Origin: Geodermatophilus ruber
GTDB lineage: Bacteria; Actinomycetota; Actinomycetes; Mycobacteriales; Geodermatophilaceae
Reading direction: 5' to 3'
Length of the DNA: 64,000 nt
Assembly: GCF_900114385.1 (NCBI RefSeq)
Contig: NZ_FOSW01000012.1
Coordinates: 1-64,000 of the forward strand
Below, piece after piece: positions 1 through 64,000 of this stretch. The position numbers and the translations under genes were made by a program. The notes under the pieces are model-generated. The model saw only the letters and a list, made by a program, of their open reading frames with translations, had not been told where the DNA came from and searched no databases. How positions within the stretch are numbered: position 1 is the first letter of the stretch; the number at the start of each line of letters is the position of its first letter.

Positions 1-911
1 AGAAGACGTTTCGTAAGTAGGTCGTCGGGCTCTGTCGGCCCGTAAAGAACCGGCGCAGGCTGCGGGTCGTGTCGTCGCCGGTGTCTTCCCCGCCACCACG
101 GTTGATCAGTGACGAGCTGTGGTCGCTGGTCGAACCGCTGATCCCACCGCAGAAGCCGGCGATCCACGGGCGCACCGGCCGGCCGCGCACCGGCGACCGG
201 GAGGTGCTGGAGGGGATCGCCTTCGTGCTCTCCACCGGCATCGGCTGGACCAAGCTGCCCACCGAACTCGGCTACGGCTCGGGGGTGACGTGCTGGCGGC
301 GGATGCGCGAGTGGGCCCAGGCCGATGTCTTCGACCGACTCCACCAGGCCGTGTTGGACCGGCTGGGTGAGCAGGGCCGGCTGGACTGGTCGCGGGCCAG
401 CCTGGACTCGGTCAGCGTCCGGGCCAAAAGGGGGGTGCGCTGACCGGCCCCAACCCCACCGACCGGGGCAAGGCCGGCAGCAAGTACCACCTGCTCGTCG
501 ACGCCACCGGGCTGCCGCTGAACATCGCCGTCTCCGGCGCCAACCGGCACGACAGCATGCTGGTCGAGCCGATCCTGGACTCGATGCCGGCGATCAAGCG
601 CGGCGGCCGCGGCCATCCGCGCCGCCGGCCGGTCAAGCTGCACGCCGACAAGGGCTACGACATTCCGCGGGTCCGCCGCTACCTGCGCCGGCGCGGGATC
701 ACCGCCCGGATCGCCCGCATCGGCCGCGACTCCAGCTCCCGGCTGGGCCGCCACCGGTGGGTGGTCGAACGGACCCTCGGCTGGCTGCTGTCCTACAAGC
801 GTCTCGCGCTGCGCTACGACCGGACCGCAACCACGATCACCGCGCTGGCCCGACTCGCCGTCACGCTGATCTGCGCCCGCCGCCTACCGCCGAACTAATG
901 AAACGTCTTCT
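1..911 (+). mobile_element. IS5-family (IS427/IS1031-like) insertion sequence, apparently complete
   Basis: The element is bounded by a perfect 12-bp inverted repeat: AGAAGACGTTTC at 1-12 and its reverse complement at 900-911, with further imperfect similarity inward. It holds one transposase gene in two overlapping frames. The outermost base pair may belong to a TAA target duplication rather than to the element: TAA is present at 911-913, and base 1 is the A that would end the left copy. The left flank lies outside the window, so the duplication cannot be confirmed. The right flank reads directly into the IS982-type remnant. Confidence 0.85.
69..898 (+). CDS. IS5-family transposase (orfA + orfB joined by a -1 frameshift)
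   Basis: Frame one (69-443, 124 aa) starts MSSPVSSPPPRL and carries the DUF4096-like N-terminal domain, ending DSVSVRAKRGVR with the first catalytic Asp at residue 113. The -1 frame continues GPNPTDRGKAGSKYHLLVDA, then HADKGYD (second Asp, about nt 647) and WVVERTLGWL (catalytic Glu, about nt 767), stopping at 898. The switch can occur on the A4G6 run at 426-435 just before the orfA stop. IS427-group transposases are commonly made by programmed -1 frameshifting, so this is probably an active arrangement. The three DDE residues are all present once the frames are joined. Confidence 0.88.
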
Positions 912-1882
912 AAGTCCTAACGGCCCGGAGAGTCACAGGCCTGTAGTTGGAGGCGGAGGGTGTTCAGGCTCTGTTTGTGACGACAGACCTCAACACCCTC
1001 CTGACCGCACTCTACGTCTGGATCGATGACTTTCTCGCTGGTCGCGTGCGCGCTGGACGTCGCCCGCGGCTGACCGACCCCGAGCTGCTCACGCTGGCCA
1101 CCGCGCAGGTCCTGCTGGGCGTGCGCTCGGAGGCCCGCTGGCTGCGACTGGTGCCCGAGGCGCTGCCCGGAGCGTTTCCCTACCTGCCCGGCCAGTCCGG
1201 CTACAACAAGCGGCTGCGTGGCGCGCTCCCGCTGCTCAAGCGGGTGATCCGGGACCTGGCCGCCGACACCGACCTGTGGACCGACCCGGTCTGGCTGGTC
1301 GACTCCACCCCGGTGGAATGCGCCCGCTCCCGCCCGGCCGCGCTGCGCTCGGCCCTGGCCGGAATCGCCGGCTACGGCTGGTGCCGGTCACATTCGCGCT
1401 GGTTCTGGGGGCTGCGGCTGCACCTGGTCTGCACCCCGCCGGGCTGCCGGTCACCTGGGCGTTGGCCGACCCCAAGGTCGACGAACGCCAGGTGCTGATG
1501 TGCATGCTCGACCAGGAACCGCACCTCCTCACCGACCGCCCCCACCTGCTGCTGCTCGCCGACAAGGGCTACATCTCCGCCGAGCTGGATGACTACCTGC
1601 ATGCCCGCGGCGCCGACCTGCTGCGCCCGTCTCTCCGCAGCCGCGCCCCGGACAGGCGCTGCTGGCACCGATTCGTCAACTGATCGAGTCCGTCTACGAC
1701 ACCCTCAAAGGCCAGCTGGACCTCGAGCTGCACGGCGCACGCACGCTCCCCGGCGTGACCAGCCGAGTCGCCCAACGCCTGCTGGCCCTGACCGCCGCGA
1801 TCTGGCACAACCGCGCCACCGGCCAGCCGATCACCCGATCCCTGATCGCCTACGACCACTGACCGACTTCGGACTTACTCGT
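912..1882 (+). mobile_element. Decayed IS982-family element
   Basis: The remnant spans from the inner border of the IS5-family element to a 26-bp terminal sequence ending at 1882, immediately before CTAG at 1883-1886. It contains one frame-disrupted IS982-type transposase. The reverse complement of its right end begins ACGAGTAAGTCC, and the sequence right of the IS5 element begins TAAGTCC, so the IS5 element probably landed in TAA inside the left terminal repeat. The transposase stop codon lies inside the right terminal sequence, as is usual for compact insertion sequences. Confidence 0.7.
977..1862 (+). pseudogene. IS982-family transposase, disrupted by two frameshifts
   Basis: The GTG start at 977 gives VTTDLNTLLTALYVWIDDF, the IS982 N-terminus, followed by SGYNKRLR, WLVDSTPVECAR (first catalytic Asp) and WFWGLRLHLVCTP. 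The reading then moves by -1 near 1430 into GLPVTWALADPKVDERQV and LLLADKGYISAEL (second Asp). It moves by -1 again near 1645 into IRQLIESVYDTLKGQLDLE, which carries the catalytic Glu, and stops at 1860-1862. Two separate shifts with no matching slippery signal fit decay better than programmed frameshifting. Assembly error is possible but less likely twice in one gene. Confidence 0.8.
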
Positions 1883-1886
1883 CTAG
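1857..1886. repeat. IS982-type terminal sequence, copy A
   Basis: Thirty bases here reappear as reverse complement at 44473-44502 with one mismatch. The outer CTAG supplies the TAG stop codon of the neighbouring kinase-like gene on the minus strand, and the inner end contains the transposase stop. The distal copy also begins at a CTAG that provides a stop codon, which suggests a preference for CTAG targets at gene ends. Confidence 0.8.
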
Positions 1887-2524
1887 CTCCCGATGCCGCG
1901 CGCCCGCGCCGCGAGGACGATGATGTCGACGACCGTGTCCAGCGGCAGGACCGTGCTGTCGAGGACGAGGTGGTAGTTCCGAGCGGCCGAGGGATCGCAG
2001 CGGTAGAAATGCCGCACGTAGGCCTCCCGGGCCCCGTCGTTGGCCTCCAGGTCCCGCCGGACCTCCTCGTGCGGCCGCCCGGAGCGGGCCACGATCGCGT
2101 CCAGCCGGCGCTCCCGCGGCCCGTCCAGGCGCACGTGCAGGGTGCGCGGCCGGTTCCCGAGCACCATCGCGGCGGCGCGGCCCAGCACCACCCCGCCCGG
2201 CCCCTCGGCGATCTCGGACACGATCCGCTCGGTCTGCTGGCGGAAGGCCCGCTCGTCGGGCAGCTGGGCGACGGGCACGACCCCGCCCACCGGGTCCGGC
2301 ATCGTGCCCAGCGAGGCCACCAGCCGCCACAGGCCACGGGCCACCGTCTCGTCGTTCGCCTCCGCCTCCGCCAGGGACACGCCCAGGCGGCCGGCGACCT
2401 GCACGGGGATGGCGCGGTCGTGGAAGGCCAGGCCCAGCCCGTGGGCGACCGCGAGCCCCACCTCGTGCCCCCCGGCCCCGTACGAGGCCGAGACCGTCAC
2501 GATGCCGTGCGTTCCGGTGCCCAT
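1883..2524 (-). CDS. Cytidylate kinase-like family protein
   Basis: A 213-residue protein of the cytidylate-kinase-like P-loop family (Pfam Cytidylate_kin2). The N-terminus GIVTVSASYGAGGHEVG is the family's modified nucleotide-binding loop, followed by LAFHDRAI. A mid-protein GGVVLGRAAAMVL and HVRLDGPRERR match the family. Family members are predicted kinases of unclear substrate, so CMP phosphorylation should not be assumed. The ATG at 2524 follows a strong GGGAGGAGGG ribosome binding site and overlaps the upstream acetyltransferase gene by 28 nt. Its TAG stop is formed by the CTAG at the IS982 border, so the 3' end may have been altered by the insertion. Confidence 0.75.
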   Translation of the reverse strand: MGTGTHGIVTVSASYGAGGHEVGLAVAHGLGLAFHDRAIPVQVAGRLGVSLAEAEANDETVARGLWRLVASLGTMPDPVGGVVPVAQLPDERAFRQQTERIVSEIAEGPGGVVLGRAAAMVLGNRPRTLHVRLDGPRERRLDAIVARSGRPHEEVRRDLEANDGAREAYVRHFYRCDPSAARNYHLVLDSTVLPLDTVVDIIVLAARARGIGS

Positions 2525-3066
2525 GGCCCCTCCTCCCCGTGCTGGCGCGGCCGGTCCTGGTCCACGCCGTCCGCCGGGAGATCCTTGCCGAGGAAGACCG
2601 CCCCGGGCGAGTCGGCGTACCTCCCGTAACCGGGTGCCGGGGTGTAGCCCAGGGCGGCGTAGAGCGCCAGCGCCTCGGGCTGCCGGTCGCCGGTGTTCAG
2701 GACGACCGCACGGTGACCGGCCGCCGCCGCGCTCGCCTCCAGGGCGCGCACCAGCACCTGGGCCAGGCCGCGGCGCCGGAACCCCGGCTCCACGTAGACC
2801 CGCTTGACCTCCACGACACCGGCCTCGTGCACCCGCCAGGCACCGCACCCGGCCGGGACGCCGTCCACCTCCGCGACGAGGAACAGCCCGGCGGGCGGCG
2901 CGAACTCGGCCGGGTCGACGACGGCCTCGTCCGGCCCGCCGTACCGGGTCACGTACTCGCGCTGCACCCGGTCCACGAGCTGCCGCGCGACCGGGTGCTC
3001 GTAGGGCACCGGCCGCAGCCGCACCACCCGCCCGTCGGTCGGCCCGACCTCAGCGGAAGTGGACAT
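2497..3066 (-). CDS. GNAT-family N-acetyltransferase
   Basis: A 189-residue GCN5-related acetyltransferase. The acetyl-CoA motif A is visible as VKRVYVEPGFRRRGLAQVLV (Q/RxxGxG/A type), followed by AVVLNTGDRQPEALALYAALGY, the usual motif B end. The extension after GKDLPADGV runs into the downstream kinase-like gene (28-nt overlap). The start ATG lies 17 nt inside the 3' end of thiL, so thiL, this gene and the kinase-like gene are probably co-transcribed. The substrate cannot be read from sequence. Confidence 0.82.
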   Translation of the reverse strand: MSTSAEVGPTDGRVVRLRPVPYEHPVARQLVDRVQREYVTRYGGPDEAVVDPAEFAPPAGLFLVAEVDGVPAGCGAWRVHEAGVVEVKRVYVEPGFRRRGLAQVLVRALEASAAAAGHRAVVLNTGDRQPEALALYAALGYTPAPGYGRYADSPGAVFLGKDLPADGVDQDRPRQHGEEGPWAPERTAS

Positions 3067-4090
3067 GCCCCGCCCCTTCCGCGCCGACGGCCGCGACGAC
3101 GGCGTCGGCGGGGTCGCCGTCGACCCGCACCCCCCAGCCCTCCGGCGCCTCGCGCACGGAGCCGATCGCCGTCCACCCCTCGGGCAGCTCGGCCCCCGGG
3201 GGGAAGGTCGCGATCAGCGCGTGGTCCTCCCCGCCGGTGAGCACCCAGGCCATCGGGTCGCCGCCCAGCGCGGCGGCCACCTGCTGCAGCGGGCCGGGCG
3301 GCTCGAGCGTGGCCCGCTGCAGCGCCGAGCGGTCGATCTCGATCAGCACGCCGCTCTCCTCGGCCAGGTGCCCGGCGTCGGCCAGCAGCCCGTCGCTGAC
3401 GTCGCACATCGCGGTCGCCCCGGCGTCGGCGGCCGCGGGTCCCGCCGCGTAGGGCGGGGTCGGCCGCCGGTGGGCGGTCACCGCCGCCACCGGACTGGTG
3501 AAGCCGCGCCGCAGCACCGCCAACCCGCAGGCCGACCACCCCAGCCGGCCGGTCAGGGCGAGGACGTCGCCCGGCCGGGCGCCCGAGCGCAGCACCGGGG
3601 CGCGGCCGGCGAGGTCCCCGAGCGCGGTGATCGACACGACGATCGCGTCGCTGCCGGGGGCGGCCGCGACGGTGTCCCCGCCGACGACGGCGGCCCCCAG
3701 CGGGGCGCATTCCTCGGCCAGCCCGGTGGCCAGCCCCTCCAACCAGGACGTCGGGGTGCCCGGGGGGCAGGCCAGGCCCACCAGCAGCGCCGTGGTCACC
3801 CCGCCCATCGCGGCCACGTCGGCCAGGTTGGCCGCGGCCGCCTTGTGGCCGACGTCCTCCGCCGACGACCAGTCCCGCCGGAAGTGCCGGCCCTCGACGA
3901 GCACGTCGGTGGTCGCGACCACCCGGCCGTCGGGCGCGCGCAGCACCGCGGCGTCGTCACCGGGGCCCACGTCGGCGACCCGCGCGGTACCCGCCCGGGC
4001 CACGACGCGGGCGATCACCCCGAACTCGCCGACCACCCGCACGCTGTCGGCCGGATCGTCCCGCGGAACCAGCGGGCGAGGGCGAGTCAC
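3050..4090 (-). CDS. thiL: Thiamine-monophosphate kinase
   Basis: ThiL phosphorylates thiamine monophosphate to thiamine diphosphate in the last step of cofactor synthesis. The 346-residue protein has the PurM/ThiL signature DVGPGDDAAVL, the metal/phosphate motif TTDVLVEGRHF, the AANLADVAAMGG segment and DVSDGLLADAGHL. It is not the related SelD: it lacks the N-terminal Sec/Cys and Gly-rich loop, and the motif order matches ThiL. The GTG start at 4090 begins VTRPRPLVPRDD. It heads a minus-strand operon with the acetyltransferase and kinase-like genes, divergent from the AsnC-domain gene, as in the conserved actinobacterial block. Confidence 0.92.
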   Translation of the reverse strand: MTRPRPLVPRDDPADSVRVVGEFGVIARVVARAGTARVADVGPGDDAAVLRAPDGRVVATTDVLVEGRHFRRDWSSAEDVGHKAAAANLADVAAMGGVTTALLVGLACPPGTPTSWLEGLATGLAEECAPLGAAVVGGDTVAAAPGSDAIVVSITALGDLAGRAPVLRSGARPGDVLALTGRLGWSACGLAVLRRGFTSPVAAVTAHRRPTPPYAAGPAAADAGATAMCDVSDGLLADAGHLAEESGVLIEIDRSALQRATLEPPGPLQQVAAALGGDPMAWVLTGGEDHALIATFPPGAELPEGWTAIGSVREAPEGWGVRVDGDPADAVVAAVGAEGAGHVHFR

Positions 4091-4182
4091 CGGTCACTCC
4101 GCAGCGCTGGGGTAGGTTGCCGAACTGTCCGCCGACCGGCGCGGACGCCGCTACGGCAGCGCTGCCCGAGGAAAGGTCTCCC

Positions 4183-4416
4183 GTGGTCCACGCCTACATC
4201 CTCATCCAGACCGAAGTCGGCAAGGCCGCCCAGGTCGCCTCGACGATCAGCTCGATCGCGGGCGTCACCAAGGCCGAGGACGTCACGGGCCCCTACGACG
4301 TGATCGTGCGCGCCGAGGCGGAGACCGTCGACGAGCTCGGCCGCCTGGTGGTGGCGCGCGTACAGTCGGTGGACGGCATCACCCGCACACTGACCTGCCC
4401 CGTCGTCAACATCTGA
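4183..4416 (+). CDS. Lrp/AsnC ligand-binding (RAM) domain protein
   Basis: A 77-residue stand-alone RAM (AsnC ligand-binding) domain with no DNA-binding domain. It begins VVHAYILIQTEVGKA and continues AGVTKAEDVTGPYDVIVRAE and GRLVVARVQSVDGITRTLTC, the complete alpha/beta fold of the family. The GTG at 4183 was chosen because GAGGAAAGG precedes it by about six bases and the fold starts at the next residues; a longer in-frame start at 4117 adds only low-complexity sequence. Such small proteins are common near thiL in actinobacteria. They oligomerise and bind amino acids, but their targets are unknown. Confidence 0.85.
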   Translation: MVHAYILIQTEVGKAAQVASTISSIAGVTKAEDVTGPYDVIVRAEAETVDELGRLVVARVQSVDGITRTLTCPVVNI

Positions 4417-4421
4417 AGCTC

Positions 4422-5063
4422 CTGACCGAGAACCCTCCAGCCGACGCACCCCGGGAGTCCACGCCCCCGGGGGAACCCGGCCGACCGACGCCTCGGCAGG
4501 ACGATCCCCTGCGGCGGCTCGCGCTGATCGTCACCGCCGTCGTCCTGCCGCTCGTCGTCGTCCTCCTCGTCCTGGTCCGGGTCGTGGGCGGGGACGACGC
4601 CGACGGCAGCGGGGACGGCGTGGCCGAGGTCTCCGGCACCCCCACCCCGGAGCGGGCCGACCTGCCGCCCCTGGAGGTGGAGGTGCCGCCGGTGACGCCC
4701 GAGGCGGACGCCTGGTGCCCGGCGCTCATGGGCGCGCTGCCCCTCGAGCTCACCGGGGAGCCCTCCCGCCCCGTGCGGTCCGACTCGCCCTACGCCTACG
4801 CCTGGGGTGAGCCACCGATCGTGCTGGTCTGCGGGGTCGAGCCGCCCGCCGGCTTCGAGGCCACGTCGCCGCTCATCCAGATCAACGGCGTGCAGTGGTT
4901 CGTCGACACCAGCGATCCCGACGCCACCGTCTGGACCACGGTCGACCGCCCCGTGCACGTCCGGGTGACGCTCCCGGCCGCCACCGACAGCGCCCCGGTG
5001 ACCGCGCTCGGCCCGGTGATCAACGACGCCCTTCCGGTGCAGGAGCCGCAGCCGGGCGGCTGA
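4422..5063 (+). CDS. DUF3515 membrane-anchored protein
   Basis: The body from about 4640 to 5063 matches the DUF3515 family: DAWCPALMGALPLELTGE, a paired CGV cysteine context, LIQINGVQWFVDT and WTTVDRPVHVRVTLP. The region 4510-4583 encodes a hydrophobic anchor (LALIVTAVVLPLVVVLLVL) in the same frame. No ATG, GTG or TTG precedes it, and the first GTG (4584) would remove the anchor. A CTG at 4422, five bases after the previous stop, is therefore given as a tentative start. This is the DUF3515 position of the conserved thiL-ddl block. The function is unknown; an envelope location is likely. Confidence 0.75.
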   Translation: MTENPPADAPRESTPPGEPGRPTPRQDDPLRRLALIVTAVVLPLVVVLLVLVRVVGGDDADGSGDGVAEVSGTPTPERADLPPLEVEVPPVTPEADAWCPALMGALPLELTGEPSRPVRSDSPYAYAWGEPPIVLVCGVEPPAGFEATSPLIQINGVQWFVDTSDPDATVWTTVDRPVHVRVTLPAATDSAPVTALGPVINDALPVQEPQPGG

Positions 5064-5069
5064 CCCGGC

Positions 5070-5720
5070 TCAGGACGGCGGCAGCCGCTCCAGCTGCGCC
5101 TCGACGACCGCGTGCACCTCGGCCATGGCCTCCTCCACCGACCCGCCGACCGCGGTCACGGCCACGCTGAAGACCCCGTGCCCGCACCAGGCGAACGCCG
5201 CGGGCCCGGTCAGGCCCGAGTCGGTGTGCGCGTCCTCCACGGTGAGCAGCCGGCACCCCCCGGGCAGGCGCGGCGGGTCCTCCCGCAGCACGCCGTCGTA
5301 GTACTCGGCCTCGTTGGCGGCGAGGTCCCGGGCGTAGGCGCCGGCGCCGGCGCGGTCGTCGAACTGGTCGACGAAGACGCTGGTGAGCGCGCCCGCGGCC
5401 CCGCCCCAGAAGCGCTCCCAGCCGTAGCGGTAGCCGTAGTGCTCCAGGATCTCCCGCTCGCGCTCGGGGTCGTCGGCGTACCCGGCGACGTCGTCGACGG
5501 ACTTCTCCCCCGCCGGAGGGGTCAGGTGCTCGTCGGGCACCCGGGGCAGGTCGGAGGGCACCTCCGTGACCAGCAGCGCCTCCAGCTCCTCCGGTGAGGC
5601 CGGCGTCGGCCGGGCGGGCGCCGGGGTGGCCTCCCCCTCGACCGCCGTCGTGCAGCCCGGCAGCAGCGCTACCAGCAGCAGCGCCAGCCCGGTGAGCCGG
5701 CCGGGCACCGGCAGGGTCAC
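5070..5720 (-). CDS. Putative lipoprotein following ddl
   Basis: A 216-residue secreted lipoprotein of unrecognised family. The signal peptide LTGLALLLVALLPGC ends in a lipobox (LLPGC, Cys near residue 23), followed by a Thr/Pro/Ala-rich linker and a soluble domain with YGYRYGWERFWGG, FVDQFDDRAGAGAYARDLA and a C-terminal FAWCGHGVFSVAV. Two downstream cysteines (GGCRLL and AWCGHG) could form a disulfide. The GTG start overlaps the ddl stop by four bases (GTGA), so it is translationally coupled to ddl. A link to the cell envelope is suggested by location only. Confidence 0.7.
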   Translation of the reverse strand: MTLPVPGRLTGLALLLVALLPGCTTAVEGEATPAPARPTPASPEELEALLVTEVPSDLPRVPDEHLTPPAGEKSVDDVAGYADDPEREREILEHYGYRYGWERFWGGAAGALTSVFVDQFDDRAGAGAYARDLAANEAEYYDGVLREDPPRLPGGCRLLTVEDAHTDSGLTGPAAFAWCGHGVFSVAVTAVGGSVEEAMAEVHAVVEAQLERLPPS

Positions 5721-6868
5721 GCCCGTGCGTCCCGGTCCACTGCCGGGCGGTCGCGGGCGCCGTGCACCGCCGGGGCGGCCGCCAGGAGGTGGTCCACCAA
5801 CTCGGCGAAGCCCACCCCGGTCACCGCCCACATCCGCGGGAACATCGAGATCGGGGTGAAGCCGGGCATGGTGTTGACCTCGTTGACGACCAGCCGCTCG
5901 GCCCCGTCGGGGCCGACGCCCAGGAAGAAGTCGACCCGGGCCAGCCCGGCGCAGTCCAGCGCCAGATAGGCCCGCACGGCCGCCTCCTGCACCGCGCGCG
6001 TCTGCGCCTGTGTCAGGCCGGCGGGGACGTCGAACTCGGCGGCGTCCTCGAGGTACTTGGCGGTGAAGTCGTACCAGTCGGTCCCCGGCCGCAGCCGGAT
6101 CTCCGCCGGCAGGCTGGCCCGGGGGGTGCCGCCGTCGGGGCCGGTCAGCACGCCGCACTCGATCTCCCGGCCGGGGACGGCGGCCTCGACGATGACCTTC
6201 GGGTCCACAGCGGCCGCAACCGCCACCGCCTCGGGGAACTGCGCCCAGTCGGTCACCCGGCTGATCCCGATGCTCGACCCGGCGCGGGAGGGCTTGACGA
6301 ACACCGGCAGCCCCAGCCGCTCCCGCGCGGCGTCGTCCAGCAGGCCGGGGTCGGCCCGCAGCGCCCCGGAGGCGTCCCGGAGGACGACGTGCTCGCCCTG
6401 GGACAGGCCCGCGGCGGCCAGCAGCTTCTTGGTGAACTCCTTGTCCATCGACGCCGCGCTGGCGAAGACGCCGGAGCCCACGTACGGCAGGCCGCTCATC
6501 TCGAGCAGCCCCTGGATGGTGCCGTCCTCGCCGTAGGCACCGTGCAGCACCGGGAAGACGACGTCGAGCTCCGTGCGCGGCTCGTCCCCGGCCAGGGGCA
6601 GCAGCCCGCGGAAGGCGGGGTCCCCGACCAGCGTCACCGGGGTGCCGCCGGTGACCTCGGGCAGCACCCCGTCGACGATCTCCAGCCGCAGCCCGGGGTC
6701 GGGCAGCACCCACCCCCCGTCGCGGGTGATCCCGACGGGGATCGCCTCGTACCGGTCCGGGTCCAGCGCCGCGAGGACGGCGCCGGCGGAGATGCAGGAA
6801 ATCGAGTGTTCCGCGCTGCGGCCCCCGAAGACGACCGCCACGCGCAGCTTGCCTGCCTGTCCGCTCAT
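5717..6868 (-). CDS. ddl: D-alanine--D-alanine ligase
   Basis: An ATP-grasp ligase that joins two D-alanines for peptidoglycan precursor synthesis in the cytoplasm. The 383 residues show VVFGGRSAEHSIS at the N-terminus, HGAYGEDGTIQGLLEMSGLP, GSGVFASAASMDKEFTK, FVKPSRAGSSIGISRV (the ATP-binding lysine region) and the C-terminal metal/substrate motif VNEVNTMPGFTPISMFP. Length and motif order are normal for the family. It is coupled by a 4-bp overlap to the following lipoprotein gene. Confidence 0.95.
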   Translation of the reverse strand: MSGQAGKLRVAVVFGGRSAEHSISCISAGAVLAALDPDRYEAIPVGITRDGGWVLPDPGLRLEIVDGVLPEVTGGTPVTLVGDPAFRGLLPLAGDEPRTELDVVFPVLHGAYGEDGTIQGLLEMSGLPYVGSGVFASAASMDKEFTKKLLAAAGLSQGEHVVLRDASGALRADPGLLDDAARERLGLPVFVKPSRAGSSIGISRVTDWAQFPEAVAVAAAVDPKVIVEAAVPGREIECGVLTGPDGGTPRASLPAEIRLRPGTDWYDFTAKYLEDAAEFDVPAGLTQAQTRAVQEAAVRAYLALDCAGLARVDFFLGVGPDGAERLVVNEVNTMPGFTPISMFPRMWAVTGVGFAELVDHLLAAAPAVHGARDRPAVDRDARA

Positions 6869-6963
6869 CGCGGCCGACCCTAGTCGAGCCGCCCGGATCC
6901 GCCCCGGTGACGGGGCGGCGGGCCGCGCACCCGAGGCCGCGAGGTGTGGGAGCCTCGACGCCG

Positions 6964-7761
6964 ATGCGCGAGAACGTGGCGGCCCCGCCGGACAGGGCCC
7001 GAACCGGGACGACGGCCGGCGACGACGATCGGCCGCGGCCGTTCCCCCGCGGGCTGCGGCTCGCCGGGTCCGCGGTCCACCTCTACACCGCCAGCGGCAC
7101 CGTGCTGGCGCTGCTGATCGTGCTGGCGGCGTTCGACGGCGACGCGGTCACCGCGCTGTGGCTGATGCTGGCCGCCCTCGTGATCGACGGCACCGACGGG
7201 ATGCTCGCCCGGCGCCTGCGGGTCAAGGAGACGATCCCCTGGTTCGACGGGGCCCGTCTCGACGACATCGTCGACTACCTGACCTACGTGTTCGCCCCCG
7301 TCGTCCTGCTGTGGACCACCGGCTCGCTGCCCGACGGCCCGCTCGGCTGGGCCGTGGCCGCGCTGCCGCTGCTGGCCTCCAGCTACCAGTTCTGCCGGGT
7401 CGACGCGAAGACCTCCGACCACACGTTCCTCGGCTTCCCGAGCTACTGGAACGTGGTGGCCTTCTACGCCGTCGTCCTGGATCTGGGGCCGGGGACGATC
7501 GCGGCGGTGCTCGTCGTCTGCTCGGTGCTGGTCTTCGTCCCGGTGCGCTACCTGTACCCGTCGCGCACGCAGGCCCTGCGGGGGCTCAGCCTCGCGCTGA
7601 GCGCGCTGTGGTTGGTCAGCTACGCCGTCCTGCTGCTCCAGGTGCCCGACCCGCACCCGCTGCTCGTGGCGCTGTCCCTGGCCTACCTCGGCTACTACGT
7701 CGCCGTCAGCGGCTGGCTGACCGCCCGGGCGGCGTACCGCCGACAGGCCGCCGCCGGCTGA
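6964..7761 (+). CDS. pcs: CDP-alcohol phosphatidyltransferase, phosphatidylcholine synthase-like
   Basis: An integral membrane enzyme with about eight hydrophobic segments. The CDP-alcohol phosphatidyltransferase signature is present as DGTDGMLARRL, eight residues, then DGARLDDIVDYL, with all the conserved Asp residues. The sequence around it (VKETIPWFDGARLDDIVDYL) resembles bacterial Pcs, which condenses CDP-diacylglycerol with choline. About 40 disordered residues precede the first membrane segment. The ATG at 6964 is preferred; a GTG at 6907 would add a further 19 residues. It is divergent from ddl and convergent with the Cys/Met PLP-enzyme gene. A related headgroup cannot be excluded. Confidence 0.78.
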   Translation: MRENVAAPPDRARTGTTAGDDDRPRPFPRGLRLAGSAVHLYTASGTVLALLIVLAAFDGDAVTALWLMLAALVIDGTDGMLARRLRVKETIPWFDGARLDDIVDYLTYVFAPVVLLWTTGSLPDGPLGWAVAALPLLASSYQFCRVDAKTSDHTFLGFPSYWNVVAFYAVVLDLGPGTIAAVLVVCSVLVFVPVRYLYPSRTQALRGLSLALSALWLVSYAVLLLQVPDPHPLLVALSLAYLGYYVAVSGWLTARAAYRRQAAAG

Positions 7762-7776
7762 CCCGCCCGGCCGGGC

Positions 7777-8940
7777 TCAGAGCACGTCGAGGGCGGCGGC
7801 GAGGTCGGCGACGAGGTCGGCGGTGTCCTCGATCCCGCAGGAGAGCCGCACGAACCCACCGGGGACGGCGTCCCCGCCCCACTGCGCCCGCCGGTCGATC
7901 GTGCTGTGCACGCCGCCGAAGCTGGTGGCCGCGGCCCACAGCCGGCTGGCCCGGAGCAGCCGGGCCACGGCCGCCTCGTCGGCGAGCTCGGCGGAGACCA
8001 CCCCGTTGGGGCGCAGCATCTGCCGGGCGGCGAGGGCGAAGGACGGATCACCGGGCCGCCAGGGCCAGCGGACGCCGGTGACCGCCGGGTGGCCTGCCAG
8101 CAGCTCGGCCACCGCCGCGGCCGACTCCGCCTGGCGGGCCAGCCGCAGGTCCAGCGTGCTCATCGACCGGTGCCCCAGCCACGCCTCGAACGGCCCCGGC
8201 GTGCCGCCGGTGTGGTCGCGGAACGCCTTGATGCGGGCGTGCAACTCCCCGTCGGTCGTGCTGACGTGGCCGAGGAGCAGGTCGCTGTGCCCGGTCAGCG
8301 CCTTGGTGTCGCTGCCGAGCGTGAGGTCGGCGCCGAGCGCCAGCGGGCGCTGCCCCAGCGGGGTGGCCGTGGTGTTGTCGACGGCGAGGACGGCCCCGGC
8401 CGCCCGGGTGGCACGGGCCACGGCGGCGATGTCGCAGACGTCCAGCTGCGGGTTGCTCGGGGTCTCCAGCAGCACCAGCCGAGCGCCCTCGAGGTCCCCG
8501 CGGGCGGCGACCGCCTCGATCTCGGGGGTGGGCACGTACTCGACACGGACGCCGAAGCGTTCCAGCTCCTCGCGCGCGAGCAGCCGGGTCGTGTAGTAGC
8601 CGTCCGCGGGCAGCACCACCCGGTCCCCCGCCCGGGCGGTGGCCAGCACCGCGGCGCTGATCGCGGCCATGCCGGTGGCGAAGGACAGGCAGCGGCCGCC
8701 GTCGAGCGCACCGACCGCGGCCTCGAACACCCGCAGCGTCGGGTGCTCGGTGCGGGCGTAGGCGTCGGCGCCGCCGGCGCGGGGCGGCAGCTCGCCCAGG
8801 TGGTACGGGGCGGCGAAGACCGGCGAGGGGCGCAGCGGCGCGCCCGGCTCGGCCGCCGGCTCCCCCGCGCGGACCGACCGGGTGCCGTCACCCCAGCTGT
8901 CCTCGCCCGGGCTGTCGCCCCACGGACCGTCGGCGATCAC
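7777..8940 (-). CDS. Cys/Met-metabolism PLP-dependent enzyme (cystathionine gamma-lyase-like)
   Basis: A 387-residue fold-type I PLP enzyme. Seen in order: [42 protein letters not shown] (cofactor phosphate loop), [30 protein letters not shown] (the PLP-binding Asp) and the Schiff-base lysine in [17 protein letters not shown]. These define the cystathionine gamma-synthase/lyase superfamily. The segment before the fold is acidic and probably disordered. The GTG start overlaps the gpsA stop by four bases. Specificity (lyase, synthase or sulfhydrylase) is not resolvable by eye. Confidence 0.85.
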
Positions 8941-9953
8941 TCCGGCTTGGCCTCGCGGGACATGATCTCCTTGACCATCTGCGCCGCCGGTACGCCCTCG
9001 TGGCACACCCGGACGACCGCCTCGGTGAGCGGCATGTCGACCCCGTGCGCGCGGCCCAGGTCGAGCACCGACCGGCAGCTCTTCACGCCCTCGGCGACCT
9101 GGCGGGTCGTCTGCAGCGCCTGCTCCACCGTCATGCCCCGGCCGAGCTTCTCGCCGAAGGTGCGGTTGCGGGACAGCGGCGAGCTGCAGGTGGCGACCAG
9201 GTCACCCAGCCCGGCGAGCCCGGCGAAGGTGGTCGGCTCCGCCCCCAGTGCGGCGCCCAGCCGAGCGGTCTCGGCCAGCCCCCGGGTGATCAGCGATGCC
9301 CGGGTGTTGTCGCCGAAGCCCATGCCCTCGGTGATACCGCAGGCCAGCGCGATGACGTTCTTCACCGCTCCGCCGAGCTCGCAGCCGACCAGGTCCGGAT
9401 TGGTGTAGGGCCGGAAGTACGGGGTGTGGCAGGCGGCCTGCAGCTGCTCGGCCCGCTGCTGGTCGGCGCAGGCGATGACGGTCGCGGCCGGCTGCTCCTC
9501 GGCGATCTCCCGCGCGAGGTTGGGCCCCGACATCGCCGCGACGCGGTCGGGCCCGGCGCCGGTGATCTCGCAGACGACCTGGCTCATCCGCTTGGTGGTG
9601 CCGAGCTCGATGCCCTTCATCAGGGAGAGCAGGACCGCGTCCGGCGGGAGCAGCGGCGCCCACTGGACGAGGTTGTCCCGCAGCGACTGCGACGGGACGG
9701 CGAGCACGACCAGCTCGGCGGCCCGGAGCGCCTCGGCCGGGTCGGCCGTGGCCCGCAGCCCCTTCGGCAGCCGGATCCCGGGCAGGTAGTCGGGGTTCTC
9801 CCGGTCCTCGCTGATCGCCCGCGCCAGCTCCGGACGCCGGGCGTGCAGGGTGACCGCGCAGCCGGCGTCGACCAGAACCTTGGCGAAGGTCGTGCCCCAG
9901 GAGCCTGCCCCGAGCACGGCGGCGCGGGCGCCCTGCCCGCTCTGTGGGTTCAC
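8937..9953 (-). CDS. gpsA: Glycerol-3-phosphate dehydrogenase [NAD(P)+]
   Basis: Reduces dihydroxyacetone phosphate to sn-glycerol 3-phosphate for phospholipid synthesis. The 338-residue protein has the Rossmann motif [15 protein letters not shown], the family segment [11 protein letters not shown] and [18 protein letters not shown]. The C-terminal catalytic region has [20 protein letters not shown] and [18 protein letters not shown]. The start is GTG at 9953, overlapping the plsC stop by four bases, so plsC, gpsA and the PLP enzyme form one translationally coupled operon. plsC and gpsA act in consecutive steps of phosphatidic acid synthesis. Confidence 0.95.
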
Positions 9954-10732
9954 GCGGCGCTCCCCGGCAGGTCGGTGGACGCCCCGTTCCCCGGGCGCCG
10001 CGCGAACGCCGCCGGCGCGGGCTCGCCGCGCAGCTCGGCCAGCTGGTCGCGGACCACCGTCATGATCCGGTCGGTCACCTCCCGGAGCAGCTCACCGGTC
10101 ACCGGCCGGCCGGCGCGCACCTGCGCCCGCAGGTCCTCCAGGTCGATCGGCTCGCCGACGAGGTAGTCGGCGGGCACCCGCAGCCGCAGGTGCAGCTTCT
10201 TGGCGTGGTAGTCGTGCAGCCGCTGCGGGCCCCACTGGGCCACCGGCAGCACCACGGCGTCGGTCGTGATCGCCAGCCGTGCCACGCCGGTCCGGGCCTG
10301 CATGGGCCACCAGTCGGGGTCCCGGGTGACGGAGCCCTCCGGGTAGAGGACCACGACGTTGCCGGCCGCCAGGTCGGCTTCCGCGGCGTTCAGCGACCCC
10401 TTGGCGTCCGCCGAGCCGCGAGCGACCGGGATCTGGCCCGCGGCGCGCAGGATCCGGCCGGCCGCCCCCTTGAACACCGACGACTTGGCCAGGAAGTGCG
10501 GTACCCGGCCGCTGTCCCACACCAGCCGGGCGCAGGCCAGCGGGTCGAGGATCGACACGTGGTTGGCCACCACGAGCACGGGGCCCGTCCGGGGGATCCG
10601 CTCGGCGTGCCGGTAGCGGAGCCGGAACAGCAGCGAGGCCACCGGGTGGACGACGAGGAAGCACAGCCACAGGGCCGGGGGGATCGGCCGACGGGTGTGC
10701 CACCGGGACGGTGCCGATCCGGGGCGGCGCAT
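9950..10732 (-). CDS. plsC: 1-acyl-sn-glycerol-3-phosphate acyltransferase (PlsC family)
   Basis: A 260-residue membrane-associated acyltransferase that acylates lysophosphatidic acid. The catalytic motif is NHVSILD (HX4D form), with later blocks [26 protein letters not shown] and the acyl-acceptor motif [12 protein letters not shown]. One hydrophobic segment ([17 protein letters not shown]) lies near residues 20-40. The ATG at 10732 precedes a basic N-terminus typical of the family. It is the first gene of the plsC-gpsA-PLP operon and divergent from cofC. Confidence 0.9.
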
Positions 10733-10825
10733 CGCGGCTCCATCCGGGGAACCCTCGGGGGTCACCGGCTCCCTCCCTCCTGCACCGCCGCGCCTGCCGC
10801 GCCGGGCCATGACCTGCGCCCCATC

Positions 10826-10871
10826 ATCGGGCCCGGGCCGCAGACCACTATCGGGCCTGGGCAACAGACCA
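10826..10871. repeat. Two tandem 22-bp direct repeats upstream of cofC
   Basis: Repeat one at 10826-10847 and repeat two at 10850-10871 match at 19 of 22 positions, with a 24-bp period. Both start ATCGGGCC and end CAGACCA. They lie in the 180-bp divergent region between plsC and cofC, about 40 bp before the cofC start, so they may be regulator sites. Confidence 0.5.
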
Positions 10872-10912
10872 GGGTGCACCGGGTCCCACAACGGGGCCGG
10901 TGTGCTCACATT

Positions 10913-11551
10913 GTGGCCGTGCTCCCCTGGTCGGTCGTCATCCCGGCGAAACGGCTCGCTGTCGCCAAGACCCGCCTGACCCCGCTGCCCGACGGGCTCT
11001 CCGGCAGCGCGCACGCCGAGCTCGTGCTGGCCCTGCTGGCCGACACGGTTGCCGCCGCGCTGGCCGCGCCCGCGGTGACCGGCGTCGTGGTGGTCACCGA
11101 CGACCCGGCCGCCGCGGCGGTCGTCACCGGCCTCGGCGCCCGCACGGTGCCCGACGAGCCCGACCGGGGGCTCAACCCCGCCCTGGCCCACGGGGCGCGC
11201 GCCGCCGGCGGCGCCGCGGTCGCCGCCCTGTCCTCCGACCTCCCCGCGCTGCGCCCGGAGGAGCTCTCCGCCGCGCTGACCGCCGCGGTGTCGGCGCCTC
11301 GCTGCTTCGTGGCCGACGCGCAGGGCACGGGGACGACGCTGCTCACCGCGACCGGGGTCGAGCTCGCCCCGGCCTTCGGCGCCGGCTCGGCGGCCCGGCA
11401 CCGGACCGGCGGCGCGCTGCCGCTGACCGGCGCCTGGCCCGGGCTGGCCCGGGACGTGGACACCCCCGAGGACCTGCGGGCCGCCGTGGCCCTCGGCGTC
11501 GGCCGGCACACCGCCGCGCTGCTGGCCGCGCTGGGGGATCGCACCGGCTGA
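10913..11551 (+). CDS. cofC: 2-phospho-L-lactate / phosphoenolpyruvate guanylyltransferase
   Basis: CofC (FbiD in mycobacteria) transfers GMP to phosphoenolpyruvate or 2-phospholactate to start the side chain of coenzyme F420. The 212-residue protein begins [15 protein letters not shown], the NTP-transferase signature, and has [40 protein letters not shown] and the C-terminal [16 protein letters not shown] codons at 10913 and 10919 are both possible starts. Position next to ppk1 matches the conserved fbiD-ppk1-mutT1 order. F420 capacity is relevant because some LLM enzymes in this window could use F420. Confidence 0.9.
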
Positions 11552-11591
11552 GGGCCGCCCGCGGCCGGTCATCCTGCGGCACGATGGGCGG

Positions 11592-13652
11592 GTGACCACC
11601 ACTCGTCCCCTCGCCCCGGCCGAGAGGTACCTCAACCGCGAGCTGTCCTGGCTGGACTTCAACGCCCGGGTGCTGGAGCTGGCCGAGGACGAGTCGTTGC
11701 CGCTGCTGGAGCGGGTGAAGTTCCTGGCGATCTTCGCCAGCAACCTGGACGAGTTCTACATGGTGCGCGTGGCCGGGCTGAAGCGCCGGCGGAGCATGGG
11801 CCTGACCGTCCGCTCCCCCGACGGGCTGACCATCCGCGAGCAGCTCGAGCTCATCCAGCAGCGCACCCAGGAGCTGGTCCGCCGGCAGGCGGACGACTTC
11901 AACAAGGACATCGCGCCCCGGCTCGAGGACGCCGCCATCCGCATCCTGCACTGGGAGGACCTTCCGGAGGACGCCGCCCCGCGGCTGCGGGAGTACTTCC
12001 GCGACCAGGTCTTCCCGGTGCTCACCCCGCTCGCGGTCGACCCGGCCCATCCCTTCCCCTACATCAGCGGTCTGTCGCTCAACCTCGCCGTGTTGGTGCG
12101 CAACCCGGAGACCGGGGTGTCGCACTTCGCCCGCGTCAAGGTCCCGAACAACGTGCCGCGGTTCGTCGCCGTCGAGCCCCCCGACCACGCGGCGACCTTC
12201 CTGCCGCTCGAGGACCTCATCGCGGCGCACCTGCCGCAGCTGTTCCCCGGTCTCGAGGTCGTCGCGCACCATCCGTTCCGGGTCACCCGCAACGCCGACG
12301 TCGAGGTGGAGGAGGACCGGGACGAGGACCTCCTGCAGGCCATGGAGCGGGAGCTGTCCCGGCGCCGGTTCGGGCCGGCGGTCCGGCTCGAGGTGACCGA
12401 GTCGATGGACCCGCAGATCCTCGAACTGCTGCTCTCGGAGCTGGAGATGCAGCCCGGGGACGTCTTCCACGTGCCGGGGCTGCTCGACCTCGCCTCCCTG
12501 TGGCAGGTCTACGCCCTCGACCGGCCGGAGCTCAAGGACGAGCCGTTCGTGCCGGCCACCCACCCGCGGCTGTCGGAGGGCGAGTCGCCCACGAGCGTGT
12601 TCGCCACCCTGCGCGAGGGCGACGTGCTGGTGCACCACCCCTACCAGTCGTTCGCCACCAGCGTGCAGCGGTTCATCGAGCAGGCCGCCGCCGACCCGCA
12701 CGTGCTCGCGATCAAGCAGACGCTCTACCGCACCTCCGGCGACTCCCCCATCGTCAACGCGCTGATCGACGCGGCCGAGGCCGGCAAGCAGGTCGTCGTC
12801 ATCGTGGAGATCAAGGCGCGTTTCGACGAGGAGGCCAACATCAGCTGGGCCCGCTCGCTGGAGCGGGCCGGCTGCCACGTCGTCTACGGGCTCGTGGGGC
12901 TGAAGACGCACTGCAAGACGGCGCTGGTGGTGCGCCGGGAGAACGGCGTCATCCGCCGGTACTGCCACATCGGCACCGGCAACTACAACCCCCGGACCGC
13001 CCGGATCTACGAGGACCTCGGCATCCTCACCGCCGACCCGGGGGTGGGCGCCGATCTCACCGACCTGTTCAACACCCTCACCGGGTACTCGCGGCAGACC
13101 AGCTACCGGCGGCTGATGGTCGCCCCGCACAGCATCCGCGCGGGGCTGCTGGAGCGGATCCACCGGGAGGCCCGCAACGCCGCGGACGGCCGGCCGGCCG
13201 GGATCCGCATCAAGGTCAACTCGCTGGTCGACGAGCAGATCATCGACGCGCTGTACGAGGCCTCGACCGCTGGGGTGCCCGTGGAGCTGCTCATCCGCGG
13301 GATCTGCGCGCTGCGCCCGGGGGTGCCGGGCCTGTCGGAGAACATCCGGGTGCGCTCGATCGTGGGCCGCTTCCTCGAGCACTCGCGGGTGATGAACTTC
13401 GCCGGCGCCGGCGACCCCGAGTGGTGGATCGGCAGCGCCGACCTGATGCACCGCAACCTGGACCGCCGGGTGGAGGTGCTGCTGCGCGTCTGCGACGAGA
13501 CCGCGCAGCGCCAGTTGCAGGAGATCTTCGACGCGGCGATGGCCGACGACGTCCGCTGCTGGGAGCTCGGCAGCGACGCGGTGTGGCGGCGCATCGGGGA
13601 GCGCGACTACCAGGCCGAGCTGATGGCGGCCGCCAGTGAGCACGGAAGCTGA
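11592..13652 (+). CDS. ppk1: Polyphosphate kinase 1
   Basis: Reversibly polymerises the ATP gamma-phosphate into inorganic polyphosphate. The 686-residue protein has the N-terminal domain [20 protein letters not shown], the head domain with [13 protein letters not shown], and two PLD-like catalytic domains. The catalytic parts show [39 protein letters not shown] and the phosphorylated-histidine block [20 protein letters not shown]. The C-terminus has [20 protein letters not shown]. Length is normal. The GTG start at 11592 follows a GGGCGGGTG context, and the stop overlaps mutT1 by 17 nt. Confidence 0.96.
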
Positions 13653-14634
13653 CACCGGCCTGGTCGTGCGGGCGGCCGGCGGGGCGCTGTGGCGCCCGGC
13701 GGACGACGGCACGGTCGAGACCGCCGTGGTGCACCGTCCCAGGTACGACGACTGGTCGCTGCCCAAGGGCAAGCTGGACGCCGGCGAGCACGCGCTGACC
13801 GCGGCGGTCCGCGAGGTGACCGAGGAGACCGGGCTGGGCGTCGTCGCCGGGCGGCGCAGCCTGCGGACCGAGTACGCCCTACCGGTGGGCGCCAAGCGGG
13901 TCGACTACTGGCTCATGCGGGTCGTGGGCGGCGAGTTCGTCGCCAACCAGGAGGTCGACCGGCTGCGCTGGCTCCCCCTGCCCGAGGCCGCTGCCCTGGT
14001 CACCCACGAGGCCGACCGGGCGGTGCTGGCCGACCTGGGGCGCACCGACGTCCCCCGGGCGCCGACCCTGCTGCTGGTGCGGCACGGGCGGGCCGGGGAC
14101 AAGTCCCGCTGGGAGGGGCACGACGACCTGCGACCGCTGGACAGCAAGGGCCGCCGGCAGGCGCGGCGGCTGGCCGAGGTGCTGCCGCTGTTCGGGCCCA
14201 CCGAGGTGTTCACGGTCCCCCGCACCCGCTGCCGGCAGACGGTGGAACCGCTGGCCGAGCGGCTGGGCCTGCCGGTGCAGGACCTGCCCGAGCTCGGGGA
14301 GCAGGAGTTCGCCGCCGACCCCCAGGCGGGCCTCGCGGTGGTGAACCGGCTCCTGTCGCCCCGGGGCACCCCGGGGGTCAGCGTGGTCTGCAGCCAGGGC
14401 GGTGCGATCCCGTCGGTGCTGCTCAGCCTGGGGGTGGGCCGGCCCGGCGTCGCCGCGCGGCTGCATCCGCCCGCCGCCAAGGGCAGCGTGTGGGCCCTCG
14501 GCGGCCGGCCCGGGGAGCTGGCCGCGGACTACTACCGGGACTTCGAGGCCGATCCCGACGCACCCGAGAGCGCGCCGGGATCGGCTCCGGTTCAGGCCGG
14601 CAGGACCGGGAGCGCCTTCGGCAGCCAGGGCTGA
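13636..14634 (+). CDS. mutT1: MutT1-type Nudix hydrolase with C-terminal histidine phosphatase domain
   Basis: A two-domain protein of 332 residues. The Nudix domain (about 1-130) carries the full Nudix box: [20 protein letters not shown] followed by TGL. The phosphatase domain (about 145-300) begins [15 protein letters not shown] with the catalytic RHG. In mycobacteria this fusion hydrolyses oxidised GTP and diadenosine polyphosphates and sits beside ppk1. The GTG start lies inside the ppk1 end. The last 43 nt overlap the leuD 3' end on the opposite strand. Confidence 0.9.
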
Positions 14635-15197
14635 CGGGCGGCCTCGTAGGCGTCGATGTCGGCCAGGTGGCGCTCGGTCAGCCCGACGTCGTCCAGGCCC
14701 TCGAGCAGCCGCCAGCGGGTGTAGTCGTCGATGTCGAACGGCACCGTGACACCCGCGTACCGGACCTCCTTGGCCTGCAGGTCGACGGTCACCTCGGTGG
14801 TGGGGTCGGCCTCGACCGCCGTCCACAGCGCCTCGACGTCGGCCTGCGGGAGCAGCACGGTGAGCAGCCCGGCCTTGGTCGAGTTGTTCCTGAAGATGTC
14901 GGCGAACCGGGAGCTGATGACCACCCGGAAGCCGCCGTCCAGCAGCGCCCAGACGGCGTGCTCGCGGGAGGAGCCGGTGCCGAAGTCGGGGCCGGCGACC
15001 AGGACCGAGGCGCCGGCGTACTCGGGCTTGTTGAGCACGAAGTCCGGCTCGTTGGTGCGCCAGGCGACGAACAGGCCGTCCTCGAAGCCGGTGCGGGTGA
15101 TCCGCTTGAGGTACTCGGCCGGGATGATCTGGTCGGTGTCGACGTTGGTGCGCCGCAGCGGGGCCGCGGTGCCGGTGTGGGTGGTGAAGGCGTCCAT
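14592..15197 (-). CDS. leuD: 3-isopropylmalate dehydratase small subunit
   Basis: The swivelling subunit of isopropylmalate isomerase in leucine synthesis. The 201 residues include [36 protein letters not shown] and [19 protein letters not shown], the three diagnostic LeuD blocks. Starts at ATG 15197, five bases after the leuC stop, so it is co-transcribed with leuC. Its 3' end overlaps the convergent mutT1 gene. Confidence 0.95.
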
Positions 15198-15202
15198 CGG
15201 GG

Positions 15203-16615
<1,413 letters not shown>

Positions 16616-16700
16616 GACTGGTCCCCTCCTGGGTGGCGGCTCGCTCCCGGCACCGGATGCCTGCTGGTCATCTCACGGAATGGGATGCGAGTATTGCTGT
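16616..16700. promoter_or_regulatory. Divergent leuC / ndgR promoter region
   Basis: This 85-bp spacer must hold promoters for leuCD (minus) and the IclR-type regulator (plus). Binding of NdgR/LtbR to such spacers is established in Streptomyces and corynebacteria. The most likely operator is the imperfectly symmetrical CATCTCACGGAATGGGATGC stretch near 16670-16690. I could not define a clean palindrome or -10/-35 pair by eye. Confidence 0.5.
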
Positions 16701-17402
16701 GTGGGACAGCCTAACCCCGTCGCCGTGCTGGACAAAGCAGTGGCCATCCTCCGCGCCGTCGCGGCCGAGCCGGCGACCCTCGCCGAGCTGGTCGAACGCA
16801 CGGGGCTGCCCCGCGCCACCGCCCACCGCCTCGCCGTGGCGCTGGAGGGGCACCGGCTGGTCCGCCGGACCGCCGCCGGCGCGTGGGCGCCCGGGCCGGC
16901 GCTGGCCGAGCTCGGCCGGGGGGTCGCCGACCTCGCCGAGCTCGCCGGCCGGCACCTGGCCACCCTGCGCGACATCAGCGGGGAGAGTGCGCAGTTCTAC
17001 GTGCGCGACGGCGCCAGCCGGGTCTGCGTCGCGGTCGCCGAGCGCGCCAGCGGGCTGCGCGACACCGTCCCGGTGGGCGCCCACCTGCCCCTCACCGCCG
17101 GGTCCGCGGCGCACGCGCTGCTGGCCTTCGCCCCGGCCGACGAGGTGAACCCGCTGCTCCCGTCGGCGAGCTTCACCGCCCGCACGCTGCTCGACGTCCG
17201 CCGGCGGGGCTGGGCGCACAGCATCGCCGAGCGGGAGCCGGGGGTGGCCTCCCTGTCGGCCCCGGTCCGGGACTCCGCCGGCGGCGTGCTCGGCGCGGTG
17301 TCGATCTCCGGGCCGATCGAACGGCTGGGCCGGCGCCCCGCTCCCGAGGTGGTCGGCGCGGTGCTCGACGCGGCCGCCGCCATCTCCCGGGCGGTGCGCT
17401 GA
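16701..17402 (+). CDS. ndgR: IclR-family regulator of leuCD (NdgR/LtbR-type)
   Basis: A 233-residue regulator. The winged HTH covers VLDKAVAILRAVAAEPATLA, ELVERTGLPRATAHRLAVAL and LVRRTAAGAWAPGP. The effector domain has GESAQFYVRDGASRVCVAVA, SGLRDTVPVGAHLPL, RRRGWAHSIAEREPGVASLS and SISGPIERLG, which are hallmarks of the NdgR/LtbR group rather than other IclR proteins. The GTG at 16701 is preferred; the longer form from 16680 would transcribe through the operator. It sits divergently to leuCD, which the orthologues control. Confidence 0.88.
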   Translation: MGQPNPVAVLDKAVAILRAVAAEPATLAELVERTGLPRATAHRLAVALEGHRLVRRTAAGAWAPGPALAELGRGVADLAELAGRHLATLRDISGESAQFYVRDGASRVCVAVAERASGLRDTVPVGAHLPLTAGSAAHALLAFAPADEVNPLLPSASFTARTLLDVRRRGWAHSIAEREPGVASLSAPVRDSAGGVLGAVSISGPIERLGRRPAPEVVGAVLDAAAAISRAVR

Positions 17403-17413
17403 CCTTCCGGTGA

Positions 17414-18844
17414 TCAGGGGCGCCCGGGCACCGGCCGGCAGTCGGCGGTGCAGCGCGGGCTCTCGGCCACCAGGTCCCCGATCTGCTCCGGGGTAGCCAG
17501 CCCGGTCAGGTCGCCGCCCCGCCGGACGGCGAGCAGCCACGCCATCGCCAGGGAGCGCTCCCCCTCCCGCTCGGCGGCGATCTCCCGGTACGTCGCCGCG
17601 CCGGAGTTCAGCCGGCCGGTGAGCGCGGTGACCTCCTCGGCCATCGTCGCGCCCTCGGCGATCGGGAAGTCGAAGTCGCGCGGCAACGCGTACCGGCCGG
17701 TCCGCCACCCGTCGCGGATGTCGAGGTACTGCCCTCCCAGCGGGCCCAGCACCGCCACCCCGGCCGCCGTGACCAGCAGCAACCGGGCCAGCGGGGCCCG
17801 GCGACGGGCCAGGACGTCGACCACGACCGCCAGGGCGAGGGCGACGAGGACCGGGATCGCCACCGCCCGGCGGACGCCGAGCACCCCGCCACTGAGGGCG
17901 TAGAGCACCACGGTGAGGACCAGGGCGAGCGTCCACGGCCAGAGCCGGGGCCGCAGGGCCGTGCCGGCGACCACCGCGACGGCCAGGACGCCGGCCAGCC
18001 ACGGGGAGCCCAGCGCCGGCGCGTCGGTGAAGTAGTAGTAGGACTCCCCCCGGACGAACAGCTCCCCTCCCAGGCTGCGCAGCGCGGCCACCGGATCGGC
18101 GGAACCCACCGACCCGCCGCCGAGCACGATCCGCCCACCGCCCTCCCACCACACCAGCGGGACGAGCACCACGGCCAGCCCGGCCGCGGACGCGGCGAGA
18201 ACGGCGCGCAGGTGGCGTACCCGGCTCGGGGAGCGGACCAGCCGGACGGCGACGAGCGCGCCCACCGCCCCGGCCCACGCCAGCCCGGCGCCATAGCTGG
18301 AGACCGCCACCCCGGCCGCGACCGGCGCGAGCACCCACACCCGCCGCTGCGAGGTCGCCAGCAGCAGCGCGGCCAGGCCCCACACGACCTCCAGGCCGTT
18401 CTCCGTCGCCAGCCAGGCCACGGCGCCGACGCCGGGCAGGAGGACGGCCGCCAGCGCGCCCAGCGCTGCCGGTCCCCGCCCGCAGCCGAGCCGGCGGCGC
18501 AGGGTCGCGTGGACCAGCGGCGCCACCAGCGCCATGGCCAGCGCCTTCCAGGTGCGCCCGTAGAACAGGTCGAAGGAGGGGTCCAGGTGGGAGAACAGCC
18601 AGAACTGGACGTGCCCGGCGAAGTTGGTCGCGTAGACCGTGGGCTGGAAGCGGCCGGGCACCGCGACCACGTCCAGCAGGCTCACCGAGACCTCCTCGCC
18701 GGAGAGCAGCCCCTGGGCGTTCACCGCGGCCACCGAGGCCAGCCCGACCGCCGCGGCGACGGCGTAGAGCCCGGCGGCGATCGCCGCGTCGGCCCACCGG
18801 CGCAGGGCCCGCGCGGCCGACGCGAGGCCGGACGCTGCCGCCAT
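17414..18844 (-). CDS. Polytopic membrane protein of unknown function
   Basis: A 476-residue protein with about ten to twelve hydrophobic segments. It begins with a basic/amphipathic stretch and TM1 (GLYAVAAAVGLASVAAV), followed by an outside loop with FQPTVYATNFAGHVQFWLFS that resembles membrane GT-C-type glycosyltransferases in style but has no clear DxD motif. The C-terminal 100 residues (from about YLDIRDGWRTGRYALP) look soluble and end with a possible CxxxC pair in PRCTADCRPVP. I do not recognise the family. It is convergent with ndgR. A GTG three bases upstream is an alternative start. Confidence 0.65.
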   Translation of the reverse strand: MAAASGLASAARALRRWADAAIAAGLYAVAAAVGLASVAAVNAQGLLSGEEVSVSLLDVVAVPGRFQPTVYATNFAGHVQFWLFSHLDPSFDLFYGRTWKALAMALVAPLVHATLRRRLGCGRGPAALGALAAVLLPGVGAVAWLATENGLEVVWGLAALLLATSQRRVWVLAPVAAGVAVSSYGAGLAWAGAVGALVAVRLVRSPSRVRHLRAVLAASAAGLAVVLVPLVWWEGGGRIVLGGGSVGSADPVAALRSLGGELFVRGESYYYFTDAPALGSPWLAGVLAVAVVAGTALRPRLWPWTLALVLTVVLYALSGGVLGVRRAVAIPVLVALALAVVVDVLARRRAPLARLLLVTAAGVAVLGPLGGQYLDIRDGWRTGRYALPRDFDFPIAEGATMAEEVTALTGRLNSGAATYREIAAEREGERSLAMAWLLAVRRGGDLTGLATPEQIGDLVAESPRCTADCRPVPGRP

Positions 18845-19099
18845 CACCGGCTACCGGTGCTCGCTCATCTCTCGCGCCTCGCTCACGCGTCCTCCCCGCT
18901 GGCGCTCGTCGGCCGCCCGCGCGGCGCTGCCGTGCCCCTGGATGCGCTCGGATGCTCGCTCACCGGAGCGCCAGGTTCAACACGACCACGAGCACCGCGC
19001 GATGCCGACCACGACGCCGACCACGAACGCCGCCCGGCGGCGACGAACGACGCGTCCGGGCGCAGGGCGTCCCCGGGCTCGGGGCCCGGTCGGGTGGGC
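18845..19099. other. Intergenic stretch without a supported gene
   Basis: About 255 bp between the membrane protein and the galK stop. It contains scattered near-copies of GCTCGCTCA and a low-complexity stretch with repeated CGACCACGACGCC-like words near 18998-19025. No start with a plausible protein, no tRNA and no clear terminator are seen. Confidence 0.4.
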
Positions 19100-20253
<1,154 letters not shown>

Positions 20254-20257
<4 letters not shown>

Positions 20258-21345
20258 CGCACGCTCCGCAGCTGCTCGGCGACGTCCTCGGGGGTGGTGT
20301 CGCTGATGAAGGCACCCATGCCCGACTCCGAGCCGGCCAGGTACTTCAGCTTCCCCGGGGCGCGGCGCAGGGAGAACAGCTGCAGGTGCAGCCACCAGTC
20401 CTCCCGGCCGCGGCCCACCGGCGCCTGGTTCCACGAGGAGATGTAGGGCATGGGGGTGTCGAACCGGCGGGCGAACCGGCCGAGGACGTCGAGGGAGATC
20501 CCGGCCAAGGCGTCGCGCTCCTCGCCGGTCAGCGCCGGCAGGTCGGGCACGCGGCGGTGCGGGAACAGCTGCAGCTCGTAGGGCCAGCGGGCCGCGGCCG
20601 GCACGAACGCCGTCCAGTGCTCGTTCGCGGCCACCACCCGGGGCCCGCTGCGCTCGGCGGCGACGACGTCGGCGAACAGGTCGCCCCCGGTCGCCCGCCG
20701 GTGCCGCTCGACCGAGGCCAGCACCTTCTCCACCCGCGGCGTCACGAACGGGTAGGCGTAGATCTGCCCGTGCGGGTGGGAGAGGGTCACCCCGATCTCC
20801 TCGCCGGAGTTCTCGAAGACGTGCACCTGCTCGACGCCCTCGACCGCCGACAGCTCGGCGGTGCGGTCGGCCCACACATCGACGACCAGCCGCGCCCGCT
20901 CGGGCCCGAGGGTGGCGAAGGACCGGTCGTGCTCGCTGGTGAAGACGACCACCTCGCAGCGCCCGAACCCCGGGCGCAGCTGCGTGAGCGGCGCCCCCGG
21001 CGCCGAGGGCGGGACGTCGAACTCCACCGCCGTCGCCAGTGCCGGGAACCTGTTCTCGAAGACCGCCACCTCGAAGCCGGCCTCGGGGATCTCCGTGGGC
21101 GGCCCGTCCGGGCGCGTGGGGCACAGCGGGCACCGGTCGGCCGGCGGCAGGAACGTGCGGGACTGCCGGTGGGAGGCCAGCGCCACCCACTCGCCCAGCA
21201 GCGGGTCCCACCGCAGCTGCGAGCGGGTGCTGACCGCGGGCAGCTCCCGCGGGTCGACCGCGGTCCGCTGCGGGGCCTGCGTCCCCGCGGCGAAGTACAG
21301 GATCTCCCGGCCGTCGGCCAGCCGACGGCTCGTCCGGACCACCAC
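20254..21345 (-). CDS. galT: Galactose-1-phosphate uridylyltransferase
   Basis: Exchanges UMP between UDP-glucose and galactose-1-phosphate. The 363 residues show the zinc Cys pair CPLCPTRPDGPP and the family block FENRFPAL. The active-site histidine triad is in VTLSHPHGQIYAYPF, and the C-terminal zinc/histidine region in HLQLFSLRRAPGKLKYLAG. The ATG at 21345 begins MVVRTSRRLADGRE. It is first in the galTK operon, and upstream lies the duplicated terminator/tRNA array. Confidence 0.95.
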
Positions 21346-21446
21346 TGCTCTTCCTGCCTCCGGTCACCGGGCGTGAGCGGCGTCCAGACGCTAGCCCCGC
21401 CGTTGCTCACCGGCTACCGGGGCCGTGCACCCGGTGGCCGGGACGA

Positions 21447-21480
21447 CGAGAGCCCCCGGCCGGATGGCCGGGGGCTCTCG
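21447..21480 (-). terminator. Terminator hairpin downstream of tRNA-Glu copy 1
   Basis: A 15-bp perfect stem (CGAGAGCCCCCGGCC and its complement) with a four-base loop, seven bases after the tRNA 3' end. It is GC-rich with no U tract, as often seen in actinobacteria, and is symmetrical enough to act in both directions. Confidence 0.75.
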
Positions 21481-21487
21481 CCCGCTG

Positions 21488-21560
21488 TAGCCCCGAAGGG
21501 ATTCGAACCCTCGCTACCGCCGTGAGAGGGCGGCGTCCTGGGCCGCTAGACGACGGGGCC
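21488..21560 (-). tRNA. tRNA-Glu (CUC), copy 1
   Basis: A 73-nt cloverleaf on the minus strand: 5' GGCCCCG pairs with CGGGGCT at the 3' end (first pair G-U), the T-arm contains GGTTCGAATCC, and the anticodon arm GCCGCCCTCTCACGGCGG places CTC in the loop. Identical in sequence to the copy at 21678-21750. No CCA is encoded. Confidence 0.96.
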
Positions 21561-21636
21561 GTGCGCACAGCATTTTGCCACGCCCGTCCCGGCAGCCGGA
21601 CACCGACCCCGGGTCGGGCAGCGTCCCCCGGAACGA

Positions 21637-21670
21637 CGAGAGCCCCCGGCCGGATGGCCGGGGGCTCTCG
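21637..21670 (-). terminator. Terminator hairpin downstream of tRNA-Glu copy 2
   Basis: Exact copy of the hairpin at 21447-21480, placed seven bases beyond the second tRNA-Glu. Its presence between the two tRNA genes means copy 1 needs either read-through or its own promoter in the roughly 75-bp gap. Confidence 0.75.
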
Positions 21671-21677
21671 CCTGCCG

Positions 21678-21750
21678 TAGCCCCGAAGGGATTCGAACCC
21701 TCGCTACCGCCGTGAGAGGGCGGCGTCCTGGGCCGCTAGACGACGGGGCC
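21678..21750 (-). tRNA. tRNA-Glu (CUC), copy 2
   Basis: Identical 73-nt sequence to copy 1, with the same CTC anticodon and T-arm. It lies between tRNA-Gln (upstream in transcription) and the terminator at 21637-21670. Linkage to gltX, which charges it, is conserved in actinobacteria. Confidence 0.96.
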
Positions 21751-21807
21751 GTGCGGTCGTGCGGTGGTGCTCGGAGGAACGCTGTTTCCAGGACAACAGC
21801 TTCCTCG

Positions 21808-21879
21808 CTGGGGTACCAGGACTCGAACCTAGACTAACGGAACCAGAAACCGTCGGGCTGCCAATTACCCCATACCCCA
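21808..21879 (-). tRNA. tRNA-Gln (CUG)
   Basis: A 72-nt cloverleaf: 5' TGGGGTA pairs with TACCCCA plus discriminator G, the D-arm contains GTAATTGGCAGC, the anticodon loop TTCTGGT gives CTG, and the T-arm is GGTTCGAGTCC. The first 15 nt overlap the 3' end of the CPBP-family gene, so the tRNA promoter must lie inside that coding region or be shared with it. Confidence 0.95.
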
Positions 21880-23196
21880 AGGGTCGTGCTGCGCCTCGCG
21901 GCGCCGAGAAACACCATACCCGACGTGCACGGAGGGGTTCGGCACCCCCCGGGGTGACGCTGGTCGCAGGTCCTGCGCCGGGGTGACCGTCTCCGGGTGC
22001 AGCCGCCCGCGGGAGCGGGCCACCAGGGCGACGTAGGCGGCCATGGCCAGCAGATCGATCGCCACGATCAGCAGGCCGGTGCCCGTCGGCACCGAGTCGG
22101 TGGTCACACCCTCACCGAGCCCGCCGGCCAGGAGGAAGACCAGCACGTTGTTGACCGCGTGCAGCACGATCGCCGCCTCGAGCCCGCCGGTCAGCCACAC
22201 GACCGCCGAGGCGGCCAGGCCGAAGGCGAACCGGTCGAGGAAGGTCCACACGTCCGGTGGGACGTGCAGTGCGGAGAACAACGCCGCGGTGAGCACGCCG
22301 GCGACCACGGCGCCCGTGCCCGGGGAGCGGAACCAGCCGGCGATCGCCTGGCTGAGGTAGCCGCGGAAGACGTACTCCTCCGCCGCGGACTGCAGCGGCG
22401 TGGTGCACACCACCACCAGGACCAGCCAGAGGAAGGACGAGGTCGGGCCGGTCACCTTCCCGCCGTCGACGAGGAAGCCGAGCAGGACGGCGAGCAGGAT
22501 GCCGACCCCGAGGGTGGGCAGCGCCAGCAGCGTGTAGGGCAGGAACAGCCGCCAGCGCAGCCGGGCGCGCACCGACGAGGACCACCCCGGCCGCATCCCG
22601 TGGGCGGCCACCCAGGCCAGCCAGATGATCGGGATGGCCACGATCAGCGAGAGGTTGGTCACCAGCAGCGTGCCGGGATCGACCAGGTCGAGCAGCTTCA
22701 GGTCGGGGAACACGCCGGTGACCAGCGCCACCAGCACGACGCCGGTGGCTGCCACCAGGTAGACGACGGTGATCAGCAGCAGCCCGAGCAGGGGCCGCCA
22801 CCACCGCCAGTCCCGCGAGCGCATGGCGCGCAGGTACGGGACCGGCACGTCGTGCGGCGGCGTCCCCGGCGGTGGCGCCCACCGCATCCCCGGGGGTGGC
22901 GCCCAGCCGCCGGGTGGCGGTGCCCACGAAGGCGGAGGCCCCGGCGGCCCGGGGACGGGGGTGTGCGGCCCCGGCTGCATCGGCACCGGCCCCAGAGGCC
23001 AGGGCACCGGCCCCGGGGGCGACGGCACCGGACCGGCCGCAGCGCCACCGGGCGGCGCCGAGCGGGCCCCGTGCAGCGCCCCCGGGACGAACGGCGGCGC
23101 CCCGTAGGGCCCGGTCGGCGGCGGCCCGGTGTAGGGCTCGTCTGCGGAACCGGGCAGCTCGTCGTCCCGGTCGTGCGGCGGCACCCCTGTCGTCAC
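21865..23196 (-). CDS. CPBP-family intramembrane glutamic endopeptidase
   Basis: A 443-residue membrane protein of the CAAX-protease/bacteriocin-processing family. Residues 1-115 are a Pro/Gly-rich cytosolic tail (PPGPVPWPLGPVPMQPGP and similar). About eight membrane segments follow. Motif 1 is AAEEYVFRGYL (EExxxR), motif 2 is FSALHVPPD, and motif 3 is VLHAVNNVLV (HxxxN), so the active site is complete. The GTG start is at 23196. The TAA stop lies inside the tRNA-Gln gene, a 15-nt overlap. The substrate is unknown. Confidence 0.85.
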   Translation of the reverse strand: MTTGVPPHDRDDELPGSADEPYTGPPPTGPYGAPPFVPGALHGARSAPPGGAAAGPVPSPPGPVPWPLGPVPMQPGPHTPVPGPPGPPPSWAPPPGGWAPPPGMRWAPPPGTPPHDVPVPYLRAMRSRDWRWWRPLLGLLLITVVYLVAATGVVLVALVTGVFPDLKLLDLVDPGTLLVTNLSLIVAIPIIWLAWVAAHGMRPGWSSSVRARLRWRLFLPYTLLALPTLGVGILLAVLLGFLVDGGKVTGPTSSFLWLVLVVVCTTPLQSAAEEYVFRGYLSQAIAGWFRSPGTGAVVAGVLTAALFSALHVPPDVWTFLDRFAFGLAASAVVWLTGGLEAAIVLHAVNNVLVFLLAGGLGEGVTTDSVPTGTGLLIVAIDLLAMAAYVALVARSRGRLHPETVTPAQDLRPASPRGVPNPSVHVGYGVSRRREAQHDPWGMG

Positions 23197-23206
23197 CGGG
23201 CTCCGA

Positions 23207-24691
23207 TCACCCGGCGATCGTCGCGCGGGCCGCGGCCAGGCGGCCCAGCGTGCGGTCCCGCCCCAGCAGCTCCATCGACTCGTACAGCGGCGGGGAGACG
23301 GTGCGCCCGCTGACGGCCACCCGTACCGGCCCGAACGCCTGCCGCGGCTTGCGGCCCAACCCCTCCACCAGCGCGCTCTTCAGCGCGGCCTCGATCTCCG
23401 GGGTGGTCCACTCCCCCAGCCCGGACAGCGCCGCCGTCGCGGCGTCCAGCACCTCGGCCGCCTCGGGGCCGGCCAGCTGCTTGGCCGCGGCCGCCGGGTC
23501 GATCTCGACGTCGTCGGTGAAGAGGAACCGCAGCAGCCCCACCGCGTCGGAGAGCACGATCATCCGCTCCTGCGCCATCGGCGCGATCGCCCGCAGCAGC
23601 CGATCCTGCTCGGGCGTCGGCGGGTCGCTCACCAGCCCGGCCCGGGCGAGGAAGGGCACCACGCGGGAGATGAAGTCCTCCAGCGGCAGGGCGCGCAGAT
23701 GGGCGGCGTTGATCGCCTCGGCCTTCTTCAGGTCGAAGCAGGCGGGGTTGGCGCTGACCCGGGTGACGTCGAAGGCCTCCACCATCTCCTCCATCGAGAA
23801 GATGTCGCGGTCCTCGGCGATCGACCAGCCCAGCAGCGCGAGGTAGTTGGCCAGCCCCTCGGGGAGGAAGCCCCGATCCCGGTAGACGTCGAGGTTGGAC
23901 TGCGGGTCCCGCTTGGACAGCTTCTTGTTGCCCTCGCCGGTCACGTACGGGAGGTGGCCGAACCGCGGGGTCCCGGAGGCCACGCCGATGTCGGTCAGCG
24001 CCCTGTAGAGGGCCAGCTGACGCGGCGTCGAGGGCAGCAGGTCCTCACCGCGCAGCACGTCGGTGATGCCCATCAGGGCGTCGTCGACCGGGTTGACGAA
24101 CGGGTAGAGCGGCACCCCGTTGGCCCGCACGAGCACGAAGTCGGGCACGGAGCCGGCGGCGAAGCGGATCTCCCCGCGCACGAGGTCGTCCCACACGAGG
24201 TCCTCGTCGGGCATCTTCAGCCGCAGCACCGGCTCGCGGCCCTCGGCCCGGAAGGCGGCCTTCTGCTCGTCGGTCAGGTACCGGTCGGCGTTGTCGTAGC
24301 CCAGCTTGGGGTCCTGCCCGGCGGCGAGCCGGCGGGTCTCGACCTCCTCGTTGGTGGAGAAGGACTCGTAGGCGTGACCGGCGGCCAGCAGCTTCGCGGC
24401 GACGTCGCGGTAGATCTCGTGGCGCTCGGACTGCCGGTAGGGCTCGTGCGGGCCGCCGACCCCGGGGCCCTCGTCCCAGTCCAGGCCCAGCCAGCGCATG
24501 CAGTCGAGCAGGTGCCGGTAGGACTCCTCGGAGTCGCGGCTGGCGTCGGTGTCCTCGATGCGGAAGACGAGCCTGCCGCCGGTGTGCCGGGCGTGCGCCC
24601 AGTTGAACAGTGCCGTCCGCATCAGGCCGACGTGCACCATGCCGGTCGGCGAGGGGCAGAACCGGGTCCGCACGGTCGCGGGGGTGGTCAC
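23207..24691 (-). CDS. gltX: Glutamyl-tRNA synthetase
   Basis: Class I synthetase charging tRNA-Glu, and tRNA-Gln where the transamidation pathway is used. The 494 residues begin [20 protein letters not shown] (HIGH-type motif), with [30 protein letters not shown] and the KMSKS-type KKLSKRDPQ. The GTG start overlaps the preceding FAH-family stop by four bases. It is near the tRNA-Glu and tRNA-Gln genes, as in other actinobacteria. Confidence 0.96.
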
Positions 24692-25500
24692 CGCGCGCCT
24701 CCGGCGGTGGACGTGGTGTCGGCGTCGGCCACGGTGTTGGCCAGCGTGCCCAGGCCCTCGATGCTCACCTCCACGCGCTGGCCGGCCCGGATCGGGCCGA
24801 CGCCCGAGGGCGTGCCGGTGAGCACCACGTCGCCGGGCAGCAGGGTCATGACCTGCGAGATGTGGGAGATCAGCGTCGGGACGTCGAACAGCAGCTGGCT
24901 GGTGCGGCCCTGCTGGCGCAGCTCGCCGTCGACGGTGCAGGTGATCTCGAGGTCGGCGGGGTCCTTGCCCAGCGCGGCGAGGTCGGTCTCGATCCACGGG
25001 CCCAGCGGGCAGAAGGAGTCGAAGCCCTTGGCGCGGGTCCACTGCCCGTCGTTGCGCTGCATGTCCCGCTCGGTGACGTCGTTGCCGATCGAGTAGCCGA
25101 AGACGCTGGACAGCGCCTGCTCGGGGCTCACGTGCCGGGCGCCGCGGGCGCCGATGACGACGGCCAGCTCGGCCTCGTGGTGCACGTTGGTGCTGCCCGG
25201 CGGGATCCGGATCGCATCGCCCGGGCCGATGACCGAGGTGGAGGGCTTGAGGAACAGCAGCGGCTCCTTCGGCGCGTCGCCGGTGTTCATCTCCTGGACG
25301 TGCGCGGCGTAGTTCTTGCCGACGCAGACCACCTTGCTGGGCAGGATCGGCGAGAGCAGCCGGACATCGGCCTGGTCGAACCGCTGGCCGGTGAAGGAGA
25401 TGGTGCCGAACGGGTGGCCCTCGATCTGGGCGACCTGGCCGTCGCCGTCGAGGACACCGAAGGACATGCCGGAGGGCGAGGCGAAACGAACGATGCGCAC
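24688..25500 (-). CDS. Fumarylacetoacetate hydrolase-family protein
   Basis: A 270-residue FAH-domain protein. Seen are [34 protein letters not shown], the metal ligands in [42 protein letters not shown], and the C-terminal [18 protein letters not shown]. This is the ubiquitous cytosolic FAHD-type hydrolase/decarboxylase that precedes gltX in the conserved actinobacterial order. Its substrate is probably a 2,4-dioxo acid, though this is not established from sequence. GTG start. Confidence 0.9.
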
Positions 25501-25575
25501 GGGTCGAGGCTAGTCGCCGGGGCATGGTGCGTCCGGGCTGGTCGGTCACGGGGCGGTTGCCCCTACGGTGACGCC

Positions 25576-25953
25576 ATGGCGTGCCGGCTCAGCGAGATCG
25601 TCGTCGACTCCCGCGATCCCGAGGCACTGGCCGCCTGGTGGGCGCAGGTCCTGGGCTACCGGGTCCTGTCCCGCGAGGACGGGGCGGTCGAGATCGGCCC
25701 GGCGGCCGGGTTCGGCGGGCCGGCACCGACCCTGGTGTTCACCCCCGTCGCCGACCTGTCGCCGGGCAAGCCCCGGCTGCACCTGGACCTCAACGCCACC
25801 GACCGGGACCAGGACGCCGAACTCGACCGGCTGCTGGCTCTCGGCGCGGTGCACGCCGATGTCGGCCAGACTGGCGCGGAGAACTGGCACGTGCTGGCCG
25901 ACCCCGAGGGCAACCCGTTCTGCCTGCTGCGCCGCCGGCTCGACCCGCTGTAG
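25576..25953 (+). CDS. VOC-family (glyoxalase-like) protein
   Basis: A 125-residue single-domain protein: [38 protein letters not shown], then [20 protein letters not shown] and the C-terminal [17 protein letters not shown], the classical glyoxalase/bleomycin-resistance fold. ATG at 25576, TAG stop. It is followed after 23 bp by the ABM-domain gene. No specific function is assigned. Confidence 0.85.
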
Positions 25954-25976
25954 ATCCCGAGTCCGAGGAGATTGCC

Positions 25977-26303
25977 GTGATCCTGATCGTCGTCAAGTTC
26001 CCCGTCCGCCCCGAGCGCGTCGACGAGTGGACGACGCTGGCCCGCGAGTACGCCCAGGCGGTGAACCAGGAGCCGGGCAGCCTCTTCTTCGAGTGGTCGC
26101 GGAGCCTGGAGGAGCCGGACACCTTCGTGTGCGTCGAGGGCTTCCGGGACGCCGACGCCGGCGCGGCGCACACGAAGACCGAGCACTTCGCGAAGTTCGT
26201 TCAGATCGCACCCGACCTCGTCTCGGCGCAGCCGCAGATCATCTACGTGGACGCCCCCGAGGTCAGCGGCTGGGGACCGATGGGCGAGATCCAGCCGCGA
26301 TGA
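25977..26303 (+). CDS. Antibiotic biosynthesis monooxygenase (ABM) domain protein
   Basis: A 108-residue ferredoxin-like dimeric alpha/beta barrel protein: MILIVVKFPVRPERVDEWTT, EPGSLFFEWSRSLEEPDTFV, CVEGFRDADAGAAHTKTEHF. This matches the ABM family, whose members include quinone monooxygenases and stress proteins. The GTG start follows a GAGGAG ribosome binding site. It is in an apparent operon with the VOC gene and ends before a bidirectional terminator. Confidence 0.85.
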   Translation: MILIVVKFPVRPERVDEWTTLAREYAQAVNQEPGSLFFEWSRSLEEPDTFVCVEGFRDADAGAAHTKTEHFAKFVQIAPDLVSAQPQIIYVDAPEVSGWGPMGEIQPR

Positions 26304-26307
26304 CACT

Positions 26308-26370
26308 GCGGTCCTCCGGACCGCACCGCGGCCAGGTGCCGTTCCCCGGTCGGGGTGGCCCTGGCCGCGG
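26308..26370. terminator. Bidirectional terminator between the ABM gene and cimA
   Basis: Two hairpins in the 75-bp convergent gap. The first is a perfect 7-bp stem GCGGTCC/GGACCGC with a three-base loop (26308-26324). The second is an 11-bp stem CCGCGGCCAGG at 26326-26336 and its complement at 26360-26370. Neither has a T tract. Confidence 0.6.
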
Positions 26371-26378
26371 GGTCACCG

Positions 26379-27968
26379 TCAACGGTGCCGAACGGCATAG
26401 GTGAGGGCGTCGACCAGCGCGTGCCAGGAGGCCTCGACGATGTTGTCGTGGACGCCGACGGTGGTCCACTCCCCCACCCCGTCAGTGGTGTCGATGAGCA
26501 CCCGCGTGGTGGCGCTGGTGCCGCCCTTCCAGCCGAGGATGCGGACCTTGTAGTCGGCCAGCGACACGTCGGCCAGCCGCGGGTAACGGCTCACCAGCGC
26601 CTGGCGCAGCGCGTTGTCCAGGGCGTTGACCGGGCCGTTGCCCTCGGCGGTGCTGATGATCCGCTCAGGCGTGCCGTCGTCGTCGAGAACATGCACCTTC
26701 ACGGTGGCCTCGCTGACCACCACGCCGTTGCCCCAGTGCTCGACGGAGGTCTTGTAGCTCTCCAGCTCGAACAGCGGCGCGGGGGCGTCGGGCAGCTGGG
26801 CGCGCAGCAGCAGCTCGAAGGAGGCGTCGGCGGCCTCGAAGGACCACCCGTCGGCCTCCAGCACCTTCACCTGGTCGACGACCCGACCGATCACGTCGGC
26901 CTGCCCGTCGAGGTCGACGCCGAGCTCGCGGCCCTTGAGCTCGACCGAGGCCCGACCGGCCATCTCGGTGACCAGGATGCGCATGTCGTTGCCGACGACG
27001 GCCGGGTCGAGGTGGTTGTAGAGCTCCGGACTGACCTTGATGGCGCTGGCATGCAACCCGGCCTTGTGCGCGAAGGCCGAGGCCCCGACGAAGGGCTGGT
27101 GGTCGTCGGGGGCGATGTTGGCCAGCTCGGCGATCGCGTGGCTGACCCGCTGCAGCTCGGGCAGGCACTCGGCCGGCACGACGGGCAGGCCCATCTTGGT
27201 GACCAGGTTGCCGATCAGCGCGAAGGTGTCGGCGTTGCCGGCCCGCTCGCCGTAGCCGTTCGCCGTCCCCTGCACGTGGGTGACCCCGGCCTCCACGGCG
27301 GCGAGGGTGTTGGCCACCGCGCAGCCGGTGTCGTCCTGGCAGTGGATGCCCAGCTTCCCGTCCACCCGCGCCCGGACGTCGGCGACGACCCGGCCCACCT
27401 CCATGGGCAGCATGCCGCCGTTGGTGTCGCACATGACACCGACCTCGGCGCCGGCGTCGAACGCCGTCTGCAGCACCCGGACGCCGTAGTCGCGATCGGC
27501 GGCGTAGCCGTCGAAGAAGTGCTCGCAGTCCAGGAACACCCGCCGGCCGTGCGCCACGAAGAACGCGACGGTGTCGCGCACCATCGCCAGGTTCTCCTCG
27601 AGCGTCGTCCGCAGCGCCTCGCGCACGTGGCGCACGTCGGACTTGGCGACCAGGCAGACCACCGGCGTCCCGGCGTCCAGCAGCGCCTGCACCTGCGGGT
27701 CCTCCTCGACGCGGACGCCGGCCTTGCGGGTGGCGCCGAAGGCGACCAGCACGGCGTTGCGCAGCGCGAGCTCGGTGCGGGCGCGGGCGAAGAACTCGGT
27801 GTCCTTGGGCAGCGCACCCGGCCACCCGCCTTCGATGTAACCGACCCCGATCTCGTCGAGCAGCCGCGCGACGGCGAGCTTGTCGGCGACGGAGTAGCTG
27901 ACGCCCTCGCGCTGGGCGCCGTCGCGCAGCGTGGTGTCGAAGACGTGGAAGTCGGGGTCGGTGGCCAC
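26379..27968 (-). CDS. cimA: (R)-citramalate synthase
   Basis: Condenses pyruvate and acetyl-CoA to citramalate, the threonine-independent entry to isoleucine synthesis. The 529 residues have the DRE-TIM barrel signature FDTTLRDGAQREGVSYS, the metal-binding HCQDDTGCAVANTLAA, GTANGYGERAGNADTFALI, and KAGLHASAIKVSPELYNHL. A LeuA-type dimer regulatory domain occupies about 390-520. The start VATDPDFHVFDTTLRDG and the substrate-pocket blocks fit CimA rather than LeuA. The GTG start at 27968 has GGAG about six bases upstream. The upstream leader peptide and terminator point to control by isoleucine. Confidence 0.9.
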   Translation of the reverse strand: MATDPDFHVFDTTLRDGAQREGVSYSVADKLAVARLLDEIGVGYIEGGWPGALPKDTEFFARARTELALRNAVLVAFGATRKAGVRVEEDPQVQALLDAGTPVVCLVAKSDVRHVREALRTTLEENLAMVRDTVAFFVAHGRRVFLDCEHFFDGYAADRDYGVRVLQTAFDAGAEVGVMCDTNGGMLPMEVGRVVADVRARVDGKLGIHCQDDTGCAVANTLAAVEAGVTHVQGTANGYGERAGNADTFALIGNLVTKMGLPVVPAECLPELQRVSHAIAELANIAPDDHQPFVGASAFAHKAGLHASAIKVSPELYNHLDPAVVGNDMRILVTEMAGRASVELKGRELGVDLDGQADVIGRVVDQVKVLEADGWSFEAADASFELLLRAQLPDAPAPLFELESYKTSVEHWGNGVVVSEATVKVHVLDDDGTPERIISTAEGNGPVNALDNALRQALVSRYPRLADVSLADYKVRILGWKGGTSATTRVLIDTTDGVGEWTTVGVHDNIVEASWHALVDALTYAVRHR

Positions 27969-28010
27969 GGGAGCTCCTGGGGGCGGGTCGGCGAGAATGT
28001 CCCGGCAAAC

Positions 28011-28038
28011 AAAAAGACCCCCCGGATACGGGAGGTCT
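28011..28038 (-). terminator. Attenuator (rho-independent terminator) in the cimA leader
   Basis: On the minus strand the stem AGACCTCCCG and CGGGGGGTCT (one G-U pair) closes a four-base loop and runs into TTTTTGTTTG, a textbook intrinsic terminator. It lies 43-70 bases before the cimA start and after the leader-peptide stop, so read-through is required to express cimA. A true U tract is uncommon in this GC-rich window, which supports function. Confidence 0.85.
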
Positions 28039-28065
28039 GCGCGCAGTCGGAGGGTGACTGCGCGC
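28039..28065 (-). promoter_or_regulatory. Second leader hairpin (pause/anti-terminator element) of cimA
   Basis: A perfect 10-bp inverted repeat, GCGCGCAGTC and GACTGCGCGC, with a seven-base loop, starting at the leader stop codon. On the RNA the loop ACCCUCC plus the next G can pair with CGGGGGGU of the terminator's 3' arm, giving an alternative fold that would break the terminator. A ribosome stalled on the Ile codons would cover the 5' arm of this hairpin. Confidence 0.65.
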
Positions 28066-28103
28066 TAGGCGATAATGATCGTGCCGGCGAGGTACATCAC
28101 CAT
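28065..28103 (-). CDS. cimA leader peptide with three consecutive Ile codons
   Basis: A 12-codon reading frame, MVMYLAGTIIIA then TAG, encoded upstream of cimA. The three adjacent isoleucine codons (ATC ATT ATC, 28070-28078) lie two codons before the stop, followed at once by a hairpin and then by an intrinsic terminator. This is the layout of ribosome-mediated attenuation. Isoleucine is the end product of the CimA pathway, so codon choice and regulated gene agree. There is no strong ribosome binding site; the leader may be translated from a leaderless or near-leaderless transcript. A second in-frame ATG is at 28097. Confidence 0.8.
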   Translation of the reverse strand: MVMYLAGTIIIA

Positions 28104-28141
28104 GGAGTAAAGCACAGTCCCGCCGTCCCGCGGACCGGCCG

Positions 28142-29053
28142 TCAGGGCCGGCCGTCCCCCGGGACGAGGGCCGGATCCGCGCCGAGCACCTCCAGCACCG
28201 CCGCCATGTCGACCGCGGCGGCGTCGTCCACCCGCTCGGCGGCCGCCGCCATGGTCTCGAGGACGGCGGCGGTGAGCCGGTCGGGGACCCCCGCCGCCTG
28301 CTGGGCGGACCGGATCAACCCGAGGTCCTTGACCGCCCCGGCGAGGGCGAAGCTGACCGTGTGGTCGCCGGCCAGCATGGCGGCCCCCTTGGCGCGGGCG
28401 TACGCGCTGTCCACCGGGGCGCCCTCGATGGCGCGGAAGAAGTCCTGCGGGTCCAGACCGAGCCCGCGGGCGAGCGCGATCGACTGGGCGACGCCCGCGG
28501 TGAGCAGGAAGATCCACGCGTTGCAGGCCAGCTTGAGCCGGCTGCCGGCCCCGGCCTCCCCCAGCCAGAGCGTCCTGCGCCCGATCGCGTCGCACACCGG
28601 GGCCAGCCGCGCGCGGATCTCCTCCGGCCCGGAGGCGAGCAGCACGAGGGCGCCGTCCGCCGCGGGCTTCCGGGTGCCGAGCACGGGGCTGTCCACGAGC
28701 ACCAGGCCGAGCTCACCGGCCACGGCGATCACCCGGTCGACGCCGGCCAGGCCGACCGTCGCGCACTGCAACCACGGCGTGCCGGCAGCCGGCGCGGCCC
28801 GCCGGATCACGTCGATCACCGCATCGGCGTCCAGCAGCACGGTCAGCACCACGTCGGCACCCGCGGCCGCCTCGGCCGGCGAGTCGAAGGCCTCGGCGCC
28901 GGTGCCCGTCAAGGCGCGCGCCTTCCGGCCGTCGCGGTTCCACATCCGCACCGGCAGGCCGGCCCGGCGCAGGGAGGCGACCATGCCCGCGCCCATCACG
29001 CCGGTGCCGAGGACGGCGACCACCGGGGCAGCCGCGCCCCCTGCCCCGGTCAC
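28142..29053 (-). CDS. NAD(P)-dependent beta-hydroxyacid dehydrogenase (3-hydroxyisobutyrate dehydrogenase family)
   Basis: A 303-residue oxidoreductase. The Rossmann motif is VLGTGVMGAGM, the substrate-binding block is DSPVLGTRKPAADGALVLL, and the catalytic lysine lies in GAGSRLKLACNAWIFLL. The all-helical C-terminal domain follows. It oxidises or reduces a small beta-hydroxy acid or related carbonyl; the exact substrate is unknown. The GTG start overlaps the Gfo/Idh/MocA gene by four bases, making it third gene of the amidohydrolase operon. The paralogue at 59773 is only distantly similar. Confidence 0.85.
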   Translation of the reverse strand: MTGAGGAAAPVVAVLGTGVMGAGMVASLRRAGLPVRMWNRDGRKARALTGTGAEAFDSPAEAAAGADVVLTVLLDADAVIDVIRRAAPAAGTPWLQCATVGLAGVDRVIAVAGELGLVLVDSPVLGTRKPAADGALVLLASGPEEIRARLAPVCDAIGRRTLWLGEAGAGSRLKLACNAWIFLLTAGVAQSIALARGLGLDPQDFFRAIEGAPVDSAYARAKGAAMLAGDHTVSFALAGAVKDLGLIRSAQQAAGVPDRLTAAVLETMAAAAERVDDAAAVDMAAVLEVLGADPALVPGDGRP

Positions 29054-30042
29054 CCGACCGGCTCCACGGCGCCGCTGCGCGCCGACCGGGTGATCGCCTC
29101 GAACGCCCGGACGGTGGCGGCGATCTGCGCCGGCGGGATCGGGTACTCCGCGGCACCCTCCACCGCCACCGCGAAGCTCTCCAGGTTCTCCCGGACCGCC
29201 GCGGAGGGCGGCACGAAGCGCTCCTCGCGCGCCCCGCCGCGGTGGGTCGTGGTGACGTCCCAGCCCGCGGGGCTCTCCGGGTGGCTGCGGTCGCGGATCT
29301 CCATCCACCCCTGTGACCCGAGCACGCACACCCGGCCGTGGAAGGGCGTGGTGAGGATGGCGGTGAGGGTCGCCGTCGCGCCGTCCGGGAAGCCGAGCGT
29401 CACCGACAGGGTGTCCCCGTTGCCGAAGCCGGTGGCCCGCGTGGCCAGCCGGGACCAGACCTCGGTGGGCTCGCCGAGGATGCTGACCGCCAGGTCGACC
29501 AGGTGGATCCCGGTGGCCGACAGCGGCCCGACCGGGGCCTCGGTGGCCGACAGGCGCCAGTTGTCCGGCGGCAGCGCCAGGAACTTGTCCTGGCTGAAGT
29601 TGCCCTCGAACACCAGCGGGATCCCCAGGTCACCGGCGCGGCAGCGCTCCCGGAGCTCGACCACCGGCGGCTCGAACCGCCGCTCGTGCCCGACCCCCAC
29701 GCAGACGCCGGCCGCCGCCACCGCCGCCAGCGCGGCCTCGGCCTCGGCCGCGGTCGTGGTGAACGGCTTCTCGCAGAACACGTGCTTGCCCGCGGCGGCA
29801 GCGGCGCGGATCTGGTCGGCGTGGAACCGGTGCGGCGAGCACAGCACCACCGCGTCGATCCGCGGGTCCTCGAGCGCCGCGTGCAGGTCCGCGGCGGCGG
29901 CCAGGCCCAGCTGCTCGGCCCGGGCGCGGCCGGCCGGCTCGGGGTCGATGCCCAGGACCGGCCGGATCCGGGCGCTGCCGGCCAGCTGCGCCACGACCTG
30001 CCGGCCCCACCAGCCCAGCCCGACGACGGCCACCTCGATCAC
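29050..30042 (-). CDS. Gfo/Idh/MocA-family oxidoreductase
   Basis: A 330-residue NAD(P)-dependent dehydrogenase. It shows VAVVGLGWWGRQVVAQLAGS (nucleotide-binding), AVVLCSPHRFHADQIRAAAA, the family's EKP motif in VFCEKPFTTTAAEAE, and VGVGHERRFEPPVVELRE. The C-terminal domain has ATGIHLVDLAVSILGEP. These enzymes usually act on sugars, inositols or related polyols, but here the neighbours are an amidohydrolase and a hydroxyacid dehydrogenase. GTG start. Confidence 0.88.
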   Translation of the reverse strand: MIEVAVVGLGWWGRQVVAQLAGSARIRPVLGIDPEPAGRARAEQLGLAAAADLHAALEDPRIDAVVLCSPHRFHADQIRAAAAAGKHVFCEKPFTTTAAEAEAALAAVAAAGVCVGVGHERRFEPPVVELRERCRAGDLGIPLVFEGNFSQDKFLALPPDNWRLSATEAPVGPLSATGIHLVDLAVSILGEPTEVWSRLATRATGFGNGDTLSVTLGFPDGATATLTAILTTPFHGRVCVLGSQGWMEIRDRSHPESPAGWDVTTTHRGGAREERFVPPSAAVRENLESFAVAVEGAAEYPIPPAQIAATVRAFEAITRSARSGAVEPVG

Positions 30043-30087
30043 CGGCTCCCTCCCTTCCCCGCTCCGGCCGGTCCCGCCGCCGGGGCC

Positions 30088-31098
30088 TCAGCCCTCGAGC
30101 TTGAGCAGCTTGGCCGCGGTGGCGCCGCGGATGAGGTCCTTGTCCTCCTCGCCCACCCCGCGCACCCCGTCGATCTGCCCGAGCGGGTCGTAGTGGCCCA
30201 TGTCGAAGGGGTAGTCGGTCCCGATGACCACGTGGTCGGGGCCCATCTGCTGGACCAGGAACTCCAGGTGCGGCGAGTCGAAGACCAGGCAGTCGACGAA
30301 GACCTGCCGCAGGTAGGTGCTCGGCGGCCGGGTGATGTGGTGGCGCCCCTCGGGACGCAGCTCGTAGGAGTGGTCCATCCGTGAGGAGTAGAACGGCAGG
30401 AACCCGCCGCCGTGCACGAGGCAGAGCGTGAGCGCGGGGTGCTCCTCCAGGACGCCGCCGTGGATCATCCGGGTGATCGCCACGGTGGTGTCCAGCGGAT
30501 TGCCGATCACGTTGGTCAGGTAGTACTTCTGCAGCCGCTCGCCGTGGGTGAACCCGTTGGGGTGCAGCAGCACCACGACGTCCAGCTCCTCGGCCTTGGC
30601 GAAGAACGGGCGGAAGCGCGGGTCGTCGAGGTCGAGCCCGAACACGTTGGTGTTGATCTCCACGCCCCGGAAGTCCAGCTCGCGGACGCAGTGCTCCAGC
30701 TCCTCGACCGCCGAGGAGACGTCCTGCAGGGGGACGGTGGCCAGGCCGACGAACCGGTCGGGATGGGCCTGCACCATGGCGGCGAGGTTGTCGTTCTGCA
30801 GGCGCGCCAGCCGCCGGCCCAGGTCCACGTCGGTCCAGTAGTAGTACTGGGGCGGGGCCACCGAGAGGGCCTGGACGTCGATCCCCATCGCGTCCATGTC
30901 CGCCAGCCGCACGTCGACGTCGGTCGCCTTCGGGAGGATCTCCCTCATGTGGCCGGCCTGGTACTGGTTGGTCTCCCCGCCCGCCCAGTAGGAGAACGGT
31001 TCGTACTGCGGCTCCATCAGCCCCTGCACGAGCTCCAGGCAGGCGGGGGTGAGGACGTGCGCGTGGATGTCCACGGTGCGGCCGGTGCGCCCGCTCAT
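30088..31098 (-). CDS. Amidohydrolase-family protein (ACMSD-like decarboxylase/hydrolase)
   Basis: A 336-residue metal-dependent TIM-barrel enzyme of the amidohydrolase-2 group, which includes 2-amino-3-carboxymuconate semialdehyde decarboxylase and gamma-resorcylate decarboxylase. Metal ligands are in TVDIHAHVLTP (HxH), VVVLLHPNGF, LVHGGGFLPFY and the Asp of GTDYPFDMGHY. The N-terminal DVDVRLADMDAMGIDVQALS is typical. First gene of a three-gene operon, 45 bp downstream of a TTGACA promoter. Aromatic or heterocyclic ring catabolism is the likeliest role. Confidence 0.82.
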   Translation of the reverse strand: MSGRTGRTVDIHAHVLTPACLELVQGLMEPQYEPFSYWAGGETNQYQAGHMREILPKATDVDVRLADMDAMGIDVQALSVAPPQYYYWTDVDLGRRLARLQNDNLAAMVQAHPDRFVGLATVPLQDVSSAVEELEHCVRELDFRGVEINTNVFGLDLDDPRFRPFFAKAEELDVVVLLHPNGFTHGERLQKYYLTNVIGNPLDTTVAITRMIHGGVLEEHPALTLCLVHGGGFLPFYSSRMDHSYELRPEGRHHITRPPSTYLRQVFVDCLVFDSPHLEFLVQQMGPDHVVIGTDYPFDMGHYDPLGQIDGVRGVGEEDKDLIRGATAAKLLKLEG

Positions 31099-31149
31099 GG
31101 GTGGGGGTCCTCTCGGCAGCCGGAGTGGTGCAGATCACAGTGGCCTGGC

Positions 31150-31178
31150 ATCGTCTTGTGCATACGTAGTCATGTCAA
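31150..31178 (-). promoter_or_regulatory. Promoter of the amidohydrolase operon with operator-like spacer
   Basis: On the minus strand TTGACA (31173-31178), a 17-bp spacer, then GACGAT (31150-31155) about 50 bases before the start codon. The spacer holds TGCATACGTAGTCA (31159-31172), a partial palindrome with a central CG, as in LacI-family sites. Confidence 0.55.
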
Positions 31179-31261
31179 GCGCTGAGATCTGCTGCCCTTC
31201 GGCCGGCTGCCACGCAGCTCATTCCAGCGCCCCGCATTCCGAGAAGGCGCTCGAGAGGTGC

Positions 31262-31291
31262 TTGACGCATGCATAGCGATGCAGGCATGGT
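31262..31291 (+). promoter_or_regulatory. Candidate promoter of the ABC transporter operon with palindromic spacer
   Basis: TTGACG (31262-31267), an 18-bp spacer, then CATGGT (31286-31291). The spacer contains TGCATAGCGATGCA (31270-31283), a near-perfect 14-bp palindrome, flanked by CATG on both sides. It shares TGCATA with the site in the divergent promoter. The implied 5' leader is about 180 nt and includes a GCTCCGC/GCGGAGC hairpin at 31343-31361. The rest of the 375-bp gap (31099-31473) shows nothing else I can support. Confidence 0.45.
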
Positions 31292-31473
31292 GCGCCCCGA
31301 ACGTGGCCTACATCACATCTTCTGCACGAAGTGCTCCACCGGGCTCCGCCTCCCGCGGAGCGGGCCGGCGACGAACCGTGCACGTCCCCGGGTCCCCGCG
31401 ACGGCGCAGCCGGCTCCCCCATCGCTGCACCAGCTGGACGCGCCGGTCGCGTCCGACGAGAGAGGGCGAGGAC

Positions 31474-32529
31474 ATGCGGCACAGGACACTGAGGTGGATG
31501 GCCGGGCTGGCCGCGATCGGCCTCGCCGCGTCGGCGTGCGCCTCGGGCGGAGGATCGGGCCAGGCCGAGGGAGAGGCCGAGGACGCCGGCGGCGTCGTCA
31601 ACATGGTCATGGCCCCCGACCCGGTCTGGAAGTGGCTCGAGGACCAGGGCATCAAGCAGGAGATGGAGGAGGCCGCCGGCATCCAGATCCTCACCTCCTC
31701 GTCCTGGGACGAGTTCGGCGTCTACGCCGGCGGGCACGCCGACGTCATCTCCGCGGCCACCTACGAGGTGCCCGACCTCGAGGAGGCGACCGGGGACCCG
31801 GCCACCGTCTTCGGGGCCTACAACACCGACCGCAGCATCCTGGCCGTCCGCGCCGACAACCCCGCCCAGTCCATCTGCGATCTGGCGGGGCAGCGGATCG
31901 CGACGTTCACCAACGTCAGCATCACGCTGATCTGGGGCATGTACGCCAAGGACAAGTGCGACCTGGACCTGCAGGCCGGCGGCGGTGACTTCGAGCTGGT
32001 CGTCACCGACATCCAGAACCTGGCCAGCCTCGTGGCCCGCGGCGACGCCGACGCCTGCCTGTGCCTGCCGGACTTCGGCATCCCCGAGCTGTCGTCCAAC
32101 CAGATCAAGCCGCTGTACGACGGGCAGTCGGCCGCGCAGTTCTGGGCCGCGAACTACGCCGGTAACTCCGAGGACGTCACCCACCCGCAGACCAACGTCT
32201 TCGTGGCCCGCGAGGCCTGGGTGGAGCGCAACCCGGACGAGGCGCAGTTCCTCATCGAGCTGTGGGACCGCGGGATCCAGGAGTGGCAGCAGCACCGCGA
32301 CGAGATCATCGCCGCCTACCCCGAGGACTTCGCCGTCCGCACGCCGGAGGAGATGGCCTTCCTCCAGGACTGGCTGGACAACCGGTTCGACTGGTTCGTC
32401 CCGACCGCGTTCATCGACGACGCGTGGGTGGAGGGCGAGACCGAGGTCTTCGACCTGATGCGGGAGACCGGATTCATGGGCGAGGACGTCGAGAACCCCT
32501 CCTTCACCACCCTCCAGCCGGAGTCCTGA
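31474..32529 (+). CDS. ABC transporter substrate-binding lipoprotein (NitT/TauT/SsuA type)
   Basis: A 351-residue exported lipoprotein: signal peptide MAGLAAIGLAASAC with a SAC lipobox, then an acidic Gly/Glu linker and the NMT1/SsuA-like domain. Seen are VVNMVMAPDPVWKWLEDQ, ISAATYEVPDLEEATG, ADNPAQSICDLAGQRIATFT and NVFVAREAWVERNP. The ligand is not readable, but this family binds nitrate, taurine, sulfonates, pyrimidine precursors and aromatic acids. ATG at 31474 after GAGGGCGAGG. First of four transporter genes. Confidence 0.88.
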   Translation: MRHRTLRWMAGLAAIGLAASACASGGGSGQAEGEAEDAGGVVNMVMAPDPVWKWLEDQGIKQEMEEAAGIQILTSSSWDEFGVYAGGHADVISAATYEVPDLEEATGDPATVFGAYNTDRSILAVRADNPAQSICDLAGQRIATFTNVSITLIWGMYAKDKCDLDLQAGGGDFELVVTDIQNLASLVARGDADACLCLPDFGIPELSSNQIKPLYDGQSAAQFWAANYAGNSEDVTHPQTNVFVAREAWVERNPDEAQFLIELWDRGIQEWQQHRDEIIAAYPEDFAVRTPEEMAFLQDWLDNRFDWFVPTAFIDDAWVEGETEVFDLMRETGFMGEDVENPSFTTLQPES

Positions 32530-32560
32530 CCGCGCCCGCACCCGGGGAGGGGGAACCACC

Positions 32561-33415
32561 GTGGCCCGTCCCGTGATCGAGGCGCCGCCGACGACGCCCG
32601 CGGGTACCTGGCTGGAGGGCGAGGAGCTGGCCCGCCGCGCGGCCGCGCGGACCCGGCGCAAACGCCTCGCCCTCCTGGTGGCCGGCTGGGCCGCCATGCT
32701 GGGGATCTGGCAGGTGGCCGCGTACTACCTGCCCTTCGGCACGCTGCCGAACCCGCTCGAGGTGAGCGTGGAGATGTGGGAGATCGTCGCCAGCGGCGCG
32801 CTGGTCTCCGACTTCCTGGCCAGCGTCCTGAAGACCTTCGCCGGCTTCGGGGTCGCCGTGCTGATCGGCGCCCCCGTGGGCTACCTCATGGGCCGCTACG
32901 GCTACTGGCGGGCGTTCTTCCTGGACGGCGTGACCGTCGCGGGCACCATCCCGGCGCTCACCTACGCCGTCCTGTCGCTCATCATCTTCGGCCTGTCGAA
33001 CCTGGGCCCGGTGCTCGCCGTGGCCCTGGTCTCGACGCCCTACGTGGCGCTGAACGTCGCCGAGGGCATCCGCGGGGTCGACCAGAACCTCGTGAAGATG
33101 AGCCAGGCGTTCGGCCGCAGCCCCCAGCAGATCCGCCGGGAGGTGTTCATCCCGACGATCGTCCCCTACCTCTTCGCGGCGGTGCGCATGTCCTTCGCGG
33201 TCGCCTGGAAGGTCGAGGCGCTCACCGAGGTCTTCGGCGGCACGAACGGGGTCGGCTTCCAGATCCGCACCCGGTACCAGCTGTTCGACATCACCGGCGT
33301 CATCGCCTGGATGGCCCTGTTCATCGTGTTCATGCTGCTGATCGAGCGGCTGTTGCTGCGCAAGCTGGAGCAGCGGGTGCTCGCCTGGCGCCCGGAGGAG
33401 AGGGCGGCCCGATGA
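32561..33415 (+). CDS. ABC transporter permease (SsuC/TauC type), first subunit
   Basis: A 284-residue inner-membrane permease with six hydrophobic segments. The cytoplasmic EAA loop is present as VDQNLVKMSQAFGRSPQQIR followed by EVFIPTIVPYLF. The N-terminus carries a basic stretch before TM1 (LALLVAGWAAMLGIWQVAAY). The GTG start follows GGGGAGGGGG. Its stop overlaps the next permease start (ATGA), so the two permeases are translated together and probably form a heterodimer. Confidence 0.9.
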   Translation: MARPVIEAPPTTPAGTWLEGEELARRAAARTRRKRLALLVAGWAAMLGIWQVAAYYLPFGTLPNPLEVSVEMWEIVASGALVSDFLASVLKTFAGFGVAVLIGAPVGYLMGRYGYWRAFFLDGVTVAGTIPALTYAVLSLIIFGLSNLGPVLAVALVSTPYVALNVAEGIRGVDQNLVKMSQAFGRSPQQIRREVFIPTIVPYLFAAVRMSFAVAWKVEALTEVFGGTNGVGFQIRTRYQLFDITGVIAWMALFIVFMLLIERLLLRKLEQRVLAWRPEERAAR

Positions 33416-34230
33416 CGGACACCCTGACCCGCCGTCGCTCGACGGAGGAGATCGCCCGGTCCCGGCCGGCCTGGCAGCGCCGGCTCACCTCCGACCGGGC
33501 GGCGCGGCTCACCTTCTACGTGGTCGCGTTCCTGTTCTGGATCGCGCTCGCCGGGCTCTTCGAGCGGATCCCCGGACCGCCGTCGGTGGTGGACAGCCTC
33601 GTCGAGGAGTTCCGCCGGGGCGAGGTCTTCGGCAACTTCGCCGACACCTTCTACCGGTTCGGCATCGGGGTGGCCCTGTCGGTGGGCGTCGGCATCCTGG
33701 TCGGCGTCGTGATCGGGCTGTCCCCCATGGCCCGGGCGTTCCTCGAGAGCCCGGTCCTGGTGGGGCTGTCCATCCCCGCGATCATGTGGGCGTTCCTGAC
33801 CGTCATGTGGTTCGGGTTCGGGCACACCAGCCCGATCGTCACCACGTTCCTGACGGCGGTCCCGTTCGTGATCCTCAACGTCGCCCAGGGCGTCCAGGGC
33901 GTCTCCCGCGACCTGCGGGACATGTCCTCCTCCTACGGCGTCCCGCTCGGCCGGCGGGTCCGGGAGCTCGTCCTGCCCGCGGTCGCCGGCTACGTCGTGG
34001 CCGGCCTCCGGTTCGCCGTGATCATGGGCTGGAACGGGGTGCTCCTGGCCGAGTGGTTCGGCGGCTCCGGGGGCGCCGGGTACCGGGCCCGCTTCTGGTA
34101 CGACGCCAACCAGTTCGCCGGGTTCGCCGCCTGGGTGGTCCTCTTCGTCGGCGTGATCATCATCCTCGACCAGCTCCTGCTGGAGCGGCTGTCGCGGCGG
34201 ATGTTCCGCTGGCGGGACGCCACCCACTGA
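33412..34230 (+). CDS. ABC transporter permease (SsuC/TauC type), second subunit
   Basis: A 272-residue permease of the same family, with LTFYVVAFLFWIALAGLF as TM1 and the EAA loop VSRDLRDMSSSYGVPLGRRV followed by RELVLPAVAGYVV. Two different permease genes rather than one is the heterodimeric form of this transporter class. It begins with ATG overlapping the previous stop. The ATPase gene starts 52 bp downstream. Confidence 0.9.
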   Translation: MTDTLTRRRSTEEIARSRPAWQRRLTSDRAARLTFYVVAFLFWIALAGLFERIPGPPSVVDSLVEEFRRGEVFGNFADTFYRFGIGVALSVGVGILVGVVIGLSPMARAFLESPVLVGLSIPAIMWAFLTVMWFGFGHTSPIVTTFLTAVPFVILNVAQGVQGVSRDLRDMSSSYGVPLGRRVRELVLPAVAGYVVAGLRFAVIMGWNGVLLAEWFGGSGGAGYRARFWYDANQFAGFAAWVVLFVGVIIILDQLLLERLSRRMFRWRDATH

Positions 34231-34281
34231 GACGCCGAGCGCCGACCGGCCCCAGACCCACCACGTCCGAGAGGCAGTGAG

Positions 34282-35046
34282 ATGGCCGTCCTGACGGTGA
34301 ACGACCTGTGCAAGACCTTCGGCGCGGGCACGGCGCGCAGCAACCGCGTCCTCGACCACATCTCCTTCGACGTCCGCGGGCAGACCTTCGTCTCCGTCGT
34401 GGGCCCGTCCGGCTGCGGCAAGAGCACGCTGCTGAACATCATCTCCGGCGTCGAGACCCACACCTCCGGGGACGTCTCCGTCACCAGCGACGAGGGCCGG
34501 CCGGCGCGCCTGGGCTACGTGTTCCAGGACCCGCGGCTGCTCCCGTGGCGGACGGTCCGGAAGAACATGCTCTACGTCCAGGACAAGGACGACGACCAGG
34601 CCCGGCGCCGGGTGTCCACCTACCTGGACATGGTCGGGCTCGGCCAGCACGGCGACTTCTTCCCGGGCCAGCTCTCCGGCGGCATGCAGCAGCGCGTGGG
34701 CATCGCCCGGGCGTTCGCGGTGGAGCCGGACCTGCTGATCATGGACGAGCCGTTCAGCCACCTCGACGCGATCACCGCCCGCGGGCTCCGCGCGCAGCTG
34801 CAGGACATCTGGGCGCAGTCCCGGAAGACGGTCGTGTTCGTGACGCACGACGTCGTGGAGGCCGTGGAGCTCTCCGACCGGATCATCGTGTTGCAGCCCG
34901 GCGGCCGGATCTTCGAGGACATCCCGATCGACCTGCCCCGGCCGCGCCGGCAGTCCGACCCGGCCGTGGCCACCCTCCAGGCCGAGGTCCTGGCCCGGTT
35001 GGAGAAGATGAAGGCGATCACACCGCAGGCGGCCACCGCGGTCTGA
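34282..35046 (+). CDS. ABC transporter ATP-binding protein (SsuB/TauB type)
   Basis: A 254-residue ATPase: Walker A VVGPSGCGKSTLLNIISG, Q-loop YVFQDPRLLPWRTV, signature GQLSGGMQQRVGIARAF, Walker B LLIMDEPFSHLD and switch VFVTHDVVEAVELSDR. The Q-loop RLLPW and spacing match NitT/TauT ATPases. ATG at 34282 after GAGAGGCAG. It completes the substrate-binding protein, two-permease and ATPase set. The LacI-type regulator follows 86 bp later. Confidence 0.93.
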   Translation: MAVLTVNDLCKTFGAGTARSNRVLDHISFDVRGQTFVSVVGPSGCGKSTLLNIISGVETHTSGDVSVTSDEGRPARLGYVFQDPRLLPWRTVRKNMLYVQDKDDDQARRRVSTYLDMVGLGQHGDFFPGQLSGGMQQRVGIARAFAVEPDLLIMDEPFSHLDAITARGLRAQLQDIWAQSRKTVVFVTHDVVEAVELSDRIIVLQPGGRIFEDIPIDLPRPRRQSDPAVATLQAEVLARLEKMKAITPQAATAV

Positions 35047-35132
35047 ACGACTCGACACCTGTCCCCGGGGGACCCCATGCTGATCTCCACCGCTCCGGGC
35101 TCCGGAGCGCCGCTGCCGGGCCGGAGCCTCCC

Positions 35133-36248
35133 GTGACCGCCGGGTCCGCGGCGCTCGACCCGGACGACGGCGAGGCAGCGACGCCGCGCTCCCCGCTGCC
35201 GGCGTCCCGCGGCCGCGACGCGGAGGACTTCCCGCCGACCAGCTGGACCGTCGCGCGTGCCGCCGGTGTCTCCCAGTCCACCGTCTCCCGGGCGCTGCGC
35301 GGGGACCCGCGGGTCCGCGAGGCGACGCGGCGGCGGGTCGACCAGGCCGCGCGGCGGCTGGGCTATGTCCCGAACTCCCTGGCCAGTGGGCTGGTCTCCC
35401 GCAGCACGGGGACGGTGGCGGTCATCGTCTCGGACCTGACCAACCCCTTCTTCCCGTCGCTGCTGACCCCGGTGCACGACGAGCTGCAGCTCCTGGGGTA
35501 CCGCGTCGTCCTGCTCACCGAGCGCACCGACCTGCCGACCGGGCAGGAGACCCTGCGGCGGTTGCTCGACCGGTCGGTCGACGGGGTGCTCGTCACGACC
35601 GCCACCCTCGGCTCCCGCTTCGCCGGCGAGCTGCAGCGGCGCGGGGTGCCCATGGTGCTGCTCAACCGGTACATCGACGGCCTCGACGTGGACCGGGTCG
35701 TCAGCGACAACCACGGCGGCGCCCTCAGCGGCACCCGTCACCTGCTCGAGCTCGGCCACCGCCGGATCGCGGTCGTGCGCGGCCCCGCGAACACCTCGAC
35801 CAGCCGCGACCGCCTCGCCGGCCTGCAGGAGGCGCTGGCCGCCGCCGGGCTCGTCCTCGACCCGGCGCTGGTCCGCGAGGGCACGTACTCCCACCAGAGC
35901 GGCTATCAGCACGCCCGCGAGCTCCTCCGGCTGCCCACCCCGCCGACCGCACTCGTCTGCGGGAACGACGTGGTCGCCTTCGGGGCGCTGGACGCCGCCC
36001 TGTCCCTCGGGGTCCGGGTGCCGCAGGACGTGTCGATCCTGGGCTTCGACGACATCCCGATGGCCGCGTGGGAGGTCTTCTCGCTGACCACGCTGCGCCA
36101 GCCCACGGGGGACATGGCCCGGGCCGCCGTCCGCATGCTCGCCGAGCGGATCGAGCACGCGGGCGAGCTCGGGCCGGGCCGCGAGCAGGTGTTCGCCACG
36201 AGCCTGGTGCGACGGGCGACCGTCGACCGGCCGCCGGACCCGCACTGA
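35133..36248 (+). CDS. LacI-family transcriptional regulator
   Basis: A 371-residue regulator. About 35 disordered residues precede the HTH: TVARAAGVSQSTVSRALRGD, then the hinge RLGYVPNSLASGLVSRSTG. The periplasmic-binding-like core has VAVIVSDLTNPFFPSLL, GVLVTTATLGSRFAGELQ, LLELGHRRIAVVRGP and VSILGFDDIPMAAWEVFSLT. It probably controls the preceding ABC transporter and the divergent amidohydrolase operon through the palindromes at 31159-31172 and 31270-31283. The GTG start at 35133 is the first in-frame start after the ATPase gene. Confidence 0.88.
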   Translation: MTAGSAALDPDDGEAATPRSPLPASRGRDAEDFPPTSWTVARAAGVSQSTVSRALRGDPRVREATRRRVDQAARRLGYVPNSLASGLVSRSTGTVAVIVSDLTNPFFPSLLTPVHDELQLLGYRVVLLTERTDLPTGQETLRRLLDRSVDGVLVTTATLGSRFAGELQRRGVPMVLLNRYIDGLDVDRVVSDNHGGALSGTRHLLELGHRRIAVVRGPANTSTSRDRLAGLQEALAAAGLVLDPALVREGTYSHQSGYQHARELLRLPTPPTALVCGNDVVAFGALDAALSLGVRVPQDVSILGFDDIPMAAWEVFSLTTLRQPTGDMARAAVRMLAERIEHAGELGPGREQVFATSLVRRATVDRPPDPH

Positions 36249-36259
36249 GCGGCGGCCGG

Positions 36260-36754
36260 CTACCCCGCGCCGGCGGGCAGGCCGGCCACCGCCCGCACCA
36301 CCTCGTCCAGGTCGGGCAGCACGAGGGCGTCGTCGGTGACCCACCGGTAGCGGACGGTCCGGTCGCGGTCGATGACGAAGACCGAGCGCTTCGCCACGCC
36401 CGTATGGCCCTTCCACACGTCGTACCGCACGCCGTAGGCCGCGCAGACGGTGCGGTCCCAGTCCGACAGCAGCGGGACGTCGATGCCGAGGGACGCGGCG
36501 AACGCCGTCTGCGAGAACGTCGCGGTGACCCCGACCGCGAGCACCTCGGCGCCCAGCGCCCGGAACTCCGGCGCCCGTCGTCCCAACTGGGACAGCTCGG
36601 TGCCCTAGTAGCCGCCGAAGTCGAAGACGTAGAAGGCCAGCACGACCGGGCCCCGCTCGAGGACCCGGTCCAGGTCGACGTCCTCCTCGAAGGTCCGCCG
36701 CAGCCGGAAGCCGGGGGCGCGGTCCCCCACGTCGGGGGCGGGCCGGGCGGTCAC
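36260..36754 (-). CDS. Peroxiredoxin (AhpC/TSA family) with in-frame UAG at the peroxidatic position: probable UAG-encoded selenoprotein
   Basis: Reading through one TAG (36605-36607) gives a 164-residue peroxiredoxin: VGDRAPGFRL, VVLAFYVFDFGGY, stop, GTELSQLGRRAPEF, then DVPLLSDWDRTVCAAYGV and AKRSVFVIDRDRTVRYRW. Compared with the family pattern FFPLAFTGIC-x-x-EL, the TAG (residue 50) falls exactly on the catalytic Cys. The family's Pro and Thr before that Cys are replaced by Val and Gly. A SECIS-like hairpin begins 11 bases after the TAG. UAG-programmed selenocysteine is reported in Geodermatophilus and Blastococcus. GTG start at 36754, ten bases after the FAH-family stop, with GAGGTGG as ribosome binding site; a GTG at 36763 is an alternative. 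It is last gene of the LLM-ribBA-FAH operon. Nonsense mutation is the alternative reading. Confidence 0.85.
36580..36607 (-). promoter_or_regulatory. UAG codon with bacterial SECIS-like stem-loop
   Basis: On the minus strand, TAG (36605-36607) is followed by 11 bases and then GTCCC-AGTT-GGGAC (36580-36593), a perfect five-pair stem, with one further U-G pair below it. The four-base apical loop (+17 to +20 after the codon) has G in its second position, the spacing and loop feature expected for bacterial SECIS elements read by SelB. Confidence 0.75.
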
Positions 36755-36764
36755 GTCCCCCACC

Positions 36765-37697
36765 TCACGTCAGGGGGTGCAGGGGGCCGGCCTCGGTGAT
36801 CCGGGCGGTGATCGCACCGAGCAGGTCGACCTCCAGCCGCACCTCGTCACCGGGGGTGAGCCATGGGTAGGCCTGCTCGCCGTGCACCGCGGCCAGCTCG
36901 AGGATGCAGCCGGTGCCCACCGTGCCGCTGCCGATCACGTCACCGGTCTGCACCCGGGTGCCGCGCGAGGCGTAGGCCACCATCTGGCCGAAGCTCCAGT
37001 AGAGGTCCGCGGCGTTGCCCTTGCTGCACGGCCGGCCGTTGACCGCGGCGCGCATCTCCAGGTCGAAGGAGACCCCGGCCCGGTGCGGCTCCAGCTCGTC
37101 GGGCGTGATCAGCCACGGCCCCAGGCTGGTGGCCGTGTCCTTGCCCTTGACCGGGCCCAGGCCCTGCCGCATCTCACGCGCCTGCAGGTCGCGGGCGCTC
37201 CAGTCGCAGAACAGCGTGTAGCCGGCGATGTGCCGCTCCGCCTCCTCCGGCCGCAGGTCCGCCCCGCCGCAGCCGATGACCGCGGCGAGCTCCAGCTCGA
37301 AGTCGAACTGCACGCTGCCGGGAGACATCGGGATCTCCTCCCGCGCCGACCGGATCGCCGCCGGGTTCTGGAAGTAGAAGACCGGCAGCTCGTACCACCC
37401 GGGGTCCATCTGCTGGCCGTTGGCCTCCCGGTAGGTGCGGACGTGGGTCTCGAAGGCGTAGAAGTCGCGCACCGACGGCGGTGCGGGGATCGGCGCGAGC
37501 AGCCGGGCCTCGCCCTCGGGGACGACGTCGAGGGGGTCGGCCAGCGCCTCCTCGCCCGCGCGGGCGAGCCGCTCGCCGTCGTCGCCCAGGAGATCGATCA
37601 GCCGGGTGGCGGTGCGCAGCCCGTGCAGGGCGCCGCCGGAGACGACGGCCGGGTGCTCCCGCCCGTCGGTGGGCGAGAGGTAGCTGCTCCAGCGCAT
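36765..37697 (-). CDS. Fumarylacetoacetate hydrolase-family protein (fumarylacetoacetase-like C-terminal domain)
   Basis: A 310-residue hydrolase. Seen are APIPAPPSVRDFYAFETHVR, PVFYFQNPAAIRSAREEIP, the metal ligands in FDFELELAAVIGCGG, GYTLFCDWSARDLQAREMR, KGKDTATSLGPWLITPDEL and a C-terminal GDVIGSGTVGTGCILEL. These features resemble the FAH-domain enzymes that cleave ring-fission products. It lies between ribBA and the peroxiredoxin in one minus-strand operon. ATG start at 37697. Confidence 0.88.
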   Translation of the reverse strand: MRWSSYLSPTDGREHPAVVSGGALHGLRTATRLIDLLGDDGERLARAGEEALADPLDVVPEGEARLLAPIPAPPSVRDFYAFETHVRTYREANGQQMDPGWYELPVFYFQNPAAIRSAREEIPMSPGSVQFDFELELAAVIGCGGADLRPEEAERHIAGYTLFCDWSARDLQAREMRQGLGPVKGKDTATSLGPWLITPDELEPHRAGVSFDLEMRAAVNGRPCSKGNAADLYWSFGQMVAYASRGTRVQTGDVIGSGTVGTGCILELAAVHGEQAYPWLTPGDEVRLEVDLLGAITARITEAGPLHPLT

Positions 37698-37732
37698 GCG
37701 GGCTCCTTTCCGCGGGTGGGCCGTGTGGGTGC

Positions 37733-39043
37733 TCAGAGGGACGCCGAGCCGGAACCGGGCAGCCGCTCCCCGGCCGCGCGCAGCTCCCGCTCGCCCGCCG
37801 GCACGGGGACGTCCAGGCCGTCCAGCAGGTGGCCCATCCGGCGCTTCTTGGTCCGCAGGTAGGCCAGGTTCTCCGGGTTCGGGACCGTCTGGAGCGGCTC
37901 ACGCCCGACGATCTCCAACCCGTAGCCGGTCAGCCCGCCGTACTTGACCGGGTTGTTGGTGAGCAGGCGCAGGCGGCGGGCACCGAGGTCGGCGAGGATC
38001 TGCGCGCCGACCCCGTACTCCCGGCTGTCGACCGGGACGCCGAGGTCGAGGTTGGCGTCGACGGTGTCCCGCCCGGCGTCCTGCAGGCCGTAGGCGCGCA
38101 GCTTGTGGCCCAGGCCGATGCCCCGCCCCTCGTGGCCGCGCAGGTACACGACCACGCCCCGCCCCGCCGCCGCCACCCGGGCCATCGCCGTCTCCAGCTG
38201 CGGCCCGCAGTCGCAGCGCAGCGACCGGAAGATGTCGCCGGTGAGGCACTCGCTGTGCACCCGCACGAGCACCTCGTCCTCGCCGGCGACGTCCCCGACG
38301 GTGAACGCGACGTGCTCGATGCCGTCGAGCAGCGAGCGGTAGCCCAGGCAGCGGAACTCGCCCCAGGGAGTGGGCACCCGGGCCTCCCCGGTGCGCTCGA
38401 CGAGGACGTCGGCCCGCCGGCGGTGGGCCACGAGGTCGGCGATCGTGATGACCGGCAGCCCGTGCTCGTCGGCGAAGCGCAGCAGGTCCGGACGGCGGGC
38501 CATCGTGCCGTCGTCGTTGACCACCTCGGCGAGCACGCCGGCCGGGGCCAGACCGGCCAGCCGGGCCAGGTCCACCGCGGCCTCGGTGTGGCCCGCCCGC
38601 TTGAGCACCCCGCCGTCCCGGGCGCGCAGCGGGAACACGTGCCCGGGCCGGGTGAACGCCGCGGGAGACAGGGACTCGTCGGCCAGTGCGCGGACGGTCG
38701 CCGAGCGGTCGGCGGCGGAGATCCCCGTCGTGGTGCCGGCCGCGAGGTCGACGGTCTGCGTGAACGCGGTGCGGTGCGGCTCGGTGTTGTGCCCCACCAT
38801 CATCGGCAGCTCCAGCGCGTCGCAGCGCTCGCCGGTCAGCGCCACGCAGAGCACCCCGGAGGTGTAGCGGACCAGGAACGCGACGTCCTCCGGGAGGACG
38901 TGCTCGGCGGCCATCACGAGGTCGCCCTCGTCCTCCCGGTCCTCGTCGTCGACGACGACCACCATGCCGCCGTCGGCGATCTCCTGCACCGCCTGCTCGA
39001 CGTCGTCGAAGCCGCGGGGTTCCCTCTCCTCGGTACCGGTCAC
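37733..39043 (-). CDS. ribBA: Bifunctional 3,4-dihydroxy-2-butanone-4-phosphate synthase / GTP cyclohydrolase II
   Basis: Makes the two precursors of riboflavin. The RibB domain (about 1-210) has [39 protein letters not shown] and [20 protein letters not shown]. The RibA domain (about 220-430) has the zinc motif [17 protein letters not shown] and the catalytic [20 protein letters not shown], then [13 protein letters not shown] complete 436-residue enzyme. No FMN riboswitch is visible in the 32-bp gap upstream. Its place inside a flavin-monooxygenase operon, away from other rib genes, suggests a dedicated flavin supply. Confidence 0.93.
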
Positions 39044-39075
39044 GGCGGCACTCCTGCTCCGGGCGTCGGGTGGTC

Positions 39076-40323
39076 TCAGGTCTCGTAGGGGGTCATCTCG
39101 TCGAGCGCGGGCTTGACGTGCTCCATGAACAGCTCGAGCTGCCGGACCACGCTCGCGGCCGGTTGCTGCGCCCAGTGGTAGATCAGCACGACGTACTCGG
39201 CCGGGAGCTGCCGCCACAGCTCCACGTACTGCTCCCTGGCCTGCTCGGGCGTGCCGACGACCCACAGCCCGGAGTTCACGACCGAGTCGACGGGGCGGTC
39301 GGGGTCGAACGACATCGGCGTGGTGCCCGCGTAGAGGTCGCGGAAGATGTCCACGTCGTACTCGGCGACCATCCGGCGCGCCTCGTCCTCGGTCTCGGCG
39401 ATCTGCCCCCACCGGACCAGCGCCTGGTTCTGGCCCAGCGCGTAGCTCCGCCCCGCCGCGGCGGCCGCGTCGACGTAGGCGCCGCCGAACTCGGCGGCCC
39501 GCTCGATCTTGGAGAAGTAGGTCGGGATGAACCCGCGCGGCCCGCAGTACTCGATCGTCTCCTTGCTGGCGTTGCTGGAGACGAAGACCGGCGGGTAGGG
39601 CTTGGTGAGCGGGCTGGGGACGACGCTGACCCGGCGGATCTTGTTGTGCTCGTCCATCTCCCCGGGGGCTCCGAGCTCCCGGGTCGCCGTCATCGTCCAG
39701 TCGACGCCCTGGTCGTAGGGGTAGGGCACCTGCCAGCGGCCCTTGGCCTCGACGCTGTCCTGGGTCCAGGCCTGCAGGACCAGCTCGACGTTCTCCTCGA
39801 AGATCTCCCGGTTGATCTGGTCGTCGGAGATCCGGGCGGCCTGCGTGGCCTCGTCCAGCTCGGCCATCTTCTCCTGGTTGCCCGAGGGCGAGAGCGTGGC
39901 CCGGGAGCCCAGGTGCTGGCCGAGGATGTTGGTCCAGCGCGCCTGATAGCCGCGGGAGAAGCCGCAGAAGCTGCGGCCGCCGGCGAGGTGGTCGATGACG
40001 GCGACGTCCTCGGCCACGCGGAACGGGTTCTGCGCACTCATCGTGTAGCCGAGCTGCCCGACCCGGATCCGCTTGGTGATCGCCGCCCAGTAGGCGTCGA
40101 GCAGCCCCGGGTTGGGGCCCACCTCGTAGCCCTCGCTGTGGAAGTGGTGCTCGATCGAGGAGATCCCCCACAGGCCGAGCTCGTCCGCGGCACGGACGAT
40201 CGTCGGCATCTCGCGGATCAGCGCCTGGTAGCGCTCCGCGTCCCGGCCCAGCGGGCGCTGCGCGATGCGCTCCTCACGGCCGGCCCGGACCTGGGGGTAC
40301 AGCTGCAGGATCACCTTCACCAT
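39076..40323 (-). CDS. LLM-class flavin-dependent monooxygenase (415 aa)
   Basis: A luciferase-like TIM-barrel oxidoreductase of the long, FMNH2-dependent kind. Seen are [40 protein letters not shown], the flavin-binding region [20 protein letters not shown], and [20 protein letters not shown]. Its length and an inserted loop (about 130-200) set it apart from the short F420-type members. First gene of the operon with ribBA, the FAH-family hydrolase and the peroxiredoxin. ATG at 40323. Upstream lies a perfect 12-bp palindrome shared with the divergent synthetase gene. Confidence 0.85.
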
Positions 40324-40434
40324 GGCCGGCGGCCTCCGCTCCGTGGGGAGATGTGGGCTGGGTCACTCCCGTCGCCGGAGGACGCTACGGATTCCGGCAG
40401 GGGCGGACGTGGGAGGCCGCGACAGGGTGGGCGG

Positions 40435-40464
40435 GGCCTCCTTGTGGACGCGCACAAGGAGGCC
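40435..40464. promoter_or_regulatory. Perfect 12-bp inverted repeat between divergent LLM and acyl-CoA synthetase genes
   Basis: GGCCTCCTTGTG, six bases, then CACAAGGAGGCC. It lies in the 204-bp divergent gap, 63 bp before the synthetase start. With no T tract and a position between two start codons it is a better operator than terminator. The CTTG-N10-CAAG core recurs at 52458-52475 in another divergent gap. Confidence 0.65.
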
Positions 40465-40527
40465 GCCGGCCCGGCCGCCCGATACTGGCGCCTCCTCAGG
40501 CCGCCGCCGCACGACCAGGGACGCCGC

Positions 40528-42546
40528 ATGACCATCGCCGAGTTCGACGGACTGCCGATCGCCTGGACCCCGCCGCCGGGCGCCTTCGCCGCCTCCCCGG
40601 CGGGCCGCTTCGCCGCCCGCCACGGCCTCGCCGACGCCCGGGCGCTCGCCGACCGGGCCGCCGCCGACCCCGCCTGGTACTGGGCCGCGGGCGCCGAGGA
40701 CGTCGGCATCCCCTGGATGCGGCGCTTCGACCGGGTCGTGGACCTCTCCCGGGGCGTGGAGCACCCGGAGTTCTTCGTCGGCGGGCTGCTGAACTGGGCG
40801 GACTTCGCGGTCGACCGGTGGGTCCGGGAGGGCCGCGGCGACGCCCGGGCGGTGGAGTGGGAGGGGGACGACCGCAGCACCCGCACGCTGACCTACGCCG
40901 AGCTGAAGAAGGACGTCGACGCCGCGGCCGGCGCGCTGCGGGCCCGCGGCGTGGGGGCCGGCGACGTGGTCGCCCTGCTGCTGCCGATGGTGCCCGAGGC
41001 GATCGCCACCGTGCTGGCCGTGGCGAAGATCGGCGCGATCGCCATGCCGCTGTTCAGCGGGTACGGCGCCGGCGCCGTCCGCGCGCGGCTGGTGGACGCC
41101 GGCGCCACCGCGCTGGTCACCTGCGACGCGTTCCCCCGCCGCGGCCGCCCGGTGGAGCTCAAGCGGGTCGCCGACGAGGCCGTCCGCGACCTGCCCGCCC
41201 TGCGCACGGTCCTCGTCGTCCGCCGGCTCGGGACCGAGGTGCCCATGACGCCCGGCCGGGACGCCTGGTGGCACGAGGAGTGCGCCACCGCCCGGCCGGT
41301 GGAGCAGGCCGAGCCCGTGCCCGCCGGCGCTCCCTGCCTGCTGCTCTACACCTCCGGCAGCACCGGCCGCCCCAAGGGCTGCGTGCACACCCACGCCGGC
41401 CTGCCACTCAAGATCGCGTTGGAGGCGCGGCACGCCCTGGGGGTCGACGAGACCTCGGCGATGCTGTGGCTGACCGACATGGGCTGGGTGATGGGCTCGT
41501 TCGTCATCGCCGCGGCGCTGGGCAACGGCGGCACCGCGGTGTTCTTCGAGGGGGTGCCCGACTGGCCCGCCCCCGACCGGCTGTGGGCGGTCGCCGAGCG
41601 CAGCCGGACCACCGTGCTGGGCGTCTCCCCCACCGTGGTGCGGGCCCTCATGGCCCACGGCAGCTCGTGGCCGGACCGGCACGACCTACCCGACCTGCGG
41701 GCCATCGGGTCCACCGGGGAACCGTGGAACGTCGAGCCGTGGCTGTGGTGCGCCCGGCACGTGGGCAAGGGCCGGGTGCCGATCGTCAACATCTCCGGGG
41801 GCACGGAGGTGGGCGGCTCCCTGCTCTGCGGCTCGATCTACCAGCCGGTGAAGCCGGCGGCGTTCACCGGCCCCACGCTCGGCGTCCGCACCGACGTCGT
41901 GGACGAGCAGGGGCGCCCGGTGCGCGGGGAGATCGGGGAGCTCGTCGTCCGCTCCGTCTGGCCGGGGATGACCCGGGGGTTCTGGGGCGACGACGAGCGC
42001 TACCTGGACGCCTACTGGCGGCGCTTCCCCGGCGTCTGGCACCACAGCGACCTGGCCTACGTCGACGCCGACGGCTTCTGGTACCTCCTCGGCCGCTCCG
42101 ACGACACCATCAAGGTGGCCGGCAAGCGGCTCGGGCCGGCCGAGGTGGAGTCCCTGCTGGTCGCCGACGAGCGGGTGGTCGAGGCCGCGGCGATCGGCGT
42201 CCCGGACCCGGTCAAGGGCGAGGCGCTGGTCTGCTTCGTGGTGCTGCACCCCGGCGTGGACGCGGCCGCCGCCGCCGACGGGCTGCGGACGGCGGTGCGC
42301 GAGGCGTTCGGCAAGGCGCTGGCCCCGTCCGCGGTCCACCCCGTTCCCGCGCTGCCCAAGACCCGCAACGGCAAGATCCTCCGGCGGGTGGCCCGAGCCT
42401 CCTATCTCGGCAGCCCACCGGGCGACCTCAGCGCGCTGGAGGACGCCGCGGTCCTCGAGGACTGGCCGCGCACGGGCGGGTCCGGGTCGGGGAAGCCGCG
42501 GTCGCGACAGCGTGATGCACGGGCCGGACTCCCTAGAGTGTCGTGA
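40528..42546 (+). CDS. AMP-dependent acyl-CoA synthetase/ligase
   Basis: A 672-residue adenylate-forming enzyme of the acetyl-/propionyl-CoA-synthetase-like group. Seen are the P-loop LLLYTSGSTGRPKGCVHTHA, the A5-type block NISGGTEVGGSLLC, the hinge Asp region GFWYLLGRSDDTIKVAGKRL, and the acceptor lysine in ALPKTRNGKILRRVARASYL. It activates a carboxylic acid through an acyl-AMP; the acid is unknown. The ATG at 40528 was chosen because the conserved fold starts soon after, although the frame is open far upstream. Its end overlaps possible early starts of the GAF/PucR regulator gene. Confidence 0.88.
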   Translation: MTIAEFDGLPIAWTPPPGAFAASPAGRFAARHGLADARALADRAAADPAWYWAAGAEDVGIPWMRRFDRVVDLSRGVEHPEFFVGGLLNWADFAVDRWVREGRGDARAVEWEGDDRSTRTLTYAELKKDVDAAAGALRARGVGAGDVVALLLPMVPEAIATVLAVAKIGAIAMPLFSGYGAGAVRARLVDAGATALVTCDAFPRRGRPVELKRVADEAVRDLPALRTVLVVRRLGTEVPMTPGRDAWWHEECATARPVEQAEPVPAGAPCLLLYTSGSTGRPKGCVHTHAGLPLKIALEARHALGVDETSAMLWLTDMGWVMGSFVIAAALGNGGTAVFFEGVPDWPAPDRLWAVAERSRTTVLGVSPTVVRALMAHGSSWPDRHDLPDLRAIGSTGEPWNVEPWLWCARHVGKGRVPIVNISGGTEVGGSLLCGSIYQPVKPAAFTGPTLGVRTDVVDEQGRPVRGEIGELVVRSVWPGMTRGFWGDDERYLDAYWRRFPGVWHHSDLAYVDADGFWYLLGRSDDTIKVAGKRLGPAEVESLLVADERVVEAAAIGVPDPVKGEALVCFVVLHPGVDAAAAADGLRTAVREAFGKALAPSAVHPVPALPKTRNGKILRRVARASYLGSPPGDLSALEDAAVLEDWPRTGGSGSGKPRSRQRDARAGLPRVS

Positions 42547-42577
42547 CCCGGAACACATCGTCGTGGAAGGGCCGCTC

Positions 42578-44476
42578 GTGGTGCACCCACCGCTCACGGA
42601 GCCCGACGTCCTCCTCGCCGGGGAACCGCCCACCGCCGAGCTGAGCTCCTGGCTCGACGCCATCGCCGAGATCACCCGCGCGGCCAACCGCGACGCGCCG
42701 CTGGCCGATCTGCTGGACCTCATCGCCGGGACGACCGCGCGGCTGACCGGTTACGGCTTCTGCGCCGTCTTCGTCGCCGACTTCGAGCGCCAGGCGCTGC
42801 TCATCAAGGGCTCCTACGGGCTCTCCCAGGAGTACATCGCCACGATCAACGCCCGCACCCCGATCCCGCTGCGCGCCGGCGAGACCGGCGAGGGCCCCTC
42901 CAGCCGCGCGTACCGCGCCCAGCGCCCCACGACGATCCTGGACATCGCCGCCGATCCCCCCTCGCGCTCCTGGGAGACCGTGGCCGCGCAGCAGGGTTAC
43001 TCCTCGCTGCTGTCGGTGCCGCTGGCCGTCGGGCAGACCCTGTTCGGCCTGATCAACTGCTACACCGTCGAGAAGCACGAGTTCTCCGCCCGCGAGATCA
43101 TCCTGATGGAGAGCATGGCCAACCAGGCCGGCCTGGCCGTCGAGACCGCCCAGCGGCTGGCCGAGGGCCGCCGCCGGGCCCAGGAGGCCGCCGAGCGGGC
43201 CGACGCGCTCCGGGCCGAGCTCGACGCGCAGCGGCAGGCCGAGGAGGACCACCGTGCCCTGCTGCGGGTCGTGCTGCGCGGCGGCGGCCTGGCCGCCATC
43301 GCCGAGTCGCTGGCCGCCATGCTCGGGTGCGCGGTGGTCATCGACGACGACGCCGGCCGGGTGCTCGCCTCGGCCTGCCGCGACGGCCGGACGGGCTGCC
43401 GCGATCCCCGGCTGATCGCGGCCTACCAGCGGGCCCGGGCGCAGGTGGGCCCGCAGGTGGGCCGGGAGACCGTCGCCGTCACACCCGCCAGGGAGCGCCG
43501 CGGGGAGCCGACAGGGCTGGTCGTCCCCGTCGTGCTCGACGAGAACCTGGCCGGGCACCTGTGGGCGCTGGACCCGGCCGCGCCGTTCGGCCCGCCGCAG
43601 CGGCAGGCGCTGGCCCGGGAGGCGGCCGTGGTCGCGCTGGCCCTGCTCAAGGAGCGGACGGCGCAGGAGGTGGAGTGGCGGCTGTCCCGGGACTTCCTCG
43701 ACGACCTCTTCGACCCCCGCGGGCAGAGCGCCGAGGCGCTGCACGCCCGCGCCCGCCAGCTCGGTGCGGACCTGTCGCAACCGCACACCCTGCTGGTCGT
43801 CCGGCGCGATCCCGCCCGCGGGGGCGCGGCCGTGCACGAGGAGCGGGAGGCCTACGCGCAACGGTCGCTGCTCTCCCTCGTGCAGCGCACCGCGGCCGGG
43901 GAGCCCGGGGCCACCCTGACTGCCACCCGCAGCGACCACGTGGTGGTCCTGTGGCACGACGACGGGAGCAACCGCGACGCCCAGGACTTCGCCGAGCACC
44001 TGCACCGGGAGATCCAGGCCTACGCCGGCGGGTGGACGGCCACGATCAGCGTCGGCCCGACCTGCCACGACGTCCAGGAGTACGACGATGCCTACCGGCT
44101 CACCTGCGGGGTGCTGGACCTGGTGCAGCAGTCCGGCCGCCGCGACCGGGTGGCCTCGCTGGGTTCGATCGGCGCCTTCGGGCTGCTGCTGCAGGTCCGC
44201 CGTCCGCAGGAGCTGCAGTCCTTCGCCGAGTCGATGCTCGGCACCGTCCGCACCTACGACCAGCGACACCAGACCGGCCTGGGGGCGACCCTGCGCTGCT
44301 ACATGGCGCAGCGGTGCAACGTCACCCGCACGGCCAAGGAGCTGCACGTGCACCCCAACACGGTGGCCTACCGGCTGCGGCGGGTGGAGGAGCTGCTCGG
44401 CATCGACGTGGGCGATCCCCAGGCGATGCTGCACCTGCAGCTGGCGCTCATGATCGAGACGATCCTGGGCGACTAG
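42578..44476 (+). CDS. GAF-domain PucR/CdaR-type transcriptional regulator
   Basis: A regulator of about 632 residues. The N-terminal GAF domain (about 25-190) senses a small ligand (GTTARLTGYGFCAVFVADFE, YSSLLSVPLAVGQTLFGLIN). A coiled segment rich in Glu/Arg/Ala follows (EGRRRAQEAAERADALRAEL). The middle GGDEF-like region ends in the PucR C-terminal HTH_30: YMAQRCNVTRTAKELHVHPN, then TVAYRLRRVEELLGIDV. GTG codons at 42563, 42578 and 42581 are possible starts; 42578 has GGAAGGG at a good distance. The stop TAG is part of the CTAG where the IS-type terminus begins. Confidence 0.82.
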   Translation: MVHPPLTEPDVLLAGEPPTAELSSWLDAIAEITRAANRDAPLADLLDLIAGTTARLTGYGFCAVFVADFERQALLIKGSYGLSQEYIATINARTPIPLRAGETGEGPSSRAYRAQRPTTILDIAADPPSRSWETVAAQQGYSSLLSVPLAVGQTLFGLINCYTVEKHEFSAREIILMESMANQAGLAVETAQRLAEGRRRAQEAAERADALRAELDAQRQAEEDHRALLRVVLRGGGLAAIAESLAAMLGCAVVIDDDAGRVLASACRDGRTGCRDPRLIAAYQRARAQVGPQVGRETVAVTPARERRGEPTGLVVPVVLDENLAGHLWALDPAAPFGPPQRQALAREAAVVALALLKERTAQEVEWRLSRDFLDDLFDPRGQSAEALHARARQLGADLSQPHTLLVVRRDPARGGAAVHEEREAYAQRSLLSLVQRTAAGEPGATLTATRSDHVVVLWHDDGSNRDAQDFAEHLHREIQAYAGGWTATISVGPTCHDVQEYDDAYRLTCGVLDLVQQSGRRDRVASLGSIGAFGLLLQVRRPQELQSFAESMLGTVRTYDQRHQTGLGATLRCYMAQRCNVTRTAKELHVHPNTVAYRLRRVEELLGIDVGDPQAMLHLQLALMIETILGD

Positions 44477-44502
44477 ACGAGTAATTCCGAAGTCGGTCAG
44501 TG
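44473..44502. repeat. IS982-type terminal sequence, copy B (solo)
   Basis: Matches the reverse complement of 1857-1886 at 29 of 30 positions, reading inward from CTAGACGAGTAA. The similarity stops exactly at 44502, and no transposase follows. The PucR-type gene ends in the TAG of this CTAG. It is probably the leftover end of an element or a small non-autonomous relative. Confidence 0.78.
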
Positions 44503-44721
44503 CCGGCAGGTTGGTGAGCGTGAAGACTCGGCCGTCGGTGCGCGGAGGCCCGGGCCGAGGGTGTCGTTCACCCGCGCCGTCGTCATGCGGGCCATCGCAG
44601 GACTGGTGCGAACCGGGGTTGCGCAGGTGTGACGGGTTCCTCAGCGGGGCATCAGGCGGGCGGGAGCAGATGGGCCCGGGGGTTCTGTTCCACCACGCAG
44701 CATGGGCGACGGAGCCACGAC
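44503..44721. other. Non-coding junction after the solo IS end
   Basis: About 220 bp with no supported gene. It lacks similarity by eye to the IS982 body, so the element that once used the terminus is gone or belonged to another type. The following gene has an unusual coding style, so this could be the edge of acquired DNA. Confidence 0.4.
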
Positions 44722-45477
44722 GTGCTGAACCTCTCCCTCACCCTGGCGATCGGCCTGCCGCTGACGTTCCTGCACGTCTGGTCGCCCTACGTCCACCCCG
44801 GCAGGTACATCGACTCGAGGTACTGGCTGCCGTTCGCCGACGGCATCTCCATCACCTACATCTTCCTGCAGCTGTTGCCCGAGATCACGCACCTCGCTGA
44901 CGAGGTGCTGCATCCGGACGAGCCCTATGTCGTGAGGTTCTCCGGGTGGCTCGAGGCGCTCTCCGCCTGGGGCGCGCAGAACCCCTTTCTTCCCCTGCTG
45001 GTGGGGTTCACGTTCTTCTACGGGCTGGAGAGAGGGTTCGAACGCCCCGTCGCCCACGGGCCCAGCGACGGGGCGGAGCGTCGGGTGCACTTCTGGGTGC
45101 ACATGTTCGGCATGTCGCTGTACAAGATCCTGCTGGGCTACCTGATGGGCCAGATCACCAGCGTGTCCGGCCTCCTCATCTTCGCCTTCGCCATGACGAT
45201 GCATTTCCTGGTGATCGACTTCCACCTGCTGGAGATGCACCGCTCGGCCTACCACCGGATCGGCAGATGGATCCTGAGCGGCGCCTTCCTTGTCGGATGG
45301 ATCCTCAGCACGCAGGTCGAGATCGCCCCACCGGTGCTGGCCATGCTGGTCTCGTTCGTAGCGGGCGGCGCCGTGCTGATGGTCATTCAGGACGAGTTCT
45401 CGGAGAGCCACGACAACTCCTATGCCGCCTTCCTGATCGCGGTCCTCCTGTACGGCTCGCTGCTGCTGGTGTTCTAG
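44722..45477 (+). CDS. Polytopic membrane protein of unknown function
   Basis: A 251-residue protein with about seven membrane segments: LSLTLAIGLPLTFLHVW, ISITYIFLQLLPEITHLAD, NPFLPLLVGFTFFYGLERG, VHMFGMSLYKILLGYLMG, LLIFAFAMTMHFLVIDFHLL, WILSGAFLVGWILS and FVAGGAVLMVIQDEF. Charged or polar residues in the membrane (Glu, His, Asp) suggest transport or sensing. It uses more Ile, Phe, Met, Tyr and His and more A/T codons than its neighbours, hinting at transfer. GTG at 44722 preferred; stop TAG. I do not recognise the family. The next 179 bp (to 45656) hold no supported gene. Confidence 0.65.
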   Translation: MLNLSLTLAIGLPLTFLHVWSPYVHPGRYIDSRYWLPFADGISITYIFLQLLPEITHLADEVLHPDEPYVVRFSGWLEALSAWGAQNPFLPLLVGFTFFYGLERGFERPVAHGPSDGAERRVHFWVHMFGMSLYKILLGYLMGQITSVSGLLIFAFAMTMHFLVIDFHLLEMHRSAYHRIGRWILSGAFLVGWILSTQVEIAPPVLAMLVSFVAGGAVLMVIQDEFSESHDNSYAAFLIAVLLYGSLLLVF

Positions 45478-45656
45478 TGCCGGGTCACGCCACCTTCGCC
45501 CTCTTGATGGGTCTCGGCTCGGCGGATCACCTCGCGGAGCTCGGGCTCGGTGACGTGTCACCGACCCGGGAGCGTTCGCAGCCGCGGCACCAGCTCCCGG
45601 CCCCGTCGCGTCGGCGGCGCGCAGGATCGGTCCGTCGCCGCAGCCCGCTCATCGGC

Positions 45657-46580
45657 TCACGGTTGGCGGGCAGAGGCGACGAGCTGCTCGCCGAGGAAGC
45701 GGGCACCCCGCTCGGCGGCCAGCTCCAGGTGGCTCTTGTTCGTGTACAGGACCATGTGCGACGTGTCGTTCATGACGAAGAGCTCCTTCTTCGTCGTGGG
45801 GATCCGGTGGAAGGCGTCGATCTCCAGGTCCCAGGAGGTGATGTCGTCGTTCTCCGCGACGATCATCAGCGTCGGGGTGTCCAGGATCCGGCCCACGTAG
45901 GGGAAGACCGTGTAGTTCCAGAGCAGCTCCACCGACTGCACGGTGTTCCAGTGTTCGTGGTTGGGGGCGTCGGTCGCCTTCAGCGCCTCGAAGCCGGAGG
46001 TGACCTCGGGGAACGGCCAGACGCACGGCTCCGCCGCCGGGTCCTTGCTGGACATGGGGATCCTGCCGTGCTCGCCGGAGCCGAAGCGCGACCGGCGGTC
46101 GGCGAGGACCAGCTCCCGCAGCCGGCGGAAGCCGAGTGCTCCGTGCACCCGCTCCATCGTCCGCCAGCCGTCCACCACCGGGATGGTCGAGACGATCGCC
46201 CGCACTCGGGGGTCGGTCGCGCCCACGACGAGCGCGTGGCCCCCGCTGTAGGAGATGCCCCACACGCCGATGCGGTTGCGGTCCACCACCTCGAGGGTCT
46301 CCGCATAGCTGATCGCGTTCCGGTAGTCCTCGATCTGCCGCCACGGGTCCAGGTGCTGGCGCGGGCTTCCGTCGCTCTCGCCGAGGTTCCGGTAGTCGAA
46401 CACCAGAGCCGCGCAGCCCTGGTCCACGAAGGCGCGTGCGTAGGTGGGCTGGACCAGCTCCTTGACGTAGCACCACCCGCCGGCCATCACCACGAGCGGG
46501 AACGGACCCGAGCCCTCGGGCAGGTACAGGTGCCCGCGGACCGTGGTGCCCTCGCTGGTGAACTCGAAGTTCTCGGGCAT
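45657..46580 (-). CDS. Alpha/beta hydrolase (dienelactone hydrolase / X-Pro peptidase-like)
   Basis: A 307-residue serine hydrolase. The nucleophile elbow is GVWGISYSGGHALVVGA (GxSxG form GISYS), preceded by FDYRNLGESDGSPRQHLDP. The acid is likely the Asp of LMIVAENDDITSW and the base the His of MNDTSHMVLY. The N-terminus FEFTSEGTTVRGHLYLPEG is typical of this group, which includes polyketide-type esterases. ATG at 46580. It is the last gene of the Liv transporter/LLM operon and probably hydrolyses an ester or lactone intermediate. Confidence 0.85.
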   Translation of the reverse strand: MPENFEFTSEGTTVRGHLYLPEGSGPFPLVVMAGGWCYVKELVQPTYARAFVDQGCAALVFDYRNLGESDGSPRQHLDPWRQIEDYRNAISYAETLEVVDRNRIGVWGISYSGGHALVVGATDPRVRAIVSTIPVVDGWRTMERVHGALGFRRLRELVLADRRSRFGSGEHGRIPMSSKDPAAEPCVWPFPEVTSGFEALKATDAPNHEHWNTVQSVELLWNYTVFPYVGRILDTPTLMIVAENDDITSWDLEIDAFHRIPTTKKELFVMNDTSHMVLYTNKSHLELAAERGARFLGEQLVASARQP

Positions 46581-46630
46581 GGGACTGCCTCCTTCGCTGA
46601 TCGCTGTTCACCGCCGGCCACCGGCGGCCG

Positions 46631-47671
46631 TCAGGTCGGGGCGAGCGCCACCACCGTGCGGCGGACGCCGGCCACGTACGTCTCCTCCGCCGCGACCGGG
46701 TGCGGCACGACGGCGACCGTCGCCGCCTCCGTGCCGTGCCAGCCCACCAGCTGCTCCCGGCACCGGCCCGGCGGGCCCACCAGGCAGTACTCGTCGATCA
46801 GCCGGTCGGAGACGGCCGCGCGCAACCCCGCCCGGTCGTCGGCGGCGAACGCGGCGGCGATCGCCGCCGCCTCGGCCTCGTGGCCGGCCGCGGCCAGGGC
46901 GCGGTTGTAGGCGGGCAGCCCGACCCAGTACGAGAGGGCCGCCCGGGCGGCCTCCCGCGCGGCCGCGAGGTCGTCGGTGACGAAGGCGTGCACGGTGACC
47001 TCCACCGGCGGGGCGGGCCGGCCGGTGCGTTCCCCGGCCCGCGCCGTGGCGGCCGCCAGCGCGCCGACCCCCGACCTCGGGACCAGCCAGGCCATCACCC
47101 CGTCCGAGACGGCGGCACCGGCCTCCGCCATCCGCGCCCCCACCGCGGCGGTGTACACCGGCACCGGGTACTCCGGTCTGCGGAAGTCGAGGAGCTGGTC
47201 CCGGTAGGTCTGCGGCGGCAGGTCGGGGTAGCGCTGGCGGCCCCGGCCGGACAGCACCGCCTTCACGTCGCGGACGTAGGCGGGCAGGTCGACCGACGGC
47301 CGGCCGACGGGCACCCCCAGGGCGCGCAGCCGCATCGGGTGGCCCAGACCGACGCCGAGGACGAAGCGCCCGCCGGAGAGGTCGGAGGCGGTCACGGCCA
47401 TCTGCGCGGCGATGACCGGGTGCCGCAGGTAGCTGACCGTGACGTAGCTGCCGACCCGGATCCGCGAGGTGCCCAGCAGGATGGCCAGGTCGATCGAGAG
47501 CGTGTCGGTCAGCGACTCGGTCGTGAAGCAGGCGTCGTAGCCCAGCTGCTCGGCGCACCGGGCGAGGTCCACGAACTCACGGGTGCGCGCGGGCGCGAAG
47601 GTGAGCAGCGCGACGCCGAGCTGCGCCACGGGCACCGTCCTCTCTCGCGGGCTCGCGGCCCGCGGGGTCAC
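46631..47671 (-). CDS. LLM-class oxidoreductase, possibly F420-dependent (346 aa)
   Basis: A luciferase-like barrel protein: FVDLARCAEQLGYDACFTTE, IRVGSYVTVSYLRHPVIAAQ, DLSGGRFVLGVGLGHPMRLR, VYTAAVGARMAEAGAAVSDG, and the C-terminal VGPPGRCREQLVGW. Length and motifs resemble the F420-dependent methylene-H4MPT-reductase-like group more than FMNH2 monooxygenases; cofC in this window shows F420 synthesis is likely. The GTG start overlaps livF by four bases; a GTG 36 bases later is an alternative. Confidence 0.82.
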   Translation of the reverse strand: MTPRAASPRERTVPVAQLGVALLTFAPARTREFVDLARCAEQLGYDACFTTESLTDTLSIDLAILLGTSRIRVGSYVTVSYLRHPVIAAQMAVTASDLSGGRFVLGVGLGHPMRLRALGVPVGRPSVDLPAYVRDVKAVLSGRGRQRYPDLPPQTYRDQLLDFRRPEYPVPVYTAAVGARMAEAGAAVSDGVMAWLVPRSGVGALAAATARAGERTGRPAPPVEVTVHAFVTDDLAAAREAARAALSYWVGLPAYNRALAAAGHEAEAAAIAAAFAADDRAGLRAAVSDRLIDEYCLVGPPGRCREQLVGWHGTEAATVAVVPHPVAAEETYVAGVRRTVVALAPT

Positions 47672-48408
47672 AGCTGCAGGTGCTGCGCCATCCAGGTGGG
47701 GTCGGCGCGCAGCGCCGCCGCATCGCCGGAATGGACGACGACCCCCTGGTCCAGCACGAAGACCCGGTCGGCCAGCTCCAGCGCCATCTGGCTGTTCTGC
47801 TCCACGAGGAGCACGCCGAGCCCCTCGTCGGCGACCCGGCGCAGCATCCGGCCGAGGTCGGCTGCGATGTTGGGGGCCAGGCCCTGGGTGATCTCGTCGA
47901 CGAGCAGCAGCTTCTGCCCGCAGATGAGCGCCCGGCCCACCGCCACCATCTGCTGCTGCCCGCCCGAGAGCCGGGAGGCGTCGCGGTCCAGGTGCGGTTC
48001 CAGCTGCGGGAACACCTCGAGCACCCGGCGCACCGCGGCCTGCTGCTGCGGCCGGGGCCGCCGCGAGCCGAGCGCGGCCAGGCGGAAGTTCTCCCGCACG
48101 GTCAGGCCGGGGAACATCCGGCGGTCCTCGGGCACGTATCCCACGCCGGCCCGGGCCACCTGCTCGGCCGGCAGCCCGACGACGTCGCGCCCGTCGCAGC
48201 GGATGCGCCCGCCCCGCACGGAGACCAGCCCCATGATCGAGCGGACCGTCGTGGTCTTGCCCGCGCCGTTGCGGCCGAGCAGCGCGACCAGCTCGCCCGG
48301 TCCCACGGTGAGCGACACGCCCTGCAGCACGTGCGCGAGGCCGTAGTACGCCTGCACGCCGTCCAGCTCGAGCAGCGGCCGGGGCTCCGCCCGCACGGCG
48401 GCGCTCAC
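47668..48408 (-). CDS. livF: Branched-chain amino acid-type ABC transporter ATPase (LivF)
   Basis: A 246-residue ATPase: Walker A ALLGRNGAGKTTTVRSIMG, Q-loop YVPEDRRMFPGLTVRENF, signature RLSGGQQQMVAVGRAL, Walker B LLLVDEITQGLAP (normally DEPxxGLAP; Ile-Thr replaces Glu-Pro positions loosely) and VLLVEQNSQMALELAD. The YVPEDR Q-loop is the LivF hallmark. GTG start overlapping the livG stop. The transported ligand may be an amide, urea or aromatic acid rather than an amino acid. Confidence 0.92.
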   Translation of the reverse strand: MSAAVRAEPRPLLELDGVQAYYGLAHVLQGVSLTVGPGELVALLGRNGAGKTTTVRSIMGLVSVRGGRIRCDGRDVVGLPAEQVARAGVGYVPEDRRMFPGLTVRENFRLAALGSRRPRPQQQAAVRRVLEVFPQLEPHLDRDASRLSGGQQQMVAVGRALICGQKLLLVDEITQGLAPNIAADLGRMLRRVADEGLGVLLVEQNSQMALELADRVFVLDQGVVVHSGDAAALRADPTWMAQHLQL

Positions 48409-49151
48409 AGCGTCCCCGTCAGATAGACCTCTTGCACCCGCGGGTGCGACTTCACGTCCTCCGGTGCGCCCTCGAAGAGCTTCTCGCCCTGGTGCAGCAC
48501 GGTGATCCGGTCGGCGATGCTGAGGATCACGTCCATCTTGTGCTCGATCATGAGGATGGTGACGTCCCGGTTGAGCTCCTTGACCAGCTCGACCGTCGCC
48601 GCCGTCTCCGAGGGGCTCATGCCCGCCGTCGGCTCGTCGAGCAGCAGCAACCGCGGCGAGGTGGCCAGCGCGATCCCCAGGTCGAGCCGGCGCTGGTCGC
48701 CGTGGGAGAGGTTGCTGGCGATCACGTCCCGCTCCCCCGCCAGGCCGATCCGCTCCAGGACCTCCTCGGTGTGCGCGACCACGGCCCGGATGCCGTCGGC
48801 CGGCCGCCAGAACACGTAGGAGTGGGCCGCCGCCTGGGCGGCGATGCGCACGTTCTCGAAGACGGTGAGCAGCGGGAACACCGTGGTGATCTGGTAGGAC
48901 TTCGCGAGTCCCTTGCGGGCCACCTTCGAGTACGGCATGCCGGTGATGTCCTCGCCGGCGAACCGCACGCGCCCCGCGCTCGGCCGGGTGTGCCCGGTGA
49001 TCAGGTTGAACAGCGTCGTCTTGCCCGAGCCGTTCGGGCCGATGATCGCGTGCAGGGCACCCTGCGGGATCTCCAGCGAGACGTCGTTGACCGCGTGGAT
49101 GCCGCCGAAGGACCGGTCCAGCCCCGCCGCGGTCAGGATGGGCTCGGTCAT
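48405..49151 (-). CDS. livG: Branched-chain amino acid-type ABC transporter ATPase (LivG)
   Basis: A 248-residue ATPase: SFGGIHAVNDVSLEIPQG, Walker A AIIGPNGSGKTTLFNLITG, KGLAKSYQITTVFPLLTVFE, signature SNLSHGDQRRLDLGIALA, Walker B LLLLDEPTAGMSP and LMIEHKMDVILSIADR. The signature and LMIEHKMD switch are typical of LivG. ATG at 49151, overlapping the livM stop by four bases. Confidence 0.93.
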   Translation of the reverse strand: MTEPILTAAGLDRSFGGIHAVNDVSLEIPQGALHAIIGPNGSGKTTLFNLITGHTRPSAGRVRFAGEDITGMPYSKVARKGLAKSYQITTVFPLLTVFENVRIAAQAAAHSYVFWRPADGIRAVVAHTEEVLERIGLAGERDVIASNLSHGDQRRLDLGIALATSPRLLLLDEPTAGMSPSETAATVELVKELNRDVTILMIEHKMDVILSIADRITVLHQGEKLFEGAPEDVKSHPRVQEVYLTGTL

Positions 49152-50203
49152 CGCGTCCTCCGCCGCTTCCGGAACAGCCCGGGCAGCGTCTGGGTGAGCA
49201 GCCCCCACAGCCCCTGCGGGAACGCCAGCACGCAGATCACGAAGATCGCCCCCACGATCAGCTGCCAGGAGGCGAAGTAGCGGCTCAGCGTGCTCTCCAG
49301 CAGCAGGTAGACCACGGCACCCAGGAACGGGCCGAACAGCGAGGACCGGCCGCCGAGGATGACCATGATCAGGACGACGCCGGACAGCAGCCAGTACGGC
49401 TGCAGGCCGACGAAGTTGTTGAGCATCGCGAACAGCCCGCCGGCCAGCCCGGCGACGGCCCCGGCGACGACGAAGGTGGCCAGCTGCACCAGCCGGGTGC
49501 TGTAGCCGCAGCCCCGGGCCCGCTCCTCGCTCTCCCGGATGGCCTGCAGGACCCGTCCCATCGGCGACTCGGTGTAGAGGATCAGCCCGGCGAAGACCAC
49601 GAGCACCAGCACGGCGGTGACCACGAAGAACGTCAGCGGGTCGCGCAGCGCGTTGAGCTCCACCGTCGTCCCGGGCAGCCAGAGGGTCGGGACGGGGATG
49701 CCGGCGAGGCCGTCGTCCCCACCGGTCAGGTCGTCCCACTGCAGGGCGATGAAGAAGCCGAGCTGGGCGAAGGCCAGCGTCAGCATGGAGAAGTAGACCT
49801 CGGTGCGCCGCAGGCAGACCGCGCCGACCAGGGCCGAGAGCACGGCCATGCTCACCACCGCGACGAGCAGGGCCAGCCAGGCGCTGCTGCTCACGTGCAG
49901 CAGGGTCAGCCCCGCGGCGTACCCGCCCCAGGCGAACGGGAGCGCGTGCCCGAAGGAGACCAGCCCGCCGTAGCCGACGAGCAGGTTGAGCCCGGCGGCC
50001 CACAACCCGTAGATGAGCATCCCGATCGCCAGGCTCGGGTTCGGCACGGTGAAGAGCACGACCACGGCGAGCACGACCAGCAGGCCCAGCTGCCCCCAGG
50101 TCCAGCGGGCCGGCGCCGCGCCGGAGAGGCGGGCGACGGTGACCGCGGCCTCGCCGGCGGTCGGGGTGCCGTCCGTGGCCGACGGGGTGGTCAGGTGCGT
50201 CAT
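49148..50203 (-). CDS. livM: Branched-chain amino acid-type ABC transporter permease (LivM)
   Basis: A 351-residue inner-membrane permease with about nine hydrophobic segments. Family blocks are LNLLVGYGGLVSFGHALPFA, the EAA-like AIRESEERARGCGYSTRLVQ and GGRSSLFGPFLGAVVYLLLE. A disordered 30-residue N-terminus precedes TM1, and the C-terminus is basic (GLFRKRRRTR). ATG at 50203 overlaps the livH stop. Confidence 0.92.
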   Translation of the reverse strand: MTHLTTPSATDGTPTAGEAAVTVARLSGAAPARWTWGQLGLLVVLAVVVLFTVPNPSLAIGMLIYGLWAAGLNLLVGYGGLVSFGHALPFAWGGYAAGLTLLHVSSSAWLALLVAVVSMAVLSALVGAVCLRRTEVYFSMLTLAFAQLGFFIALQWDDLTGGDDGLAGIPVPTLWLPGTTVELNALRDPLTFFVVTAVLVLVVFAGLILYTESPMGRVLQAIRESEERARGCGYSTRLVQLATFVVAGAVAGLAGGLFAMLNNFVGLQPYWLLSGVVLIMVILGGRSSLFGPFLGAVVYLLLESTLSRYFASWQLIVGAIFVICVLAFPQGLWGLLTQTLPGLFRKRRRTR

Positions 50204-51057
50204 GTCGCCCCCAGCAGGCCGCGTGGCCGGAAGGTCATCACGAGGATCATCAGGACGAACGGGACGATGCCCGCGTAGACGCTGGCGTACAGCGTGGTCA
50301 GCGAGACGACGACGCCGATGAGCAGCCCGGCGACGACCGCGCCCCAGAAGCTGCCCATGCCGCCCACCACCACGACGACGAAGGCCAGGATGAGGATGTC
50401 GGCCCCCATCTCCGGGTAGACGCCGGTGATCGGCCCGGTGAGGACGCCGGCGATGCCGGCCACGGCCACCCCGAGGGCGAAGACCAGCGTGCGGTACCGG
50501 TCGAAGGGCACGCCCAGCGCGCGGATCATGACGTGGTCGCGGATCCCGGCCCGCACGATGAGCCCGACGTCGGTGCGCCGCAGGAACAGGTGCAGCCCCG
50601 CCACGACGAGCCCCACCACCACGACCACGAAGAGCAGGTAGGCGGGGAGCCGGACGATGCCGAGGTCGACCTGGAAGCGGAGCAGCTCCGGCGTCGACAC
50701 GCGCCGCCCGCCGGAGCCGGCGATCATCCGGACGCCCTCGATGAGCACGTAGGTCAGCCCGAAGGTCAGCAGGAGCGCGTCGACCTGGTCCCGCCCGTAC
50801 ATCGGCCGGATGATCGTGCGCTCCAGCCCCGCACCCAGCAGCGCCATGACGACCGGCACGACGAGCAGGGCGGGCCAGAGGCTGCCGGTGGCCACCGCCA
50901 GGTAGGAGGCGACGTAGGCCCCGACCATGTAGAGGGCGCCGTGGGAGAAGTTGATGAACTCCAGGAGCCCGAAGATCAGGTTCAGCCCCAGCGCGAGCAG
51001 CACGAGCAGCGCACCGCTGACCAGACCCAGGACGATCTGGGAGATCAACTGGCCCAT
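50200..51057 (-). CDS. livH: Branched-chain amino acid-type ABC transporter permease (LivH)
   Basis: A 285-residue permease: MGQLISQIVLGLVSGALLVL, ALGLNLIFGLLEFINFSHGA, the cytoplasmic block IRDHVMIRALGVPFDRYRTL and VGGMGSFWGAVVAGLLIGVV. All are LivH features. ATG at 51057, 51 bp after the binding-protein gene, same operon. Confidence 0.93.
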   Translation of the reverse strand: MGQLISQIVLGLVSGALLVLLALGLNLIFGLLEFINFSHGALYMVGAYVASYLAVATGSLWPALLVVPVVMALLGAGLERTIIRPMYGRDQVDALLLTFGLTYVLIEGVRMIAGSGGRRVSTPELLRFQVDLGIVRLPAYLLFVVVVVGLVVAGLHLFLRRTDVGLIVRAGIRDHVMIRALGVPFDRYRTLVFALGVAVAGIAGVLTGPITGVYPEMGADILILAFVVVVVGGMGSFWGAVVAGLLIGVVVSLTTLYASVYAGIVPFVLMILVMTFRPRGLLGAT

Positions 51058-51108
51058 GGGAACCCTTCCTGGCAGGGATGGTCCGGGCCGGATCCGGCTG
51101 CCGCTGCC

Positions 51109-52362
51109 TCAGCCGGCCCGCTGGAACTCCGTCTGGACCTCCTCGCACGTGGGGGCGTAGTCCTCGCTCCCCGGCAGGGTCTCGACCACCTCGCGGTAGC
51201 CCCACTGGCCGTCCCCGCCCCGGCTCTCCGCCTCGTCGGCCGCCAGCCCCTCGAGGATGACGATCGGCGCCAGGGCCTGGTGGTCGCAGGCGCGGATGGT
51301 CATCTCGCCCTGGGCCAGGCTGACCTCCTTGCCCTCCATGAACTCGCGGAACTCCTCGGGCGTCTCCGCGCCGTCCTCGATCGACGCAGCGATCAGGTTG
51401 ATCGCGTTCCACAGGTAGACGCCGTAGCCGCCCGGCGGGGCGCCGTAGGCCTCGCGGTAGGCGTCCACGTACTCCTGCACGCCCTCGTCCTCGACGTTCC
51501 AGTAGAAGGCCGCCATCGCCCAGGTGCCGTCGATGAGGTCGAAGCCGAGCTCCTGGTCGAAGCTGAGGTCCTCGATGCTCAGGAACGTGCGGAACCGGTC
51601 GGTGAGGCCGAACTGGTCGACCTGGCGCAGGAAGCTGACCTGGTCGCGGCCGGCGCCGCCGAAGACCAGGACCTCGGCCCCGGATCCCTCGATCGTAGGG
51701 ATGTAGGGGTTGAAGTCGGTCGTGCCGAGCGGGAAGTAGGCCGTGCCGACCACGGTGCACCCGGCCTGCTCGGGGATCGCCTGCTTGTAGGCCGCCTCCT
51801 GCTCGTGGCCGAAGGCGTAGTCGGGCATGAGCAGGAAGACGCTGCGGCCCAGCTGGTCGCAGATGAACGGCGAGCCGGCGTTGATCGCCTGGGACGGGGT
51901 CGGCGCCAGGTGGTACGTGAGGTCCGCGTCGTAGTTCGGCGGCCGGTTGAGCTGCTCGGTCTGGCAGGTGCCGATGTAGGGCACCCCCGCCTGCGTCGCG
52001 ATCTGGTTGACCGCCAGCGTCGTGGCCGCGGAGACGCACCCGGTCAGGTAGTCGACCTGCTCCTCCTGGACCAGCGCCTGGGCCTCCCGCAGGGCGACGT
52101 CGGGCTTGAGCTGGTCGTCGCGGACGATCAGCTCGATGGGCCGATCCCCGATCTGCCCGCCCAGCTGCTCGACGGCCAGCTCCGCGCCGTTGCGCTGCTC
52201 CTCCCCCAGCTGGACGTAGGCACCGGTGAGGCCGGTGATCACCCCGATCCGGACCGGTTCGTCGGAGCCGCCCCCGCCACCGCCGCCCCCGCCGGCCACC
52301 GTGCCGCCGCACGCGGTCAGCAGGAGCACCGCCCCCGCCACGCCCACCGACTTTCCCCGCAT
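51109..52362 (-). CDS. Liv-type ABC transporter substrate-binding lipoprotein
   Basis: A 417-residue exported protein with signal VGVAGAVLLLTAC and a TAC-G lipobox, a run of nine glycines, then a type I periplasmic-binding fold: VRIGVITGLTGAYVQLGEEQ, VDYLTGCVSAATTLAVNQIA, VPYIGTCQTEQLNRPPNYDA. The C-terminus includes paired cysteines. Members of this subfamily bind amides, urea or aromatic acids. ATG at 52362. It heads the operon binding protein-livHMGF-LLM-hydrolase and is divergent from another LLM gene. Confidence 0.9.
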   Translation of the reverse strand: MRGKSVGVAGAVLLLTACGGTVAGGGGGGGGGSDEPVRIGVITGLTGAYVQLGEEQRNGAELAVEQLGGQIGDRPIELIVRDDQLKPDVALREAQALVQEEQVDYLTGCVSAATTLAVNQIATQAGVPYIGTCQTEQLNRPPNYDADLTYHLAPTPSQAINAGSPFICDQLGRSVFLLMPDYAFGHEQEAAYKQAIPEQAGCTVVGTAYFPLGTTDFNPYIPTIEGSGAEVLVFGGAGRDQVSFLRQVDQFGLTDRFRTFLSIEDLSFDQELGFDLIDGTWAMAAFYWNVEDEGVQEYVDAYREAYGAPPGGYGVYLWNAINLIAASIEDGAETPEEFREFMEGKEVSLAQGEMTIRACDHQALAPIVILEGLAADEAESRGGDGQWGYREVVETLPGSEDYAPTCEEVQTEFQRAG

Positions 52363-52457
52363 GTGATCGCCTCCCCTGCCCAGCCAGCTGGCGGGCACCC
52401 TAGGGGCGCGGACGTGACGCACGTCTCGTGAAGGGCCACACAAAGCGGGCGGGGGAA

Positions 52458-52475
52458 CTTGGGGGTCGGCACAAG
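52458..52475. promoter_or_regulatory. CTTG-N10-CAAG operator-like element
   Basis: An 18-bp stretch in the 189-bp divergent gap between the Liv binding protein and an LLM gene, matching the core of the palindrome at 40441-40458 at 12 of 18 positions, including both outer half-sites (CTTG and CACAAG). Confidence 0.4.
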
Positions 52476-52551
52476 CACGGCGCGCGCGGCCTGCTGTTGC
52501 ATGGCTCACCGGCCCCCGCTCACCCGGCCCTGCGGACGAGGCGAGGAACGC

Positions 52552-53568
52552 ATGCAGATCGGCCTGTTCCACTCGATCCAGTGGCCCGAGGGCAGCGACC
52601 AGCGGGAGCGCTACGAGCAGGCGACCGCCCAGGCCTGCGCCGCCGACGACCTCGGCTTCGACTCGATCTGGCTGACCGAGCACCACTTCAGCCGGCACGG
52701 GATCGTGTCCGACAGCCTCGCTGTGCTCGCCCACCTGGCGGCCCGGACCGGCTCGGTCCGGCTGGGCACGGCCGTCACCGTCCTCCCGCTGCACCACCCG
52801 CTGCGCGTCGCCGAGGCCGCCGCGACCGTCGACCAGCTCAGCGGGGGGCGCCTCGACCTGGGCATCGGCCGCGGGTACCAGCCGGGCGAGTTCCGCGGGT
52901 TCGGCGTCGACATCGCCGAGAAGCACGACCGCTTCACCGAGGCGCTCGACGTCCTGCGCCGGGTCTGGACCGCCGACGGCCCCGTGTCGCACACGGGGAC
53001 CTACTGGTCCTTCGAGGACGCCGCACCGCAGCCGCGGCCGGTCCAGCGTCCGCACCCACCCCTGTGGGTGGCCACCGACAGCCCCGACGGCCTGGCGATC
53101 TGCGCGGCCGAGGGCTACGGCGTGCTGCTCCCCCAGGGCACCTCGCTGACCGTCACCGCGGCCCAGATGAAGCGCTACGGCGAGGCGCTGGCCGGCGCCG
53201 GGCTCGGGCCGGCCGGCGGCCGGGCCTACCTGGCGCGGGCCGCGCACGTGGCCGCGACCGACGAGCAGGCGTGGGCCGAGGCCGAAGGGCCCTACAAGGA
53301 CTTCCTCGGCTACGCCGACCGGCTCCGCCGGGCGCGGTCCGGCAGCGACCCGGGCGGCCGCAGCCCCTTCGACCTCGATACCGACCTGCGCGACAGCGCC
53401 CTGTTCGGCTCGCCCGAGACGGTGATCTCGCGGTTGCGCGACATCCGGGAGCTCGGCATCGAGCGCGTCATGCTGTTCGTGCACCTGGGCGGCCTGCCGC
53501 ACGAGCGGATCATGTCCTCGCTGGACCTGCTCGCCCGGGAGGTCCTGCCCGTGGTCCGGGAGCTGTGA
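52552..53568 (+). CDS. LLM-class flavin-dependent oxidoreductase (338 aa)
   Basis: A luciferase-like monooxygenase: MQIGLFHSIQWPEGSDQRER, FDSIWLTEHHFSRHGIVSDS, VRLGTAVTVLPLHHPLRVAE and QLSGGRLDLGIGRGYQPGEF. The EHHFSRHG histidine-rich segment and C-terminal SPETVISRLRDIRELGIERV match the bacterial luciferase alpha-like, FMNH2-dependent group. ATG at 52552 after GCGAGGAAC. It is followed by the amidohydrolase (two bases between stop and start) and the EamA transporter. Confidence 0.87.
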   Translation: MQIGLFHSIQWPEGSDQRERYEQATAQACAADDLGFDSIWLTEHHFSRHGIVSDSLAVLAHLAARTGSVRLGTAVTVLPLHHPLRVAEAAATVDQLSGGRLDLGIGRGYQPGEFRGFGVDIAEKHDRFTEALDVLRRVWTADGPVSHTGTYWSFEDAAPQPRPVQRPHPPLWVATDSPDGLAICAAEGYGVLLPQGTSLTVTAAQMKRYGEALAGAGLGPAGGRAYLARAAHVAATDEQAWAEAEGPYKDFLGYADRLRRARSGSDPGGRSPFDLDTDLRDSALFGSPETVISRLRDIRELGIERVMLFVHLGGLPHERIMSSLDLLAREVLPVVREL

Positions 53569-53570
53569 CC

Positions 53571-54425
53571 ATGACCGCCGACGCCCCCTCCCCCGTCGTC
53601 GACGCGCAGGTGCACGTCTGGCTGCCCGAGGGGCCGGACCGGCCCTGGCCGGCCGGTGGGGCCGAGCGCGCGCGGTCGATGCACCGCCACGAGCCGATCA
53701 ACGGCCCCGGTCTGCGCGCCGAGATGCGGGCGGCGGGCGTGGACCGCGCCGTCCTCGTGCCGCCGTTCTTCGAGGGCTACCGCAACGACTACGCGGTGGC
53801 CTGCGCCGCGGAGTTCCCGGACGCCTTCCGGGTCATGGCCCGGGTGGACCTGCGCACCGGCGATCCCGGCCCGGTGCGGGAGCTGCTGCGCGACCCGGTC
53901 GTCGCCGGCGTCCGCCTGGTCTTCCTCCCGGCCGACGCCGGGCGGGTGGAGGACCCGGCCGCGGAGTGGCTGTGGTCCTTCGCCGAGGACGAGGACGTCC
54001 CGGTGATGCTGCTCGCCTCCGGTCAGCTCGACGCGCTCGGCGACGTGGCGAAGCGGCACCCCGGGCTGCGGCTGGCCGTCGACCACCTCGGGCTCACCGG
54101 GGAGGCGACCGACGGGGCGGCCGCACCGGAGATCGCCGAGCTGGCCGGGCTGGCCGGGCTGCCCAACGTCTCGGTCAAGCTCACCGCGCTGCCCTGCTAC
54201 AGCACCGAGGACTACCCGTGGCCGGCGATGCACCCGCACCTGCGCCGGCTGTTCGACGCCTTCGGTCCGGAGCGGCTGTTCTGGGGGTCGGACCTCTCCC
54301 GGCTGCGCGGGCCCTACGCCGACCTGGTCCGGCTCTTCCGCGAGGACCTCGACTTCCTGTCCGCGGCCGACCTGGATGCGGTCCTGGGCGGCAGCGTGCT
54401 GCGCTGGCTGGGCTGGCCGGTCTGA
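53571..54425 (+). CDS. Amidohydrolase-2 family hydrolase (lactonase-like)
   Basis: A 284-residue TIM-barrel enzyme of the 2-pyrone-4,6-dicarboxylate-lactonase-like group. It begins VVDAQVHVWLPEGPD (QxH in place of HxH) and has RAEMRAAGVDRAVLVPP, LRLAVDHLGLTGEATD, NVSVKLTALPCYSTEDYPWP and FWGSDLSRLRGPYADLVR. The QxH form and lack of the usual metal set suit the lactonase branch. Starts two bases after the LLM stop, so the two act together. Confidence 0.83.
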   Translation: MTADAPSPVVDAQVHVWLPEGPDRPWPAGGAERARSMHRHEPINGPGLRAEMRAAGVDRAVLVPPFFEGYRNDYAVACAAEFPDAFRVMARVDLRTGDPGPVRELLRDPVVAGVRLVFLPADAGRVEDPAAEWLWSFAEDEDVPVMLLASGQLDALGDVAKRHPGLRLAVDHLGLTGEATDGAAAPEIAELAGLAGLPNVSVKLTALPCYSTEDYPWPAMHPHLRRLFDAFGPERLFWGSDLSRLRGPYADLVRLFREDLDFLSAADLDAVLGGSVLRWLGWPV

Positions 54426-54444
54426 CCGGAAGGGAGGAACGGCG

Positions 54445-55314
54445 GTGGCCGCCGTCCTCCTCGGGCTGCTGACCGCCCTGCTGTTCGGGACGGCGGCCTA
54501 CCTGGGGCCCGTGCTCGGCCGCAGCCACGGGGCGGCCGCGGTGCTCGCGGTCGGGCAGGTGGCCGCCGTCGTGGCCGCCGGTGCGCTCGTGGTCGCCCTG
54601 GGCCCGGCGCCCCCGGCCGGCCGTGCCCTCGTGCTCGGCCTGCTCGCCGGGGTCGCCAACGGGCTGGCGCTCTCGGCGATGTTCGAGTGCGCGCGCCACC
54701 TGCGGCTGAGCGTGATGGCACCGATCGGGGCGTCCGGGGGCGCGGTCCCGGTCGTGGTCGCCCTGCTGCTCGGGGAGCGCCCGGCCCTGTGGCAGCTGGC
54801 CGGGATCCCGCTCGCGCTCGTCGGCGTCGCCCTCGTCGCGGCGGGCCAGCGGGGCGGCTCCGGCGCCGATCCGCCCGGCGGCCACCGGGTGCTCGGGCTG
54901 TGGCTGGCCGGGGCGTGGGCGCTGCTCTACGGCGTGTTCCTCAGCCTGTTCGCGGAGGCGGTCGCGGCCGGCGACGCCGGCACGGACGGAGGGCTGTGGG
55001 CGGTGCTGACCAGCCGGGTCACGCTGCTGCTCACCGTCCTCGCCGTGCCGCTGGTCCGCCGGGCGCCGGTGCGACTGCCGCGGTCGGCGGTCCTGCCGGT
55101 GACCGTCAACGGGCTGCTGGTCCTCGCCGGCGTCCTGACCTTCGCCGGCGCCGTCTCCGCCGGGCTGGTCAGCGTGGTCTCGGTGCTGGCCACCCTGTCG
55201 CCGCTGGTGACGGTGGCGCTGGCGGTCGGCCTGCTGCGCGAGCGGCTGGGCCCTGGCCAGCAGATCGGCCTGGTCGCGGCCACGGGCGGTGTCGTGCTGC
55301 TGGCCGCCGGCTGA
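54445..55314 (+). CDS. EamA/DMT-family transporter
   Basis: A 289-residue membrane protein with ten hydrophobic segments in two repeats of five. The first begins VAAVLLGLLTALLFGTAAYL and ends IPLALVGVALVAAG; the second runs from LWLAGAWALLYGVFLSLF to QIGLVAATGGVVLLAAG. Likely exports or imports a small metabolite. The GTG at 54445 has a GAAGGGAGG ribosome binding site. Third gene of the LLM-amidohydrolase set. Confidence 0.87.
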   Translation: MAAVLLGLLTALLFGTAAYLGPVLGRSHGAAAVLAVGQVAAVVAAGALVVALGPAPPAGRALVLGLLAGVANGLALSAMFECARHLRLSVMAPIGASGGAVPVVVALLLGERPALWQLAGIPLALVGVALVAAGQRGGSGADPPGGHRVLGLWLAGAWALLYGVFLSLFAEAVAAGDAGTDGGLWAVLTSRVTLLLTVLAVPLVRRAPVRLPRSAVLPVTVNGLLVLAGVLTFAGAVSAGLVSVVSVLATLSPLVTVALAVGLLRERLGPGQQIGLVAATGGVVLLAAG

Positions 55315-55355
55315 CGGCGCCGGGGGGCCGGTGTGGCCACAACGGCCCCGCGCAG

Positions 55356-56144
55356 TCAGTACATGACCAGCCCGTTGGACACGTTGAGGTCCTCCCCCGT
55401 GATCGCCGCGGCCCGCGGTGAGGCGAGGAACGCGACCGCCTCGGCGACGTCGCGCGGGCGGACCAGCCGCTGCAGCGGCGAACCGCCCGCGAAGTCCGCC
55501 CGGGCCTCCTCGACGGTGATGCCCCGGGCCCGGGCCTGCTGCTCGAGCACCCAGTCGATCCGGGGCCCCTCCACCCCGCCCGGGGAGACCAGGTTGACCC
55601 GCACCCCGGAGGGGCCCAGCTCCCAGGCGAGGGTGCGCACGAGGCCGATGAGGGCCGTCTTGGACGCGGCGTAGGGGGTCCGGTTCACCAGCGGCCGCTT
55701 GCCGGTGACCGAGCCGATGACCACGACCGACCCGGAGCCGCGGGCGATCATCCCCGGGAGGAACGCCTTGCAGGCCAGCATCGTCCCGGTCACGTTGACC
55801 CGGAAGGTGTCCTCCCACTCGTCGAGCGGCATCTCCACCAGCGGCGCGCTCGGCCCGCCCACACCGCTGTTGTTGACCAGCACGTCGACCCGGCCGAACT
55901 CCGCGTCGGCCGCCTTGGCCGCCGCGGTGATCGAGTCCGGGTCGCGCAGGTCCAGCGGGACGACCAGCGCCCGCCGCCCGCCGGCCCGGACCCGGCCGGC
56001 GAGTTCCTCCATCGCATCGGTCGAGCGGCCGGTCAGCACGACGTCGGCGCCCTCGGCGGCCAGCCGCAGGGAGATCTCCCGCCCGATCCCGGTGCCCGCG
56101 CCGGTCACCGCGGCGACCGACCCGGTCAGCTCCGGTGCGCTCAC
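55356..56144 (-). CDS. Short-chain dehydrogenase/reductase
   Basis: A 262-residue classical SDR: cofactor loop VTGAGTGIGREISLRLA, VDVLVNNSGVGGPS, catalytic Ser region VVVIGSVTGKRPLVN, and YAASKTALIGLVR (YxxxK). The C-terminal GITVEEARADFAGGSPLQRL and ITGEDLNVSNGLVMY are normal. It lacks the usual Asp that fixes NAD versus NADP; the Arg in TGRSTDAM may favour NADP. GTG start overlaps the cyclase-family stop by four bases. Confidence 0.9.
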   Translation of the reverse strand: MSAPELTGSVAAVTGAGTGIGREISLRLAAEGADVVLTGRSTDAMEELAGRVRAGGRRALVVPLDLRDPDSITAAAKAADAEFGRVDVLVNNSGVGGPSAPLVEMPLDEWEDTFRVNVTGTMLACKAFLPGMIARGSGSVVVIGSVTGKRPLVNRTPYAASKTALIGLVRTLAWELGPSGVRVNLVSPGGVEGPRIDWVLEQQARARGITVEEARADFAGGSPLQRLVRPRDVAEAVAFLASPRAAAITGEDLNVSNGLVMY

Positions 56145-57124
56145 TTGACCGCGATCGCGTTCATCGGCGAGCCGGCGGCCCCGGTGATGGGCAGCGGGGC
56201 CGCCGACAGCAGGAACTCGTGGACGCCGTCGGCGGCGCAGTCCTCGCCGATCGCCTGCAGGTCCCAGATCTCGCCGAACGGGATCCCCATGTGCACCAGG
56301 GCCACGACGTGCAGCGGCTGGAACAGGTCGACCTCGTTGGGCCGGACCTCGCAGCCCCAGGTGTCGGTGGCGATCGCCGCGACGTCGTGCTCGTAGAGCC
56401 AGGGCGCGGTGTGCAGCGACAGGCCGGGCGCCGGCCCGCCGTTGTAGTCCCCCCAGTTCCCGCGCCGGGTCTCGGTCATCCCGGTGCGCACGATCAGCGC
56501 GTCGCCGGTGCGGATCTCCACGCCCTCCGCGGCGGCGGTGGCGTCGAGGTCCTCGACCGTGATCGCGTAGCCGGGCTCGAGGCAGTCCACGCCCTTGTGC
56601 CGGGCCACGTCCAGCAGCACCCCGCGCATGACGAACTTGCTCCGGGCGACCTCGATGCCGCAGGTGGCCGCCCCCTTGGCGGTGACGTTGCCGGCGTCGA
56701 AGCCGTTGTACATCTGCCCCTTCCAGAAGATGTGCGCCAGGCCGTCCCACTGGCTGCCGGACTGGTTGGGGGTGACCAGCACGTCGTCGGAGAAGCCGAA
56801 CCCCTTGGACGGGCCGAAGCCACCGGGCAGCGGGTCCTGCTTGCCGGCCAGGTAGTCGGTGCCCGTCGCCGTCATCATGTTCAGCGGGTTGGCCCGGAAG
56901 CCGCCCGACTGCGGCCCGTCGAGGTCCAGCGGCAGCCCCATCGAGATGACCTTGCCCTGGCGCACCAGCGCGGCGGCCGCGGTGACCTGCTCCGGGCCGA
57001 CGTGGTTGAGCGCACCGAGCTGGTCCTCGGCCCCCCAGCGGCCCCAGTTCGAGAACTTCGCGATGTAGTCGCGGATGACGTCGTCCCCGCGGAAGGGCAC
57101 CTCATCGACCGGCGAGCTGACCAT
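56141..57124 (-). CDS. Cyclase-family (kynurenine-formamidase-like) hydrolase
   Basis: A 327-residue protein of the cyclase family (Pfam Cyclase, PF04199), which includes kynurenine formamidase, isatin hydrolase and imide-type hydrolases. Seen are WGRWGAEDQLGALNHVGPEQ, ISMGLPLDLDGPQSGG, the metal-region SQWDGLAHIFWKGQMYNG and GDALIVRTGMTETRRG. The usual HxGTHxD metal motif is modified to DGLAHI, like the longer members of the family. ATG at 57124. It likely opens a cyclic amide or hydrolyses an N-acyl bond in the same pathway as the neighbouring FAD monooxygenase. Confidence 0.8.
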   Translation of the reverse strand: MVSSPVDEVPFRGDDVIRDYIAKFSNWGRWGAEDQLGALNHVGPEQVTAAAALVRQGKVISMGLPLDLDGPQSGGFRANPLNMMTATGTDYLAGKQDPLPGGFGPSKGFGFSDDVLVTPNQSGSQWDGLAHIFWKGQMYNGFDAGNVTAKGAATCGIEVARSKFVMRGVLLDVARHKGVDCLEPGYAITVEDLDATAAAEGVEIRTGDALIVRTGMTETRRGNWGDYNGGPAPGLSLHTAPWLYEHDVAAIATDTWGCEVRPNEVDLFQPLHVVALVHMGIPFGEIWDLQAIGEDCAADGVHEFLLSAAPLPITGAAGSPMNAIAVK

Positions 57125-57182
57125 GGTTCCTCCTGAACCGGTGGGTGGCCGCGTCCCGGGCCGGGACGCGGGGTGGCGGGCC

Positions 57183-58409
57183 TCACCGGACGCGCATGTC
57201 CGCCGAGTCGCCGGGCGTGCGGAGACCGAACGTGAGCGAGGGGTCGCCGGGCACCCAGTCGCTGCGGAACTGGGCCCCCTCCCCCAGGTCCCGGGTGCGC
57301 GCGAGCAGCGCGCGACCGAGATCGAGCTGGGCCGGCTCCCAGAGCCGCAGGGCCTCGCGGACGTCGCCGCCGGCGCGGACCAGCGCCGCCGCGAGCGCCC
57401 ACACGTCGTCGGCGCCCTTGGCGGTCGCGGCGGCCGCATGCGGGCGGACGGCGAAGGCCGCGTCACCGACGAGCGCGACCCGCTCGAAGGCCATCCGTGG
57501 CACGTCGACGTCGACCATCACCTGGAGGAAGGGGGCCGGGCTCTTCTCCGCGACCTCGGCCAGCGGGGGCGGCAGCCGGGCGGCCGCGGTGGCGGCGAAG
57601 TCGGCCAGGTGCTCCTCGCGCACCGCGCCCGGCGGCAGGGACACCTCGCGGCGCCGGCCGGAGCGGTCGGTGAGCAGGTCGGCCAGCGGCTCGCCGTCGG
57701 GCACGTTGCGGTACCAGACCAGGTTCATCAGCCGGCGGCCCGGCTCGACCGCGCCGTCGTAGTGCGGGATCGGGTAGGTCAGCGCGTGGGTGCCGGGCCG
57801 GACGAAGTAGGTGAGCGAGTCGTCCAGCGCGGCGAAGGTCGCGGGGCTCAGCTCCCGCTCGTCGACGACCGCCCGCCAGGCCACGTAGCCGCCGTAGCGG
57901 GGCCGGACGTCGGGCAGCATCGTGCGGCGGGTGAAGGAGGAGATGCCGTCGGCCCCGACGAGCAGGTCGCAGGTCGCGGAGCGGCCGTCGGCGAAGGCGA
58001 TCCCCACCTCGTCGGCGGTCTGCCGGATGCCGGTCGCCTCGGCGTCGAGGTGGTAGCGGTCGGGGTCCACGGCGCGCAGGAGCGTGCCGTAGAGGGTGTT
58101 GTAGCTGGTGAAGTGGTGCCGCCGGGCGGCCTCGGTGAGCACCGAGCCGTCCTCGGCGAGGTACCGGTGGTGGGCGGCCGTCGTGCTCACCGCGGAGAGG
58201 TCGAGCAGCCGGTGCTCCAGCAGGTACCGCACCGTCGTCGGGTGCAGCACGATGCCGACGCCGCGGCCCTCCAGGGGCACCCGCGAGCGCTCATGGACGT
58301 CGACGTCGCAGCCGAGGTCGCGCAGCACCAGTGCGGTCGTCAGCCCGATGAGCGAGCCCCCGAGCACGGCTACGCGCAGCCGCCGCCCGGCCTGCAGCCG
58401 GCCGGTCAC
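57183..58409 (-). CDS. FAD-dependent aromatic monooxygenase (2,6-dihydroxypyridine 3-hydroxylase-like)
   Basis: A 408-residue group A flavoprotein hydroxylase. FAD contacts are AVLGGSLIGLTTALVLRDLG (GxGxxG form), LLVGADGISSFTRRTML (DG motif) and FERVALVGDAAFAVRPHAAA (GD motif). GYVAWRAVVDERELSP and AAATAKGADDVWALAAAL closely recall 2,6-dihydroxypyridine hydroxylases. First gene of a three-gene operon with the cyclase-family hydrolase and SDR, divergent from the second PucR gene. GTG start. The substrate may be an N-heterocycle, but this is inferred. Confidence 0.83.
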   Translation of the reverse strand: MTGRLQAGRRLRVAVLGGSLIGLTTALVLRDLGCDVDVHERSRVPLEGRGVGIVLHPTTVRYLLEHRLLDLSAVSTTAAHHRYLAEDGSVLTEAARRHHFTSYNTLYGTLLRAVDPDRYHLDAEATGIRQTADEVGIAFADGRSATCDLLVGADGISSFTRRTMLPDVRPRYGGYVAWRAVVDERELSPATFAALDDSLTYFVRPGTHALTYPIPHYDGAVEPGRRLMNLVWYRNVPDGEPLADLLTDRSGRRREVSLPPGAVREEHLADFAATAAARLPPPLAEVAEKSPAPFLQVMVDVDVPRMAFERVALVGDAAFAVRPHAAAATAKGADDVWALAAALVRAGGDVREALRLWEPAQLDLGRALLARTRDLGEGAQFRSDWVPGDPSLTFGLRTPGDSADMRVR

Positions 58410-58495
58410 CAGCGGCCCCCCGCGCCGGCGGCCCGCAGTGTGGCCTGCGTCACGTGTAGCGTCTCGGCGGCGCCGACGGTGGAGGAGGAAGCCCG

Positions 58496-59749
58496 GTGCT
58501 CGACGCCGCGGACCCCGCGCTGACCGCCCCCGGCAGGCCGCCGCTGCCCGGGTGGGTCCGGGAGATGGCCGCCGACGTCGACCTGGTCGCCCTGTGCGAG
58601 CGGGTCGTGGCCCGCGACATCGCGGTGGCCTTCCCCGGCCTGGCGCAGGACGACGGGTTCGCCGGGCACCTGCGCGCGAGCGTGCGGGAGAACCTGCGCC
58701 TGCTGCAGCAGGTGCTCTGCGGCCGGCTGCCGCTGGCGGCGGTGCGCCTGGAGCAGCCGCTGGCCTTCGCCCGCGTCCAGGCCGAGCTGCACATCCCGCA
58801 GACGGCCCTGCAGCGCTCCTACCGGGTCGGCTTCGTCGAGATGTGGCGGGCGTGGGCCGACCGCCTGCAGGAGGTGGCCGAGGCGAGCGACGTCCCCCGC
58901 GCGGAGGCGGTGCGGGCGCTGGCCGACCTGACCGCCGCGATCCTCGACTACCAGGACCACGTCGCCTCGCTGGTCGCGGAGAACCACGCGCGGGTGGACG
59001 AGGCGCTCAGCCGCACGCGGGCGCACGTCCGGCAGGGGCTGGTCCGGGAGATCCTGCGCGGCGACCGCTCGTCGCTGGCCCCCTCGGACCTCATCACGCT
59101 CGACCACGACCTCGGCGGCGAGCACGTCGTCGTCCTCCTGCCGGCGGTGGCCGAGGGCGCGGCCGGCAACCTGATGACCGGGCTGCGGGCCCGCACCGGC
59201 GTGCGGCAGACCCTGGTCCACCCGCTGGACCTGAGCCGGACGGCGGTCTGGCTGACCGTCCCGAGCTGGACCGGGGGCATGCACCGGCGCCTGCTCGCCG
59301 CCCTCGCCGACGCGGGGATGGAGGCCTCGGTGTCCGAGCCGCTGCGCGGTCTCGCCGGCTTCCGCGAGGCCCACGAGCAGGCCCGGGACGTCGAGCGGGT
59401 GCGGGCGGCGTGGGGCCGCGCCGCCGCACCGCGGGTGCTCGGGCACGCCGACGTCGCCCTGGAGATCCTGCTGCTGCGCGACCCCGCGCGGGCCCGCCGG
59501 TTCGTGCGCGCCGAGCTGGGCCCGCTGGCCGAGGACACCCCCGAGGCGGGCCGGCTGCGGGAGACGCTGGAGGCCTCGTTCCGGCTGGGCAGCCACGTGG
59601 GCACCGCCGAGCACCTGGGGCTGCACGAGCACACCGTCCGCAACCGGCTGCACCGGGCCGAGGAGCACCTCGGGCACCCGCTCCCCGAGCGGCGCACCGA
59701 GCTGCAGGTCGCCCTCCGGCTGCAGCGGCTGCTCGCCGGCGCCGGCTAG
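58496..59749 (+). CDS. PucR/CdaR-type helix-turn-helix regulator
   Basis: A 417-residue regulator with an N-terminal sensing domain (RsbRD_N-like, about 20-165: VRENLRLLQQVLCGRLPL, GFVEMWRAWADRLQEVAE), a middle GGDEF-like region, and the C-terminal HTH_30: EHLGLHEHTVRNRLHRAEEH. The HTH lacks the usual NTV and reads HTVRNRL, still typical. The GTG start follows GGAGGAGGAAG. It probably controls the divergent FAD monooxygenase operon. Stop TAG. Confidence 0.87.
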   Translation: MLDAADPALTAPGRPPLPGWVREMAADVDLVALCERVVARDIAVAFPGLAQDDGFAGHLRASVRENLRLLQQVLCGRLPLAAVRLEQPLAFARVQAELHIPQTALQRSYRVGFVEMWRAWADRLQEVAEASDVPRAEAVRALADLTAAILDYQDHVASLVAENHARVDEALSRTRAHVRQGLVREILRGDRSSLAPSDLITLDHDLGGEHVVVLLPAVAEGAAGNLMTGLRARTGVRQTLVHPLDLSRTAVWLTVPSWTGGMHRRLLAALADAGMEASVSEPLRGLAGFREAHEQARDVERVRAAWGRAAAPRVLGHADVALEILLLRDPARARRFVRAELGPLAEDTPEAGRLRETLEASFRLGSHVGTAEHLGLHEHTVRNRLHRAEEHLGHPLPERRTELQVALRLQRLLAGAG

Positions 59750-59772
59750 CGGCCGGGCCGGGGCGCCGGGGG

Positions 59773-60657
59773 TCACTGGCCGGCCAGACGCTGCAGGACG
59801 CCGAAGACGCAGGCGGTGTCCTCCCGCAGCCGGTCCTGCGCGACGGCCGCCTGGTACAGGACGGTGCTCGCCGAGAACAGCGGCGTCGGGCTGGCCAGGC
59901 TCGCGGCGAACTCGGCGATCAGCGCGTTGTCCTTCTGCATGGTGGCCACGGTCGCGGTCGCCTCGGCGAACTCCCCGGCGGCCATGAGCGGCCCGCGCAC
60001 CTGCAGCATCCGGGAGCTGCCGGCACCGTCCCCGACCGCCGCCAGCACCGCCCCCAGGTCCAGCCCGGCCCGCTGGGCCAGCAGCAGCGCCTCGGCCGCC
60101 GCCGCGTTGTGGACGGCGACGAGCAGGTTGGCCACGAGCTTCATCCGGGTGCCCTGGCCGAACGCCCCGAGGTCGTGCTGCGCCCGGGTGAACGCGGCGA
60201 GCACCGGCCGGGCCCGCTCCTTGGCCGCCGGCTCCCCGCTGAGGTAGGCCACCAGGTCGCCGTCGCGGGCCTGCTGGCCGGTGCCGCTCACCGGGCAGTC
60301 CAGCAGCGTGGCGCCGAACGCCCGCGCCCGGTCGGCGGCCTCCTGCTTGGCCTGCGGGGACAGCGTGCTCGTCTCGACGATGACCAGGCCGGGGCGCGCG
60401 CCGGCAGCCACGCCGCCCTCCCCGTCGAGGACGGCGTGCAGCGCCGCCGCGCCGGGCAGCGACGTCACCACGACCCCGGCGCCCCGCGCCACCTCGGCCG
60501 GGTTCGCGCAGACCGCGCCGCCGCGCGCCGCGTGCCCGGCCCGGCGGGCGGGGTCGACGTCGAAGCCGAGGACCGGGACGCCGGCGGCGAGCAGGTGCCC
60601 GCTCATGGCCGAGCCCATGACGCCGAGCCCCAGGAACCCGACCGGCTCACCGGCCAT
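59773..60657 (-). CDS. NAD(P)-dependent beta-hydroxyacid dehydrogenase (3-hydroxyisobutyrate dehydrogenase family)
   Basis: A 294-residue enzyme: VGFLGLGVMGSAMSGHLLAA, substrate motif DCPVSGTGQQARDGD, and catalytic lysine in GQGTRMKLVANLLVAVHNAA. The C-terminal helical domain has DNALIAEFAASLASPTPLFS, which resembles GLYR1/tartronate-semialdehyde-type members. ATG overlaps the carboxymuconolactone-decarboxylase-like gene by 11 nt. Last gene of a three-gene operon. Confidence 0.87.
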   Translation of the reverse strand: MAGEPVGFLGLGVMGSAMSGHLLAAGVPVLGFDVDPARRAGHAARGGAVCANPAEVARGAGVVVTSLPGAAALHAVLDGEGGVAAGARPGLVIVETSTLSPQAKQEAADRARAFGATLLDCPVSGTGQQARDGDLVAYLSGEPAAKERARPVLAAFTRAQHDLGAFGQGTRMKLVANLLVAVHNAAAAEALLLAQRAGLDLGAVLAAVGDGAGSSRMLQVRGPLMAAGEFAEATATVATMQKDNALIAEFAASLASPTPLFSASTVLYQAAVAQDRLREDTACVFGVLQRLAGQ

Positions 60658-61231
60658 CGGGGCTCCCCACGCGCAGGTCGGGCAGCAGCGGGCCCTCGGG
60701 CACCGGCGTCCGGGCGACGTTCATGACCATCGCCAGGGTCGTGTAGTAGCCCGCGGTGACGACCAGCTCCACGAGGCCGGCGTCCCCCAGCTCGGCCAGC
60801 GCCCGGTCGAACGTCCCGTCCGAGACGCCCCGGGTCCGGTGCAGCTCGTCGAGCAGGTCCCAGACCGCGGCCGCCCCGGCGTCCATCCGGGCGGGGCGCC
60901 GGTTCTCGGCGATCGCGTCGGCGATCGCCGGGTCCAGGCCGGCCGCCAGCGCCAGCGGGTGGTGGTGGCCCCACTCGAACTGCTGGTCCCAGTGGCGGGA
61001 GACCACCAGGACCGCCATCTCGAACAGCCGGCGGGACAGCCCTCCGGCGAACCGCAGGTGCTCCCCCACCTTCTGCACCCGGGTCATCAGCTCCGGGCTG
61101 CGCAGCAGCGGGGCGAACGGCCCGATCACCCCTCCGCGCGGTCCCGCGCTGATCTCGGCGACGGCGGCGCGCTGCGCGGCGCTGCGCTCCTCCTCGGGTG
61201 GCAGCGGCAGCCGGTCCGGCCCACCGGTCAT
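60647..61231 (-). CDS. Carboxymuconolactone decarboxylase-family protein
   Basis: A 194-residue helical protein of the AhpD/CMD fold: GGVIGPFAPLLRSPELMTRV, LSRRLFEMAVLVVSRHWDQQ, FEWGHHHPLALAAGLDPAI and LVELVVTAGYYTTLAMVMNV. The redox CxxC of AhpD is absent and replaced by sequence around QFEWGHH, so it is a non-peroxidase member, either a decarboxylase-like or unknown enzyme. ATG at 61231 overlaps the LLM stop (ATGA). Confidence 0.87.
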   Translation of the reverse strand: MTGGPDRLPLPPEEERSAAQRAAVAEISAGPRGGVIGPFAPLLRSPELMTRVQKVGEHLRFAGGLSRRLFEMAVLVVSRHWDQQFEWGHHHPLALAAGLDPAIADAIAENRRPARMDAGAAAVWDLLDELHRTRGVSDGTFDRALAELGDAGLVELVVTAGYYTTLAMVMNVARTPVPEGPLLPDLRVGSPDGR

Positions 61232-62337
61232 GCGGCGCCGCCGGTCCCGAGCGCGTCCTCGATCTGCGGCATGACCTTGGTGGCCATCAGCTCCATCGAG
61301 CGGCGGGCCAGGTCGGGATCGACCCAGTCGAGGCCGGCGTAGACCAGTTCGCCGAAGTCGCCGGTCCGCTCGCGGAAGGTCAGCAGCTGCTCGGCCACCG
61401 CGTCGGGGGTGCCGCAGATGACCAGGTCGTCGAGGACGCCGTCGAGGGTGACCGCCTCGTCCGGCTGCTCCCGCGAGGTCTTGAACAACCCGAGGCGGCC
61501 CAGCGACCGCATCTTGGCGACCATCTTCGTGTAGTAGAAGCGGTACGGGCTCCGCGCGTCGGCCCGCCCGTAGGCCTCGGCCACCCGCGCGTCGTCGGCG
61601 ACGAACACGGTGCGGGCGATCCGCCAGTCCGCGGGCGAGGCGCTCTCCCCCACCGACCGCTTGCCCTCCACGTAGTTGGGCCAGTGCGTGGCCACCCACT
61701 GCGGGAGCAGGAAGTTGGCCGACAAGGGGTGGAAGTCGCGGGCCCCCATGGCCACCACGCCCTTCGAGAAGGGGGCGACGACGGTGCCGACGATCTCCGG
61801 CCGCGGCTGCTGCAGCGGCCGGCCCACGATGCCGACGCCGGCCTCGTCGTCGTAGGTGGTGGCGGTGGTGACGGGAAACCGGTTGCCGGGCAGCTCGATC
61901 CGGTAGGGCGGGTCGCGCTCCCACAGCGCGGTGATGACGTCGATCGCCTCGGCGAACAGCTGGTTGCGGTCCTCGTCCAGGATGCCGAGCAGCTCGGCGT
62001 CCGACGGCAGCGCGCCGGGGCTGACCCCGAGGATGAACCGCCCTCCGGACAGGTGGTCGAACATCGCGGCGTGGACCGCGACCAGCGCGGGGTGCAGGTG
62101 CGAGAGGTTGGTGGTCCCGGTGGCAAGGCGGATCTGCCGGGTCTCCGGGACGAGCGTGGCGAGGAAGACCAGGCTGTTGGTGATGTTCTCGTGCCGGTCG
62201 GTGAGGTGCTCCCCGATGAAGGCGTCGTGGAAGCCGAGCCGGTCGGCGAGGATCACCGCCTCCCGGTCCTCGCGCAGCGTGTCGGCCCACGCCCGGCCCC
62301 GCGGGTGCATCGGCATCGCGAAGTAGCCCAGTCTCAC
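61228..62337 (-). CDS. LLM-class flavin-dependent monooxygenase (369 aa)
   Basis: A luciferase-like enzyme: VRLGYFAMPMHPRGRAWADT, GFHDAFIGEHLTDRHENITN, IRLATGTTNLSHLHPALVAV and LSGGRFILGVSPGALPSDAE. The start and GEHLTDRHENITN resemble limonene- and alkane-type monooxygenases that need reduced flavin from a partner. The flavin reductase-GntR fusion is divergent, 191 bp away. GTG start. First gene of the operon with the CMD-like protein and dehydrogenase. Confidence 0.86.
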   Translation of the reverse strand: MRLGYFAMPMHPRGRAWADTLREDREAVILADRLGFHDAFIGEHLTDRHENITNSLVFLATLVPETRQIRLATGTTNLSHLHPALVAVHAAMFDHLSGGRFILGVSPGALPSDAELLGILDEDRNQLFAEAIDVITALWERDPPYRIELPGNRFPVTTATTYDDEAGVGIVGRPLQQPRPEIVGTVVAPFSKGVVAMGARDFHPLSANFLLPQWVATHWPNYVEGKRSVGESASPADWRIARTVFVADDARVAEAYGRADARSPYRFYYTKMVAKMRSLGRLGLFKTSREQPDEAVTLDGVLDDLVICGTPDAVAEQLLTFRERTGDFGELVYAGLDWVDPDLARRSMELMATKVMPQIEDALGTGGAA

Positions 62338-62528
62338 GACGATCCCCTCTGCGGCGGCCGGTGGTCGTCGCAGTCTCGGGCGGGGGCGCCGCGAGGACAG
62401 TGTCGGCGGCTGTGAAGTTCACCGGCGCGGGATGACGGCCTCCACCATCCCGCGGGCGGCCCGTCCCGGGTCTACTCGGCGGACCGCGCCCGCGTCCCGG
62501 GTGCGAACGGCCTCCAAGGACGGTCCGC

Positions 62529-63677
62529 GTGGCGACCTCGGCGAGCGCAGGCATCCCGGCGTGCGATCCGGCGACCTTCCGCCATGTCGTCGGCCATCTC
62601 GCCAGCGGCGTGACGCTGGTGACCACCCGGACGGCTGCGGGCAGCTTCGGCATGACGGCGAGCTCGGTGACCTCGCTGTCGCTGAGCCCGCCGATGATGC
62701 TGGCCTGCCTGAACACCACCTCGACGACGTGCGCCGCCGTCGTCGAGGCCGGTGCCTACGCCGTCAACGTCCTCGGCCAGGGCCAGGGGCACCTCGCCCA
62801 GCAGTTCGCCACCCCGTCCGCCGACAAGTTCACCGGCGTCCGGGTGGTCGAGGGGGCGCTGGGCCTGCCGGTCCTGGCCGACGCCCTGGCCCGGATCGAG
62901 TGCGAGGTCGTGGAGCAGGTCCAGGCGGCCACGCACACCGTCTTCCTGGGCCGGGTGCTGCACGCCGAGGCGGCCCCGGGCAGCCCGCTGACCTACTTCC
63001 GCGGCGGGTTCGGCCGGTTCGAGTTCACCCGGGACGACGAGGTCTACCAGCGGGCCCGCCGGCAGGTGCTCGACCGGGCCTACGCCCCCGACGCGGTCCT
63101 CTCCCTCGACGACCTCGCCTACACCCTCGACGTCGACAAGCCGGCGGCGTTCTACGCCCTCACCCGGCTGACCGCCGACGGGCTGGTCCGCCGCGACCCC
63201 GACCGGGGCTACGTGGTGGTGCCGTTCGACACCCGCACCTCCGACGCCACCTTCGACGCCCGCTGCGCCATCGAGCTGGGAGTGGTCGACATGGTCATCG
63301 GCCGGGTGCCGGCCGACGAGCTGGCCGCGCTGCGCGCCCGGTTCGAGGCCATGGCGGCGCTGCTGGTCGGTGACCGTTTCGTCGACTTCGACGGCTACCT
63401 CGACGCCAACTACGCCTTCCACGAGACGCTGGTCGCGCTGGCACGCAGCGCGCCGCTCACCACGGCGTTCGCGCAGCTGCACATCCGGAGCGTCATGACC
63501 CGCAGCTTCGGGGCCACGCCGGTGACCTCGCAGCGCTTCATCGAGGCCCAGCGTGGGATCACCGAGGGCCTGGAACGCGGCGACGGCGCGGCCGCGCGGG
63601 CGGCGGTCCACCGCTACACGGAGCTGGCCAAGCAGCGGGTGCGGCAGATCCTCGAGCAGACCGGCGGGCGGCTCTGA
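62529..63677 (+). CDS. Flavin reductase domain fused to a GntR/FCD transcriptional regulator
   Basis: A 382-residue fusion. Residues about 12-170 are a flavin reductase-like FMN-binding domain: FRHVVGHLASGVTLVTTRTA, SFGMTASSVTSLSLSPPMML, FATPSADKFTGV and FLGRVLHAEAAPGSPLTYFR. Residues about 180-235 form a winged HTH (LDVDKPAAFYALTRLTADGL, VRRDPDRGYVVVPFD). Residues about 240-375 are an FCD effector domain with metal-type His/Asp positions (DANYAFHETLVAL, HIRSVM). It could supply reduced flavin to the LLM enzymes and report flavin or substrate state to DNA. GTG start at 62529 after a weak AAGGACGG site. Confidence 0.88.
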   Translation: MATSASAGIPACDPATFRHVVGHLASGVTLVTTRTAAGSFGMTASSVTSLSLSPPMMLACLNTTSTTCAAVVEAGAYAVNVLGQGQGHLAQQFATPSADKFTGVRVVEGALGLPVLADALARIECEVVEQVQAATHTVFLGRVLHAEAAPGSPLTYFRGGFGRFEFTRDDEVYQRARRQVLDRAYAPDAVLSLDDLAYTLDVDKPAAFYALTRLTADGLVRRDPDRGYVVVPFDTRTSDATFDARCAIELGVVDMVIGRVPADELAALRARFEAMAALLVGDRFVDFDGYLDANYAFHETLVALARSAPLTTAFAQLHIRSVMTRSFGATPVTSQRFIEAQRGITEGLERGDGAAARAAVHRYTELAKQRVRQILEQTGGRL

Positions 63678-63694
63678 GGCCGGCGCCGCCCCGC

Positions 63695-64000
63695 TCAGGC
63701 GGGGCCGCCCGGCGCCGCGCCGCGGGCGGTGATCGTCGCCCGCACCTGCGCGGGCTCGGTGCCGCCGGCGAGCAGTGCCCACAGCAGCAGGCGGGCCTTG
63801 CGGGGGTCCAGCCACCCCGCCGGCACCACGCCACGGGCCAGCAGGTCCTGCTCGGAGCCGACGAACCCGTACGTCCCGCCGAGCACGGGGCCACCGCCGG
63901 TCCGGCCGGCGAGCACCACCGGCCCGCGCTCCACCGCGGCGCTCACGGTCTCGGCCAGGGCGGCCGGGACGTGCCCGGCGCCGAACCCGGCCAGCACCAC
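63695..64000 (-). CDS. L-asparaginase, C-terminal part (cut by window edge)
   Basis: The last 101 residues of an asparaginase/glutaminase: VLAGFGAGHVPAALAETV, RGPVVLAGRTGGGPVLGG, TYGFVGSEQDLLARGVVPAG and LDPRKARLLLWALLAGG, which match the C-terminal domain of bacterial L-asparaginases. The N-terminal catalytic threonines lie beyond position 64000. It is convergent with the flavin reductase-GntR gene, 17 bp apart. Confidence 0.8.
   Translation of the reverse strand: MVLAGFGAGHVPAALAETVSAAVERGPVVLAGRTGGGPVLGGTYGFVGSEQDLLARGVVPAGWLDPRKARLLLWALLAGGTEPAQVRATITARGAAPGGPA

Follow-up and report, generated by a model that had tools for sequence, protein, structure and literature searches.

The 64,000-nt stretch of DNA analysed here (the window), contig C9 of a Geodermatophilus ruber genome of 4.99 Mb in 32 contigs (99.66% complete), carries on its minus strand a gene of the AhpC/TSA family with a TAG codon inside its reading frame, which raises the question of whether this codon marks a damaged gene, ends the protein or is decoded as an amino acid. 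The preliminary description had seen two halves of one peroxiredoxin lying in a single frame and split solely by this TAG, and read-through translation bears this out. The segment from the TAG at residue 50 to the terminal TAG encodes 114 residues, and the joined protein scores 93.1 bits against the profile PF00578 (AhpC-TSA; gathering threshold 26) and also matches PF08534 (Redoxin) in a profile search. Two alignments, to 2cx3 and to 2ywn, set the TAG against the Cys of these proteins, in agreement with the earlier placement of the codon at the peroxidatic cysteine. We consider it very probable (roughly 0.95) that the product of this gene is an AhpC/TSA-family selenoprotein, with UAG-50 decoded as selenocysteine (Sec). 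The features of this Sec gene, its surroundings and the related loci are collected in Table 1.

Table 1. Features of the Sec gene, its neighbours, the TAG-ended frames and the Sec-decoding loci (positions are those of the window unless another stretch or contig is named)
Feature	Position	Strand	Remarks
Sec-containing AhpC/TSA-family (peroxiredoxin-like) gene	36260..36754	-	164 residues with UAG as Sec
Start codon GTG of the Sec gene	36754-36752	-	
In-frame TAG, probable Sec codon	36607-36605	-	residue 50, peroxidatic-Cys position
Putative bacterial SECIS hairpin UGUCCC-AGUU-GGGACG	36579..36594	-	10 nt past the Sec codon; loop 36588-36585
Terminator of the Sec gene, also TAG	36262-36260	-	presumed ordinary stop
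FAA hydrolase gene	36765..37697	-	directly upstream of the Sec gene, 10-nt gap
ribBA (DHBP synthase/GTP cyclohydrolase II)	37733..39075	-	conserved neighbour; start not exactly pinned
Luciferase-like monooxygenase gene	39076..40323	-	conserved neighbour
TAG-ended open frame	24610..25953	+	frame reading alone
TAG-ended open frame	42512..44476	+	frame reading alone
TAG-ended open frame	44629..45477	+	frame reading alone
TAG-ended open frame	58496..59749	+	frame reading alone
selD	8613-9617 of stretch L006	-	TIGR00476, 384.2 bits, over cut-off
tRNA-Sec(CUA)	9641-9732 of stretch L006	+	
selA	within 10085-12007 of stretch L006	+	TIGR00474, 414 bits, over cut-off
selB	12001-13740 of stretch L006	+	TIGR00475, 280.5 bits, over cut-off
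tRNA-Sec(UCA) of genome G058	C17:1169-1263 (L119)	-	81.8 bits
AhpD-like ORF of genome G058	1579-2157 of C17 (L119)	+	TIGR01926, 112.6 bits, cut-off 81.8

A scan of genome contigs for relatives located 28 loci besides the window's gene, of which three have TAG, 16 TGA and nine a Cys codon at residue 50, making the window's gene the fourth TAG copy. The TAG relatives belong to Geodermatophilus africanus (strain DSM 45422, L049), Geodermatophilus sp. YIM 151500 and Blastococcus sp. CT_GayMR19, and the TGA relatives (L051 and L053-L067) are all actinobacterial MAGs by name except L067 ('bacterium'). Together with the window's gene these form a close group in which a recoded codon occupies residue 50 in 20/20 members and Cys in none, with TAG in 4/4 copies from Geodermatophilaceae and TGA in the 16/16 other close orthologues; among the copies that can be placed, codon choice tracks bacterial family. 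Cys is found in all nine distant relatives (L068-L076), where the site was aligned in L068 and L069 and placed by eye in the other seven (L070-L076). The exchange of Cys and TGA at this residue, which the preliminary description had suggested looking for, is thus present in the homologues. A search of 112 Geodermatophilaceae genomes at E ≤ 1e-20 recovered the Sec gene in four, the window's and the three named relatives, all with TAG. These three also keep the luciferase-like gene, ribBA, the FAA hydrolase gene and the Sec gene in this order. Matches to the three neighbour genes at E ≤ 1e-10 were absent from all 16 TGA loci, some of these loci reaching only a short way upstream.

A single in-frame stop resembles at first sight a pseudogene created by nonsense mutation, or a sequencing error for TGC or TGT. 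However, the same codon is TAG in the orthologues of three other family genomes, whose proteins are 69–77% identical to the window's, and TGA in 16 further relatives; none of these has Cys there. The frame of all four family orthologues is open apart from the residue-50 TAG (the TGA in the G040 copy is its terminator), and the search for further lesions in close relatives, also proposed earlier, revealed three family copies free of frameshifts and of extra nonsense codons before their ends. A damaged or misread gene is on this evidence highly improbable. For the 20 Sec proteins, analysed without outgroups, the best tree topology requires two codon changes, and constraining the TAG rows to one clade was not rejected (p-AU 0.124). 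A previous tree, which included two Cys outgroups, did not count the 16 TGA rows and has no bearing on a single origin of TAG.

The genome of G. ruber contains a tRNA-Sec with a CUA anticodon at C14:257640-257731 (Rfam 66.6 bits, gathering 47). A second Rfam tRNA-Sec match over the gathering score was rejected as a tRNA-Ser. According to NCBIfam profiles, selD, tRNA-Sec, selA and selB are clustered within ~5.1 kb, so that all four components named for checking in the preliminary description are present, in one cluster. The same CUA tRNA is labelled 'tRNA-Pyl' by ARAGORN, as though UAG were read as pyrrolysine, but Rfam assigns it to tRNA-Sec and selA, selB and selD adjoin it. Moreover, a search for PylS alone found a sole PylS_Cterm match in the genome (24.4 bits; cut-off 178.15), and relatives have TGA or Cys at residue 50. 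The probability left to pyrrolysine is vanishingly small, and the combination of the tRNA-Sec(CUA), the sel cluster and the TAG/TGA/Cys exchange supports the original proposal that UAG is read as Sec.

Bacterial Sec decoding competes with release factors. Competition with RF2 at UGA is described in the available text of PMC8124441, and this, like the Cys at residue 50 of the distant homologues, would fit a UAG read as Cys, near-cognate readthrough yielding a Cys-containing or mixed protein, or regulated truncation at low selenium. These possibilities are very unlikely, given that the genes for SelA, SelB and SelD adjoin the dedicated tRNA, itself a tRNA-Sec, and that a recoded TAG or TGA is kept in the whole close group. 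In the preferred reading, decoding of UAG-50 as Sec, SelA would use selenophosphate from SelD to convert Ser-tRNA-Sec(CUA) into Sec-tRNA-Sec, which SelB would bring to the ribosome, presumably while bound to the hairpin that starts behind the UAG. UAG-50 would then be decoded as Sec in probable competition with release factor 1, the terminal UAG of the gene and UAGs elsewhere would act as translation stops, and Sec-50 would be the presumed catalytic nucleophile of an enzyme that may reduce peroxides. The DNA itself shows an open frame, the tRNA and sel genes, the codon exchange and a conserved hairpin-forming segment, and from these we infer that Sec is probably inserted during translation of the window's mRNA.

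The segment following the Sec codon folds, when 19 nt are considered, into a hairpin of 5–7 bp with AGUU in the loop in 20/20 Sec orthologues, the loop being 16 nt past the codon. The best 51-nt fold holds this hairpin in 15/20 (it is absent in L049, L054, L055, L059, and L067), and slipped stems keep the AGUU hairpin. Across the group, 88.3% of the 120 stem cells are paired, compared with 45–65% in slid versions, and 2/120 show a compensatory change; 5/500 shuffles reach each measure. Synonymous shuffles folded as well in at most 31/500 cases in 19/20 rows and in 53/500 in L067. RNAalifold returned four pairs (-3.58 kcal/mol; covariation term -0.18), and the 43-nt fold of the window's own sequence has a z of -1.65, with 12/200 shuffles equally good. 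By a loose hairpin rule applied to every TAG of the window, on either strand and in any frame, 90/356 score as high; the Sec codon is equalled by the ordinary stop at 44474, and for the terminal TAG of the Sec gene the rule finds a differently spaced hairpin of 4 bp. Hairpins also follow the formate dehydrogenase (FDH) and UGSC Sec codons of the genome, their loops bearing GGUCU and AGUUU. As evidence for a SECIS element in the Sec gene the hairpin is soft and its statistics mixed, comparable hairpins being common in this GC-rich window.

Because the Sec gene itself ends with TAG, recoding of UAG must be context-dependent. The four TAGs that the preliminary description had named as ordinary stops are indeed plus-strand TAGs ending open frames. 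A rough pick by base composition, which missed two of these four frames, found TAG at the end of 5/47 coding-like frames in the window, one of the five being the 3' half of the Sec gene and another (33651..33923) probably no gene. Since TAG ends merely this small share of frames in the rough pick, recoding it may cost little.

Other genes in the genome and family also contain an in-frame TAG. Two FDH genes of the window's genome have TAG at the Sec site (QARI-TAG-HSATVPGLG), and one of its three UGSC matches contains one TAG, likewise at a Sec site. Across the 112 family genomes, at least 45 FDH rows have one TAG, and no TGA was seen in UGSC rows among the matches listed. A candidate UGA-Sec FDH in the CUA genome G079 (L090), the one FDH row with TGA among the matches listed, was discarded, as its Sec-site segment is missing, the frame shifts there and the TGA is not at the Sec site. 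In the Blastococcus genus group (g3; 16 genomes), TAG occurs in 5/93 AhpC-TSA matches, with the type of the window's Sec gene (VFDFGxx-U) found once and the types WAPY-U-GC and GDW-U-PYC twice each. The latter two, ResA-like and AhpC-like, respectively, are represented by L141, L142, L143, and L144 in genomes G031, G034, G024, and G039, and L142 (WAPY-U-GC) scores over the cut-off of NF041054 (WAxxUGC_long). The GDW-U-PYC type may be the published AhpC type of Blastococcus saxobsidens.

The active-site motif PxxxTxxC defines enzymatic peroxiredoxins. The Sec proteins were found to have V-x-x-x-G-x-x-U in its place (36605-36628 of the window, minus strand), with V43 and G47 in 20/20 members versus Pro and Thr/Ser in the two aligned Cys outgroups. 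Thus, the earlier designation of the gene as a peroxiredoxin stands as far as the PF00578 match and the Cys-site alignment are concerned and fails at the motif; for this reason we use the name 'peroxiredoxin-like' and treat the enzymatic role as presumptive. With the Pro and Thr of the motif lost, peroxidase activity of the subfamily is not assured. Peroxiredoxins have a conserved catalytic Arg, for which R123, invariant in 22/22 rows (the 20 Sec proteins and both Cys outgroups), would be a candidate. The window's protein has a single other Cys, C104, which 7/19 other Sec proteins lack; this leads us to guess at a one-Sec mechanism with an outside reductant. The Bcp/PrxQ, AhpE and PrxU peroxiredoxins resemble the protein in belonging to PF00578 and in having Cys or Sec at the peroxidatic site. 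By sequence its best solved relatives are 2cx3, 2ywn and 3hjp, which have Bcp-type names, with Rv2238c, which we take to be AhpE, lower at 51.8 bits. Unlike PrxU, it reaches 48.8 bits against NF040737, below the cut-off of 270.

UAG-programmed Sec in Geodermatophilus and Blastococcus was reportedly described by Mukai et al. in 2016 (Angew.), and 75Se or mass-spectrometric proof is said to have been given there. The window's genome resembles that system in family, in its tRNA-Sec(CUA) and in the FDH and UGSC genes with UAG-Sec; it differs in the peroxiredoxin-like gene, which would be an additional target. The window's Sec gene is hence a new example of a phenomenon already published for Geodermatophilaceae. 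In its available text, PMC5330540 records tRNA-Sec(CUA) in three Geodermatophilaceae genomes, cites its ref. 56 for UAG-Sec in FDH and UGSC, the only two it names, and gives a Sec-TAG AhpC with a predicted bSECIS in B. saxobsidens DD2; it also counts 18 genomes with two tRNA-Sec genes, eight of them bacterial, where the available text makes no mention of two anticodons. UAG is given as a Sec codon in Blastococcus in the accessible part of PMC5133445, and its use for Sec by some bacteria is stated in those of PMC10778597 and PMC8124441; that of PMC7609411 does not mention UAG-Sec. Prior knowledge of UAG-Sec in Geodermatophilus and Blastococcus, as asserted in the preliminary description, is therefore confirmed for the family, and for Blastococcus by name (PMC5330540 and PMC5133445, as far as their available text goes). 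The DD2 protein, as presented there, shares with the window's protein the AhpC/TSA family and a Sec-TAG; a predicted bSECIS is a feature of DD2, and the window's hairpin is putative. The two possibly belong to different subfamilies, g3 also holding the GDW-U-PYC and WAPY-U-GC types. Among the papers listed by searches of the open-licence PMC literature, not aimed at the genera with UCA, there was no account of the Sec subfamily, of a UCA tRNA-Sec within Geodermatophilaceae or of a genome using both codons. Likewise, the apparent codon switch inside the family and a genome with both tRNAs were not met in the searchable literature.

A tRNA-Sec match at E ≤ 1e-9 was found in 108/112 Geodermatophilaceae genomes, the four others being at most 82% complete. 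Reading the anticodon arm gave CUA in 101 of the 108 and UCA in seven (G066, G068, G069, G070, G072, G073, and G074, of genera g5, g6, and g7). Among the matches listed from 397 genomes of the order, every arm outside Geodermatophilaceae reads UCA, except for G230 and a few pattern hits that do not resemble tRNA-Sec. Given this distribution within and outside the family, a switch from UGA to UAG is most simply placed inside Geodermatophilaceae. In G230, which belongs to another family, is 82% complete and also has UCA, a Geodermatophilaceae-like CUA tRNA-Sec arm was read at C194:821-846; this exception may be contamination. UGA-Sec proteins of g5–g7 were looked for and not found: the nine genomes contained no FDH at E ≤ 1e-60, and the two UGSC matches in these genera (G066 and G072) have no stop.

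Genome G058 belongs to the genus of the window's genome and contains two tRNA-Sec genes, one reading CUA and one reading UCA. The latter is located ~315 nt from an AhpD-like ORF on the opposite strand, which contains a TGA in NRCFY-U-MESH followed by a hairpin with a GUU loop; nine aligned family relatives have Cys at the TGA site. This AhpD-like gene was found at E ≤ 1e-28 in no other of the 397 order genomes, and weaker relatives (E ≤ 1e-8) are present in 72 other family genomes, with no internal stop among the matches listed. The first 20 kb of contig C17 have a GC content of 69.7%, compared with 76.1% in the next 20 kb, and bear IS110- and IstB-type genes; C17 is assigned to G058 solely through its continuation into high-GC DNA. 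G058 thus possibly uses two Sec codons, judged from these sequences. We put at even odds a history in which the Sec codon changed from UGA to UAG once, after the UCA genera g5–g7 had split off, with genes such as the window's Sec gene rewritten from TGA to TAG, and at least one member, G058, later regained UGA-Sec through an island carrying both a tRNA-Sec(UCA) and the AhpD-like gene; a single set of SelA, SelB and SelD would then serve two Sec codons in one cell.

The small UAG-Sec proteome of these bacteria would gain another type of redox protein. With TAG in one family and TGA elsewhere at the same residue of a single orthologous group, and one hairpin-forming segment shared downstream of either codon, the Sec gene amounts to a clean natural experiment. 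The UCA genera and the two-tRNA genome G058 would make the history of the codon switch directly testable, and G058 would allow one to test if a single SelB serves two Sec codons.
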